From: Axinella damicornis
Lineage: Eukaryota > Porifera > Demospongiae > Axinellida > Axinellidae
Direction: 5' to 3'
Assembly: GCA_963931865.1 (NCBI GenBank)
Contig: OZ007507.1
Span: 3,564,077 to 3,628,076, forward strand
Length of the DNA stretch: 64,000 bases
The translations under genes were made by a program, and so were the position numbers. Numbering within the stretch: the stretch's first letter is position 1; every line of letters starts with the position of its first letter. Shown one piece after another: positions 1 through 64,000 of this stretch. The notes beneath the pieces were generated by a model. The model was not told the origin of the DNA, ran no database searches, and was given only the letters and a program-made list of their open reading frames with translations.

Positions 1-1137
1 CTAAAAATGGGGAGGAGAGAGCCTGGGACCGAGGCTACCGTCCCCCAGGCAGAATAAAGCAGTGTTAACTGGACATCAAATCTGCACTATAATTGTCACT
101 TTAGTAGTCTACACTCCATGCAGCTTTGCTTTGCATGACAAAGAATAGCTCACAATCAGTCCAATCCAGTTGCAACTTGTAATATCTTTACACCGAGACA
201 ATTTCGGAGAGATAATAACACACTAGAAGTGGGACCGATCAATAAGAGTTGGTTATTGAGAGAGAGACCTCAATTGGTTATTCTGGCAAACTATCACACC
301 AGAACTGGGACTGCAATATAAACAAGTAGAATTCCAATGCAATATATAGTCACACACAAAGAACCACACACAAAGATGCCGACACATTCACATAATATTA
401 TAACAAAGGACAAGAGGCAAAATCAATGCACATGTTTAACTAACAAACATCCAATTTACACTAATCGTCACTACACTACACAACTCTCCCACACCATCTT
501 CATTCAGCCTGAAGGAGAAAAAGGGCATGACAAAGACTATGTAAGAATCCAATATATACAACTCAACACATATCTCTCAAATAAGTGCTACTCACGTGAC
601 ACTCAACGAATCAGATGCCTCAGAATCGATCACATGAAGGAGCCTTATTGCACACTTTAGTGATAATGCACACTTTTCAAAGATCAATGGCTGTTTCGGG
701 TCAGTGAGTTGCACTGAGTAGTTTAGATACCAGTTTGCAGTGCATTACAGGCTTTAGTGCAATCTCGGGCGGTTAATGAATGCACTCGACTTCGGATCGT
801 GCATTATCTTGCCCTCGTGCACTAAAACCCATAATGCACTGCAAAGTGGTATATAAATATTACTTATAGAACATCGAATTAATATATAACCCATACACGG
901 ATTGCAAAACAACTGTACTACATGCAACAGTAGTCAATGTGGTATTTTTAATATGGTACTTGTTAAAAAATGGACCAGAATTTAGCTTCAAAAGAACAAA
1001 AGTTTCCGTCTTACCTTCACACTGAAAGGGGTACCTGCAAGGAAGAAGCTTAAGACATATAGGATTATGATGTGAATCAAATCCTCAACAACCATACTGG
1101 TAAATCCAGTCAGCACTGCCACCAAGCCTCGTCGCTA
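1..1137. other. No gene recognised; edge of a repeat
   Basis: I see no supported coding region here. Positions 22-37 carry the outer end of the TAGCCTCG foldback family (CCTGGGACCGAGGCTA), whose other half would lie left of the window. The short open frames have no recognisable domain and no clear splice context. Confidence 0.5.
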
Positions 1138-1754
1138 TTTCTCGGGGAGGAAAGAGCCTGGGTACTAAGGAGGCTAAGAAGCTCACTATATACATGTACA
1201 AATTGCTGACAGCATAGTATAACCACCAACTGTACAAATGTTTACACAAGAACAATTTGCAACTGAAAAGTCTCAAGAGGGTGTGAAAAATTTGAATAGC
1301 TGTGGTAGGTACTGTGGTCCTTTCCCAGCTCCCTCTATGGATACCGCTATAGCTTGGCCAGCTGGAAGCATGAAACAGTTGATTGATCCAGCAAATTCAG
1401 ATTGGATACTAAATCCTATGTAGACGGAGACAAGTTTTTGATATTCTTCCAAGCAACTACTCTATAGGTGGAAACTGTAAGATAGCCTCTGATGATGATT
1501 GTTTTGCAGATTCAGGGAATTCAAATTGGAGTACAACTAGCTACAGAAGAAAGCTGTGATATCTTAGCAACTACAGTATTTGCCACCCAAATGCGGAAAA
1601 AGCATTCACTAACAATTAGCATCAAAATAGGTATTCACACACTTAGAATTGGATGTACTGGCTTGGACTGATTTAGTAGCACTGGTGGCAAATCTGGATT
1701 TGCTGGACCAATTCACTCCAGCCAAACAAGATATGTGCACTGCATGGGTGGTAT

Positions 1755-2160
1755 CAGTCTAGCTGCTAGCCGGCCGGTCAAGCGGGCGCACGGCGAAGCC
1801 GCACGTGGAGGGTGGAGAGGGTCTAGCAAACATTGCACTTGATTGCGTTTCAACCGACCAATCAGATCTCACTGAAGCGATTCTTCCAATTTTATTCATG
1901 ACTCTCGTGGTTGTAAACCGAGCCGTTCATGTGCGATCAGCCCGGTAGAGAGCATCTAATAGCCTACACTCGAGCTAAACTAGTCCAACCTGGATGCCTC
2001 CAAGGGTACAGAACTCGTCCTCAACTCTAGCTGGCACTTCACCGGTTCCAGAGAAACGTGATCAAGTGCAATGTTTGCTAGACCCTCTCCGCCCTCGGCG
2101 CGCGGCTTCGCCGCGCGCACGCTTGACCAGCCGGGCGGAGAGGGGCTAGCAGCTAGACTG
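1755..2160. mobile_element. MULE-like inverted-repeat element with 9-bp target duplication
   Basis: The ends are perfect inverted 15-mers, CAGTCTAGCTGCTAG and CTAGCAGCTAGACTG. The inverted similarity runs about 90 bp inwards, including a GC-rich block with its own small hairpins near 2096-2118. The 9-mer GGGTGGTAT flanks both sides (1746-1754 and 2161-2169). Long terminal inverted repeats with a 9-bp duplication are typical of Mutator-like elements. The 406-bp length leaves no room for a transposase, so it depends on one encoded elsewhere. Confidence 0.7.
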
Positions 2161-2181
2161 GGGTGGTATATGTCAATACTG

Positions 2182-2268
2182 ACCCACAGTACCCACAGTA
2201 CCCACAGTACCCACAGTACCCACAGTACCCTCAGCTAATCAACATACCCACAGTAGCCACAGTACCCT
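2182..2268. repeat. 9-bp tandem repeat (ACCCACAGT)n
   Basis: Five exact copies of ACCCACAGT run from 2182 to 2226, followed by imperfect copies to about 2268. It lies in the right half of the surrounding foldback element. Confidence 0.85.
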
Positions 2269-2434
2269 CAACATTTTCACACCCTCTTGAGGCTTTTCAC
2301 TGCTAAGTGTTCTCCTACAAACATTTGTACAGTTGGTGGTTATAACTTAGCCTCCTTCCCAGGCTTATTTCCGTTCACAGGGTAAGCACCCAGGCTTTTT
2401 TTCCTCCCAAGAAAGAGTATGGGCAAGACTAGAT

Positions 2435-2515
2435 AGAAGTGAGAATGGACTTTCAATCTTGATGGTAAGACGAAAACTCCTGGTTCTTCATCAAAGGGTA
2501 AACAGGTAATTTTGC
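2435..2515 (+). repeat. Inverted fragment of the satellite subunit
   Basis: This segment (GATGGTAAGACGAAAACTCC, then TGGTTCTTCATCAAAGGG) matches the minus-strand consensus of the neighbouring satellite but lies in the opposite orientation. It marks an inversion at the array border. Confidence 0.6.
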
Positions 2516-2519
2516 ACAA

Positions 2520-5500
2520 CGTTAACTGACCTCAGTGAGTAGCGATAGGATCCTCAAACCACACCCATCAAATTGCGATCTGCAAGGAACACAGATTAGC
2601 AATGGTAATCAACATGGAGCAAAATGTCCATTACATTCCCTTCAAACAAGAACCATATGTTTCCATCTTACCATCACAATATATAACAGGACACAGATCA
2701 TAGCAACAGGATATTTGTGCTGCATCCAAACTCAAATGAGGGTACAAATACAACTTGCAAGGAAGGAAGATGCAGTGGTCCTTATATCCTCCATCGTTTC
2801 TCAACAAACACAACTTTGCAACCAGGTTAGCACCAGGACAGCAAATGAAATTATACAGCATCCTCTACTTTCAAAAAAAAACAACCATGTTCCATCTGGT
2901 CCACAGCCCGGGGACAGGACTCACCCAATATCATAACTACATGGTCCTTATGACGTCCCTCTGATATTCATCAACCATAACTCTTAAAGTAGTCAGCACT
3001 GGTACTCAACAGGAAATCAAAACATGTGTCACTCACATCATCAACGAAGAACCAGCAGATTCCGTACTACCATCACACTGTAACGACAGATGGTCCAAAG
3101 GGACAGGATCCTAAGACCCCACCTACTGCTTCCAAACTCTGATGATGGTACATATATAACCTACAAGGGTGGAAGAAGATGAATGGCATCAACGGTCCTT
3201 ATATCGTCCATGGTAGCCCCCACAGCCACAACTATGGAATCAGATTAAATCTAGAATTGAACAGTGAGAGAAATTATGCAGCATGGATGTCTTTCACTCA
3301 AATAAGAATCAGGTGATTCCGCCTTACCATCACACTGTAACGACAGATGGTCCATAGGGACAGGACCCACCCAATATCATGGTCCTTATGACGTCCCTCT
3401 GACATTCATCAACCATAACTCTTAAAGTAGTCAGCACTGGTACTCAATAGGAAAACAAAACATGCGTCACTCACATCTTTTCCCATCAATGAAGAACCAG
3501 GAGTGTCCGTCTTACCATCACTCTGTAACGATAGATGGTCCATAGGGACAGGATCGTAACGTGTACCACGCCCAACACAGAATAGGGTACATAAATAGCA
3601 TGACATGCAAAGAAGGAGGGTCAACAACATCACTGGTCCTAATGACGTCCCTCATACACTCAACAACTATAACTCTGAAATGAAGTCAGCACTGGTACTG
3701 AATAGCAAATCAAAATATATAGCATTTGCATCTTCTCCCATCAACGAGGAACCAGGGGAATCCTTATTACCATCACACTGTAACCACAGATGGTCCATAG
3801 GGACAGGAATCTCAGACCCACCTACTGCTTCCAAACTCTGATGATGGTACATAGGTAACCTACAAGGATGGAAAAAGATGAATGGCATCGACGGTCCTTA
3901 TATCGTCCATCGTAGCCCCCACAGCCACAACTATGCAATCAGATTAGAACAGAATTGAACAGTGAGAGAAATTATGCAGCATGGATGTACGTTTTCACTC
4001 AAATAAGAATCAGGTGATTCCGCCTTACCATCACACTGTAACGACAGATGGTCCATAGGGACAGGACCCACCCAATATCATGGTCCTTATGACGTCCCTC
4101 TGACATTCATCAACCTTAACTCTTAAAGTAGTCAGCACTGGTACTCAACAGGAAATCAAAACATTCGTCACTCACATCTTTTCCCATCAACGAAGAACCA
4201 GGGGTGTCCGTCTTACCATCACACTGTAACGATAGATGGTCCATAGGGACAGGATCGTAACGTACACCACGCCCAACACAGAATAGGGTACATAAATAGC
4301 ATGACATGCAATTGAAAGGTAAACAGCATCACTGGTCCTAATGACGTCCCTCATACACTCAACAACTATAACTCTGAAATGAAGTCAGCACTGGTACTGA
4401 ATAGCAAATCAAAATATATAGCATTTGCATCTTCTCCCATCAACGAGGAACCAGTGGAATCCTTATTACCATCACACTGTAACCACAGATGGTCCATAGG
4501 GACAGGAACCTCAGACCCACCTACTGCTTCCAAACTCTGATGATGGTACATAGGTAACCTACAAGGATGGAAAAAGATGAATGGCATCGACGGTCCTTAT
4601 ATCGTCCATCGTAGCCCCCACAGCCACAACTATGGAATCAGATTAGAACAGAATTGAACAGTGAGAGAAATTATGCAGCATGGATGTACGTTTTCACTCA
4701 AATAAGAATCAGGTGATTCCGCCTTACCATCACACTGTAACGACAGATGGTCCATAGGGACAGGACCCACCCAATATCATGGTCCTTATGACGTCCCTCT
4801 GACATTCATCAACCTTAACTCTTAAAGTAGTCAGCACTGGTACTCAACAGGAAATCAAAACATGTGTCACTCACATCTTTTCCCTTCAACGAAGAACCAG
4901 GAGTGTCCGTCTTACCATCACTCTGTAACGATAGATGGTCCATAGGGACAGGATCGTAACGTGCACCACGCCCAACACAGAATAGGGTACATAAATAGCA
5001 TGACATGCAAAGAAGGAGGGTCAACAGCATCACTGGTCCTAATGACGTCCCTCATACACTCAACAACTATAACTCTGAAATGAAGTCAGCACTGGTACTG
5101 AATAGCAAATCAAAATATATATAGCATTTGCATCTTCTCCCATCAACGAGGAACCAGGGGAATCCTTATTACCATCACACTGTAACCACAGATGGTCCAT
5201 AGGGTCAGGAACCTCAGACCCACCTACTGCTTCCAAACTCTGATGATGGTACATAGGTAACCTACAAGGATGGAAAAAGATGAATGGCATCGACGGTCCT
5301 TATATCGTCCATCGTAGCCCCAACAGCCACAACTATGGAATCAGATTAGAACTAGAATTGAACAGTGAGAGAAATCATGCAGCATGGATGTCTTTTCACT
5401 CAAATAAGAATCAGGTGATTCCGCCTTACCATCACACGGTTACGACAGATGGTCCATAGGGACAGGACCCACCCAATATCGTAACTGCGTGGTCCTTATG

Positions 5501-6195
5501 ACGTCCCTCTGACATTCATCAACCATAACTCTTAAAGTAGTCAGCACTGGTACTCAACAGGAAATCAAAACATGCGTCACTCACGTCTTTTCCCATCAAC
5601 GAAGAACCAGGAGTGTCCGTCTTACCATCACACTGTAACGATAGATGGTCCATAGGGACAGGATTGTAACGTGTACCACGCCCAACACAGAATAGGGTAC
5701 ATAAATAGCATGACATGCAAAGAAGGAAGGTCAACAGCATCACTGGTCCTAATGACGTCCCTCATACACTCAACAACTATAACTCTGAATTGAAGTCAGC
5801 ACTGGTACTGAATAGGAAATTAAAACATACAGCATTCACGTCTCTCACTTCAACGAGGAACCAGGAGATTATGCCTTACCATCACACTGTAACGACAGAT
5901 GGTCCACAGGGACAGGACCCTCCCAATATCAAAACTGCATGGTCCTTATGACGTCCCTCTGACACTCAACAACTGAAATGAAGTCAGCACTGGTACTGCA
6001 TGAGTAGCTAATTCACATCTTTTCCCATCAACGAAGAACCAGGGGATTCCGTATTACCATCACACTGCAATGACAGATGGTCCATAGGGTCAGGACCCTC
6101 AGACCCCACCTACTGCTTCCAAACTCTGATGATGGTACATAGGCAACCTACAAGGATGGAAGAAGATGAATGGCATCGGTTGTCCTTATGTTGTC
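2520..6195. repeat. Higher-order satellite array, ~700-bp period, three ~230-bp subunits
   Basis: Every ~230 bp the plus strand repeats a core reading CCATCACACTGTAACGACAG, then ATGGTCCATAGGGACAGGA. Three diverged subunit types alternate, giving an ~700-bp higher-order unit: equivalent minus-strand frames start near 3633, 4307, 5033 and 5743, and a second set near 3888, 4587 and 5290. On the minus strand each subunit carries an open segment around PMDHLxLQCDG that stops exactly at a donor-like GTAAG or GTAAT. The array could be a plain satellite or a decayed tandem exon array. No known domain is recognised and transcription is unknown. Confidence 0.8.
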
Positions 6196-8212
6196 CATCA
6201 ACAAGGCTGGGACAAACATGAGCTAGCCTTTGTCTAAGTCAGCTACATGAAAGTGAGAACATGTTGAACGATATATCAAAGAGAAAGGAACACTGTTTCA
6301 AATCATATTTTAACTTAATGATTTGTTTTTTGGCCCCAGTATAATTCAGTCAGCATTGCTGAAAATCTTTTGCTGTTGTGATGGTTTTTAGAAAAACCAG
6401 TGAGATAGGTAGTGGCGGATGCTGTTGATAGGTCAACAGATGAAGCAGTTGCTGTCCTCCAGTGTGATAACGTCTTACTCAAATTCAACCTCCCCCATGC
6501 CCCAGTGATTGTAACATTTTGTGGGGTTGATTACCGGGTGATTTACAGGTAGACCTCTATCTACAGGAATGAAGAACAACAATGACAGGTTTGGTTGAGG
6601 ATACTTCTGCACACAATGCCCCAGTTATTATCTGTGAGTAGTAGCCAAAGGCAGTCCTCAACAAAGGAAGGTGATCACATACACACAGATGCAGTGCTCC
6701 AGGTACTGAGGGCTCGTTCCCAGTCCGCGTATATGTATGAGAGCTCGCCGGCTGCAATGCCTTCCACGTGACCAGAGAGCGGCCGGCCGGGCGGTCCTTA
6801 GCGTCTGGTCCTTACCCGGGTTACGTATACCTGTAGTACAATACCTGAGTTAGTACATGTTGCGCATACTGCACTGCACGTGCAAGTATCACGTGTCATC
6901 CGGTGCGCGTTCGGGGTCTGGTATCGGGAACCAGACTATAGCTCGCTAGCTCTGTCACTTTGTGCCGCTTGGTTTGTGGTAGCTGGTGTCGCTAGACGCC
7001 ACGCTTCACGTACCAGTAGTCTAGTAACAGCGCTAGTGACCCGCTGATGTCGATTTTGTGGCACAAGCACCAAGTAAAGTTTTCGCGGTGAGCTAAAAAC
7101 TGTCATAACTCTCGAACTAAACATTTTTATCCATATTGCTATGTTAATTTAGTTCCTTACGTCGAGCGCTTTCTTTTGATACCTTGGTCTCGCTCGTCAA
7201 GTACCCGCAGCGCCCGCTAGAACGGTAACAGACAGACACACACACACACAGACACACAGACACACACGATGATTACTAGAACCTCGCCCCCGCATGGGCG
7301 AGGTTAACTACGCTACGTAGCATGCATGCAGAAATTGGGCCATGTACGAAAATATACGGGGTTATCCGATAACTGATGGTTTAGCGGTTCACTTTGCCTT
7401 GTGCCTTCGCCTCGCTCGAAGCACGTTCTAGTCCATCCGAAGGGAGTTCTGCTTTCCAGGGGTGAAGCTTGGCTCTCTCTGTTAGTGCAAAGAGCTGTCC
7501 TGTACTGTGTCGTGATAATTTGCAACCCTGTACCTTGCCAGAGGTAACGTAATAATAATTATATTGATGTAGCCTAATTAGTTGTCAGTGTTGTTGTTTC
7601 TGTATGGATTCTTGTATCTGTTGGGTGGTGAGTCTGTCTAATGGACAGACTCATCTGCTTCATTTTCGGTCCTTTTTGCGTGTGATACCTCTTGTTATGA
7701 TGAACAAGGCTCCATTACTGGTTGGCTAACAGCTACACAGTGTTGGAAGTTCGAAAGTAGGCACTTACACTGCACTGTACCATAAATTCGGAAGAATTGC
7801 TAAGTAGCGGAGCGTAACGGAGTGAATGTAAGGGCTAAGAAGTGTGTGTCCGGAATTAAATTACTGTCTGGAAATCCCCTCCCTTACCTTACCCAATGCC
7901 AGGCTGCCTCAAAGTCCTCTACATGAACAGTTTCCTATAAAAGATCAGCTTGGCACTTCACTTGGTAATTATTGCACCAAATTTTTGGCTGGCATGATTT
8001 TAGCATTATGCTGAAAATGACAAATAATTATGTCTAATCTAGCACATCTAATCTAGAGTAGACATTGGAATTTCCACTAATCCAATTAAGCTGCACCTCT
8101 GACACTAATTATTCTCGGTGATTCCTATGTACTATACCAGGAAATGTACTTATCAAAACAACACAGTTCCAAGTACACATTTACAAAATACATAGTCAGT
8201 CTGATTCAATGG
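6196..8212. other. Intergenic, repeat-derived, no gene recognised
   Basis: A degenerate TAGTCTGG-type inverted sequence occurs near 6910-6945. A CA/GACA-rich simple repeat lies at about 7210-7268, followed by a small GC hairpin near 7284-7303. From about 8040 the sequence matches 47420-47640, which is an interspersed repeat. No open frame here shows a domain. Confidence 0.45.
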
Positions 8213-8221
8213 AAATGCAGT

Positions 8222-9544
8222 GGGAGTTGGTAAAACGCGGAATACCGTATACCGGGATATTTTGGCGACCGTTTTAATTTGGCGATTTGGCGATTCAGAA
8301 GCCAATCGCCAAATTAAAAAATCGCCAATATTAATATTGGCTGGCCAGCTAGATCGACTGTCGGCACGCGCGGGAAGCAAGTTATCAATGAGATGGTAAG
8401 ACCCAACGTACTACCTGCCGAGAGAGTTCTGCGGAGCAGCGCCTACTACTTCACAGACGGTGCACCGAACTAAAAGCGTAGACAGACTACAGACTGCTGA
8501 ACATGCGGTCATGGCCGACTATGTACCTGTCCTGGGTCGTGCATCACTGCCACAGCGTACGCATCGTGAGCATTGCTGACCTCCCGGATAGCTGTTCGCC
8601 GATCGTGGGCCTCCAGATGCCGCTGAAAACGTGATGGCCATGACCGTGACTGCTCTCCGTTTCGTACGTCTTCGTCCTGCTTCCTGGCCTGATCTCGTCA
8701 AGTCAGTCACGTTGCGCCCTCCCGATCCCGCGGCGCGCATAGTGACGTCATACTTTTCCGATGCGCCATGCGATCGCCAAATTTTAAAATCGCCAAATTT
8801 TATACCGAGCCATTTCAGGCCATTTCGCCAAATTTAATGGCCGCCAAAATTTCCCGGTATACGGTATGGAATAACGGAATAGCGGAATAACGGAATAACT
8901 TTTTATTGACCGGAAATGAAATATGCTTTGTTCTTTGCCGACACGGTACGTGTACTAATAGTATCATGCATGCATGATCGAGGGATCCGGGAGCTGCGCT
9001 GCGAGATTGAGCCACTGCTAGCTGTATCTGGACCTACAGAGGAGCTGCGAATACCGGGTAAGCCGTGTGGGAGACGCCGAGATGGTTGCCCTATAAAAGT
9101 TGAGATTTGAGAAGTGCCATGCCTGAGCAGGCTCAGCAAAGTTTGTGCAATGCTACAAAGGTTTGACTCTGCCATCCTGGAAAGCCAGGCTTTCAATGTA
9201 GATTGAAGGATCTTTGTCTGTCCTCGCGACATCGGCGCACATGCTGTGGAAGCAAATTACTGCCAAGACGAATAACCTCGTCACTGCGTTGTCAGCCCAT
9301 GGGTAGTGAGAGCTTTAGGAAGTCGCTTTTTTAGTGCAGTCACCATCTCACGGCTTACCCGATATTCGCAGCTCCTCTGTAAGTCCAGATACAGCTAGCA
9401 GTGGCTCGATCTCGCAGCGCAGCTCCCTCGATCTTGCATGCATGATAGTACACGTGCCGTGTTGGCAAAGAACAAAGCATATTTTCAAAATTTCATTTCC
9501 GGTCAACAAAAAGTTATTCCGTATTCCGCGTTTTACCGACTCCC
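8222..9544. mobile_element. Foldback DNA element with 9-bp TSD, interrupted by a TA-flanked element
   Basis: The left end (GGGAGTTGGTAAAACGCGG) and right end (CCGCGTTTTACCGACTCCC) are inverted copies with one mismatch. The arms continue inwards for over 200 bp (about 8867-9095 against 9335-9520). AAATGCAGT flanks both sides (8213-8221 and 9545-9553), a perfect 9-bp target duplication. The left arm is split at a TA by a 620-bp second element (8245-8864). Removing that leaves an element of about 700 bp. The flanks match 47420-47750, a copy of the host repeat without this insertion. Confidence 0.75.
8245..8864. mobile_element. Tc1/mariner-like MITE nested in the foldback element
   Basis: The ends read CCGTATACCGGGATATTTTG and, inverted, CCGTATACCGGGAAATTTTG. 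They are followed by GGCGA/TTTGGCG-rich inverted sequence of about 45 bp. TA flanks both sides (8243-8244 and 8865-8866), as expected for a Tc1/mariner-type insertion. The GC-rich interior has open frames on both strands but no transposase similarity that I recognise. A decayed relative lies at about 18957-19460. Confidence 0.7.
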
Positions 9545-9553
9545 AAATGCAGT

Positions 9554-9838
9554 GGGTGGCACAACAGTCAGCCCTTGACGAATTCTCTCGAAATTCAGCA
9601 TGTGGCATCGTGGTTGATGATGCCCATTTCTTGGAATTACTGTATAGCAGGTTTCTTTGGTGGGTGAAAACATTTGCGAATTTCGCAATTCTGTGGTGCT
9701 TCGCGAAAGTTTTATCCACGAAACCTAACCTGGAATCGGTTCTGGACTCAGCGACATCCGGGACGTCCCATTTAACGCATGCCATGTGTGAAAATCGTCT
9801 CTACCAATGAACTGATAATGGCCTTGTTTACTTATTTC
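9554..9838. repeat. Interspersed repeat fragment
   Basis: Up to about 9650 this matches the right half of the repeat seen at 47640-47750 (ATTCTCTCGAAATTCAGC, GATGATGCCCATTTCTTGG). The rest is unrecognised and leads into the broken transposase. Confidence 0.5.
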
Positions 9839-9839
9839 C

Positions 9840-10545
9840 AGTGTGCCGAGTCGATTTTACCAAAGCCGAATGGTTCACTTTTGATGGTTGTACCAGTTTC
9901 GACCATCGCGGCTGTCAACAAGGAGGTGAAGCAGGTACTGGATACCTCCGGAACGGCAGCAGGCAAGAGCCCTACACCGACCTCCAAGCGGGGGAAGTAC
10001 AACCATTTCACTCCAAAAGAGAAGGCCCAGATAGGAAAAAGAGCTGCTGAACATGGGGTGACATGGGGTAATTTTTCCTGACGATTGGCATGTCACCTTC
10101 ACAGAAAACCACTGGTCTAATGAGAAGACAATGGCTGACTATCTAGATTCTTCCGAGAAGAAAAAGCGAGAGCTATAGCTAGACTCGGATTACCCATCTC
10201 TGGTGATCTTTGACTGATTTCGAGGACAATGCACAGAAAACATTTTGACTTGAAACCAAACATGTGCTTGTTGCTGTTGTCCCTGTGAACTACACTGACA
10301 CAGCCATTGGACGTCTGCATCAACAAGGCAGCCAAAGAATTCCTTCGAAAGCAGTTTCAAGAGTGGTACTCGGAACAGATCTCCCAACAACTACAGATGG
10401 ACAAGGAGAAGGTGCAACCTGTCGATCTGCGAATGAGCATTGTAAAACCCCTAGGTGCCAAGTGGATGATGGGCCTCTATGACTACATGAAGTCGAAGGC
10501 AGACATCATTAAGAACGGATATCGCACTTACTGGCACTTTACTGG
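9840..10545 (+). pseudogene. Pogo/Tigger-like (DDE_1) transposase, broken fragment
   Basis: Two separated coding pieces remain. About 9987-10075 encodes a basic, helix-turn-helix-like stretch (KRGKYNHFTPKEKAQIGKRA). About 10285-10530 encodes the end of a DDE_1 transposase (INKAAKEFLRKQF, WYSEQI, VDLRMSIVKPLGAKWM, IIKNGYR). The latter resembles the conserved tail that follows the PLDV motif in pogo/Jerky-type transposases. Between them the frame is broken by stops and shifts, and most of the catalytic core is missing. This is a dead copy. The family call rests on motif resemblance only. Confidence 0.6.
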
Positions 10546-11219
10546 GGTCAAATGCGAAGAACGGCCCCTTGGGGCTAGGGCCAGCATTAGCTTGCACCTA
10601 GAGGGGGCCCTTCGTTGTACTCGATTGCAAATCTCTCAACTTGATCCTTCATAAGCGATGTCACAGGGCTCACAACTAGCTCGATCGAGTGCATAAGTCT
10701 TCAGAAGTTGTCGCCACGACGTAGCGTTGCCTTACACAGTTAAGCGCTAAGGGCAAACTGACATGGCAAAGGCTCTTGGCTGTTGTCTTCTCCAGCTACG
10801 AGTATTCAAAGTGATTACTACGTAATTATTTAACAATCTCGCAAACTCATTGTTCCTTACCACATTCCGGTAATAAGCCCAAGAAATTCGACTTTGTTCA
10901 CCAGACCATCTCTCCCCTCGGGGGGTGTGGTCTGGGCACCAGACTATACTTCCACTTTCAAGTTGGTTTTCCTTTGCAGCCATCCTGACCTCCCATACAG
11001 AAAAAAGCCTCACTCCTGCCAGAAATGGAGGTCCTACACTGAATATTGCGTGATATCTTGAAAACCACTTGTAACAGCCATAATTGCACTTCAGAAAGGG
11101 ATTCATTGCATTTTCTGCATTTTAGTTTCACATATATCCAAGTTTGCTAAGGCTCACCCCACCTTGCAGTACATTCCCCTATAATTTAGTCGACTTATGC
11201 TGTAGATTGGAAACTTTTC
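10546..11219. other. No gene recognised
   Basis: This spacer contains a short inverted TGGTCTGG/CCAGACCA sequence near 10900-10950, similar in style to the TAGTCTCG element family. Otherwise I see nothing in it. Confidence 0.4.
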
Positions 11220-11720
11220 GTATAAATTAAATTTCACCTGTTCATTGTTTTATTTCCGTTACTCTAGCACAACGACGAAAATTAAACCACGCGAAAATTT
11301 CTTTCACACGTACACATGCACGTTCCCGGGACTGGATACCATGTCTACCAAGAGCAATGGGAAGCAGCCATTGGAGAGGAGCTGAAGTGTCAGTGCGAGC
11401 GAGGGAATGCAGCAGACGCCTATGCCGAATCAGTGATAAGAGAGGGAACTGTCATCGGCCACTTACCTCGAAAGATTTCACCCATCTATCTCAGTCCGTG
11501 GTTCCAACTGCCTTCCGCACCTCCTTATTCGCTTCTGCGATCACTTGGGCCGGTATAAAGAGCTCAGTGATCTTCTAGGATTAGGAAGACCATCGACAGG
11601 TTTCAGGTAGCACAGCAGAGCCATACTTGAATGAAAACTCACAAATGACGTCAGAAGTGTAAATCGTTATTCGACATTGAAAACGTTTTGTGTTTTAATT
11701 TTCGTCGTTATACAGTCAGT
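11220..11720 (+). repeat. Interspersed element carrying a HIRAN-like domain fragment
   Basis: This matches 46231-46727. A plus-strand segment from about 11316 encodes HVPGTGYHVYQEQWEAAIG, then EELKCQCERGN and VIGHLPRKIS. The pattern (aromatic-rich start, E-rich middle, xGHLPRKIS end) resembles a HIRAN-like module found in many invertebrate proteins. That identity is recalled, not searched. The frame is not maintained to a full domain. Edges are AT-rich and inverted (GACGAAAATTAAA left, TTTAATTTTCGTCG right), so a mobile element seems to have picked up a gene fragment. Confidence 0.45.
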
Positions 11721-11755
11721 TTATGTACTGAGAGGGTCTGGGCACGAGACTAAGT

Positions 11756-12085
11756 CAGGGGCGGATACAGGATTTGTGACTTGGGGGGGCTAATAGCATA
11801 ATTGAATGCTGCCCAAGGGAGTGCATAGAGGTGTGTAGTGCTGATCAGTCCGCATGAGGGACGGAAAAATTTCACCTTCATTTTTCAGTTGTCAGGATTG
11901 CACCTTCGTACTTTGCACTCCAAGTTCTAGATGTACAAGTAGCAACACGAGTTTCAGGATCAATGCTGCAGATTGACATCGAGCTTCATGGGCGCGCCTT
12001 TTGCCTGGTGAACACTATTTGGAGTGTAATTCAATCGGTGGACATGCCCACCATTCTGGTGAAGGGGGGGCCAAATCCGTGCCTG
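11756..12085. mobile_element. Probable MITE with CAGGGGCGGAT-type ends
   Basis: The left end CAGGGGCGGATACAGGATTT is roughly inverted at the right end (CCAAATCCGTGCCTG), with G-rich and C-rich subterminal runs. The ends resemble hAT-type MITEs. No clear target duplication is seen. Confidence 0.35.
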
Positions 12086-12258
12086 TACAGTATCCACGAA
12101 ATTTAATTACGATGAAAATTTACGGTAGTTGGATGTCTGCATTTAGCATTTAGCATTTTCTGCAACCAGCACATAGGGTAGATCTACTGGGCACCTCTTT
12201 TGTTTGATCAAGTAACTGCTCATGGTGGTAGTAATGCAGTATAATGAGCCACACCAAG

Positions 12259-12805
12259 AGTTCATAACAATAAGAGTGTGCAACTGCCATATGGTTTCCA
12301 CTATATACCACCATCTGGGCAGTATATATGATCAAGAGTTCATAACTCTTGATATGATGTAGGCAAATCAGTGGTGAAGCAGTAGCAGCTGTATGCTCCT
12401 ACATGTATATAGTAATTTACACAGCCTATGTACATGTGGCAGTTGCACACTCTTATTGTCTTGGCCACACCCATTTTACCTATGCAGGGTTGCAATTTCA
12501 GTTGTAAGCAGACCTGTGCAAAACTTCAATGACTTGTCCGTATCACCTAACCCACTCCAACTAGCATAGTTCATGGATTTGTACAAAGAGTTCATGACAA
12601 TAAGAGTGTGCAACTGCCATATGGTTTCCACTACCACCATCTTGGCAATCAGTGGTGAAGCAGCTGCATGTATGCTCGTGAAACTGTGATTACTACAGTG
12701 TTTACACAGCCTATGTATATACATGTAGGCCACACTGATTGCCTACATCATACTGCTAGTGGAAACCATATGGCAGTTGCACACTTTTATTGTTATGAAC
12801 TCTTG
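12259..12805. repeat. Two tandem foldback elements
   Basis: A 45-bp end sequence (AGAGTTCATAACAATAAGAG, then TGTGCAACTGCCATATGG) occurs direct at about 12260 and 12590 and inverted at about 12430 and 12760. The second copy (about 12586-12805) has long, nearly perfect inverted ends. The first is more decayed. Confidence 0.55.
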
Positions 12806-12916
12806 TAGTCTCGTTCCCAGACCGTTTATCCAGCGCGTGTATCGCTTCCAGTATAACGCACGCGCGATACTAAAAGCGATCCGTGCTGGGGTTGGTTGGG
12901 TCTGGGACCGAGACTA
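12806..12916. mobile_element. TAGTCTCG-family short foldback element, perfect 9-bp TSD
   Basis: The ends read TAGTCTCGTTCCCAGACC and, inverted, TAGTCTCGGTCCCAGACC. The 9-mer GAACTCTTG flanks both sides (12797-12805 and 12917-12925). The 111-bp element is an almost pure hairpin. It belongs with the elements at 14924-15498 and 18431-18946. Confidence 0.8.
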
Positions 12917-13055
12917 GAACTCTTGGTAATAGAGGTGGCTGTTGTTTCCTGCCTGTCTCCAGGTGGCCTGCTGTGTCGGTACCGGTTTCGATATCCACGC
13001 AATCCAATCGTGTACCTGATGAAATCCTTTGTTAATCAAGCTCATCAGGGAAAGA

Positions 13056-13600
13056 CGTCATTACACTCCTGGCAGGGGAAAAATTGTGCCGCGTAAATAA
13101 TTACACTCCTGGTAGGGGAAAAATTGTGCCGCGTAATGTCAATAATTAACCTTTGACTACCTTAGGAATGGCCTACAAAGAATCTGCCACACCATCATGA
13201 TCGTTATCATGCAGTGACCCAATGAAACTCACCTTGGTAGTGGAGATACAAGCGCTTTTGTCATGCTGTCGGCCGCCATTGCTCGATCGCTCTCTTCGAC
13301 GTTGGTTGCCAGTATAGTCTTACGAAGGCCCCACAAATATTCTGACCACACAGCCGTGATCGCTGTTGTTCACTGACGCCCACATGCCACGTGGTGGCGA
13401 AGTTGTGAGCGCTGTAATAACTTCTTGTCTTCCCTTTGGCCGCCATTGCTGACTCGCTCGCACCCGATCGATCGATCGACCGAGCATAGTCCTCACGTGA
13501 CATGTGCGTTAATTGGAATGAGCTGCAATAATTAGCTTGCGCTACCAGCGAATTGCAATCGGTTGCAATGTGGCTACCGGGAGTGTGGTTGCCCCTCGCT
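13056..13600 (-). mobile_element. CTCCTGGTAG-family repeat, minus orientation
   Basis: The left edge has two copies of ACACTCCTGG(T/C)AGGGGAAAA, and the right edge ends GGGAGTGTGGTTGCCCCTCG. On the minus strand it contains two related ~170-bp units. Each carries an ATGGC start (CAATGGCGGCC type) followed some 50-60 bp later by a GTGAGTTT donor-like site. Sister copies lie near 15.8, 18.2, 32.7, 37.2, 42.6-44.9 and 55.2 kb. It is non-coding or at most exon-like; no transposase is present. Confidence 0.6.
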
Positions 13601-13819
13601 AAGTAGTACAACTTTATCACCTTATGTAGAGATGGTAGCAGGCTCTACCGTATACATACATATGGCAGAAAATCAAGGACCAACGGGAGCACGATAAATA
13701 CGGTATGTGTATAGTATCCAATCTGCCAGTGTTTATCTAGCAGCAGCCTAAACCCAGTGTTCTTCTTTACCCTTTAGGACCCGTTGCCCAGTTGGTTGTT
13801 TGGAGTTGGAGAATTAGGA

Positions 13820-14117
13820 ATGGCTGCTTCACCCAGTCCTGAACTGAGAGTGTTTAGGCTCAACTTCAGCAAGTTAGTGAATTCGATTCCACCGTGGCTG
13901 GCGACCGAGTTCTACTCAAATGATTTGATCAGCCGGGAACTTCATAAAGCTGTAGTATGTACCACTGGATTGCCAGAATCTCAGAAAGTAACCAAAGTTT
14001 TGCTTGCTGTGGAGGACCAGATAGTGGTGAATCCTTCTATTTTGCACACGTTTCTGTCAGTGGTGAGAGCAGACCCATCCTTGGTGTACCTTGCCGATGC
14101 TCTTTCAGATCAATACC
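13820..14117 (+). CDS. NLR exon 1: CARD-like death-fold domain
   Basis: It encodes residues 1-99 plus one base. The start ATG at 13820 sits in GGAATGG, a fair Kozak context. The same frame is open upstream only to a TAG that overlaps a possible 3' splice site at 13776-13777, so a 5' UTR exon or an earlier start is possible. The sequence is helical and shaped like a CARD (LVNSIPPWLATEFYSNDLIS, then a hydrophobic HTFLSVV and YLADAL), similar to N-terminal death folds of invertebrate NLRs. The donor ACC|GTAAGT is strong and its phase matches exon 2. If unspliced, the frame runs to a stop at 14212. Confidence 0.65.
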
Positions 14118-14212
14118 GTAAGTTAGAAGATTTTGATGCTACCAGTTTGTATTGCATAGCGAGAGACCTGCTATTGTATGGTACTACATTCCTTAAGGGT
14201 GGTCAGAACTAA
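13820..14212 (+). CDS. Alternative: CARD-only 130-residue product (unspliced form)
   Basis: Reading through the exon 1 donor adds 31 residues and ends at a TAA at 14210-14212. An AATAAA poly(A) signal follows at 14441-14446. This could be a short decoy or adaptor isoform, or a separate small gene whose splicing into the NLR is only apparent. The phase-compatible GTAAGT inside the frame favours splicing as the main form. RNA data would be needed to separate the two. Confidence 0.4.
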   Translation: MAASPSPELRVFRLNFSKLVNSIPPWLATEFYSNDLISRELHKAVVCTTGLPESQKVTKVLLAVEDQIVVNPSILHTFLSVVRADPSLVYLADALSDQYRKLEDFDATSLYCIARDLLLYGTTFLKGGQN

Positions 14213-14923
14213 CAACCATGCGGACACCAAATGATGTGCCATAGCTGCACAATAATCTTGCATATAATATGGGTTTTACCCCCAAGTGTGCCCAGCCAAG
14301 TGCCCAAGAACGAACAGCAGTGCCAGCCACAGCAGTATGCTTGGCTACATAGTGTTCATCAACAGGGTACAGTCATGTAAATTGATTATGATTGTAACAG
14401 CTACACAATGACGGGAGTATCTCAGAGAAGCACAGAAGTCAATAAAATATAACATTAGTACAGTTGAATTTCTTTGTGTGCATGTACACGATCCTTCGAT
14501 CCTCAGTTTGTCACTCCATTTCTGTCATCTTCCTTACATGTACACATCGTTAGATCTCTCAGTGTGCACACACCCTTGTCCTCTCAGCCTGAATCAACAT
14601 CTGTACATCTTTTCTCTCAGTCTGTACATCTAGCCTATCCCGTGTACACACATTCATCCATTTATCTGACTGCAACTCGGACTGTGTCCACTACAACGTC
14701 GTCCTTCTCACCGTCCACATTTGCATCTCAATCGTCAGGTTTCCTTGCCCCACTTTTGCCATCTGCTGAACTACTATGTCATAACAGCAGCTTGGAGACC
14801 ATGCCACACTAACTTGACGGTTGGGACAGAGGGAATCAGCTGAGCGCAGGGGCTGCTGTGTGTGCATCACCTTGACCAGGGTTATTATTTACAGGTGTCC
14901 CGGCTGACTAGTAGTTCCTGTAA

Positions 14924-15498
14924 TAGCCTCGTTCCTAGGCGCTTGGTAATTGGGGAGAAGAGCGTGTGGTATCCACTGTTCACGCATGCGCGAGCACTTC
15001 CGTTACATTCTCCGTATAATTCATCGAGATACGTAAGCTGAAATAACTCGGATAAATATTCAGTAAAATATATGACTCCAGCATCATGCGAGTCCATGGT
15101 TTTGAAGTCTGTGGACGGTGATACGCCGCTTCTGCCTTTCCGAAGTGGATGTGAAGCAGGATACACACCCGGTAAGACCCCATAGAAAATTTGACTCGCC
15201 GTATGTTAGCATACAAACACATTCTTGCCATTATGCACATGCTGTATTGCTGTCAGTTGATCGTCCTCAGCGGCTTTCCGACCTTACGGAGGGCGTACGG
15301 CATGGCTTGGTTGAACAGAGCTGCGTCTTGTAGATGTAAACAACTCCCGTGTTTCAGTAATGTACGGTCATGCAACACGGACTAGTATAGCAGTAGTTTC
15401 CAAGTTCCCCACAAAAAAACCTGGGGAGCCACGCATGCGCGAACAGTGGATACCAGGCGCTCTTCTCCTCAATTACCGAGCGCCTGGGAACGAGGCTA
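14924..15498. mobile_element. TAGCCTCG-family foldback element, perfect 9-bp TSD
   Basis: The ends TAGCCTCGTTCC and GGAACGAGGCTA are perfectly inverted. The arms extend about 75 bp (GAAGAGCG, GGTATCCACTGTTC, GCATGCGCG shared inverted). TTCCTGTAA flanks both sides (14915-14923 and 15499-15507). The 575-bp element has no transposase-like frame. With its 9-bp duplication and long inverted ends it fits the Mutator-like group. Confidence 0.8.
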
Positions 15499-15779
15499 TT
15501 CCTGTAAGCATCCTAGTAACTCTTGTGGTTGCTACTGGTTTTATCGGTAGACCCGCTGTGAAGTGCTGCTATGTCGGCGGAGGCAGTGATGCTGGAATCT
15601 TGAGAACGAGTTGAGGGGGCAGTGACAGAGTTCTCCCTTCCCTTTAGCTGTCTGTTTCTTCTTTGTTTGTTGCCAGAGGATGACTAGGTAACCGTCAACA
15701 CACCACCATCGAATTCGCCATGTGTACACTGACGTCCACAGCATGTGAGATAATTAAATTCATAATCACACGTTCTTGC

Positions 15780-16220
15780 AGTGTTGCTGTGACAACTAGG
15801 GAAATCGAGTGAATGTGGTTTGCATACCATGATTGCTATCATAATATGCAGTGTGATATGCAGTGACATAAACTCTGTGCTGAAACTCACCTTGGTGGTG
15901 GAGATACAAGCGCTTTTGTCATGCTGTTGGCTTCCATTGCTCGATCGCTCTCTTCGACGTTGGTTGCCATGCAGTACAGTCTTACGAAGGCTCCACAAAG
16001 ATTCTGACCTCACAGCCATGAACGCTGTCGTTCACTGGCGCTACATGCCAAAACTCACCGTGCTGGCAAAGTTGTGAGCACTGTAATAAGTTCTCGTCTT
16101 CCCTTCAGGCACCATTGATCGACCGAGCATGGTCATCACATGACATGTGCATTAATTGGAATTAGCTGACGCGTACCTAACTGGTTGCAATGGGGCTACC
16201 AGGGATTGTGGTTAATGAGA
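15780..16220 (-). mobile_element. CTCCTGGTAG-family repeat, decayed minus copy
   Basis: It shares the internal AAACTCACCTTGGTGGTGGAG, CATTGCTCGATCGCTCTCTT and GTGCATTAATTGGAAT blocks with the copy at 13056-13600, but both termini are degraded. It lies in intron 1. Confidence 0.5.
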
Positions 16221-16659
16221 AAAATACAAAAGCGCTTGCTTCCGCTTATTCCCAGTGCGCATTTGGGGTCTGAGAATGAGACTACAGTGAAAAACGCCAC
16301 GTTACTGGATTCCCTTCGTGCAAATAGCCCTGTAGGCGACGTTGCAAAGGTGCTTTGTTGAGAAGTTTTATTGCAAAATTGATCTGGATTTGGCTGCTCC
16401 AGTGTTCTGCCTGAGGGCAAGGTAGAGTTATGAACTTTTCTGTGTGTTTATAGTAGTCCATACGGACGGTAGGCTGCAGCAAGCTGCGTGTTTATAACTG
16501 CATGCTCTTCTAACCGAGATACAGTCCATAGCAACCAGTTGAGTGCGCGCTCCTTGTGAGTATTTAGTTAGTTCTGACCTCCCTTAAAATTCTAACGAAG
16601 TAACAACATTAGAAACTTTTATATCCAAAAATTAATGTAAAGGCTTCATTTACTCGCAG

Positions 16660-18213
16660 GATTACTTCTGCCACGGAAGAGTACAAGGACAAGTCCCCCA
16701 ACACTGTGTCAACTCGCTGCGGAGCTGAAGGACTTTGAGAACTGGTACCTGCTTGGCCTACAGTTAAATATCAGTAAGGACACCTTGGATTCTATTGAAA
16801 AGTTACACGAGACCAAAATGCGACAGTGTATTGAGATGATAGAACACTGGGTTAGTAACTTGGATAATCCTAAATGGGAAACTGTCCATGAAGCACTTAG
16901 GAACATTGGTGAAAGTGTCCTTGCTGCCAGGATTGCAGACAAGTATGATGTCCAACCCAGTTGTAGTGGTGAAGAGAAGTCACTAGTACCCAGGTCAGAA
17001 CAGTCTGGGAAAGAAATGTCACTAGCTCCAAGATCAGAACACCCAAATAGCAGCTGTGAAGAAAGTTTATTGTCTAGTGATGCAGCGATGGTAATAAAGT
17101 CAAAAGTAATAATCACACAAGAACAGAAACGGGTTTGTAGTTGTTTTGCTACAGTAATGGACAGGATTACGGAACTCTTAGAAGCACTAATTAAGCTAGA
17201 AATGTTGCTGCGGTTCCTTCGATTTCATTGTCACCCTCTATACCCAGAGATGCTCTATGTAGATCGGCACATACTGCACCATACCAGTAGCGTTTCTGAA
17301 GTAATGGAGTCCTTAGTCCCAGACTACATCAACTACATGGACACTGTACTTCTTGAGGCAATTGTTGAGAGGTTTGAAGTCAAGGAAGGCCAGCGACTAA
17401 TTCAAGAGTACCATGATCGCTATCCTCACCTCAGGCTGCTCAGTGACATGCCTGACCCTATTCCGGATGAGAGACTGGATCTGACCAGACGTAAGAGGTT
17501 GAGAGCCAATTGTGACGGTGACTTTGATAGTGCTAGAGCTAATGATGTTAAGAGAATAAGGATGTCTATTGAAGGTGCAACTGGCATAGACCATCAATTT
17601 GTGACTCCAGCCCAACATGGTGAAGGATCTCTCATCCTCACATTTCTCATCCCAGACAGTGTTAGTGGTATTTTCCAAGAGCTCTGTGATGAGGACTTGG
17701 AGCTTCTAGCAGAGGCAGGAATTGTGGAACTACAAATTGATGACTTTGTACTCAGTGACATTCAGAAGTACTGCCCTCAGAGAGCCAGGAGTTCAGTGCA
17801 AAGTACCAGTGTTTCTGATCCTGGCCAAAGTGGCACAACTGCCAAGGGCTACGATACCTACATAGAGCAGAGATTAGAGCCATTTACAAGCAAGGAGAAA
17901 AATCAGTTAACTAATCTTCTTAAAAGTGTTTCCAAATCAAGGTTGGAAGAGGTGTGTTCAAATTCACTTCTTCGCCAGTTAGCAACACACATGAGAGACT
18001 GGAGAAAGCTGGCTCCTAGGCTTGGCATTGGTGATATTGAAGCAGACATGCTAGCTCATCGATACCAAGGTCAAAGTGAACAGGGATACAGGGCTCTGCA
18101 CTGTTGGAAACAGATCAACCCAGAGACTGCCACGTACAGGGACCTCATTACATGTCTTCTGGCTCATGCACCCTTTGACTTGACAGAGGCTGCTCTGAAA
18201 ATGCTCACTCCAG
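16660..18213 (+). CDS. NLR exon 2: DEATH domain, unknown domain, second DEATH domain
   Basis: It encodes residues 100-617 plus one base. Residues ~115-196 form a DEATH domain (LAAELKDFENWYLLGLQL, HWVSNLDNPKWETVHEAL, ADKYD). Residues ~197-250 are a polar linker with two LxPRSE repeats. Residues ~254-461 form a compact region with FLRFHCHPLYPEMLYVD, MESLVPDYINYMD, DMPDPIPDE and an F/L/I-rich SLILTFLIPDSVSGIF stretch; I do not know a named family for it. Residues ~531-614 form a second DEATH domain (LATHMRDWRKLAPRLGI, ALHCWKQINPETATYRDLI). The acceptor is CTCGCAG|GA and the donor CCAG|GTACT. An in-frame TAA lies just past the donor. Confidence 0.75.
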
Positions 18214-18430
18214 GTACTAAATAATAAACACTCCTGGTAGGGAAAGTGTTCCTTGTAAATGTTTGTGATTGCCCTTGTGTACTGACTTGTGGTGAAGTTA
18301 TGTGCCTTCCCATTGGCGACCATTGCTTGCTTTGACTGTCATTCGCAGTATGTGATGTCACGTGTGCATTAATCGTTATAACCTGTACCAGGAACTTTTG
18401 ATGGCCATTAAATTTGGCAAATGGGCTGGA

Positions 18431-18946
18431 TAGTCTCGTGACCAGCCATCCACGTGCGCCCCGCGGAGAACGTCTGGTGGTTTGAGTGAGATTTCTTGTT
18501 ACTAACACCTTTCTCATCTAGAATGTAGGATGGCCAATGAAATCGTCGAGCACACACGTAATTATTGTGGGTTACCTCACCGATCGATTGAGGGGTTGAA
18601 AACAGCTCAGTCTAAACAGCTTGTAAGCAAGACTTTCTTCATGACACCCCTTCGTAGCTTCCAAGAACCTTTCAGCCATCTCCAACTCCGAAAAACAACG
18701 GTTTACTGCAATTCCGGAATAACAAAGAAGCCACCACCCTTTTATTAGCAGCTGATGTTTCGGGGGTTAGTGAACGTCGCTGTTGCCGACTGCTTGAAGG
18801 CTGTACAACAAGTAGTACAGAAAGAGCGTCTATCTTCAGATTTCTCTCACAGTTGCATTCTTAGTGCTTTCAATTACATTTTCGCTGGACACACCTCTGT
18901 TACAAGAATGTAGCTCAAGCCACCAGACGTTCTGGGCATGAGACTA
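18431..18946. mobile_element. TAGTCTCG-family foldback element, degenerate 9-bp TSD
   Basis: The left end TAGTCTCGTGACCAG and right end CTGGGCATGAGACTA are inverted. The subterminal AACGTCTGGTGG / CCACCAGACGTT is also inverted. The flanks TGGGCTGGA (18422-18430) and TGGCCTGAA (18947-18955) agree at 7 of 9 bases, consistent with an old 9-bp duplication. Confidence 0.65.
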
Positions 18947-18956
18947 TGGCCTGAAA

Positions 18957-19460
18957 TGGCTCAGTATGAAATTTGGCGAATTTAAAACTTGACAATCGCG
19001 TCTGACGTAACTGTGTGTCACGTCTGTACTTCGCGAGATCAAGAAGCCCCAGGACAAAGATGGAAAGTGGTGTCCATGGCCATCACGTCACTGTATCTAG
19101 AGCCCCATGATTGGTGAACAGCTAGTCTGTAAGAGGGAGGTCAGCAATGCCCAGGAGGCATACGTTGCGGCGCGGCAGTGTTGCACGGGGCTATGACCTG
19201 CATATATAGTCGTCGGCCATGTTCTGGAAAATTTTCAGCAGCCTGCACGCTTTTAATTCGGTACACTGTCGGTGAAGTAGTAGGGGCTTCTCCTAATACC
19301 TTTCTTCTTTGAAGGAACCTTGGGTCTTGTAAGTTCAAGGTGATCTTGCCGCGCCACGCACGTCTGGCCAGCCATTTAATATTGGTGAATTTTTAGTTTG
19401 GTGGTGAACTTGTGAAATCTAAACCATTGCCAAAAATTCCGGTATACTGTACATTAGCCA
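18957..19460. mobile_element. Decayed relative of the 8245-8864 MITE
   Basis: The left part carries GAAATTTGGCGAATTTAAAA. The right part carries GCCAAAAATTCCGGTATAC in inverted sense. A central GC-rich block resembles the interior at 8480-8760. The ends are eroded. Confidence 0.45.
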
Positions 19461-19554
19461 TCTACTGACACAAATGGCCCTACCAGTTGCCTACCAAAAG
19501 TGGGGTTGCCACTTGTAAATTTTATGCCATAATGAAGGGTTTCTTCCCATGCAG

Positions 19555-21079
19555 ATTCAGCAGTGCAAGAAGCTCGCAGGTTGCTCCAAGAAGCTTACCT
19601 GTTCCAGGAGAGTCAGTCACTCTGGACTGGAGCTCCAGAACTCCTCCAGCTTGATCAAAGGCTGGGGAAGCCTATTGTGGGTGAATATGATCATCAACTA
19701 CTACAAAACATTGACTACTCCTCTCAGTTTGAAACGCTTGATCAATGTTCTTCTCAGATTCATACTGTCTCCATCAAATCATTCCTGAATGCAGTAGCCA
19801 AGGAGAAATTACGTACGTTCGGGAAAACAGAACGTATATTCCTCATCAAAGGCCCTCCTGGCTCTGGGAAAACTGCATTGCTCCAAAGATTGTGTGCCTT
19901 CTGGGCTCGAGGGTTCTGCCTCAGGAAATACACTCTAGTTCTTTGGTTAGACCTCAAGGCTCATCCTAAGGCACCGTCTGGTGTTTCCCTTAGAACACTT
20001 CTGAGCTACTGCCTTCCACAGGGCAGTCATTTGGACAGCATTCAACAGTGGTTGGATAGGCATGGTGCAGAAGACATACTTATGATTGTCGATGGTGCTG
20101 ACAGCAGAGCTTTTCTAGATCAAGTTTTAGCTAGTGAATGGCTGAACAGAGCATCAGTCATTTTATCTGTTGTGAGTGCTCACATCTCAAGTAGTCATCT
20201 GTATGAGGGTCTGTCTCAAGATCCTACCCAGTTTCACCTGCTTGGTCTGTCTCAGGACCAGGTAGTGAAGCAGGTAATCCATCACTACCGTGACGATGCT
20301 TCCAAGGCCGAGGAGTTCCTTATCTACATCTCAGAGACTCCTAAGATCAAATTACTTTGTTCCAGTCCTCCCTACCTTGTAGCTGTTCTGTTTGTGTTCG
20401 ACGAAATGAATACCAGTGATCCCCCATACTCGTGGACCCAGTTGTTCACTAGCCTCACTCTCTCCCTATTAGGGCTGTCTAGTGTGTCAGACCACAACAC
20501 TCTTGCTCTCCTTAGCTCCAAAGCATACACAGTGACAAGTGGCAGTCCCTCATTTGACTGGCACGACAACTATGCTAACTTCTGTAGCGCCGTCACTCCC
20601 CCATACCGTACCATGGTGGCACAGGCTGACGATGCTTGCTTCTCCCTCCCACTACTTCAGCATTACCTCTGTGCCCGACACATCCACAGTCTCCCAAAAG
20701 ACCAGCATATGGCAATCCTGGATCAGAAGACACTGCCATTCCACGTGAAGCAATTCTACATTGGATTGTGCAGCTCATCTGAGAGGGCAACGAGGTTCCT
20801 GCACATGCAGTACCAGCATATGCGTATACCTGCAGCCTGCATAACAGAAATACCAGTCGAGGGTCTACAAGATCTAATGTCATCACAGCTAACCATTACA
20901 GAGCAGTTGTTGTCAACATCTGATATTGATTGCTTATTTCAAGCTGTGTACTACTCCGGACTAGCGTGTAGGCTGCAATTTGATCGCTGCTGTTTTAGAC
21001 TCCAAACAATCGAGATGATGGTGAAATGGCTGACAGTAAATTCTGTTCTTCCCAGTGGTGGTACAGTTCAGGAGCTAGG
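19555..21079 (+). CDS. NLR exon 3: NACHT ATPase and start of the LRR region
   Basis: It encodes residues 618-1125 plus two bases. Residues 717-724 are a perfect Walker A (GPPGSGKT) preceded by IFLIK. Residues ~792-801 are Walker B (ILMIVDGADS, the DGxDS form rather than DGLDE). Next comes NRASVILSVVSAH, where most NACHT proteins have a TSRP-like sensor. Downstream helical regions include LPLLQHYLCARHI and FYIGLCSS. The exon ends GGTVQELG, the second half of an LRR, which runs directly into the first LRR exon. The acceptor is CCCATGCAG|AT and the donor GG|GTAAGT, with an in-frame TAA across the donor. NACHT proteins bind ATP or GTP and oligomerise; activity here is inferred. Confidence 0.85.
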
Positions 21080-22047
21080 GTAAGTATCATTGTGTGTGGA
21101 TTGTCCTCTGATGATTACTACCACATGGCTCATCAGGGGCTGATCCAAGGGGGCTACAAAGGGGTGTAACTACAGTGGAAAGCACCAAATTGCCATGAGA
21201 GCCCTTACCGACAACTAAGATGATGGGTACAAACATTTCTGTGCTTTGCGTGGTTTGTCAACTCCTACGCAACAACTATGAAGGTACAAAGCACCTCCAG
21301 TATGATACTGGCTTGAGGTAGCACTCAAAGCAGTGAAGCAATTCTACCCTCCTGTCGCACCCCCCCTTATACATTATCCTGGATCCACCCCTGCTCATGT
21401 TGATATTCCATGACTTCTTGGTGTGTACAATCTGTGCATGATAATTATGACTAGTGCATATGTGTGTGGCACGCAGGAAGAGCCTTGCGGGAAGCGAGGC
21501 AACAGGCGGCTGAGCGGCTCAGTAGTAGCACTGGGAGTGCACTACATCCGAGGTTCGTGTACTCAGATATATAGTTCTGTGCCGGGTAAGTCGCTCAAAG
21601 ACGGTCCTAAAACGGCAGTGTCTTGTTGGTATTCAAACAAGAATGAGCGTTGCCAAGTACTACTAAAGCGACGAGTACTGGCGCCAGCACGTCGGGGCTG
21701 GCAACTATAATAGCTGTAGGATAAATACATTATTTTCCGTGTACTGGGAAACATCACTCGTCTGTTGCCGTATTGTCACTCGTGCCTGCGTTGTATTGTG
21801 AAGTGTTACGTGTGTACATATTGGGTTGCATACAGTAGTAAGTACCCAGTTGCAATGTGTATATAGGGTGTTCATGTGGTTGACCTGGGTACATCAATGA
21901 CAGCATCAATTATAGAGAGCAACATACGTACTGGAGTCTGGGAATGGGTTCTCAGAATTAGTCATCCACTTGCAATTCTTTCAATACCTTACTACTGAGA
22001 TACAGTATCAGATGCTGTTTGCCATGCAGTTTGTCATCATTCTTCAG
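21080..22047 (+). other. Intron 3
   Basis: It runs from GTAAGT to TTCTTCAG. It contains a short CAGGGG-ended MITE (21134-21393), an unrecognised stretch at 21430-21780, and the first partial copy of the LRR intron unit from about 21800. Confidence 0.6.
21134..21393. mobile_element. Short CAGGGG/CCCCTG MITE
   Basis: The ends are CAGGGGCTGATCCAAGG and, inverted, CAGGGGTGGATCCAGG. CTCAT flanks both sides (21129-21133 and 21394-21398). The termini look hAT-like, although the 5-bp duplication is shorter than the usual 8 bp. Confidence 0.6.
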
Positions 22048-22131
22048 CATCTCAGGAAACACAATCTCAGATGGAGGAGCCTCTGCACTTGCTGGAGCAC
22101 TGCGAGTGAACCAGAACCTTCAGACACTAGA
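22048..22131 (+). CDS. LRR exon 1
   Basis: 84 nt, phase 2 at both ends, acceptor TTCTTCAG, donor GTGAGT. The variable half encodes ISGNTISDGG, followed by ASALAGALRVNQNLQTL. It joins the NACHT exon without a gap in the LRR pattern. Confidence 0.85.
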
Positions 22132-22398
22132 GTGAGTCCAGACATTCATGTCCTAGTTCTTAAGAGTTGTGTACTGAGAATTCAGTGACAGTGATGAGCA
22201 GTGACAGTGATGACATCATCAATTATGGAGAGCCCAACCAACATACTGGAATATACAGAGGTCAGGGAATGGGATCTGAGAATTAATCATCCACTTCCAT
22301 AACCTACATTTCTTTGATACCTTACTACTGAGATACTGTATCAGATGCTGTTTGCCATGCAGTTTGTCAGTTTTTAAGCTACATTATTCATTCCTCAG

Positions 22399-22482
22399 TA
22401 TCTCGGGAAACTACATCAAAGATAAAGGAGCCTCTGCACTCGCTGGAGCTCTGCGAGTGAACCGGAGCCTTCAGACACTAGA
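22399..22482 (+). CDS. LRR exon 2
   Basis: 84 nt, phase 2 at both ends. The variable half encodes ISGNYIKDKG, followed by the common ASALAGALRVNRSLQTL. It is identical in sequence to LRR exon 3, which lies 796 bp downstream in a local tandem duplication. Confidence 0.85.
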
Positions 22483-23194
22483 GTGAGTCTAGACATTCAT
22501 GTCCTAGTTCTTAAGAGTTGTGTACCGAGAATTCAGTGACAGTGATGAGCATAGCTCAAGTGATAGCATATTCCCGGGTGTAGATGCAACTATAATGAAT
22601 TGGCTGTTTACGCACAATCTGTGTGAGTCCTCTAAATGTCCGATCGTAAGATGTCGTTTGTGTTCTTTTGTCGTACATTCAATTTCCCCAATGTGGGGTG
22701 CAGCCGGATCATCCAAACCCAGTCGGCCCTCCACAGGAAGGGTGGGAATGGGAGGTGGGTGGGTGGGCGTTACCCTCTGGGTGATAGCAGACCAGGGATT
22801 GTACACAGCTATCATGCCTAAATTAACCATCAGGGATGAGAGACTGTTGAATGCATTGTAGACCTGCAACCTGAAGTGTAGTGAGGGTGGAGCCTTTCTG
22901 AATAGACATTGTATTGTGAAGTGCTACATAGGTACATATTGGGTTGCATACACTAGTCAGTACCCAGTTGCTATGTGGGCTGTTCGTATGGTTGGCCTGT
23001 GTGTATCAATGACATTAATTATGGAGAGCTCAACCAACATACTGGAATATACAGAGGTCAGGGAATGGGATCTGAGAATTAATCATCCACTTCCATAACC
23101 TACATTTCTTTGATACCTTACTACTGAGATACTGTATCAGATGCTGTTTGCCATGCAGTTTGTCAGTTTTTAAGCTACATTATTCATTCCTCAG

Positions 23195-23278
23195 TATCTC
23201 GGGAAACTACATCAAAGATAAAGGAGCCTCTGCACTCGCTGGAGCTCTGCGAGTGAACCGGAGCCTTCAGACACTAGA
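23195..23278 (+). CDS. LRR exon 3
   Basis: 84 nt, same sequence as LRR exon 2 (ISGNYIKDKG). Acceptor TTCCTCAG, donor GTGAGT. Confidence 0.85.
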
Positions 23279-24363
23279 GTGAGTCTAGACATTCATGTCC
23301 TAGTTCTTAAGAGTTGTGTACCGAGAATTCAGTGACAGTGATGAGCATAGCTCAAGTGATAGCATATTCCCGGGTGTAGATGCAACTATAACGAATTGGC
23401 TGTTTACGTACAATCTGTGTGAATCCTCTATATGTCTGTTCATAAGATGTCGTTTGTGTTCTTTTGTCGTACATTCAATGTCCTGCCTGTTTCCCCAATG
23501 TGGGGTGCAGCCGGATCAGTCAAACGGCCGTCTGTATTCAGTGGACTGGACTCGGGACTGCACTGTGGGACTGGACTCTCAGAAAGTTGTGTTCGTCATT
23601 TCTGAAAGCCAGAACTCAGGAAATTGTTGAACGGCACTATATAGCTTCCACCATAGATAATAGCTTACCGAGTATGCGAGGTTTAGCAACACAGCTGTTA
23701 CCACGTAGATATCCTGCCATGGTCCAACCATGCATAACCGGCTTGACTTCGTTCGTCCATGAGAATCTGAGAACGACTTTGAGGAACACACGGCAGTCAT
23801 TGCTAGCAGCAAACTCTTGTACACCAAGTGGTACAACCAGTTTGCGACTTCTTGGACTGTTTCTGTCCTGCTGCTAAGTTTGACTTGGCGCTTCCATTCC
23901 TGCTTACCCGGCTGGCCACTGCGACGATACTAGTGGATATGTGAATTCTTGTCCCCAGATAATTTCAGTCTAGGAACAAGCCGATTCAGGAGCCTCCTCT
24001 GGAATTGCATCTGGTCCTGAAATCAAGTCATGGTCGGCTGCCCCGAATTCAATTTATGTGATGTAAGTATTCTAGTTGTGTTTTGATGCTTGATGCTTCA
24101 AAATGATAAACGCAACGTCCAGTCCACCAAATACAGCCGGATCAGCCAAACCCAGTCTGCCCTCCACAGGAAGGGTGGGAATGGGAGGTGGGTGGGTGGG
24201 TGTTACCCTCTGGGTAATAGCAGACCAGGGATTGTGCACATCTGTCATGCCTTAAGTTTCCATGGGTGATCAGGGACTGTTGAACACATAGTAGACCTGC
24301 AACCTGAAGTGTAGTGAGGGTGGAGCCTTTCTCAATAGTCATTGTATTGTGAAGTGTTACATA

Positions 24364-25777
24364 TCAGAGAACGCGGTAGCGTTCTCTATTTAGGGATGGC
24401 CAAGGAAATTTCGATTTTACCATATTGATGCACCAGCAGGATAACGGCCAACGAAGATACAACCCCTCAAACCAAGCATGCAGATAGAATGATACTGCCT
24501 AGCAGTTCACAAAAACACTTACAAACGTACCCTAGAGCACGCGGGAGTCGATGAACAAGTCGCGGAGAAAAGTCCGATTTCGTCATCTTCTTCTTCTTCT
24601 TCTTCTTCTTTCTTTCTTTCTTTCTTTCTTTCTCATACAAGACTTTGCGTAATGATAGCTTACCAACTAAACCATTTCTTGAGCTAATTTACGCACAGGA
24701 CAACACCGCTATCGCCGTAGCACTCGCCATGACCACTTTTGTCTGCAAACTGGCAAGACCAGCAGTTATAGCTAGCTACGATCCGATGGCATTCTAGCAC
24801 GACGCCATTTTGAGGCAATGAGGTCACGCGTTCACCAATTGCGCATGCGCAATCCAAATGCAAGCGCATTTTGTGTTCTTTTTGCTTGTGATGGCTGCGT
24901 TTGGTACACTAACAGAATCCTTGTGAATCCATCGTCTGGTGGTTCCTACCGCTATGAGGAATTTCTACCAACCTGTTCTTGTCAAGATCTATCGTGACTC
25001 TGCCATCATGGAGGCGTGGCTTTGTTTTCATGACGTAGCTACAGTGCAGAACGTCTGACCAACACTGTGGGGCTAGAGTTTTGAACGTACTTGGAGCCAT
25101 TGCAAGCACATGACCTACATGACTGCCATCGAGCTCTCTGATCTGATGAAGGGTGAGCCCCACCCCCATGTCCGCCCCACAAAGACAACACTAAACATTC
25201 ATGACAACAAAATACATGGAATAATATAAACAGAATGAAGCATCAAAGCCTGCTCAGTGCCCAGTGGAAGGTCCACGTCCATCAAGAGAGACTGTTGCAG
25301 CTTTGCTTTGTTGACATGGCCTGTAGTCTCAGACTCGAGCCTAGGAACGAAGCTAACATGGCAACACAACATCTTAAAATCTGACATCAGGGCATACATC
25401 CAGTAGCTACCCCCGTACCCTTACGGTGACATTGCACGTAACATGACTAAGAAGTTACGCATTTCATGCGCTTGAAAAAGTGCACAAACTAGAGGCAAAA
25501 AAATTCTCTGAAATATTAAAAAGGATTTAGTGATGGCCTGTCACATTCGGAATTATTCCACCTCTCGAAAAAAAGCTAAGAAACAAAGAGAAATGCCATT
25601 AACCAGGCTCAGTCCCATCCCGTCCCTAAATTCTACATTTTATAATGGGATGGGACTGAGCCTGGTTAATGGCATTTCTCCTTGTTTCTTAGCTTTTTCG
25701 AGAGGTGGAATAATTCCGAATGTGACAGGCCATCACTAAATCCTTTTTAATTTTTCAGAGAAAATTTTTGCCTCTAG
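24364..25777 (+). mobile_element. Helitron/HUH-like non-autonomous element with exact empty site
   Basis: The left end is TCA, followed by a perfect hairpin GAGAACGC-GGTA-GCGTTCTC and TATTTAGGGAT. The right end is a long palindrome (25487-25777) whose last bases are CTAG. Host bases join as GTTACATA / TGTACATATTGGG, exactly the uninterrupted intron consensus (for example near 37745). The element therefore lies between A and T with no target duplication, as for Helitrons (5' TC, 3' CTRR). There is no Rep/helicase frame, so it is non-autonomous. A TTC/TTTC simple repeat lies at 24588-24633. Confidence 0.6.
25487..25777. repeat. Terminal palindrome of the Helitron-like element
   Basis: Inverted arms of about 130 bp (CTAGAGGCAAAAA, GGATTTAGTGATGGCC, GCCATTAACCAGGCTCAG on the left, complemented on the right) meet at about 25633. 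The outermost pair lies at the insertion point. A related palindrome lies at about 41198-41420, and a relic is at about 31187-31345. Confidence 0.75.
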
Positions 25778-26055
25778 TGTACATATTGGGTTGCATACAC
25801 TGGTCAGTAAAATACTCAGTTACAATGTAGGGTGTTCATATGGCTGGCCTGTGTATATCGATGACATCATCACTTATGGAGAGCTCGACCAACATACTGC
25901 ACTGGAATATACAGTGGTGTGGGAATTGGATCTCAGAATTAGTCATCCACTTCCGTAACCTACATTTCATTCGATACCATACTACTGAGATACGGTATCA
26001 GATGCTGTTTGCCATGCAGTTTGTCAGTTTTTAAACTGCATTATTCATTCCTCAG

Positions 26056-26139
26056 TATCTCGGGAAACTACATCAAAGGTAAAGGAGCCTCTGCACTCGC
26101 TGGAGCTCTGCAAGTGAACCAGAGCCTTCGGACACTAAA
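26056..26139 (+). CDS. LRR exon 4
   Basis: 84 nt, phase 2. It encodes ISGNYIKGKG, then ASALAGALQVNQSLRTL, close to LRR exons 2 and 3 (D to G in the variable half). Donor AA|GTGAGT. Confidence 0.85.
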
Positions 26140-27347
26140 GTGAGTCCAGACATTCATGTCCTAGTTCTTAAGAGTTGTGTACTGAGAATTCAGTGACAGT
26201 CATGAGCATAACTCAAGTGGTAGCGTATTGCTGGGTGTACAAATGCAACTACTGTAGTCTCTCGAAAATACGCCCATGGGCGGTGGCTGCTCAATGGGTG
26301 TATTTTCGAGGACCTCGCTCTCGAAAATACGCCCGCCCATTTCGAAAGTAGGCCCACCAAAGTACTGCAATAGCCAGCCTTCATTTCTTAGTCCAACCTC
26401 TTTGACAGTACTTCTTCCGGAGCTATTCAAGTGCTTTCCTGTTTGAGTTAATATGGTGGGCGTACTTTCGAGTAATAAACTAGTGCATATGTGGTTAACC
26501 ACGCAGAGATGCCTCGCTTGAGCAATGGCGACCAGCCTGAGAAGTAGAGTAAGCAACTGATTATCGGACGACATTTATCATCGGACGTGCTAGCGCCGAA
26601 CGAGTATATTACCGGAAGTGGGCAGGACCTTCAGTCGATACTACAGACCCATCGCACTTTGAGTTGAAAGTGTGGTGGTTCTCTGTTGCTTGGTTCTGGA
26701 ACTACAGCCAGCCAAAGCTAGAAGGAACTTTCTGAGATTTTTACATTTTCAGGAAGCCTGATGATCCCTCTGCCGCAGGCTCACTTTTTGTCACCGTGGC
26801 TGATTCGAGTACTAGAGAATATCACCGAATGTTGACCAGGGTCTCCGTGTCTAATATCGGACTGTGAAATTTCGTTGTAGTTTGGCGATGACACTCTCAG
26901 ATACACTCTAGTGCTGCAGTACGGATATCATTGGAATGTGCAGGTCCTCAGCAACATAATGGTATAAGTCCCGTGTTTATACGTTGCACCGTTCCTGAGA
27001 TATAGTCGTTTACCCCAGAACTCTCCCGAAATACTGTAGCGTTTCCGCTCGTTCTCTGCGCACTTAGCTTGCACTGCGACAAACATATATTATAGCAGCT
27101 GGACGGCAACTTATTGAACGACACCAGAGACTATACATACATCGGTTTTTCTAGGTGCTACTGTACAGTGGGCTCCAGACTGTCTGGAGCTGCTGCTAAT
27201 AATGGCTGTATATAAACAATTAGTGATATAATGCAGGCATTCAGAGGCAACATAATTATTGCTAACTCGTTACACTCTCCCCTCCTTAGATTCTAACTGG
27301 GGGTCTAATTATACAAGAAATGATGATAATATTGGATCAGTTTGAAG

Positions 27348-28327
27348 TCATTCCATAACGTTCAGGAGGCTTTCTTGAGCGAGTGCTTCTTCTTTGTAAT
27401 GGCTAGCACCACCGGCGATGACCATGGGCTGGCTGCAGGTTCGATCACTCCTTGGGTGTGCATCTTGAATCGCCATCTCCGCTTCCTCCCTCTTGGACAA
27501 GGGTAGCCTCCTTGGTGGCTGACGGTGGCTGACGGATGGGAGGAGTTTGTCCTCGATCATAGATGCAGGTGCATCAGGGTAGACCAGTCTGGCAAGTCTT
27601 TCCACGTCTTCTGCTAATTCAGGGAGTCCTTCGTCCCGCTGACGCACCCTGGCCTTCAGCTTCGTTCTGTTCAGTTCCGTCTGATGCATGCTGCCGAACC
27701 GACCCTCAAGCGCAGCTGTCAGCAAGCACCTCGATCATAGATGCAGGTGCATCAGGGTAGACCAGTCTGGCAAGTCTTTCCACGTCTTCTGCTAATTCAG
27801 GGAGTCCTTCGTCCCGCTGACGCACCCTGGCCTTCAGCTTCGTTCTGTTCAGTTCCGTCTGATGCATGCTGCCGAACCGACCCTCAAGCGCAGCTGTCAG
27901 CAAGCACCTCGATCATAGATGCAGGTGCATCAGGGTAGACCAGTCTGGCAAGTCTTTCCACGTCTTCTGCTAATTCAGGGAGTCCTTCGTCCCGCTGACG
28001 CACCCTGGCCTTCAGCTTCGTTCTGTTCAGTTCCGTCTGATGCATGCTGCCGAACCGACCCTCAAGCGCAGCTGTCAGCGCACGGTAATCACAGCGCTGT
28101 TCGGGTGGGAGATTCGTCAACACGGTTGCAGCAGGACCTCTCAAACTGACGGTCAGGTAAGTTGCCTTCTCGGTGTTGCTCCAACGGTTTACCCCTGCCA
28201 ACAGCTCAAACTGCGTGTGATACGCATCCCAAGCGTTCTTACCATCATACGGTGCTGCCCGTTGTACATGCCCGTACGCAGCTCTTCCTTCCTCTGGTTC
28301 ACTTCCAGGGACGAATGGCCTTGCCAT
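27348..28327 (-). pseudogene. Retrotransposon Gag fragment, disrupted
   Basis: From ATG at 28327 leftwards the frame encodes a Gag-like capsid segment (WDAYHTQFELLAGVNRW, YLTVSLRGPAATVL, ALTAALEGRFGSMHQTELN, ELAEDVERLARLVYPDAP). This resembles Ty3/Gypsy-type Gag. A 178-bp internal triplication (27551-28084) shifts the frame, because 178 is not a multiple of three, so no full Gag can be made. Zinc knuckle, protease and polymerase regions are absent. Confidence 0.7.
27551..28084. repeat. Three tandem copies of a 178-bp unit inside gag
   Basis: Units begin at 27551, 27729 and 27907 (CCTCGATCATAGATGCAGG) and look essentially identical. This means recent expansion or an assembly/replication slip. 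Confidence 0.85.
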
Positions 28328-28729
28328 TGGACTTAACGTGTAGTATCGACTGAAGGTCCCGCCCACTTCTGGTAATATACTCGTTCGGCGCTAGAGCGTC
28401 CGATTTTACATGTCGTCCGATAATCAGTTGCTTACTCTACACCTTGACAACGTAAATGGCTGTGCTGCTGTCTTTCTTCGAGAAACACAAGGGCCCTTCA
28501 CCTTCTCCGGCTCTACCGACCTGCTGTACAAATATTAGAATAATAATACGTGTACAAATTGAGTGAGTACGTAAATTACCTTTTTTTCTCTGAAATGGGG
28601 GGTGTACGAATTGGTAGGGTACGAACCATTAGAAATTATACGGCATCTCTGTCTTTCTCAGCCATCGATATCATTAAGAATGCCTTCTCAATATTCTCAA
28701 ACCTCAGTAGGATGTCGAGAAATCTCTGT

Positions 28730-28757
28730 GGGGGGGGGGGGGGGGGGGGGGGGGGGG
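28730..28757 (+). repeat. 28-base G homopolymer
   Basis: An uninterrupted G run lies at the inner edge of a truncated terminal palindrome. In the intact relative (near 33986) the matching place reads TAGGGGTGG. It can form G-quadruplexes, and its length is likely unstable or mis-assembled. Confidence 0.8.
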
Positions 28758-28758
28758 T

Positions 28759-28865
28759 TGTATACTTCACTGTTATGTTCGATCATCCCTCTTGTTTCCT
28801 TACTTTTTGCCGTTCTGGTATCCCTACATCCTGATACATTTTTGATGTTTTTTATTACTTGTATA
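28759..28865 (+). repeat. Solo right arm of the 33.8-kb terminal palindrome
   Basis: It matches 33999-34105 (TTGTATACTTCACTGTTATG, TTGCCGTTCTGGTATCCC, TTTTATTACTTG). It ends at the same base, ACTTG before TATA, so the end is a true boundary of the element family. Confidence 0.65.
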
Positions 28866-28919
28866 TCATTATGGTTGGCCTGTGTGTATCAATGACATCT
28901 AGAGAGCTCAACCAACATA

Positions 28920-29824
28920 CCGTAGTCGCGCGTTATTAGGCACATGCGCCTATAACTCCACAGGAAGGAAATATGCGCCTATAAGCGAGATGCGCCTAAT
29001 AACACATATAACAAGTGAGTCTTTAAAAGACTTGATGTGTCTCGGCATGACTTGGTATCAGCTAGAATCATGCAGAGGACATGGCAGCTGTGTAACCCTT
29101 TATCCTGTTAGCTATGAGACTTTCAGCTTAAGTGAGCGTCAATATCCTTGGAGGTTCTGTATGAGCAATGGGTGGGTCAGGGTGAGGTGGGAATGTTCAC
29201 CCAAAGGGTGAAAGCAGTATGGTCGTGTCTGGGCTTGATGTTTAGTCTGCCAGGTGGGCCGTTTTAATTCATAGACAACACCTTGGCCAATTCTTTCAGC
29301 ACTTATCTAGCTAGCTAGAGCTGAGTGAGTTAGTAATGTATGCACTTGAGTGCAGCATACTGTGTAGCTATGGATGAGTGAGTATTCATTGTCCTGAATT
29401 AAGTACTAGCAGCAGTCTTGGTAAGAGGATTCATGAGCAGCCATGCAAACCCATAATCACTTGACGATCTACTTGCAGGCTATAAATACGTTTGACACCC
29501 TATTAAGAGGGTAGAGCAGCACTAGCGCGGGCGCATTGCGAAAAGCGACGTATGTACCACGTACGTATGTACGTACCACGTACGTACGTACCTACGCATC
29601 CAGCACTGTGTCTTGGCACTTCGGTGCCGAGACAAAAATAATGACATTCCTTGAATAGGAAGCGTGCTTCAATTCGAATATAGCTGTTTTGCACTCCGAA
29701 GGATTGAAAATGGCAGAGTTTCTGGAAGAAGACTGCAGCGCTTACCTGGGACGAGAGTTGAACCTGCGCCTAACAGCGAATGTGCGCCTATAAGTGATAT
29801 GCACCTAATAACGCGCGACTATGG
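28920..29824. mobile_element. Tc1/mariner-like MITE, copy 1
   Basis: The ends are CCGTAGTCGCGCGTTATTAGG-type on the left and its near-perfect inverse on the right (one mismatch, restored in copy 2). TA flanks both sides, and the intron consensus CAACATACTGCACTGG is recovered on removal. GCGCCTATAA motifs repeat near both ends. A palindromic GTACGTACGTACC cluster lies near 29557-29593. It has no transposase. Confidence 0.7.
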
Positions 29825-29984
29825 TACTGCACTGGAATATACAGTGGTGTGGGAATTGGATCTCAGAATTAGGTATCCACTTCCATAACCTACATTTCTT
29901 TAGATACTTACTACTGAGATACTGTATCAGATGCTGTTTGCCATGCAGTTTGTCAGTTTTTAAGCTACATTATTTATTCCTCAG

Positions 29985-30068
29985 CATCTCAGAAAACAAG
30001 ATCTCAGGTGAAGGAGCCTCTGCACTTGCTGGAGCTCTGCAAGTGAACCGGAGCCTTCAGACACTTGA
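29985..30068 (+). CDS. LRR exon 5
   Basis: 84 nt, phase 2. It encodes ISENKISGEG, then ASALAGALQVNRSLQTL. Its counterparts are 49738-49812 (three codons deleted, K to M) and 63621-63704 (seven or eight base changes, mostly in the variable half). Confidence 0.85.
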
Positions 30069-31464
30069 GTGAGTTCAGACATTCATATCCTAGTTCCTAA
30101 GAGTTGTGTACTGAGAATTCAGTGACAGTGATGAGCATAACTCAAGTGATAGCATAGTCCCGGGTGTAGATGCAACTATAATGAATTGTTTACGCACAAT
30201 CTGAGGGAAGACACCCCTTTGCCATTAGGCATTTGGCTCCTTGCAATTGATTGCTATAGCTCACTAAACGCAAAATGTAAAATGCCAATTTTTGTATCCT
30301 GCACCTGTTTCAAACTGTATCTTGGGAACTGAGCAACCAATCACTTTCAAATTTGCCCGGCAGTGTTATGTTCATAGGGTGCAGGGTCTTTGACGATTAC
30401 TACCTCGTGATATTCCATGGCTTGTAGGTGTGTACACGATATATGACTTAAGATACCTGTGGTGCACAAAGGTACAATGTGTATGTATTGTACCAGAGGA
30501 GGTTGGACACATTTTCAGCACAACATGACTGTGCACTGCGCTCAAATTGAAATAATTGCACGTTTTCCGTTCCTAACCTCAACCGCCTCCTTCCCACATC
30601 AACACGACCTGGGATCGATGGTAAGCAACAAGAATCTCGACATCCTGTCTTGTACTGTCCGTCCAAGGGATGGATGTCAGAGCATAATTCACAAGGCAGA
30701 TGACCGATACTATTCGTAGTTCGAAATACCGGGGACATATCGACACGAAACAGGTATTATAACGACCCCCATGTGTCTACCACCTGACCAGATCTCTCAG
30801 CCCCCCCCCCGTACTTTTTATTGGAACGGCCTGGGAACGAGGCTAACCTTACATCTCATGCACCAAAAGATGGTAGCAGAAATGAACATTATACTGTCTA
30901 AACTCAGTCAACTCAGTTGAATGGCTCATATTACACAGATCTCTGTTCAGCCGTTGAACTAAAGAGTCATCAAATTCTAATGGTCTGCTTCTGACCTGTG
31001 AACCACATGCAGCTACATACGTACATAGCACTACAGGTTTTGCGTGAGCAGAATGGGTGAGACAGGGGGAGGTAGGTGGGTGCACCCAAATGGTGCAAAC
31101 AGCATGGCCAAGTCTGGGGTTGGCTGTAGAAATGCCTTGGTTGGCACTGGGAGGGCTATTTCTGTCCTTTTTGGCAATAAATGGACTTAGAAACAAGCCG
31201 CAATTACCATCCTCAGTCCCGTCCCATTAATAGAATGTAGAATTTAGGGATGGGGTGGGTCTGATGATGGGTAATGGCATTTCCTTTTGTTTCTTTACTT
31301 TTTCAAGAGGTGCAGGAATCCTTTCTCATTTTCCAGAGATTTCTTTAAGTACCAAATTAGTCTCATTTCCAGGCCTACCCCATGTTTGTATTATTGTCAC
31401 AAGCTGTGTACAATTTTGATGTTGGACTTACTTAAACTGCATTTCTTCTTTTGACATTCTGCAG
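30069..31464 (+). other. Intron between LRR exons 5 and 6
   Basis: The first ~300 bp are shared with 49813-50110 and 63705-64000. A C run lies at about 30801-30809. A solitary CTGGGAACGAGGCTA end lies at 30830-30844. A relic of the Helitron-like terminal palindrome lies at about 31187-31345. Open frames on both strands here have no recognised domain and are repeated only because the block is duplicated. Confidence 0.55.
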
Positions 31465-31548
31465 CCTCAGTCACAACAACATTGCAGATGAAGGAGCGTA
31501 TGTGCTGGCTAGAGCATTGCAAGTGAACCAGAGCCTTCAGGAGCTACA
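31465..31548 (+). CDS. LRR exon 6
   Basis: 84 nt, phase 2, acceptor TTCTGCAG. It encodes LSHNNIADEG, then AYVLARALQVNQSLQEL, a good RI-type LRR. It is identical to 51210-51293. Confidence 0.85.
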
Positions 31549-31936
31549 GTGAGTCCTGGAGCAAGCCTGAGTGAGGTCCACTGGGAGATGAGTTACCATG
31601 CCCATCCATGGACCATCCACAGATGGCACCTTGCCTGCTCCCCTCTGTCAGAGTATCTGTAGATGCCACAGTTACTATGTCAGTCATCTTTGTAGGAAAG
31701 CATGGCTGTTTGTACCCCCAGCCTCACCCCACCAGATGAAACCCAGGCCGCTCTCTAGCTATTAGTATGTGTGTAGGTAGCAAATCACTCCTAGTTGCTA
31801 GTTCCCCATCTTATACCATCATTTCATCACAATCGTGGAAGTGGTATTGATTCACATTGGCTACATGCACGTGTGTACTGTGGTGTTCCTTGTGGTGCGG
31901 TGTTTGGAGAGATTCTTGTTCCCTGACTCTCTACAG

Positions 31937-32020
31937 CCTCTATCTGAAATTGATCTCAGACAATGGATGCCGTGTACTGACTGCAGCTGTGCGACTTGAC
32001 CAGAGACTGCAGAGGCTAGT
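31937..32020 (+). CDS. LRR exon 7, divergent from its duplicate
   Basis: 84 nt, phase 2. It encodes LYLKLISDNG, then CRVLTAAVRLDQRLQRL. The conserved LRR asparagine is replaced (LYLK instead of LxxN). Its counterpart at 51676 differs at 11 of 26 consecutive bases in the variable half and is the same elsewhere. The polypyrimidine tract also differs by a 2-bp CT unit. Confidence 0.8.
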
Positions 32021-32666
32021 GTGAGTCCAGCCATTAATAGTACCAGTGCAGTACTTGTACAGAATGTGATACCTAAGCTATTATGTGCTAGTTTTTGATG
32101 CACTTCCATGAGCCAAAGTTTTGACATTGTTTACAGTTGTACTGCATTTGCAAGTTGAACAGACATGTCTCACATTCCAGAACAATATAGAGTGCCATGA
32201 CAGGTCAGTTACATCCTGACACCGTCGCAGGCAATCAAATCCACGGTGCTGCATGCGGATATCAGGATGTAACTATTACTTGCTTATCGTGTATTATGTT
32301 GGCACTAAGGCTTTGCATATAATTATTGTGTGTGTGCTCAATGATTCGTGGATGAATCCCACCTGGAAACTGACTTAGTGCAACATGAATTGCATCATAA
32401 CCACTTCAGTGCATTAGCCCTTCAGGGCAATGCCCTGAAGTGGCCATCATCATAGACTCGGTAGAGTCTATATGTAGGGATACGACGTACACGCAATATA
32501 TGCTAATACAAAAAAATCTCTCCAAATCTCAGAAACGGTACACTTATAAGCCTTTATAACCACATACCGTTCATCTTCGAGTGTTTTCATGACCAACAAG
32601 ACTCCTCGCGTCGCGAAAGTACCACACCAGGCACTCGCAAAACGGGCAAATTGTTTTTCTTTCTTT

Positions 32667-33180
32667 CTTTCCGAGGGGCAACCGCACTCCTGGTAGCCGT
32701 TGCAACGCCGCGATTGCCTCGCCGTAGCGCAAGCTAAGTATTGCAATTCGTTCCAATTAACGCACATGCCACGTGGCGATCGCGAGCAATGGCGACCAAA
32801 AGGAAGACAAGACATTATTACAGTACTCACAACTTAGCCAGCACGGTGAGTTTCGGCATGTAAGCGTCAGTGAACGACAGCGATCACGGCCGTGTGGTCA
32901 GAATGTTCGTGTGCCTTTCCTAAGAACGGTACTGCCACCGGAAGTCGATGGAGCGCTCGAGCAATGGCGGCCAACGGCGAGACAAAAGCGCTCATATCTC
33001 CACCAGCAAGGTGAGTTTCAGCACCAAAATTGTACGGTGAGGACAGTGCGTGATAGCGATCACGATGGTGTAGTCAGAATCTTTGCAGGCCATTCGTAAG
33101 TAGTCAAACGTTAATTATTTATTTATTTATTTAGGTTAGATTATTTATTTATTTACGCGGCACAATTTTTCCTATACCAG
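32667..33180 (+). mobile_element. CTCCTGGTAG-family repeat, plus orientation
   Basis: It starts CGAGGGGCAACCGCACTCC and ends near TACCAGGAGTGTAAT. Two internal units each have CAATGGCGRCC, then a GTGAGTTT donor-like site (near 32847 and 33010). ATTT simple repeats lie at about 33113-33155. Confidence 0.65.
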
Positions 33181-33831
33181 GAGTGTAATTTCTTCTTCTT
33201 CTTCTTCAGACAACTTAGCTCAACGTTGCCTCAATCTGTCATGATGGTTTTCGCATGAAACAGCAGCATTTTCAACCGAGTAGTGCAACGACCCATCTCT
33301 TTTTCGCTACCTCCAAGTCTTCACCAGGCGGCTGCAGCTGCCCACTCAATAACTATGGCTTCGTTTGTCACGCCATTTTCACGTTTGTACGCATGCGCAT
33401 CTACTTAGCAACGAACGTAATTATTACTCAAGATTGCTGAATTAGAAACAGTGGGGAAGATGCGTTGACCGTTGTGTTGTCAAACAAACGAGGCTGAGGT
33501 TAGTCCCTGTACGCATGATTTAGCTATACTGCTACCTATACTGTATGCTGTGAGCAGGGTGAATGCCTATCTCAACACCATATGAATGTCCCTAGCTACT
33601 ATAAACTGCCTATGCCATGGTCTTCAGACAGGGAGAACGTAGTGGCTTTGTTACAGTTGACTTGAAATGCCCGGGCCTGATTCTTCAGCCAATGCTGGAA
33701 GTGTAATACCTGAGTAATATTGTCCATATACCAAGGCAAGGACACCTACTGCCCAGGTGCCTGTGAGGTCACTGACTTCTGTAGCAAACTTCAGCTCAAA
33801 CATGCGCCTGCTGCCCCAAAAAATGACATAA

Positions 33832-34105
33832 ACAAGTAATAAAAAACATTTGAAAATGTAGCAGGATGTAGGGATACCAGAACGGCAAAAAGTAAGGAAA
33901 CAAGAGGGATGATCGAACATAACAGTGAAGTATACAATCACCCCTACATATCTTTTTTCATTGTACATGTATATATGGAAGAAGATCTCTGTAGGGGTGG
34001 TTGTATACTTCACTGTTATGTTCGATCATCCCTCTTGTTTCCTTACTTTTTGCCGTTCTGGTATCCCTACATCCTGCTACATTTTAAAATGTTTTTTATT
34101 ACTTG
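33832..34105. repeat. Terminal palindrome (arms ~110-120 bp)
   Basis: The left arm begins CAAGTAATAAAAAAC and the right arm ends GTTTTTTATTACTTG. The arms match over GTAGGGATACCAGAACGGC and GGGATGATCGAACATAACAG. The centre lies near 33970. A solo right arm exists at 28759-28865. Confidence 0.75.
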
Positions 34106-34237
34106 TATACATGTAACTCTTAACTACTCAATGCTGATGCTTCACTGCCAGTTACATCAAGTGATAGCTGTAAGTTGTTTACTGATGGTTGTCATGGTGA
34201 AGATTACTTGAACTACCTCTTCTCTCACATTCTTTAG

Positions 34238-34321
34238 CTTTGAGCCGAGCAAGACCTCAGTCAAAGGAGCTACTTATCCGGCTAGTCCTTTGCAAGTGAA
34301 GCAGAGGCTTTATGAGTTAGA
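34238..34321 (+). CDS. LRR exon 8 (divergent)
   Basis: 84 nt, phase 2, acceptor ATTCTTTAG. It encodes FEPSKTSVKG, then ATYPASPLQVKQRLYEL. Leucine positions are poorly kept, so it may be relaxing, but it has no stop and its splice sites are intact. It is identical to 52321-52404. Confidence 0.7.
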
Positions 34322-34873
34322 GTGAGTCCAGCCATCAATGGCAGATCCATGGCTGAGTCATTCAGTTTGTCCAAATTACGTTCAGCAAGTGCTTAAGGTT
34401 ACGGGATGCTCATGCGTGCGCCGTGCGGAATGTATTGCAAATGTATACTTAATTTTTCTACCAAAAATCTCTAGTGCGAAGAGCGTGAGCAACTTAATTC
34501 TGGTGGTGGAGGTGCGCTGTCACAAGGTGCAGGGCATGATGGAACCTTTTTACGGATACGCTGTATAGCCGTGCAAAAACGAGCAGTTCAGTTCACCAAA
34601 AAGCCGTATTAAATTTTACTGCTTTCCTTGAGCGAGACTGCAGATAAATTTGCCAAGGATTATGCTATCAAAAAAAAGCTTCCATCCCATGGTCGTGCCC
34701 TGCACTTTAGCGTACCTCGACCGCCAGAATCAAGTTACTCATGCTCTTCGTACTAGAGATAACCAGGTTAATCACATGTGAACTGCCATGAGAGCACCGA
34801 TTACAATGTTAGTATCAGAGATGATCCCAAGATCACCCAGTGTGCATCGTTTCCTTTCCTCTGACATCTGCAG
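34322..34873 (+). other. Intron between LRR exons 8 and 9, with a foldback sequence
   Basis: About 34470-34545 (GTGCGAAGAGCGTGAGCAAC, AAGGTGCAGGGCATGATGG) returns inverted at about 34690-34757, a foldback element with ~70-bp arms. The open frame inside it is a consequence of the repeat. Confidence 0.55.
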
Positions 34874-34957
34874 CCTCCGTCACAGCTTGATCTCAGATCT
34901 AGCTGCCTGCATGCTGGCTGGAGCTCTGAGAGTGAACCAGACACTTCAGAAACTAGA
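34874..34957 (+). CDS. LRR exon 9
   Basis: 84 nt, phase 2, acceptor ATCTGCAG. It encodes LRHSLISDLA, then ACMLAGALRVNQTLQKL. It is identical to 52957-53040. Confidence 0.8.
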
Positions 34958-35401
34958 GTGAGTCTGGCAATTCATGTTCTACTTCTTAACCAACAACCGC
35001 TTATTGTTGGTCATGTGTGAACTGTAGACCCCTCTAACTCCAGTCGAATGTCATACAGAAGTATATAACCATCCACACTTAATTTTTGCACAGTGTATGT
35101 GAAGCAAACCCTTTGTAGTATGGCATTTGCTCTATAAATTCTGCATCTATGCACAAAACATCCTATGTCTGTTTTGAGGTGTATGTTGGGGACGGAGCAA
35201 CCAATCACTTTGACATTAGCAGTGAGATCAAGGCATGTATCAGTGACACCTCAAATATGGGATGTGCCAAGTTTTTTTAAGTGGTCATAATTATTAAAAC
35301 TTAGCATCGTGCATAATTGATCATCTTATACTGTATCTCAGTAGTACGGAGAAAATGTAGGCCAAAGAGTTTTGAAAGCACCAGTGTTTATCATTCTGCA
35401 G
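34958..35401 (+). other. Intron between LRR exons 9 and 10
   Basis: This is a plain intron with some intron-unit similarity (GAGCAACCAATCACTTT). It shows no gene or element with clear ends. Confidence 0.5.
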
Positions 35402-35485
35402 CCTTGGAAGAAACACAATCTCCAGTGAAGGAGCCTCTGCACTTGCTGGAGCTCTGCGAGTGAACAAGAGCCTTCAGACACTAAA
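35402..35485 (+). CDS. LRR exon 10
   Basis: 84 nt, phase 2, acceptor CATTCTGCAG. It encodes LGRNTISSEG, then ASALAGALRVNKSLQTL. It is identical to 53485-53568. Confidence 0.85.
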
Positions 35486-37674
35486 GTGAGTCCAGACGTT
35501 CATGTGCTAATTCCATAACACACCTGATAGCGTGTACTGATCACACAAAATTTGTTGTAATTGTGCATAGTCTGCGTGAAATCATACCCTTTGTATCTGA
35601 GTATTGGCTGTATTTGTCTCCACAAGCACTTAATTAGCGTTGTTAGAGCAGAGAGAATGAAATGTGGAACTGTGGTGTGAGACTGAGCGACTGGCATATG
35701 CAGTCAATTGGAACTTGACAGGCTGAAGTAGACACTCAAATGGTGTCACATACACAATCTAGCACACTATACACTCAGCAGAAGATACATGGGCAGCTGA
35801 ACAATGTCTCATTACTGCAGCTGTGAGTATAGCTACTAATAAAAGTCACTACATGATTCCCATTTCTGCTGCTGAAGTGTTTGGGTCTTGAGTATACACT
35901 TCCCCATCGCTCAAGTCATTGGTGAACAGATGGCATGGGCAGATGAAATTAGTAGCCCCCTTTGCTGTAGCCATTGAAGAAGTAGGTCCAGTGGACTTTA
36001 CAAAATCTAGAAGACATGTTACAAATTGTCCGTGTGTATCAGCATGCTTTGCACACGTGCTTAGTCCATATAGTGACCGCGGCATTTATTCGAGAGCGGC
36101 CTTTATTTCACTCAATTGTGCAGCGTTTATTTGAGGGCGACGTCTGTTTGTGGAAATATGGTACGCCTAACAGTGAATGAGCACTTATGTATAAACAAGC
36201 TGTGCTTAATGCGCGACTAAGGTACTACATGTTCAGCGTTGGCTGAAGAATCACTGACCCATGTATCTCATACCCTTAAGTTGACATCTTTCGATTTTCG
36301 CCCGAAGCAACAGCATTTACACTGAGCAGCTGCACGACTCTGTCAAAGTGTGCTTGAAACTACCCACTCAAGAACTGGCTTTATCTGCAGTAATATCATG
36401 CGTTATTGATGTAACCAATGGTTATCGCCATCTTTGAGGAAGAGCGGATGGGGCATTCACCCTTCATCAGAGAGCTCGATGTAGGACATGTGCTTGCAGT
36501 GGCACCATGTCCTGCATATACTGTGAACAGAGAACTTCCTCCTCACTCAGGCCGCAGCAGGGAAAGTACCGTTTCTTATCTACCACTGCACTGATTTCCT
36601 CATAGTTAAACGTCTCACAATTTTACGTGCTGCTTCCGCCCTGAATATACGTAGTTGTAGAAGCCACAAAGTTGTGTTGTTTGAGTGGCAGTCCTTTTTT
36701 GCCTGTAAAGAGAGGGGGCACAGTAACACCTGAGACTGTTCGTGAGAGTGTAGAAGCTAGACAGCGGCCGGCTCCTATACTTCCGGAGGGTTTGGAGGTC
36801 GAGTAATCGTTGCTCAAACTGTGGCTAGGCTTGCGCTTCCGCTCGCCCACAATGTTCAACATTGGACTAGTAATCCAGCAAGCTGACCACCCAGTTACAG
36901 GACCACACTACACTGTAGCCACCACAATCTAGGCTGGAAGGGGCCCTCATCCTTTCACTTCTGAATGAGAGTTTGTATAACACCTGTGTATTAATGTGTT
37001 GGGGTCAACTGGGCAGTGCTAATGGCTTCTGTCAGGAGTCCGCTTCAGTTTACTCGCGAAATCGCAGTAGGCGTATAAATACGCTGTTCGCGCTGAGCGG
37101 ACATTTTGACAGGCGTATCAATACGCCCATTGCGGTCAAAGAGTTAAGCTACATTATTCGAGGGGCAACCGCACTCCTGGTAGCCGCGTTGCAACCGGTT
37201 GCAACTCGCTGGACGCGCAACCTAAGTATCGCAGCTCATTCCAATTAACGCACATGTCACACGAGGACCATGCTCAGCCGATCGAGCCAGCAATGGCGTC
37301 CAAAGGGAAGACAAGAGCTTATTACAGCACTCACAACTTTGCCAGCACGGTGAGTTTTGGCATGTAAGCGTCAGTGAACGTTAGCGATCACAGCTGTGTG
37401 ATCAGAATCTTTGTGGGGCCTTCGTAGGACTGTACTCGCAACCAACGTTGAAGAGAGTGATTGAGCAATGGCGGCCGACGACACAACAAAAGCGCTTGTA
37501 TCTCCACCACCAAGTTGAGTTTCAGCACAATTATTATGTGGTTGTTTCACTGCATCATAGCGATCACGGCTGTGTAGTCAGAATCTTAGTAGGCCATTCC
37601 GAAATAGTCAAACGTTTATTATTTAATATTTACACAGCACAATTTTCCCCTACCAGGAGTGTAACATTCTTCAG
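35486..37674 (+). other. Intron after LRR exon 10
   Basis: It contains a repeat edge with GCGGCATTTATTCGAGAGCG at about 36080-36230 and an inverted pair GGCGTATAAATACGC / GGCGTATCAATACGC at 37071-37127. A CTCCTGGTAG-family repeat (37159-37664) follows. About 36240-36960 is unrecognised. Confidence 0.5.
37159..37664 (+). mobile_element. CTCCTGGTAG-family repeat, plus orientation
   Basis: It is bounded by CGAGGGGCAACCGCACTCC and CCTACCAGGAGTGTAA. It has the two CAATGGCG ... GTGAGTTT / TTGAGTTT units. It is duplicated with the block at 55242-55748. Confidence 0.65.
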
Positions 37675-37700
37675 CATATCAGGAAACGACATCTCAGATG
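37675..37700 (+). pseudogene. Truncated LRR exon (chimeric)
   Basis: It starts with a normal acceptor (ATTCTTCAG) and reads ISGNDISD. It then crosses into the intron-unit sequence TGTAGTGAGGGTGGA at the homologous point and meets a stop. It cannot be used as an LRR exon. Confidence 0.65.
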
Positions 37701-38022
37701 TGTAGTGAGGGTGGAACCTTTCTCAATAGTCATTGTATTGTGAAGCGTTACATATGTACATATTAGGTTGCAAACACTGGTCACTACCCAGTTACAATGT
37801 AGAGTGTTCATATGGTTGGCCTGTGTGTATCAATGACATCATCAATTATAGAGAGCTAGCTCAACTGCCCTGGAATATACAGTGGTGTGGGAATTGGATC
37901 TGAGAATTAGTCATCCACTTCCATAACCTACATTTCTTTCGATACTTACTACTGAGATACTGTATCAGATGCTGTTCGCTATGCAGTTTGTCAGTTTTTA
38001 AGCTACATTATTCATTCCTCAG

Positions 38023-38106
38023 CATCTCAGAAAACAAGATCTCAGATGAAGGAACATCTGCACTTGCTGGAGCTATGCGAGTGAACCAGAGCCTTCAGAC
38101 ACTAAA
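38023..38106 (+). CDS. LRR exon 11
   Basis: 84 nt, phase 2. It encodes ISENKISDEG, then TSALAGAMRVNQSLQTL. It is identical to 56107-56190 and 57371-57454. Confidence 0.85.
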
Positions 38107-38270
38107 GTGAGTCCAGACATTCATGTCCTAGTTCTTAAGAGTTGTGTACTGAGAATGTCATGCTTGAATTGCCTAAGGTTGCCATGAGTGATCAGAGCCG
38201 GTTGAACATTGTAGTGAGGGTGGAGCCTTTCTCAATAGTCATTGTATGTGAAGTGTTACATATATACATA

Positions 38271-38879
38271 TTCCGCACATTTTAGGAATTTGTGCGATGT
38301 CGAGATTGCACTGCGCATTCTCAGAATCCGGAAATTGCGTGCCAATCTTGAGATTGCCCACTAAATTGCACAAAGGTCTTGTGCAATCTCGAGATCGCGA
38401 TCTTGAGATTTCGTGTTCAGAATCTGCAAACTTCATGAGCGTTTTGTCTTCTAGTTGGCTGCCGCTTGTCGTGCTCATTGCTGTCTTTGGCAGAATGACA
38501 GTACATTTCACATGAAAGATCGACTGACCAAGCCGTCGTCCACTGTCACTTACCGTGGGCCTGGGATGAAGTTGTAAGCGCTGTAATAATGGCTGCCTTG
38601 CTCTCTTCAACTTGACTCACCTAAGCCAGTACAGTACTAGTAGCCTCATTCAGACCTTCTCACCCCAGCGTTTGTTGCTTGCAGTACTAATAGCTGGGGT
38701 GAACTGCGAGCGACAAACACTGGGGCGAGAAGGCCTGGGCACGAGGCTACCATTCCAGTCACAATCTCGAGATTGTGCATGTGTATTTTTGTGCTATCTT
38801 GAGATTGCGTACTTATGCTCGGATTCCGAGAATGCGTAGCGCAATCTCGAGATTGCGCAAATTCCTAAAATGCGCGGAA
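38271..38879. mobile_element. CTCGAG-palindrome-rich element with 60-bp inverted ends
   Basis: The left end TTCCGCACATTTTAGGAATT and right end (inverted TTCCGCGCATTTTAGGAATT) continue for about 60 bp. The flanks TATACATA and CATACATA suggest an 8-bp duplication. The interior repeats GCAATCTCGAGATTGC-like palindromes at about 38300, 38386, 38765 and 38843. A TAGCCTC hairpin (38643-38752) is nested within. No transposase is seen. Confidence 0.6.
38643..38752. mobile_element. TAGCCTC-family hairpin nested in the CTCGAG element
   Basis: The left end TAGCCTCATTCAGACCTTCTC and its right-hand inverse (GAGAAGGCCTGGGCACGAGGC) frame CACCCCAGCGTTTGT and its inverse. No clear 9-bp duplication is kept. 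Confidence 0.55.
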
Positions 38880-39134
38880 CATACATATTGGCACTAGTCA
38901 GTACCCAGTTGCAATATAGGGTGTTGATATGGCTGGCCTGTGTGTGTCAATGACATCATCAGTTATAGAGAGCTCAACCCAACATATTGCACTGGAATAT
39001 ACAGTGGTGTGGGAATCAGATCTGAAAATTAGTCATCCACTTCCATAACCCATTCTTTCGATACCTTACTACTGAGATACAGTATCAGATGCTGTTTGCC
39101 ATTCAGTTTGTCAGCTATATGATTCATTCTTCAG

Positions 39135-39218
39135 CATCTCAGGAAACACAATCTCAGATGAAGGAGCCTCTGCACTCGCTGTAGCTCTGCAAGTGAACCA
39201 GAGCCTTCAGACACTAAA
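39135..39218 (+). CDS. LRR exon 12
   Basis: 84 nt, phase 2. It encodes ISGNTISDEG, then ASALAVALQVNQSLQTL. Acceptor ATTCTTCAG, donor AA|GTGAGT. Confidence 0.85.
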
Positions 39219-41711
39219 GTGAGTCCAGACATTCATGTCCTAGTTCTTAAGAGTGTGTACTGAGAATTCAGTGACAGTGATGAGTATAACTCATGATGAA
39301 TTGGCTGTTTACGCACAGTCTGTGTAAAGACAACCCCTTTGTAATTTGCTCCTTGATTGCTACAGCTCACTAAATGCAAAATGCAAAATGCAAAGTATAT
39401 CCTGCACCTGTTTCAAACTGCATCTTGGGATCTGAGCAACCGAAATTTGCCCAGCAGTGTTATGTTCATAGGGTGCAGGGTCTTTGACGATTACTACCAC
39501 AGGATATTCCATGGCTTGTAGGTGTGTACACGATATACGACTTCAGATACCTGTGGTATAATGTGTATATACTGTACCAGAGGAGGTTGGACACATTTTC
39601 AGCGCACATGACTATGCACTGCACTCGAGCGGCATGTTTTTCATTCCTAACCTCAACAGCCTAATCCCACGTCAACATATGGCCTGGAACCGAAAGTAAA
39701 CAACATAAAGGTGAAGCTACAGTTGGGGAGTTTGAAAGGCATAGGGGAGTGCCTTGAAGACACTTCAGGTTCAGTTGGAGTACCAGGAGTGCCTTGTAGC
39801 ACTGGCTTTTCTGCCGTCCCACATGGCCGATCCTTCAAGAGGCCATACAGCCTAGATGATCCAGTGGTTGAATGGCGTTGACGGCATATTTGGAATACTG
39901 CCTAGCAGTTCATAGAAACACTCACAAACGTACCTGAGAGTATGCGGGAGTCGAGAAGCAAGTCGCTGGAAATATTCCGATTTCGTCATCTTCTTTCTTT
40001 CTTCTTCTAGCATAGCTGGCTAACAAAAGCATTTCTTGAGCTAGTTAACAACATTGCTTTTGTCATAGTAGCTCCTTTCGTCCCTTTTGACTACATACTG
40101 GAAAGAACGGCACTTCTGGCTAGCTATGATTCCGTGAATTGCTAGCACAAAACCATTTTGATGCAACAGGAGGTCACGCGTGCCAAATGCACATGCGCAG
40201 TTCACACACAAACGCACATTGCTTTATTTTTGCTGGTGATGGTTGCGTTTCGGGTGCTTACTGATCAGCTGAATCGTTGTGAATCCATCATCTGGTGCCT
40301 CACTACCGCTGCAAGGAATTTCTACCAACCTGTTCTTGTCTGGATCTGTTGTGAATAGTCGACTATGCCATCATGGGGCGTGGCTTTCCTTTCACAACGC
40401 AGCTGCAGACCAGAACTACGTAGACTGTTAGGTTGTAGTTTTCCATTTCACGCATGTGACCCTACATGACTGTGTAGCTCGCTCTCGATCTCTGATATGA
40501 TGAAAGTGAATGCCCCACCCCCTCCTCCACAAAGACAATAATCAAGAAATGAAGCAACATCAATAATTATGAAACAGAATAAAGCATCAAAGCCTGTTGC
40601 CCAGCTGAAGATCCAGGTCTGTCACTGCCATCATGAGAGACTTTCCTTTCATGACATGATGATGAAGTTAGTAGCTAGCTACGCTGTAACAAGATCTTAA
40701 AATCTGACGTCAGGGCATACATCCAGTAGCTACCCCCGCTCCCTTACGTTGTTGTTGCACCTACCCCCGCACCCTTACGTTGTTGTTGCACCAAGAATTA
40801 TGCCTTTTGAGAGGCACTCCCTTACGTTGTTGTTGCACCAAGAATTATGCCTTTTGAGAGGCACTCCAGCACGCAACTCACCAGGAGTCGAGTTGCGTGG
40901 ATTATAGGCAAGTGCGGCTGAACAATAGCTTCTTTGATCTCAATCTCCCCATAACCGTGATCATAAGCTAGTACAGATCATATCAGCATCCACCATAATT
41001 CAGGGCATTATATTATTAATCACAACACAAGCAAGTAACAACGGTGATACCCAGAACAGTAGGTTCCTCACCACATCCATCAAGGCAGAGCTCTCCTTTC
41101 CTCACATGGTGATGAGCTATAGATTTTTCAATCTAAATAATTATGTCTCACCTACCATTCTAGTTTTACGCATTTCATGCGCTCTAAAAACCTCACAAAC
41201 TAGAAACGAAAATTAAAAGGGATTTAGTGATGCCCATCCCGACTCCTGATAAAGCAGACAAACAAGGAATACCATTAACCAGCCTCAGTCCCATCCCATC
41301 TCTAAATTCTACAATTTTCATTGGGATGAGACTGAGGCTGGTTAATGGCATTCCTTTTTTGTCTGCTTTTTCGGGAGTCGGGATGGGCATCACTGAATCC
41401 TTTTTGTGATTTGTTTCTAGTTGCATAAAGTACGTACCTGCAACCTGAAGTGTTGTGTTGGTGGAGCCTTTCTCAATAGTCAATGTATTGTGAACTGTTA
41501 CATGTATGTACATATTGGGTTACATACACGTACATATTGGGTTACATACACCCAGTAGGATGTGCATGTGGTTGGCTTGTGTGACATCATCAATTCCACT
41601 TCCATAACCTACATTTCTTTCGATTTTCGATACCTTACCACTGACATGCAGTATCAGATGCTCTTTGCCATGCACTTTGTCGGTTTTTAAACTACATTAT
41701 TCATTCCTTAG
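39219..41711 (+). other. Intron between LRR exons 12 and 13
   Basis: The first ~420 bp match the copy-1/copy-2 intron after LRR exon 5. From about 39886 to 41420 it is a relative of the 24364-25777 element. A minus-strand frame at 39653-39838 overlaps unrecognised sequence. A 63-bp unit (CTCCCTTACGTTGTTGTTGC with flank) is repeated at about 40738-40865. Confidence 0.55.
39886..41420 (+). mobile_element. Second Helitron-like copy (5' end not resolved)
   Basis: It shares blocks with 24487-25777 (ATACTGCCTAGCAGTTCA, CATTTCTTGAGCTA, GAATTTCTACCAACCTGTTC, ACATCCAGTAGCTACCCCCG). It ends with a palindrome (about 41198-41420) whose last bases are CTAG before a T, the same 3' rule. The 5' TCA-hairpin is not visible, so the left part is truncated or replaced. 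Confidence 0.55.
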
Positions 41712-41795
41712 CATCTCAGCAAACATGATCTCAGGTGAAGGAGCCTCTGCACTCGCTGGAGCTCTGCAAGTGAACCGGAGCCTTCAGACACTAGA
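41712..41795 (+). CDS. LRR exon 13
   Basis: 84 nt, phase 2, acceptor TTCCTTAG. It encodes ISANMISGEG, then ASALAGALQVNRSLQTL. Confidence 0.85.
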
Positions 41796-42574
41796 GTGAG
41801 TCCAGACATTCATATCCTAGTTGTTAAGAGTTGTGTACTGAGAATTCAGTGACAGTGATGAGCATAAGTCATGTCAAGTGATAGCATATTCCCAGGTGTA
41901 GATGCAACTATAATGAATTGGCTGTTTAATTAGGCATTGGCTCCTTAATTGCTACAGCTCACTTAAGATCGTGGACTAGTCTTTGGCGCATATGCGCAGA
42001 GCGGCGCGCACTAAGTAGAATACAAGCCTGAAGCACTAACTAACACATGGAGGCGGCCTCACACAAGCTACTAACAATTTTAAACCACAGCATAAAATCT
42101 GACAAGTCCAAAACAACCACAACTCATGAGTACCACTCTCGTAGAATGCGGAAACGTATAGTTTAATGGGACAGCTGCTTGGAACCAGAGCAGGACGCTC
42201 GAATACAAGCAAGAATCAACTTCAACGACACATTTTTGCCCACAAATGGCTCTGTACTGCCACTGTGTTCAGCGGTCAGACAAAAACTATACGTTTCCGC
42301 AAAGTACAGTTGCTGGACATCCAGGATCCCTCTGGATTGGTGTCCTTCCGCCAGTCAAACTCGGCTGTGGTTCAAATAACTTTTGCCCGAACAACATCCT
42401 GAGACTTCGCCCACAAAGCTTACAACGACACCGTGGCACGCACTGGCTGCCTCTACACTTTCCATGATACTTCCACAAAATGTCAATAGGTTCACGAAAA
42501 TTGACAGTAGAGCCGGAAAACAATACTCGCGCGTACCACACTAATTGAATTGATATGCGACTAGCCCGCGACCT

Positions 42575-43250
42575 TATTACACTCCTGGTAGGGGAAAAAT
42601 TGTGCCGCGTAATGTAATGTATTCTAATGTATTCTAATGTATTCGAGGGGCGACCGCACTCCTGGTAGCCGCGGTTAAACGGTAGCACAAGTGAAGTGTG
42701 ACAGTTCGTTCCAATTATCACACATCACGTGAGTACCATGATAGCTATATATAGGGAAGATCAGAGAGTGCTGTCAAGTACCGAATAAAACCATTCATAG
42801 CCGCGTTGCAACCCCGGTTGCGACTCGCCGTAGCTAGTGCAAGCTAAGTATTGCAATTCGTTCCAATTATTAACGCACATGCCTACCATGCTCAGTCGAT
42901 CGGGAGCAATGGCGACCAAAAGGAAGACAAGACATTATTACAGCACTCACAATTTAGCCAGCACGGTGAGTTTCGGCATGTAAGCGTCAGTGAACAACAG
43001 CGATCACAGCCGTGTGGTCAGAATCTTTGTGTGCCTTTCCTAAGAACGGTACTGCCACCGGAAGTCAATGGAGCGCTCGAGCAATGGCGGCCAACGGCAA
43101 GACAAAAGCGCTCATATCTCCACCACCAAGGTGAGTTTCAGCACTAAAATCCTACGTTTGGTCAGTACATGGTAGCGATCACGATCATCGCGGATGGTAT
43201 AGTCAGACCCGTTGTAGGGCATTCGTAAATAGTCACCGCACTCCTGGTAG
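42575..43250 (+). mobile_element. CTCCTGGTAG-family repeats, plus orientation (nested or tandem)
   Basis: A terminal ACTCCTGGTAGGGGAAAA end at 42580-42605 is followed by GAGGGGCGACCGCACTCCTG at 42644. A full two-unit body runs to about 43250 (CAATGGCGACC ... GTGAGTTTC at about 42907-42975; CAATGGCGGCC ... GTGAGTTTC at about 43082-43140). Confidence 0.6.
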
Positions 43251-43472
43251 CCGATGCATCTCACCGGCAAGGCAAGCTGACCCTTCAGAATGGTACTCCG
43301 GTATTACTTTCGCCCCGAGCAGACTCTGATTGCATCCACCAGCACGTACTTACAGCTCCAAGGTAAGCTCGGATCGTCTCAGTTAGTGCGCACATGTAGC
43401 TACGTGGCTGTCTCATTCCCAGCGGATCCGGAACGAAGAAAAAAAAATCCACCCACACAAGGAGGCCAAAAG

Positions 43473-43502
43473 TTAGGGTTAGGGTTAGGGTTAGGGTTAG
43501 GG
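43473..43502 (+). repeat. Interstitial telomeric repeat, (TTAGGG)5
   Basis: Five exact TTAGGG units lie in order, flanked by non-telomeric sequence between two CTCCTGGTAG-family copies. TTAGGG is the ancestral metazoan telomere repeat, so this supports an animal origin. Confidence 0.95.
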
Positions 43503-43670
43503 TCATAACTCCACCACAAAGATGAGTTTCAGCACAATTATTTTGATTTTGTGTCAGTCAAAAATTAGAATGATGATGGTGTAGTCAGAATCTCTCCATG
43601 TCCTCCACTGTGCTCAGAAGTTTTTCAATTTTTGGAAAGTTTTAATTCCCTACCAGTAGTGTAACTAAAC

Positions 43671-44912
43671 TATTACACTCCTGGTATAGGAAAAATTGTG
43701 CCGTGTAATGTAATATAATCTAAATAATAAACGTTCGACTACTTTGGAGTGGCCTACAAAGATTCTGACTACACCGTCGTGATCGCTACCATGTAGTGAC
43801 ACAAAATCAACATAATTGTGCTGAAACTCACCTTGGTGGTGGAGATATGAGCGCTTTTGTCTCGCCGTCGGCCGCCATTGCTCGAGCGCTCTCTTCGACT
43901 TCCGGTGGCAGTACCGTTCTTAGGAAAGGCACACAAAGATTCTGACCACACGGCCGTGATCGCTGTCGTTCACTGACGCTTACATGCCGAAACTCACCGT
44001 GCTGGCTAAGTTGTGAGTGCTGTAATAATGTCTTGTCTTCCTTTCGGTCGCCATTGCCCGCGATCGACTGAGCGTGGTTGCCACGTGGTATGTGCGTTAA
44101 TTGGAACGTATTGCAATACTTGTACGGCAGGTTGCAACGCGGCTACTTTATAAATGGTACTCGGTGAGAGCACTCTAAATTATTTCTGATCTTCTCTGTA
44201 TATAGCTATCATGGTACTCAGGTGATGAGTGATAATTGGAACGAACTGTCACACTTAGCTTGTGCTACCGTTTAACCGCAGCTACCAGGAGTGCGGTTGC
44301 CCCTCGATCTAAATAAATAATAAACGTTTGACTACTTCGGAATGGCCTACAAAGATTCTGACTACACCGACGTGATCGCTATGATGCAGTGACACAAAAT
44401 CAAAATAATTGTGCTGAAACTCACCTTGGTGGTCGAGATATGAACGCTTTTGTCTCGCCGTTGGCCGCCATTGCTCCAGCGCTCTCTTCGACTTCCGGTG
44501 GCAGTACCGTTCTTAGGAAAGGCACACGAAGATTCTGACCACACGGCCATGATCGCTGTCGTTCACTGACGCTTACATGCCGAAACTCACCGTGCTGGTG
44601 AAGTTGTGAGTGCTGTAATAATGTCTTGTCTTTCTTTTGGTCGCCATTGCTCGCGATCGACTGAGCGTGGTTGCCACGAGGCATGTGCGTTAATTGGAAC
44701 GTACTGCAATACTTAGCTTGTGCTATGGCAGGTTGCAACGCGGCTACTTTATGAATGGTACTTGAGAGCACTCTAAATAATTTCTGATCTTCCCTGTATA
44801 TATATAGCTATCATGGTACTCACGTGATGTGTGATAATTGGAACGAACTGTCACACTTAGCTTGTGCTACCGTTTAACCGCAGCTACCAGGAGTGCGGTT
44901 GTCCCTCGATGC
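43671..44912 (-). mobile_element. Two tandem CTCCTGGTAG-family repeats, minus orientation
   Basis: The copies at about 43671-44312 and 44313-44912 are close relatives of each other. Each ends with CAGGAGTGCGGTTGCCCCTC-type sequence. On the minus strand each has two ATGGCG ... GTGAGTTTC units. They face the plus copies at 42575-43250, giving a large inverted arrangement around the TTAGGG run. Confidence 0.6.
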
Positions 44913-45286
44913 AAAATGTAAAATGCTAAATATACGTATCCTGCACCTGTTTCAAACTGCATCTTGGGAACTGAGCAACCAATCACTTTGAATTTGCCTG
45001 GCAGTGAGATCAAAGAATTCTGATATCACATTTCAAAATTTAATGTTTCAGGGTGTGGGATATTCCATCGGCATTATAGGCCCCACCTATTTTCAAGTTA
45101 GTGTTAGTAGGTGCCAATCTGGGGTCAGTGAGAGGGAGTGGATTTGTGGTCAAAACTCTCTCATAGTGTAGGTAGAACCTTGGAGAGGACGCAAATTTTC
45201 CTTTAGCAGAGGACCTCAACATTGAGTTTTGGGCGTTATCAAGCTATGACGTTCCATGTACAGTAATAGCTTATTACACCGTGCAC

Positions 45287-45690
45287 CCCAGCAGGGGTAA
45301 AGCAATGCCTCTGTGTCTGTGTGTCTGTCTGTCAGCAAAAAATATTGAAAACTGCTTCAAGCAGGTTAGCTAAGGCGTTTACAGATGTCGTTCTCAATGC
45401 AAACAATGAACATAGTCATATTGGGACGTTTCTGTACCTGATACAAGTCAATTAAGGCAGTTATTATTTCAGCTATTTTGGTTTCTTGGCTCCACCCCTT
45501 TCAAAATTGCACATGCATGACCATCCACACAGTGGCATGCGTTGTTTAGTGTCGTCGTACTGTTAGTCTCGATACCAGACTCTCACGAACGGTGGTACTG
45601 TCACTTTTGACAAAGTTAACCATTGTACTCAGGGTTTAACTGTGAACATGAGAGGTGAAGGACGTGTCTTGTAGTTTTTACGGAGGATTT
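45287..45690 (+). repeat. Interspersed repeat shared with 60.8-61.6 kb
   Basis: CAGCAGGGGTAAAGCAATGCC to ACTGCTTCAAGCAGGTTAGC is found inverted at 60825-60960. GGGACGTTTCTGTACCTG onwards is found direct at 61322-61560. This is a dispersed repeat; function unknown. Confidence 0.55.
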
Positions 45691-46230
45691 ACTCAGTGAT
45701 ATCCGACGACTTGATTGATTCTTTTGCCAGCGCACAGAATTGGGTTCTTCAGCCATTGGCGATTCCAGCGATATGTATGCTTCGTTCAGTTGGGTGTGTG
45801 GGTGTTACCCTCTGGGTAATAGCAGACCAGGGATTGCCTGAAGTTTCCATCAGGGATGAGAAGCAGTTGAACACATTGTAGACCTGCAACCTGAAGTGTA
45901 GTGAGGGTGGAGCCTTTTTCTGTAGTGTAAAGTGTTGTTGTTGAGCAGGAAGTGAGGCAACTAATCGTGCAGCGTGGAGGTCGAATCAGGGCTAGTGTAT
46001 ATACATACATTTGTCCTGTAATGCCTAGGAATGCAATTATTGTGGTTACACGTTGGGCTCCCATGCGTGTATATATACAATGCACATCAGTTACTTCGTT
46101 GAATCAGTTACTTTGTTGGGCTGGGAATGGGATCTGAGAATTAGTCATCCACTTCCATAACCTACATTTCCCTTACTACTGAGATACTGTATCAGATGCT
46201 ATTTGCCATGCACTTTAGCAGTTTTTAAAC

Positions 46231-46727
46231 CCATAGATCGGGAAATTTAGCGTAAAATAAATTTTTCCTGTTAAATTTTTGCATTGTTTTATTTTCGTCG
46301 CTCGAGCACACCGATGAAAATTAAACCACGCCATTCACGTGGTACGCGTACGCGTGCGTGTTCCCGGGACCAGATACCGTGTCACCATTGGAGAGGAGCT
46401 GGAGTGTCAGCGTGAGCGAGGGAATGTAGCAGACACCCATGCCGTATCACTGGTAGAGAGTACCACACCTGTCTCTCTCGGTCCGTGGTTACAACTGCCT
46501 TCACAAGTTTGCTTCCGCTGCTTCCATGATCGCGCACTTGGGCTGGTAAGCTCAGTGATCTTGGAAACAACATCGACAGGTTTCAGGTAGCGCAGCAGAG
46601 CCATACTTGTACTTCGATTCAACACTCAAATGAAAACTCATGCGTGAAGTCAGAATCACTTCAAAAAATGTTCGTGATTTTAATTTTCGTCGTTACACAG
46701 TATCGGCAAAAATTTCGTGATCTACGG
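46231..46727 (+). mobile_element. Element with CCRTAGATC ends carrying a HIRAN-like fragment
   Basis: The ends CCATAGATCGGGAAATTT and, inverted, CCGTAGATCACGAAATTT are imperfect inverted repeats. Removing the element restores the intron consensus TTTTTAAAC-TACATTATTC. Inside lies the same gene fragment as at 11316-11585 (TIGEELECQRERGNVADTHA type). It is non-autonomous. Confidence 0.55.
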
Positions 46728-46746
46728 TACATTATTCTTTCCTCAG

Positions 46747-46830
46747 CATCTCAAGTAACAACATCTCAAACAAAGGAGCCTCTGCACTTGCTGGAGCTCT
46801 GCGAGTGAACCAGAGCCTTCAGATACTAGA
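46747..46830 (+). CDS. LRR exon 14
   Basis: 84 nt, phase 2, acceptor TTTCCTCAG. It encodes ISSNNISNKG, then ASALAGALRVNQSLQIL. Confidence 0.85.
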
Positions 46831-47144
46831 GTGAGTCCAGACATTCATGTCCTAGTTCTTAAGAGTTGTGTACTGAGAATTCAGTGACAGTGATGAGCAT
46901 AACTCAAGTGATAGCATATTCCCGGGTGTAGATGCAACTATAATGAATTGGCTGTTTACCCACAATCTGTGTGAATCCTCTATATGTCCGTTCATAAGAC
47001 ATCGCTTGTGTTCTTTTGTACATTCAATGTCCTGCCTGTTTCCCCAATGTGGGGTGCAGCCGGATCAGCCAAACCCAGTCTGCCCTCCACAGGAAGGGTG
47101 GGAATGGGAGGTGGGTGGGTGGGTGTTACCCTCTGGGTAATTGG

Positions 47145-48411
47145 GGCGAGCCTGAGCGAGCCCCACATAGTCGTGCTCTTCAGGATGTCCGTCCGTCCGT
47201 CCAGTTGGTGTCTGTCCGATTTAGCGTATGACTGTATATCCAAGTGGAAAATCGTAATGTTGCGCCGCCCACACGACAGTACCGAGTAGAGCCTGCTACG
47301 CTTTACGCCGGTGCTACAAACTACGTAGCTACTACAGACTTGCAGAGGTCAGCTGGAGGGAGAGATTCTCTCGGCAACTTGGGGTACCGTATTTATGCTA
47401 ATAAAACGTATTTATGCTAATAAACCGGTGCATCTAATCTAGCAGTAGAAATTCAATTCCTGGAATTTCCACTAATCCAATTAAGCAGTAGCTCAGGACA
47501 CTAATTATTCCAATGTACGATACCAGGAAATGTACTTATCCAAACAATGACAACAGGAGTTCCAAGTACACATTTACAAAATACACTATTCATAAAAATA
47601 CACTATTCATAGTCAGTCCAAATGCAGTGCTGGCTGGCAGTTGATGCCTATTTCCTGGAATACAACAGTCCTTGGTCACAAACGAGTTCTCTCGAAATTC
47701 AGCGGGCTGGTTGATGATGCCCATTTCTTGGAATTACTATAGCCACGCCCCCAAATGCAGCGTGTGGCATGGCAGTGGGTGTCCATTTCCTGGAATAGTG
47801 TAGTCACAACAGTCACAAACACTGAATGCCAGCACGTGGCAGTGGCATGATGTCCGATGTTCCTTCAATAACTGTCACAAACACTCGAAATGCAGTACGT
47901 GGGATGGCAGTTCGATGCCCATTTCCTGGAATAACAGCAGTCACAAACGATTTCTCTCCAAACGTAGTGCGACAATTTCTATCTATTACAACGGTCCATC
48001 CAATCTAGCGATACAAATTCATTTCCTGGAATTTCTATGATTCCAATCCTACGGTAGTGAATTTTGTTTTTAATTAGATAAATACGGTACTCCTCTCAGG
48101 TACAGTGTAGCCTCGTTCCCAGTCCCACGCCCAGCTTTTCGTTGCTTGCCGTACGTACGTCGCTTGCAGTAGGGCAAGCAACGAAAAGCTGGGCGTGGGA
48201 CTGGGAACGAGGCTACCACGAACTTGAAACTGCAGCTGCAGACCATCAATGATGAACGACACTAATTGGCTACATCGCAGGCCCCACACCCAGCTTCCCT
48301 TATTAGCTGTGCCGCACCGTCCGGGCCTCCCAGCCTACAATCACTCAGAGAATGATTATTGGCATGCAGTACGTCAGTTTGTCAGGCGAGCCCCACAATG
48401 CCCTGCATTCT
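47145..48411. mobile_element. Composite insertion with CGAGCCCCACA motifs near both ends
   Basis: The left edge has GGGGCGAGCCTGAGCGAGCC and CCACATAG; the right edge has GGCGAGCCCCACAATG. Inside are the interspersed repeat also seen at 8040-8222 / 9545-9650 (here about 47420-47750, without the foldback insertion) with tandem TTTCCTGGAATA blocks, and a TAGCCTCG hairpin (48108-48215). Confidence 0.5.
48108..48215. mobile_element. TAGCCTCG-family near-perfect hairpin
   Basis: Arms of about 44 bp (TAGCCTCGTTCCCAGTCCC, ACGCCCAGCTTTTCGTTGC) are perfectly inverted around a short loop with GTACGTACGT. No 9-bp duplication is evident at the flanks. Confidence 0.7.
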
Positions 48412-48672
48412 CCTAGTAGCAGACCAGGGATTGTACACATCTGTCATGCCTAAAGTTTCCGTTAGTAATCAGAGAGTGTTGAATGCACTGTAGACCTGCA
48501 ACCTGAAGTGTAGTGAGGGTGGAGCCTTTCTCAGTAGTCATTGTATTGTGAAGTGTTACATACGTATGTACATATTGGGTTGCATACACTAGTCAGTACC
48601 CAGTTACAATGTAGGGTGTTCATATGGTTGGCCTGTGTGTATCAATGACATCTAGAGAGCTCAACCAACATA

Positions 48673-49577
48673 CCGTAGTCGCGCGTTATTAGGCACATGC
48701 GCCTATAACTCCACAGGAAGGAAATATGCGCCTATAAGCGAGATGCGCCTAATAACACATATAACAAGTGAGTCTTTAAAAGACTTGATGTGTCTCGGCA
48801 TGACTTGGTATCAGCTAGAATCATGCAGAGGACATGGCAGCTGTGTAACCCTTTATCCTGTTAGCTATGAGACTTTCAGCTTAAGTGAGCGTCAATATCC
48901 TTGGAGGTTCTGTATGAGCAATGGGTGGGTCAGGGTGAGGTGGGAATGTTCACCCAAAGGGTGAAAGCAGTATGGTCGTGTCTGGGCTTGATGTTTAGTC
49001 TGCCAGGTGGGCCGTTTTAATTCATAGATAACACCTTGGCCAATTCTTTCAGCACTTATCTAGCTAGCTAGAGCTGAGTGAGTTAGTAATGTATGCACGT
49101 GAGTGCAGCATACTGTGTAGCTATGGATGAGTGAGTATTCATTGTCCTGAATTAAGTACTAGCAGCAGTCTTGGTAAGAGGATTCATGAGCAGCCATGCA
49201 AACCCATAATCACTTGACGATCTACTTGCAGGCTATAAATACGTTTGACACCCTATTAAGAGGGTAGAGCAGCACTAGCGCGGGCGCATTGCGAAAAGCG
49301 ACGTATGTACCACGTACGTATGTACGTACCACGTACGTACGTACCTACGCATCCAGCACTGTGTCTTGGCACTTCGGTGCCGAGACAAAAATAATGACAT
49401 TCCTTGAATAGGAAGCGTGCTTCAATTCGAATATAGCTGTTTTGCACTCCGAAGGATTGAAAATGGCAGAGTTTCTGGAAGAAGACTGCAGCGCTTACCT
49501 GGGACGAGAGTTGAACCTGCGCCTAACATCGAATGTGCGCCTATAAGTGATATGCACCTAATAACGCGCGACTACGG
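48673..49577. mobile_element. Tc1/mariner-like MITE, copy 2
   Basis: The same element as 28920-29824, duplicated with the block. Here both ends read CCGTAGTCGCGCGTTATTAG exactly inverted. TA flanks are at 48671-48672 and 49578-49579. Confidence 0.7.
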
Positions 49578-49737
49578 TACTGCACTGGAATATACAGTGG
49601 TGTGGGAATTGGATCTCAGAATTAGGTATCCACTTCCATAACCTACATTTCTTTCGATACTTACTACTGAGATACTGTATCAGATGCTGTTTGCCATGCA
49701 GTTTGTCAGTTTTTAAGCTACATTATTTATTCCTCAG

Positions 49738-49812
49738 CATCTCAGAAAACATGATCTCAGGTGAAGGACTTGCTGGAGCTCTGCAAGTGAACCGGAGCCT
49801 TCAGACACTGAA
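49738..49812 (+). CDS. LRR exon 15, 75 nt (three codons deleted)
   Basis: Counterpart of LRR exon 5. It encodes ISENMISGEG, then LAGALQVNRSLQTL: the ASA codons are missing and K became M. The donor is GTGGGT instead of GTGAGT. The frame is kept, but the repeat would be 25 residues. It may be weakly spliced or unused. Confidence 0.7.
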
Positions 49813-51209
49813 GTGGGTTCAGACATTCATATCCTAGTTCTTAAGAGTTGTGTACTGAGAATTCAGTGACAGTGATGAGCATAACTCAAGTGATAGCATA
49901 GTCCCGGGTGTAGATGCAACTATAATGAATTGTTTACGCACAATCTGAGGGAAGACACCCCTTTGCCATTAGGCATTTGGCTCCTTGCAATTGATTGCTA
50001 TAGCTCACTAAACGCAAAATGTAAAATGCCAATTTTGTATCCTGCACCTGTTTCAAACTGTATATTGGGAACTGAGCAACCAATCACTTTCAAATTTGCC
50101 CGGCAGTGTTATGTTCATAGGGTGCAGGGTCTTTGACGATTACTACCTCGTGATATTCCATGGCTTGTAGGTGTGTACACGATATATGACTTCAGATACC
50201 TGTGGTGCACAAAGGTACAATGTGTATGTATTGTACCAGAGGAGGTTGGACACATTTTCAGCACAACATGACTGTGCACTGCGCTCAAATTGAAATAATT
50301 GCACGTTTTCCGTTCCTAACCTCAACCGCCTCCTTCCCACATCAACACGACCTGGGATCGATGGTAAGCAACAAGAATCTCGACATCCTGTCTTGTACTG
50401 TCCGTCCAAGGGATGGATGTCAGAGCATAATTCACAAGGCAGATGACCGATACTATTCGTAGTTCGAAATACCGGGGACATATCGACACGAAACAGGTAT
50501 TATAACGACCCCCATGTGTCTACCACCTGACCAGATCTCTCAGCCCCCCCCCCCCGTACTTTTTATTGGAACGGCCTGGGAACGAGGCTAACCTTACATC
50601 TCATGCACCAAAAGATGGTAGCAGAAATGAACATTATACTGTCTAAACTCAGTCAACTCAGTTGAATGGCTCATATTACACAGATCTCTGTTCAGCCGTT
50701 GAACTAAAGAGTCATCAAATTCTAATGGTCTGCTTCTGACCTGTGAACCACATGCAGCTACGTACGTACATAGCACTACAGGTTTTGCGTGAGCAGAATG
50801 GGTGAGACAGGGGGAGGTAGGTGGGTGCACCCAAATGGTGCAAACAGCATGGCCAAGTCTGGGGTTGGCTGTAGAAATGCCTTGGTTGGCACTGGGAGGG
50901 CTATTTCTGTCCTTTTTGGCAATAAATGGACTTAGAAACAAGCCGCAATTACCATCCTCAGTCCCGTCCCATTAATAGAATGTAGAATTTAGGGATGGGG
51001 TGGGTCTGATGATGGGTAATGGCATTTCCTTTTGTTTCTTTACTTTTTCAAGAGGTGCAGGAATCCTTTCTCATTTTCCAGAGATTTCTTTAAGTACCAA
51101 ATTAGTCTCATTTCCAGGCCTACCCCATGTTTGTATTATTGTCACAAGCTGTGTACAATTTTGATGTTGGACTTACTTAAACTGCATTTCTTCTTTTGAC
51201 ATTCTGCAG
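49813..51209 (+). other. Intron between LRR exons 15 and 16
   Basis: Copy of 30069-31464. The C run is longer here (12-13 C near 50546). It holds the same palindrome relic and TAGCCTCG end. No gene is seen. Confidence 0.5.
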
Positions 51210-51293
51210 CCTCAGTCACAACAACATTGCAGATGAAGGAGCGTATGTGCTGGCTAGAGCATTGCAAGTGAACCAGAGCCTTCAGGAGCTACA
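51210..51293 (+). CDS. LRR exon 16
   Basis: 84 nt, phase 2. LSHNNIADEG; identical to LRR exon 6. Confidence 0.85.
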
Positions 51294-51675
51294 GTGAGTC
51301 CTGGAGCAAGCCTGAGTGAGGTCCACTGGGAGATGAGTTACCATGCCCATCCATGGACCATCCACAGATGGCACCTTGCCTGCTCCCCTCTGTCAGAGTA
51401 TCTGTAGATGCCACAGTTACTATGTCAGTCATCTTTGTAGGAAAGCATGGCTGTTTGTACCCCCAGCCTCACCCCACCAGATGAAACCCAGGCCGCTCTC
51501 TAGCTATTAGTATGTGTGTAGGTAGCAAATCACTCCTAGTTGCTAGTTCCCCATCTTATACCATCATTTCATCACAATCGTGGAAGTGGTATTGATTCAC
51601 ATTGGCTGCACATGTGTACTGTGGTGTTCCTTGTGGTGCGGTGTTTGGAGAGATTCTTGTTCCCTGACTCTACAG

Positions 51676-51759
51676 CCTCTATTCGAATAAGGTCACAAGC
51701 AAAGGATCCCGTGTACTGACTGCAGCTGTGCGACTTGACCAGAGACTGCAGAGGCTAGT
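51676..51759 (+). CDS. LRR exon 17, divergent from its duplicate
   Basis: 84 nt, phase 2. It encodes LYSNKVTSKG, then SRVLTAAVRLDQRLQRL. Unlike LRR exon 7 it keeps the LxxN asparagine. Eight of ten codons in the variable half are changed relative to copy 1, while the second half and flanks are nearly the same. Confidence 0.85.
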
Positions 51760-52320
51760 GTGAGTCCAGCCATTAATAGTACCAGTGCAGTACTTGTACA
51801 GAATGTTATACCTAAGCTATTATGTGCTAGTTTTTGATGCACTTCCATGAGCCAAAGTTTTGACATTGTTTACAGTTGTACTGCATTTGCAAGTTGAACA
51901 GACATGTCTCACATTCCAGAACAATATAGAGTGCCATGACAGGTCAGTTACATCCTGACACCGTCGCAGGCAATCAAATCCACGGTGCTGCATGCGGATA
52001 TCAGGATGTAACTATTACTTGCTTATCGTGTATTATGTTGGCACTAAGGCTTTGCATATAATTATTGTGTGTGTGCTCAATGATTCGTGGATGAATCCCA
52101 CCTGGAAACTGACTTAGTGCAACATGAATTGCATCATAACCACTTCAGTGCATTAGCCCTTCAGGGCAATGCACTGAAGTGGCCATCATATACATGTAAC
52201 TCTTAACTACTCAATGCTGATGCTTCACTGCCAGTTACATCAAGTGATAGCTGTAAGTTGTTTACTGATGGTTGTCATGGTGAAGATTACTTGAACTACC
52301 TCTTCTCTCACATTCTTTAG

Positions 52321-52404
52321 CTTTGAGCCGAGCAAGACCTCAGTCAAAGGAGCTACTTATCCGGCTAGTCCTTTGCAAGTGAAGCAGAGGCTTTATGAGT
52401 TAGA
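52321..52404 (+). CDS. LRR exon 18 (divergent)
   Basis: 84 nt, phase 2. FEPSKTSVKG; identical to LRR exon 8. Confidence 0.7.
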
Positions 52405-52956
52405 GTGAGTCCAGCCATCAATGGCAGATCCATGGCTGAGTCATTCAGTTTGTCCAAATTACGTTCAGCAAGTGCTTAAGGTTACGGGATGCTCATGCGT
52501 GCGCCGTGCGGAATGTATTGCAAATGAATACTTAATTTTTCTACCAAAAATCTCTAGTGCGAAGAGCGTGAGCAACTTAATTCTGGTGGTGGAGGTGCGC
52601 TGTCACAAGGTGCAGGGCATGATGGAACCTTTTTACGGATACGCTGTATAGCCGTGCAAAAACGAGCAGTTCAGTTCACCAAAAAGCCGTATTAAATTTT
52701 ACTGCTTTCCTTGAGCGAGACTGCAGATAAATTTGCCAAGGATTATGCTATCAAAAAAAAGCTTCCATCCCATGGTCGTGCCCTGCACTTTAGCGTACCT
52801 CGACCGCCAGAATCAAGTTACTCATGCTCTTCGTACTAGAGATAACCAGGTTAATCACATGTGAACTGCCATGAGAGCACCGATTACAATGTTAGTATCA
52901 GAGATGATCCCAAGATCACCCAGTGTGCATCGTTTCCTTTCCTCTGACATCTGCAG

Positions 52957-53040
52957 CCTCCGTCACAGCTTGATCTCAGATCTAGCTGCCTGCATGCTGG
53001 CTGGAGCTCTGAGAGTGAACCAGACACTTCAGAAACTAGA
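52957..53040 (+). CDS. LRR exon 19
   Basis: 84 nt, phase 2. LRHSLISDLA; identical to LRR exon 9. Confidence 0.8.
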
Positions 53041-53484
53041 GTGAGTCTGGCAATTCATGTTCTACTTCTTAACCAACAACCGCTTATTGTTGGTCATGTG
53101 TGAACTGTAGACCCCTCTAACTCCAGTCGAATGTCATACAGAAGTATATAACCATCCACACTTAATTTTTGCACAGTGTATGTGAAGCAAACCCTTTGTA
53201 GTATGGCATTTGCTCTATAAATTCTGCATCTATGCACAAAACATCCTATGTCTGTTTTGAGGTGTATGTTGGGGACGGAGCAACCAATCACTTTGACATT
53301 AGCAGTGAGATCAAGGCATGTATCAGTGACACCTCAAATATGGGATGTGCCAAGTTTTTTTAAGTGGTCATAATTATTAAAACTTAGCATCGTGCATAAT
53401 TGATCATCTTATACTGTATCTCAGTAGTACGGAGAAAATGTAGGCCAAAGAGTTTTGAAAGCACCAGTGTTTATCATTCTGCAG

Positions 53485-53568
53485 CCTTGGAAGAAACACA
53501 ATCTCCAGTGAAGGAGCCTCTGCACTTGCTGGAGCTCTGCGAGTGAACAAGAGCCTTCAGACACTAAA
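53485..53568 (+). CDS. LRR exon 20
   Basis: 84 nt, phase 2. LGRNTISSEG; identical to LRR exon 10. Confidence 0.85.
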
Positions 53569-55758
53569 GTGAGTCCAGACGTTCATGTGCTAATTCCATA
53601 ACACACCTGATAGCGTGTACTGATCACACAAAATTTGTTGTAATTGTGCATAGTCTGCGTGAAATCATACCCTTTGTATCTGAGTATTGGCTGTATTTGT
53701 CTCCACAAGCACTTAATTAGCGTTGTTAGAGCAGAGAGAATGAAATGTGGAACTGTGGTGTGAGACTGAGCGACTGGCATATGCAGTCAATTGGAACTTG
53801 ACAGGCTGAAGTAGACACTCAAATGGTGTCACATACACAATCTAGCACACTATACACTCAGCAGAAGATACATGGGCAGCTGAACAATGTCTCATTACTG
53901 CAGCTGTGAGTATAGCTACTAATAAAAGTCACTACATGATTCCCATTTCTGCTGCTGAAGTGTTTGGGTCTTGAGTATACACTTCCCCATCGCTCAAGTC
54001 ATTGGTGAACAGATGGCATGGGCAGATGAAATTAGTAGCCCCCTTTGCTGTAGCCATTGAAGAAGTAGGTCCAGTGGACTTTACAAAATCTAGAAGACAT
54101 GTTACAAATTGTCCGTGTGTATCAGCATGCTTTGCACACGTGCTTAGTCCATATAGTGACCGCGGCATTTATTCGAGAGCGGCCTTTATTTCACTCAATT
54201 GTGCAGCGTTTATTTGAGGGCGACGTCTGTTTGTGGAAATATGGTACGCCTAACAGTGAATGAGCACTTATGTATAAACAAGCTGTGCTTAATGCGCGAC
54301 TAAGGTACTACATGTTCAGCGTTGGCTGAAGAATCACTGACCCATGTATCTCATACCCTTAAGTTGACATCTTTCGATTTTCGCCCGAAGCAACAGCATT
54401 TACACTGAGCAGCTGCACGACTCTGTCAAAGTGTGCTTGAAACTACCCACTCAAGAACTGGCTTTATCTGCAGTAATATCATGCGTTATTGATGTAACCA
54501 ATGGTTATCGCCATCTTTGAGGAAGAGCGGATGGGGCATTCACCCTTCATCAGAGAGCTCGATGTAGGACATGTGCTTGCAGTGGCACCATGTCCTGCAT
54601 ATACTGTGAACAGAGAACTTCCTCCTCACTCAGGCCGCAGCAGGGAAAGTACCGTTTCTTATCTACCACTGCACTGATTTCCTCATAGTTAAACGTCTCA
54701 CAATTTTACGTGCTGCTTCCGCCCTGAATATACGTAGTTGTAGAAGCCACAAAGTTGTGTTGTTTGAGTGGCAGTCCTTTTTTGCCTGTAAAGAGAGGGG
54801 GCACAGTAACACCTGAGACTGTTCGTGAGAGTGTAGAAGCTAGACAGCGGCCGGCTCCTATACTTCCGGAGGGTTTGGAGGTCGAGTAATCGTTGCTCAA
54901 ACTGTGGCTAGGCTTGCGCTTCCGCTCGCCCACAATGTTCAACATTGGACTAGTAATCCAGCAAGCTGACCACCCAGTTACAGGACCACACTACACTGTA
55001 GCCACCACAATCTAGGCTGGAAGGGGCCCTCATCCTTTCACTTCTGAATGAGAGTTTGTATAACACCTGTGTATTAATGTGTTGGGGTCAACTGGGCAGT
55101 GCTAATGGCTTCTGTCAGGAGTCCGCTTCAGTTTACTCGCGAAATCGCAGTAGGCGTATAAATACGCTGTTCGCGCTGAGCGGACATTTTGACAGGCGTA
55201 TCAATACGCCCATTGCGGTCAAAGAGTTAAGCTACATTATTCGAGGGGCAACCGCACTCCTGGTAGCCGCGTTGCAACCGGTTGCAACTCGCTGGACGCG
55301 CAACCTAAGTATCGCAGCTCATTCCAATTAACGCACATGTCACACGAGGACCATGCTCAGCCGATCGAGCCAGCAATGGCGTCCAAAGGGAAGACAAGAG
55401 CTTATTACAGCACTCACAACTTTGCCAGCACGGTGAGTTTTGGCATGTAAGCGTCAGTGAACGTTAGCGATCACAGCTGTGTGATCAGAATCTTTGTGGG
55501 GCCTTCGTAGGACTGTACTCGCAACCAACGTTGAAGAGAGTGATTGAGCAATGGCGGCCGACGACACAACAAAAGCGCTTGTATCTCCACCACCAAGTTG
55601 AGTTTCAGCACAATTATTATGTGGTTGTTTCACTGCATCATAGCGATCACGGCTGTGTAGTCAGAATCTTAGTTAGGCCATTCCGAAATAGTCAAACGTT
55701 TATTATTTAATATTTACACAGCACAATTTTCCCCTACCAGGAGTGTAACATTCTTCAG
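53569..55758 (+). other. Intron after LRR exon 20
   Basis: Near-identical copy of 35486-37674, ending with the CTCCTGGTAG-family repeat (55242-55748). No gene is recognised. Confidence 0.5.
55242..55748 (+). mobile_element. CTCCTGGTAG-family repeat (duplicate of 37159-37664)
   Basis: Same element and position within the duplicated block, with a 1-bp difference near 55675. Confidence 0.65.
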
Positions 55759-55784
55759 CATATCAGGAAACGACATCTCAGATG
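55759..55784 (+). pseudogene. Truncated LRR exon, copy 2
   Basis: Same chimeric ISGNDISD remnant as at 37675. The duplication therefore happened after the exon was broken. Confidence 0.65.
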
Positions 55785-56106
55785 TGTAGTGAGGGTGGAA
55801 CCTTTCTCAATAGTCATTGTATTGTGAAGCGTTACATATGTACATATTAGGTTGCAAACACTGGTCACTACCCAGTTACAATGTAGAGTGTTCATATGGT
55901 TGGCCTGTGTGTATCAATGACATCATCAATTATAGAGAGCTAGCTCAACTGCCCTGGAATATACAGTGGTGTGGGAATTGGATCTGAGAATTAGTCATCC
56001 ACTTCCATAACCTACATTTCTTTCGATACTTACTACTGAGATACTGTATCAGATGCTGTTCGCTATGCAGTTTGTCAGTTTTTAAGCTACATTATTCATT
56101 CCTCAG

Positions 56107-56190
56107 CATCTCAGAAAACAAGATCTCAGATGAAGGAACATCTGCACTTGCTGGAGCTATGCGAGTGAACCAGAGCCTTCAGACACTAAA
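56107..56190 (+). CDS. LRR exon 21
   Basis: 84 nt, phase 2. ISENKISDEG with T at the following position; identical to LRR exons 11 and 22. Confidence 0.85.
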
Positions 56191-56535
56191 GTGAGTCCAG
56201 ACATTCATGTCCTAGTTCTTAAGAGTTGTGTACTGAGAATTCAGTGACAGTGATAGCGTAACTCAAGTGATAGCGTATTCCCGGGTGTAAATGAAACTAT
56301 AATGAATTGGCTGTTTATGCGCAATCTGTGTGAATCCTCTAAATGTCCGTTCGTAAGATCTCGCTTGTGTTCTTTTGTCGTACATTCAATATCCTGCCTG
56401 TTTCCCCAATGTGTGGTGCAGCCGGATCAGCCAAACTCAGTCTGCCCTCCGCAGGAAGGGTGGGAATGGGAGGTGGGTGGGTGGGTGTTACCCTCTGGGT
56501 AATAGCAGACAAGGGATTGTGCACATCTGTCATGT

Positions 56536-57008
56536 CTAGGCCTTGGCGGATTTTGCTCAAACTTTTACCTATTTTTCTTTTCTTTTTTTCTCCTCTTATT
56601 AGCCTATTTTTCTTTTTCGTTCACCTATTATGCTGGCATTGATTCTGAAAAATCCACGTCATATACACTCAATACACATTTGAAACTGATTCTGAGTGAC
56701 AGTGTCACTATGACAGCGCATCAAATAGAACAAACTATCAGGCCAATATACATACTTCTGAGTAGTTCTATCTAATACGTAGCTAGCTAGCTATAGCTTA
56801 CATAGCTAGCTGCTAGCCTAGTAGTAGTCTACATTACAAACCTGTACCTGACCGTGTTGTTTTCTCAAGTTTACAAATTATAAATCCCGTTTGTACCTAT
56901 TTTTCTCATCAGAGCCAGAAAGTGTACCTATTTTTCCCAGCATAATTCACTATGCTCAGAAGCACCTATTTCCCCAAAATTATGCTGGTAAAATCCGCCA
57001 AGGCCTAG
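56536..57008. mobile_element. CTAGGCCTTGGCGGATTTT element, copy 1
   Basis: The 19-bp ends CTAGGCCTTGGCGGATTTT and AAAATCCGCCAAGGCCTAG are perfectly inverted. TCATGT flanks both sides (56530-56535 and 57009-57014). The 473-bp AT-rich interior repeats ACCTATTTTTCTT-like and ATTATGCTGG motifs. No coding frame is seen. Confidence 0.75.
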
Positions 57009-57370
57009 TCATGTCTAAATTAAGAAGTTTCCATGGGTGATCTGAGATTGTTGAATGACCTGCAACCTGAAGTGTAGTGAGGGGTGGAGCCTTTCTCAAT
57101 AGTCATTGTATTGTGAAGTGTACATGTTGGGTTGCATACACTAGTCAGTACCCGTTTGGTTGGCCTGTGTGTATCAATGACATCATTAATTATAGAGAGC
57201 TCAACCAACATACTGCACTGGAATATACAGTGGTGTGGGAATTGGATCTGAGAATTAGTCATCCACTTCCATAACCTGCATTTCTTTCGATACTTACTAC
57301 TGAGATACTGTATCAGATGCTGTTCGCTATGCAGTTTGTCAGTTTTTAAGCTACATTATTCATTCCTCAG

Positions 57371-57454
57371 CATCTCAGAAAACAAGATCTCAGATGAAGG
57401 AACATCTGCACTTGCTGGAGCTATGCGAGTGAACCAGAGCCTTCAGACACTAAA
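57371..57454 (+). CDS. LRR exon 22
   Basis: 84 nt, phase 2. Identical to LRR exon 21 (tandem copy). Confidence 0.85.
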
Positions 57455-57799
57455 GTGAGTCCAGACATTCATGTCCTAGTTCTTAAGAGTTGTGTACTGA
57501 GAATTCAGTGACAGTGATAGCGTAACTCAAGTGATAGCGTATTCCCGGGTGTAAATGAAACTATAATGAATTGGCTGTTTATGCGCAATCTGTGTGAATC
57601 CTCTAAATGTCCGTTCGTAAGATGTCGCTTGTGTTCTTTTGTCGTACATTCAATATCCTGCCTGTTTCCCCAATGTGTGGTGCAGCCGGATCAGCCAAAC
57701 TCAGTCTGCCCTCCGCAGGAAGGGTGGGAATGGGAGGTGGGTGGGTGGGTGTTACCCTCTGGGTAATAGCAGACAAGGGATTGTGCACATCTGTCAGGT

Positions 57800-58272
57800 C
57801 TAGGCCTTGGCGGATTTTGCTCAAACTTTTTCCTGTTTTTCTTTTCTTTTTTTCTCCTCTTATTAACCTATTTTTCTTTTTCGTTCACCTATTATGCTGG
57901 CATTGATTCTGAAAAATCCACGTCATATACACTCAATACACATTTGAAACTGATTCTGAGTGACAGTGTCACTATGACAGCGCATCAAATAGAACAAACT
58001 ATCAGGCCAATATACATACTTCTGAGTAGTTCTATCTAATACGTAGCTAGCTAGCTATAGCTTACATAGCTAGCTGCTAGCCTAGTAGTAGTCTACATTA
58101 CAAACCTGTACCTGACCGTGTTGTTTTCTCAAGTTTACAAATTATAAATCCCGTTTGTACCTATTTTTCTCATCAGAGCCAGAAAGTGTACCTATTTTTC
58201 CCAGCATAATTCACTATGCTCAGAAGCACCTATTTCCCCAAAATTATGCTGGTAAAATCCGCCAAGGCCTAG
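57800..58272. mobile_element. CTAGGCCTTGGCGGATTTT element, copy 2
   Basis: Tandem copy of 56536-57008. The left flank TCAGGT has one change from TCATGT; the right flank is TCATGT. Confidence 0.75.
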
Positions 58273-58643
58273 TCATGTCTAAATTAAGAAGTTTCCATGG
58301 GTGATCTGAGATTGTTGAATGACCTGCAACCTGAAGTGTAGTGAGGGGTGGAGCCTTTCTCAATAGTCATTGTATTGTGAGGTGTACATGTTGGGATGCA
58401 TACACTAGTCAGTACCCGTTTGGATCATATGGTTGGCCTGTGTGTATCAATGACATCATCAATTATAGAGAGCTCAACCAACATACTGCACTGGAATATA
58501 CAGTGGTGTGGGAATTGGATCTGGGAATTAGTCATCCACTTCCATAACCTGCATTTCTTTCGATACTTACTACTGAGATACAGTATCAGATGCTGTTTGT
58601 CATGCAGTTTGTCAGTTTTTAAGCTGCATTATTTATTCCTCAG

Positions 58644-58727
58644 CATCTCAGAAAACAAGATCTCAGGTGAAGGAGCCTATGCACTTGCTGGAGCTCTGCG
58701 AGTGAACCGGAGCCTTCAGGCGCTAAA
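58644..58727 (+). CDS. LRR exon 23
   Basis: 84 nt, phase 2. ISENKISGEG, then AYALAGALRVNRSLQAL. Confidence 0.85.
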
Positions 58728-59063
58728 GTGAGTCCAGACATTCATGTCCTAGTTCTTAAGAGTTGTGTACCGAGAATTCAGTGACAGTGATGAGCATAAC
58801 TCAAGTGATAGCATATTCTCGTGTGTATAGGTGCAGCAATAATAAATTGGCTATTTACGCACAATCTGTGAAGACAACCCCTTTGTAGTTAGGCATTGGT
58901 TCCTTAAGAGTTGTGTACTGAGAATTCTTTTTCTTCTTTATCCATATTTAATATATATAGCCTGCATTTCTTTCAATGCATTAATTAACTACCAAGATAT
59001 AGTATCAGATGCTGTTTACTATATGCAGCTTGTCGGTTTTATGCTACTTTATTCATTCCTCAG

Positions 59064-59147
59064 CATCTCAGAAAACAAGATCTCAGATGAAGGAGCCTCT
59101 GCACTTGCTGGGGCTCTGCAAGTGAACCGGAGGCTTCAGACACTAAA
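59064..59147 (+). CDS. LRR exon 24
   Basis: 84 nt, phase 2. ISENKISDEG, then ASALAGALQVNRRLQTL. Confidence 0.85.
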
Positions 59148-59801
59148 GTGAGTCCAGACATTCATGTCCTAGTTCTTAAGAGTTGTGTACCGAGAATTCA
59201 GTGACAGTGATGAGCATAACTCAAGTGATAGCATATTCCCGGGTGTAGATGCAACTATAATGAATTGGCTGTTTACGCACAATCTGTGTGAATCCTCTAT
59301 ATGTCCGTTCACAAGTTATCGCTTGTGTTCTTTTCTCGTACATTCAATGTCTTGTCTGTTTCTCCAATGTGGGGTGCAGCCGGATCAGCCAAACCCAGTC
59401 TACGCTCCACAGGAAGGGTGGGAATGGGAGGTGGGTGGGTGGGTGTTACCCTCTGGGTAATAGCAGACCAGGGATTGTACACATCTGTCATGCCTAAATT
59501 GCCTAAAGTTTCCATGGGTGATCAGAGACTGTTGAACGCATTGTAGAGCTGCAACCTGAAGTGTAGTGAGGGTGGAGCCTTTCTCAATAGTCATTGTGTT
59601 GTGAAGTGGTAACTTACGTAATTATGTACAAGTTGGGTTGCATCAATTTATAGAGAGCTCAACCAACATACTGCACTGGAATATACAGTGGTGTGGGAAT
59701 TGAATTAGTCATCCACTCTTGTAACCTATGTTTCTTTCGATGCCTTACTACTATCAGATGCTGTTTGTCAGGTTTTAAGCTACATATTATTCATTCCTTA
59801 G
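59148..59801 (+). other. Intron between LRR exons 24 and 25: intact intron unit
   Basis: This is the cleanest full copy of the intron unit (about 650 bp) without an obvious insertion. It is useful as a reference for locating insertion points elsewhere. Confidence 0.7.
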
Positions 59802-59885
59802 CATCTCAGGAAGCAAGATCTCTGATGAAGGAGCCTCTGCACTCGCTGAAGCTCTGCAAGTGAACCAGAGCCTTCAGACACTAGA
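59802..59885 (+). CDS. LRR exon 25
   Basis: 84 nt, phase 2, acceptor TTCCTTAG. ISGSKISDEG, then ASALAEALQVNQSLQTL. The asparagine of the LRR consensus is S. Confidence 0.8.
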
Positions 59886-60028
59886 GTGAGTCCAGACATT
59901 CATGTCATAGTTCTTAAGAGTTGTGTACTGAGAATTCAGTGACAGTGATGAGCATAACTCAAGTGGTAGCGTAGATGCTGTTTGCCATACACTTTGCCAG
60001 TTTTTAAATTACATTATTCGTTCCTCAG

Positions 60029-60112
60029 CATCTCAGAAAACGAGATCTCAGATGAAGGAGCCTCAGCACTCGCTGGAGCTCTGCAAGTGAACCGGAGCCT
60101 TCAGACACTAGA
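60029..60112 (+). CDS. LRR exon 26
   Basis: 84 nt, phase 2. ISENEISDEG, then ASALAGALQVNRSLQTL. The next intron is only 90 nt. Confidence 0.85.
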
Positions 60113-60202
60113 GTGAGTCCAGACATTCACTTCCTAATTCTTAAGAGTTGTAGCTATACTGAGAATTCACTGTAGGTGAAAGAGATCTATATATTTCTGC
60201 AG

Positions 60203-60286
60203 CCTCTGCAGAAACAGCATCTCAGATGAAGGAGCCTCTGCATTCGCTGGAGCTCTGCAAGTGAACCAGAGCCTTCGGATACTAGA
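60203..60286 (+). CDS. LRR exon 27
   Basis: 84 nt, phase 2, acceptor TTTCTGCAG. LCRNSISDEG, then ASAFAGALQVNQSLRIL. Confidence 0.85.
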
Positions 60287-60380
60287 GTGAGTCCAGACAT
60301 TCATTTCCTAATTCTTAAGAGTTGTAGCTATACTGAGAATTCATTGTAGGTGAAAGAGATCTACGTATATATTTCTGCAG

Positions 60381-60464
60381 CCTCTGCAGAAACAGCATCT
60401 CAGATGAAGGAGCCTCTGCACTCGCTGGAGCTCTGCAAGTGAACCAGAGCCTTCAGACACTAGA
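60381..60464 (+). CDS. LRR exon 28
   Basis: 84 nt, phase 2. LCRNSISDEG, then ASALAGALQVNQSLQTL; a close tandem copy of LRR exon 27 after a 94-nt intron. Confidence 0.85.
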
Positions 60465-60485
60465 GTGAGTCCAGACATTCATGTC

Positions 60486-61180
60486 CTACCGTATTATTTG
60501 TATGCTTTCATTTTTAGCTGTACGAATTGATTAGAGTATGTAAATTACCAAATATTTCCGGAAACAGGGGGTGTACGAATAAATAGAGGAATCGTATGAT
60601 CCGAAGTGTCTCAACGGTTGAAGGCCAGGAGGCATGTGATGCCTGGACCTCCACAAGCTGTCAAAGCGAGCAAAGTGGATGCCAAATGAAAATTATTACA
60701 GCACTCGCAGTTTCGCCACGAGGATAAGTGCCAGTACAGGACGGCAATCATAAGGGTGTGATCAGAATCTTCACGGGCCTTTCCTGAGAGCTGACAGTCG
60801 AAACGTGCGCTTGAGCAATATGACTATGTTCACCATTGAGTACGACATCTGTAAATGCTTTAGCTAACCTGCTTGAAGCAGTTTTTTGCCAACAAACACA
60901 CAGACACAAAGGTATTGCTTTACCCCAGCGCATGCCGGGCAAAAATGATGCTAAGAGATTGCTACTACTGTACATGGAATATCAAAGCTTGATAACTCCC
61001 AAAACTATATGCTCATCACTGTCACTGTTCAAATTCTCACTACACACCCCTTAAGAACAACTGTACAATTTCTAATAATTCGTACCCCTATTAATTTGTA
61101 CATCCCCCATTTCCGAGACAAAACGGTAATTTACGTACTCTAATCAATTCGTGCACGTAAAAATGAATATTTGTACAGCG
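60486..61180. mobile_element. Inverted-repeat element with GTACGAATTGATTAGAGTA ends
   Basis: TTTGTATGCTTTCATTTTTA, GTACGAATTGATTAGAGTA and GTAAATTACC at the left are inverted at about 61050-61180. A partial copy of the end is at about 28530-28610. The interior includes an inverted piece of the 45.3-kb repeat. Confidence 0.5.
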
Positions 61181-62495
61181 GGTCGATCGGTTTGAGTTTT
61201 ATCGTGGCTGATGGTGGCGACGGTGGAGCCGGAGGAGGTGAAGGGCCCTTGCGTTTCTTGAAGAAAGACAGCAGCACAGCCATTTACATTGTCCAGGTGT
61301 ACTTCTCGGGCTGGCCGCCATTGGGACGTTTCTGTACCTGCTACAAGTCAAGGCGTTTTCACCATTATTTCAGCTACTTTGTATTATCAGTTTCTTGGCT
61401 CCATCCGTTTCAAAATTTCATGTTAGCACATGACCTCACTCTGACGTACGTAGTATGGTGTACTGTTGGTCTCGGTACCAGACTCGTGAATGGCGGTACT
61501 GTCGCTTTTGACAAGATTAGCCACCATACTCAGGGTATGTCCTCCAGACAGTTCTAGTTAACTGTGAACATGATAAGATTGCTGAATAAGCGAGCGGTGC
61601 CCGAGGCCAGTAGAACTGTGCAAGAACACTGGTTTTCAGACTATGCCGAGTAAACGTGTTGACATCACTGCATAATGATAATTTTATTACTTTTCTTTTT
61701 CAAACTATTGGATGTTTTTGTCATCTATCAAGCACAGAAATGCTGTTAACTTTGTATCTGTGTTATTCTGAGAGGAAAGACAACTCCCAAGTTGGCCTGA
61801 TTTGCTGAAACTGCCAAAAACATCCACGACTGACTGACTGACACACAGACAAACAGATCAGTTACTTAACCCTGCTTACAAGTGTGCACACGGGGTAAAT
61901 ATTCACTGCTGTGTGGTGCAGCCGGATCAGCCAAACCCAGTCTGCCCTCCGCAGGAAGGGTGGGAATGGGAGGTGGGTGTGTGGGTGTTACCCTCTGGGT
62001 AATAGCAGACCAGGGATTGTGCACATCTGTCATCCCTAAATTGCCTAACGTGTCCATCAGGGATCATGCAGAGACTGCATGTTGAACGCATTGTAGAGCT
62101 GCAATCTGAAGTATAGTGAGGGTGGAGCCTTCTCAATAGTCGTTGTATTGTGAACAGTTACATATGTAAATGCATACTCTAGTCAGTACCCAGTAGGGTG
62201 TTCATATGTAGAAGTAGCTTTGCTTGCTTCGCTCACTCAGCTACTTCCCCCTTGTTTGCCTACGTTAGTAATCCGGCGCCGGACAGCTCTCTGTGCAGAG
62301 CTGCTGCTCCCCGATTGCGTCCACTTCAGCTGCTGCTCGCCAATTGCATCTACCAGCTGTTCTGGAAGATTCCAGCCTATGCCCAATGTTTGCGACCATT
62401 CTTCGCAGAGTTCGAGGTTCAGTAAATTGATTGAAGTACGTACAAAGGTTGCGCGTCACTATAGTCTAGTCCCGCCCCATGAACATCCCACTTCC

Positions 62496-62498
<3 letters not shown>

Positions 62499-62548
<50 letters not shown>

Positions 62549-62572
62549 AAACACACACACACAAACACACCA
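62499..62572 (+). repeat. (CA)n microsatellite
   Basis: An almost pure CA run with a few AA interruptions. Confidence 0.95.
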
Positions 62573-62688
62573 TTAAAATCTTAATGTATTGATGGTTGGC
62601 CTGTGTGTATCATCAATTATAGAGAACTCAACCAACTCTGAACATAGCCTGGAATATACAGAGGTTTGGGAATGGGATCTGAGAATTA

Positions 62689-63508
62689 CCCGGGCGTACT
62701 GAGGCATGGGTAATCTGTTTCACGTCACTCGGAGAATAATTAATAGTGTGCGGAAATATTCATTTAGTGTACGGAGAAAGATAATGGCAGCGCAAAAAAA
62801 CCAGCAGAGTATAGTCTACTAGTGTGTCCTCTGGATGATAGGTGTAGCTTCGCTTTGTGCTAGTTGTAGCCTATGTATACCTTTGGTAGTTGCTTGTGTG
62901 ACTACGTGGTGCTGCTCCTGTGTGGATTTCGAACGGCAGTATATGCTTGACCTTTACACTGTATGCTGCCGACTGTGTACATGGAAAGTGTTGGAGGAAA
63001 GGCGGAAGTGAAGAATGCTACATAAAGTTGTCGGATATGGCTTGGGGAGTTGAGTATGTATCGGCAATAGCAAATCGTGCTACATGGAAGTGAGTTCACT
63101 GTTGATGCTCATTTATGGGCGTGCTTTGTGTCGTAACGCTACTCGATATTGATGACTTTCGCGTCCAGCAGGAGTGTTGTTGGTGACTGCCGATTCATGT
63201 AGATGGTTCCATGTATAGTACCATGAGCTGAACGTGTACAGAACGTTTGGTTGCGGACAAAAGTTGTCTTCACCGCTGCCTTTTGTGATTTATTCTTAAA
63301 TATTGGACAATTGATGTAGGCTGCAATTACTAGCCACGCCCACATATGGGGTTTCCATGGTAACATGCATATAGCTTGGGGTTTCTATTATATAGGTATG
63401 ATCATACTCCATCTGATTCCTTGTAGTTTACAAAATATTGATGAAAGTGTACCTGTATGTCTAGAACTGAAAAATTATGCCCGACGCATGCCTTAGTTCA
63501 CGTGAGGT
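62689..63508. mobile_element. Probable insertion with imperfect inverted ends
   Basis: Removing the segment restores the intron consensus GAGAATTA-GTCATCC. The left end CCCGGGCGTACTGAGGCATGG and right end (inverted ACCTCACGTGAACTAAGGCA) are loosely inverted. The interior has no recognised gene. Confidence 0.45.
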
Positions 63509-64000
63509 GTCATCCACTTCCATAACCTACATTTATTTTGATACTTACTACTGAGATACTGTATCAGATGCTGTTTGCCATGCAGTTTGTCAGTTTTTAA
63601 GCTACATATTTATTCCTCAGCATCTCAGTGAGCGAGATTTCAGATGAAGGAGCCTCTGCACTCGCTGGAGCTCTGCAAGTGAACCAGAGCCTTCAGACAC
63701 TTGAGTGAGTTCAGACATTCATATCCTAGTTCTTAAGAGTTGTGTACTGAGAATTCAGTGACAGTGATGAGCATAACTCAAGTGATAGCATAGTCCCGGG
63801 TGTAGATGCAACTATAATGAATTGTTTACGCACAATCTGAGGGAAGACACCCCTTTGCCATTAGGCATTTGGCTCCTTGCAATTGATTGCTATAGCTCAC
63901 TAAACGCAAAATGTAAAATGCCAATTTTTGTATCCTGCACCTGTTTCAAACTGTATCTTGGGAACTGAGCAACCAATCACTTTCAAATTTGCCCGGCAGT
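63509..64000 (+). repeat. Start of a third copy of the duplicated block
   Basis: It matches about 29872-30365 and 49625-50115 to the end of the window, without the 28920 MITE upstream. It predicts further LRR exons beyond 64000. Confidence 0.75.
63621..63704 (+). CDS. LRR exon 29 (last in window)
   Basis: 84 nt, phase 2. ISVSEISDEG, then ASALAGALQVNQSLQTL. The flanks match those of LRR exon 5 almost exactly, but the variable half differs. The gene continues beyond the window. Confidence 0.85.

Follow-up and report, generated by a model that had tools for sequence, protein, structure and literature searches.

According to a review that cites Teshima and Innan (PMC3924837), the exon 5 duplicates of opsins display a divergence peak under gene conversion, with the flanking introns kept similar and the peak placed at functionally important codons of one exon. 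The sponge locus described here resembles them in these respects, whereas its units are exons within one gene, and its peak comprises 26 bases of one leucine-rich repeat (LRR), whose functional difference is putative. For plant NBS-LRR genes, the report on the coffee SH3 locus (PMC3113787) likewise describes conversion among clustered copies, together with positive selection on those x residues of the LRR motif xxLxLxx that are exposed to solvent; the copies there are whole plant CNL genes, in contrast to the present animal NACHT gene, in which each exon encodes a single LRR. Closer in kind are the zebrafish NLR-B30.2 genes (PMC4852459), animal NLRs for which limited-tract gene conversion and positive selection are reported, although the variable module there is B30.2 rather than the LRRs and the conversion occurs between genes. 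The sponge NLRD genes of Dysidea avara (PMC12909245) share the domain order Death-NACHT-LRR with the present locus, but that report covers gene numbers, categories and NACHT phylogeny, and the words conversion, exon and tandem do not occur in its main text. Among the titles and abstract openings listed by a literature search, no report of an exon-level island pattern in a sponge NLR was found. The island looks like a fresh example of a known diversification route for such genes. If an old selected variant was indeed moved or protected by recombination, the locus would illustrate cleanly, inside one gene and for a single LRR, what has been described for duplicated opsins and for resistance genes of plants.

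NLR-type locus and its array of LRR exons

The window, that is, the whole 64,000-nucleotide stretch of Axinella damicornis DNA analysed, represents one assembly and one haplotype. As shown in Table 1, it contains a Death-domain and a NACHT-domain open frame, both matching their Pfam families above the cut-off, consistent with an NLRD gene. Among the 84 scored NACHT matches, contig C3 contributed one, namely this NACHT frame, and the nearest relative of the frame was found on contig C5 with 60% identity. Downstream, 45 LRR exons were found in frame, of which 16 lie beyond the window, up to position 103755 in window numbering. Except for exon 15, they are 84 nt long and in phase 1; all 45 have AG/GT borders, and splicing them yielded 1256 codons without a stop. 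Spliced exons 5-11 matched Pfam LRR_6 (E 6.9e-26), ribonuclease inhibitor and NLRP chains were among the PDB matches listed (60 of 75), and the C-terminal LRRs are of the ribonuclease-inhibitor type. In addition, Death, NACHT and LRR domains are listed together in one homologous protein, P0006 (702 aa). Judged by its sequence, the locus therefore reads as an animal NLR-type gene with Death, NACHT and a long array of single-LRR exons, all of which would be parts of one gene. That the frame stays open throughout 45 exons raises the question of whether the exons are used together or chosen.

Table 1. Positions of the features in the window.
Feature	Position	Strand	Description
Death-domain open frame, putative N-terminal part of the NLR-type gene	16641..18224	+	527 aa; Pfam Death PF00531, E 2.2e-13
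NACHT-domain open frame	19536..21083	+	515 aa; Pfam NACHT PF05729, E 4.6e-14
LRR exon array	22048..63704	+	29 exons in window; nhmmer profile scan
Block A, left part, exons 5-7	28866..32454	+	98.7% to 48620-52192
LRR exon 5, site of the second island	29985..30068	+	compared with 49738-49812 and 63621-63704
Minimal divergent segment, A vs B	31862..31969	+	3 intron events and 11 exon substitutions
LRR exon 7, version found in blocks A and C	31937..32020	+	84 nt, AG/GT borders; profile scan
Block A, right part, exons 8-11	34106..38160	+	99.9% to 52189-56243
Block B, exons 15-21	48620..56243	+	match to block A
LRR exon 15	49738..49812	+	75 nt; 9-nt in-frame deletion vs exon 5
LRR exon 17, block B version, odd copy	51676..51759	+	84 nt, AG/GT borders; profile scan
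26-base divergent tract in exon 17	51683..51708	+	alignment of copies
Block C start, exons 29-35	63512..64000, on to ~70135 past window end	+	98.8% to block B, 6644 columns
LRR exon 29	63621..63704	+	8 substitutions vs exon 5, six at exon positions 9-24

Divergence island between exons 7 and 17

An earlier note on this DNA had pointed to a burst of differences in one LRR exon of two otherwise near-identical blocks. Re-extraction confirmed the coordinates and sequences of exons 7 and 17, the 11 differences in 26 bases (31944-31969 in exon 7), the identity of the 51 exon bases 3' of the tract, and the identity of exons 6/16, 8/18, 9/19 and 10/20. Of its further statement that eight of ten codons are changed, the number stood, since codons 3-9 and 11 differ; seven of them lie within the ten residues quoted and the eighth (C to S) just beyond. 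The near-identity of the remainder also held to a large extent. In the left part, the alignment of A and B contained 27 substitutions in 3571 bases, 11 of them within the tract and only 16 in the other 3545, but exons 5 and 15 and the intron before exon 7 differ as well. In that intron, a 4-nt indel, an SNP and a 2-nt indel separate A from B at 31862-31928, so the divergent segment measures at least 108 nt and runs from the last part of intron 6 to base 33 of exon 7. The probability of such a cluster anywhere in the left block was bounded at 1.3e-13, and the largest 30-nt cluster in 5000 random placings held 6 events against the 11 observed. A narrow divergence peak is thus present within otherwise homogenised duplicates, and exon 17 is the odd copy, because block C has the exon 7 version exactly.

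A stretch of 1.65 kb and further events also set blocks A and B apart. Meanwhile, 1416 nt around exon 7 are identical between A and C, and the non-exon events between A and B were unevenly distributed, with 14 in 2326 in the left part, which is common to C, versus 2 in 3716 in the right part (p 8e-5); when the three events of the island itself were excluded, 11 remained on the left (p 9e-4). Both observations speak for ongoing sequence exchange between the blocks.

A replacement of the segment in one copy by template switching at a short inverted repeat was scarcely credible. Although the A tract is weakly palindromic (8/26 mismatches to the reverse complement of a self-overlapping stretch), the longest reverse-complement match to the other copy within 60-500 nt was 6-7 bases, less than the mean obtained when 500 random 42-mers were compared with the sequence around them (6.6-8.5), and the best full-length match had 12-13 mismatches in 26. 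With inverted matches below the random mean at these distances, this candidate was rejected.

Age of the two versions and search for a donor

To polarise the differences, three outgroups were used: D, a diverged copy on the same contig; E, a paralogue on another contig; and the homologue P0096 from a 1292-base JGI contig, which was used back-translated and was the one homologue returned when the antisense frame covering exon 7 served as a protein query. No allele from other individuals was found; the frame over exon 5 gave zero homologues in a protein search, and viral contigs gave no match.

Within exon nt 1-34, the differences numbered 11 for A-B, 9 for A-D and 8 for B-D, whereas in the 688 columns outside this part A-B differed at 2 and A-D at 227 (tract vs flank, Fisher 2.7e-12). 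In the exon part, then, A and B are as distant from each other as either is from D, whose introns differ by about 38%. At exon sites 8, 9, 17 and 20 both D and E agree with A, which places the change in B. Conversely, site 14 was changed in A, since D, E and P0096 all fit B, and so were sites 15 and 33, where E and P0096 fit B and D fits neither; site 23 was changed in A according to D and E, with P0096 fitting both. Sites 13, 24 and 28 had conflicting outgroups or no clear polarity. In the intron, D has the B base at the SNP, the 2 extra bases of A are absent from D and E, and at the 4-nt indel, where the alignment is poor, D has a gap of 5 nt. By this outgroup comparison, both versions carry their own derived bases in the exon part, which implies that the tract is much older than its flanks; such an age in turn makes a recent burst of mutations less plausible and favours recombination acting together with an LRR face that diversified long ago.

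If block B had acquired a recent burst of point mutations after the duplication, with positive selection as the sole driver, this would account for the fact that almost every difference alters an amino acid. Nevertheless, the flank rate of 16/3545 predicts about 0.1 changes in 26 bases, at least three of the 11 differences (14, 15 and 33), and probably four, arose in A/C rather than in B, and the two indels and the SNP of the adjacent intron divide the copies likewise. We therefore consider this explanation very unlikely. The outgroups also bear on an error of assembly or consensus, such as a mixture of two haplotypes in block B. Assembling near-identical repeats is difficult, the data come from a single assembly, and an allele of exon 7 could have been placed in the wrong copy to give the tract; on the other hand, the open frame is kept, the splice borders are intact, the outgroups back both versions as genuine relatives, and the 1.65-kb stretch and other events separate the blocks. 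Such an error was accordingly judged unlikely.

Probably, diversifying selection kept two old versions of this LRR distinct, and one of them came by recombination to lie in an otherwise homogenised block. Parts of the array would have been copied as blocks that keep exchanging sequence, while selection would act on the variable face of the LRR, with an altered binding range of the LRR as the presumable effect. Recombination may have acted by either of two routes: a short tract may have been converted from a copy or allele that the assembly lacks, or the flanks may have been homogenised up to the edges of the selected island. If this is true, the codons expected to vary between individuals are already named exactly.

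The short-tract conversion from another LRR suggested in the earlier note comes close to this reading, and the bounded tract, the deep split and the amino-acid excess speak for it, but the assembly yielded no donor LRR exon; a donor may be absent from it or lost. Genome-wide, no donor for the full tract was found with up to 3 mismatches in 33, and neither tract had a near copy outside blocks A, B and C at up to 3 mismatches. Searched by halves, the B tract had no donor with up to 2 mismatches in either half, and the halves of the A tract matched three places, each with 2 mismatches and outside both LRR clusters (control hits, 0 and 2). Nor did the LRR clusters contain a donor in an exhaustive ungapped search of both strands, covering 208 kb of C3 and 50 kb of C5, where the nearest matches had 7/26 mismatches for B and 8/26 for A. 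Moreover, the intron part of the segment is mildly diverged (1 SNP and 2 indels in about 75 nt) compared with 42% in the exon part. Since an old paralogue acting as donor in simple conversion would be expected to carry over an intron with more differences, strong selection must be added.

Possible selection on the changed codons and divergence elsewhere in the array

By Nei-Gojobori counting, 10.5 of the 11 tract changes are nonsynonymous. Between exons 7 and 17, pN was 0.41 and pS 0.07 in codons 1-11, which offer few synonymous sites, and neither kind of change occurred in codons 12-27. Across the 46 LRR exons compared, pN was highest at the changed codons 3 and 5, at about three times the mean pS, whereas the changed codons 4, 6 and 7 are at conserved positions in the array (entropy 1.0, 0.7 and 0.8). 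For codons 1-11, pN and pS were about equal array-wide (0.19 vs 0.20), and other A-D exon pairs were mixed (31465/89361, pN 0.08 and pS 0.30; 34874/94082, pN 0.25 and pS 0.23). Selection is consequently clear at single codons only. The strong selection raised by the earlier note is probably the other half of the best reading, in keeping with the nonsynonymous excess.

A structural model of P0006 was built from 18 aligned proteins; as it was poor overall (mean pLDDT 49.8, pTM 0.31), the LRR part alone was used, with values of about 62-82 in most of it. Codons 1-7 there make up the strand-to-helix loop, with codon 8 as the first of the helix. The changed codons, previously assigned to the xLxxNx surface of the LRR, would thus occupy the strand-helix loop and the first helix turn, not the strand; they may contact ligand. 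More speculatively, a single early-animal NLR gene could hold a large store of single-LRR exons, and recombination could exchange or shield just the 5' half of an exon, with its variable strand-to-helix loop, the exon border being a natural cassette edge, such that the recognition face is rebuilt without new gene copies; we regard this wider proposal as unlikely.

The blocks contain a second island at exons 5/15/29, which is smaller than that of exons 7/17. Besides its deletion, exon 15 differs from exon 5 by one substitution before the deletion and two at its end. Exon 28 was tried as a donor for exon 29 because 60 bases are identical (60400-60459 and 63640-63699), yet this sequence is near the array consensus and the candidate was rejected.

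This second island lies in the same half of the exon as the first, an observation that would suit a targeted hypermutation of the LRR face, either AID-like or template-primed as in diversity-generating retroelements. The sharp boundaries inside one exon half would suit it too, and so would the outcome of the refuting check named in the earlier note, a search for bursts in introns, in which the A-B block contained no cluster of at least four events other than the tract. However, the differences comprise 5 transitions and 6 transversions; one copy has A at 3 of the 11 sites and the other at 5, so the adenine-only pattern of such retroelements is absent; and derived sites occur in both copies. 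With no one-base signature, base-specific hypermutation was rejected. Furthermore, other pairs of repeats had intron clusters, with 4 events in A2-C2, 7 and 13 in t1-t2, and 6 in v1-v2; the largest, 13 events in 47 nt, lies near the alignment end, and t1-t2 and v1-v2 are older tandem pairs (2.3-2.8% overall). Read as array-wide mosaic exchange, these bursts in other, older repeats make an exon-targeted mutation unnecessary. The targeted diversification that the earlier note had offered as an alternative was therefore dropped as a mutation process, and we hold it to be highly improbable.

Locus and LRR exon array

The window lies on a contig of 20.8 Mb (C3; genome assembly, 226 Mb in 120 contigs) and was found to carry, in this order, a Death-domain frame, a NACHT frame and an array of LRR exons, all on one strand. 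A Death-NACHT-LRR architecture is reported for sponges in PMC12909245, which would suggest a sponge as the source of this locus. A profile made from 36 LRR exons, which more diverged exons may escape, gave 49 matches in the 208 kb scanned (E value up to 1e-3); 45 were retained, 29 of them inside the window, and four partial matches (37675, 55759, 69652 and 90525) were left out. All 45 exons had AG/GT borders, and their in-order splice, in a single phase throughout, yielded 1256 stop-free codons; they would be parts of one gene.

Genome-wide, 193 NACHT candidates were obtained, 84 of which were scored and listed. Among the matches listed, C3 carried this NACHT only, and the closest (60%) was on contig C5. 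Downstream of the latter came 15 matches to the LRR exon profile, one shortened, a number far exceeded by that on C3. Further NACHT clusters among the 84 lay at 4.25-5.23 Mb on C4, 10.47-10.71 Mb on C9 and 12.4-12.67 Mb on C10.

Features of the window and its continuation (positions counted from the window start, running past 64000)
Feature	Position	Content	Basis
LRR exon array	22048-63704, on to 103755	45 exons behind single NACHT	profile scan and splicing
Block A	28866-38160	exons 5-11	
Block B	48620-56243	exons 15-21	
Block C	63512 to ~70135	exons 29-35	
Island, exon 7 / exon 17	31944-31969 / 51683-51708	divergent tract	
Segment in block A, absent from B	32454-34106	~1.65 kb	
Tandem array	2942-5922	~700-bp units, 90-94% identity	
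Exact repeat	27551-28079	351 bases, shift 178	
Long open frames within LRR array	73101-74333 and 79311-84033	past window end	

The islands and their probable recombination history

Blocks A, B and C were near-identical to each other. Exons 7 and 17 kept their earlier numbers in the present exon set, and the localised divergence claimed for them was borne out: 11 of 26 bases differed, versus 16 of 3545 in the remainder of the block, a cluster of negligible probability by chance. Block C equalled block A over 1416 nt around the island, within which B showed 14 events in 31862-31969 and one SNP elsewhere, at 32068. Exons 6 and 8-10 were without any difference among the blocks, as the earlier note had stated for their A and B copies; exon 11 had two changes in block C.

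Polarity was judged by a diverged same-contig copy (D, at 89863), an exon of the C5 paralogue (E) and back-translation of the homologue P0096. Across nt 1-34 of the exon, A and B were 11 differences apart, A and D nine, and B and D eight; in the remaining 688 aligned columns, A-B showed two differences and A-D 227. The change fell on the B side at exon sites 8, 9, 17 and 20, and on the A/C side at 14, 15 and 33, as well as at 23 when judged by the paralogues; at 13, 24 and 28 the outgroups conflicted or gave no polarity. Since both versions carry derived sites, neither arose from the other by recent mutation. The island is old and sharply edged. In its intron part, D shared the B state at the SNP, and D and E did so at a 2-nt indel (at a 4-nt indel D showed a 5-nt gap in a poor alignment), an agreement that lends slight support to the change there having occurred in A/C.

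A second island was found in exon 5/15/29, where C differed from A at eight exon bases, six of them in positions 9-24, and the block B copy had a 9-nt deletion. Both islands (29898-30008 with 63535-63644, and 31862-31969 with 51606-51708) had three upstream-intron events and few downstream, as if an exchange had started in the intron and extended over the opening stretch of the exon. Intron bursts were also found in other, mostly older, tandem pairs of the array. The targeted diversification put forward earlier, if aimed at exons alone, fails to account for all of this, whereas a mosaic built by recombination explains both exon islands and intron bursts.

The most probable reading is that diversifying selection has held apart two old versions of this LRR face, and that recombination homogenised the rest of the blocks, or brought one version into a block, in a direction that we infer. 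Of the short-tract conversion proposed in the earlier note, the recombination part most likely stands; a genome search for the tract found no donor LRR exon in this assembly. Because the donor is missing and the intron part only mildly diverged, homogenised flanks and an imported version are both possible. The island resembles the peak of divergence that PMC3924837 describes in opsins and other duplicated sequences subject to conversion, and its variable positions resemble those of plant LRR receptors (PMC3113787, in part). These likenesses would place the pattern within a known type of process, and we would call the island a further instance of an already described divergence pattern.

Codon-level variation and nearby sequence

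The dN/dS-type comparison suggested earlier for the variable codons gave, for A-B, pN 0.41 and pS 0.07 in codons 1-11 and nil for both in codons 12-27. For codons 1-11, pN and pS were 0.32 and 0.13 (A-D), 0.26 and 0.19 (B-D), 0.39 and 0.02 (A-E), 0.38 and 0.20 (B-E), and 0.35 and 0.27 (D-E). Other exon pairs were mixed (31465/89361, 0.08 and 0.30; 34874/94082, 0.25 and 0.23). An array-wide count covered 46 LRR exons (from C3, 32 of 45, with exon 15, which is shortened, and near-identical copies in the blocks omitted; from C5, 14 of 15) in 282 pairs with 1-16 differences, which share exons and hence are not independent. In these pairs, pN at codons 3 and 5 was ~3.1 and 3.5 times mean pS, codons 6, 10, 17, 21 and 24 were almost invariant, and pooled codons 1-11 gave pN 0.19 and pS 0.20. 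A structural model of the Death-NACHT-LRR homologue P0006 is poor outside its LRR part; within that part, codons 1-7 form the strand-helix loop and the helix begins at codon 8. We infer that diversifying selection has acted on the island, which may affect binding.

Inside the segment absent from block B, 32698-33129 is probably a dispersed repeat, because it has a direct match at 42804-43185 and reverse matches at 43711-44066 and 44310-44732. The long open frames past the window end look, by eye only, like retroelement polymerase.
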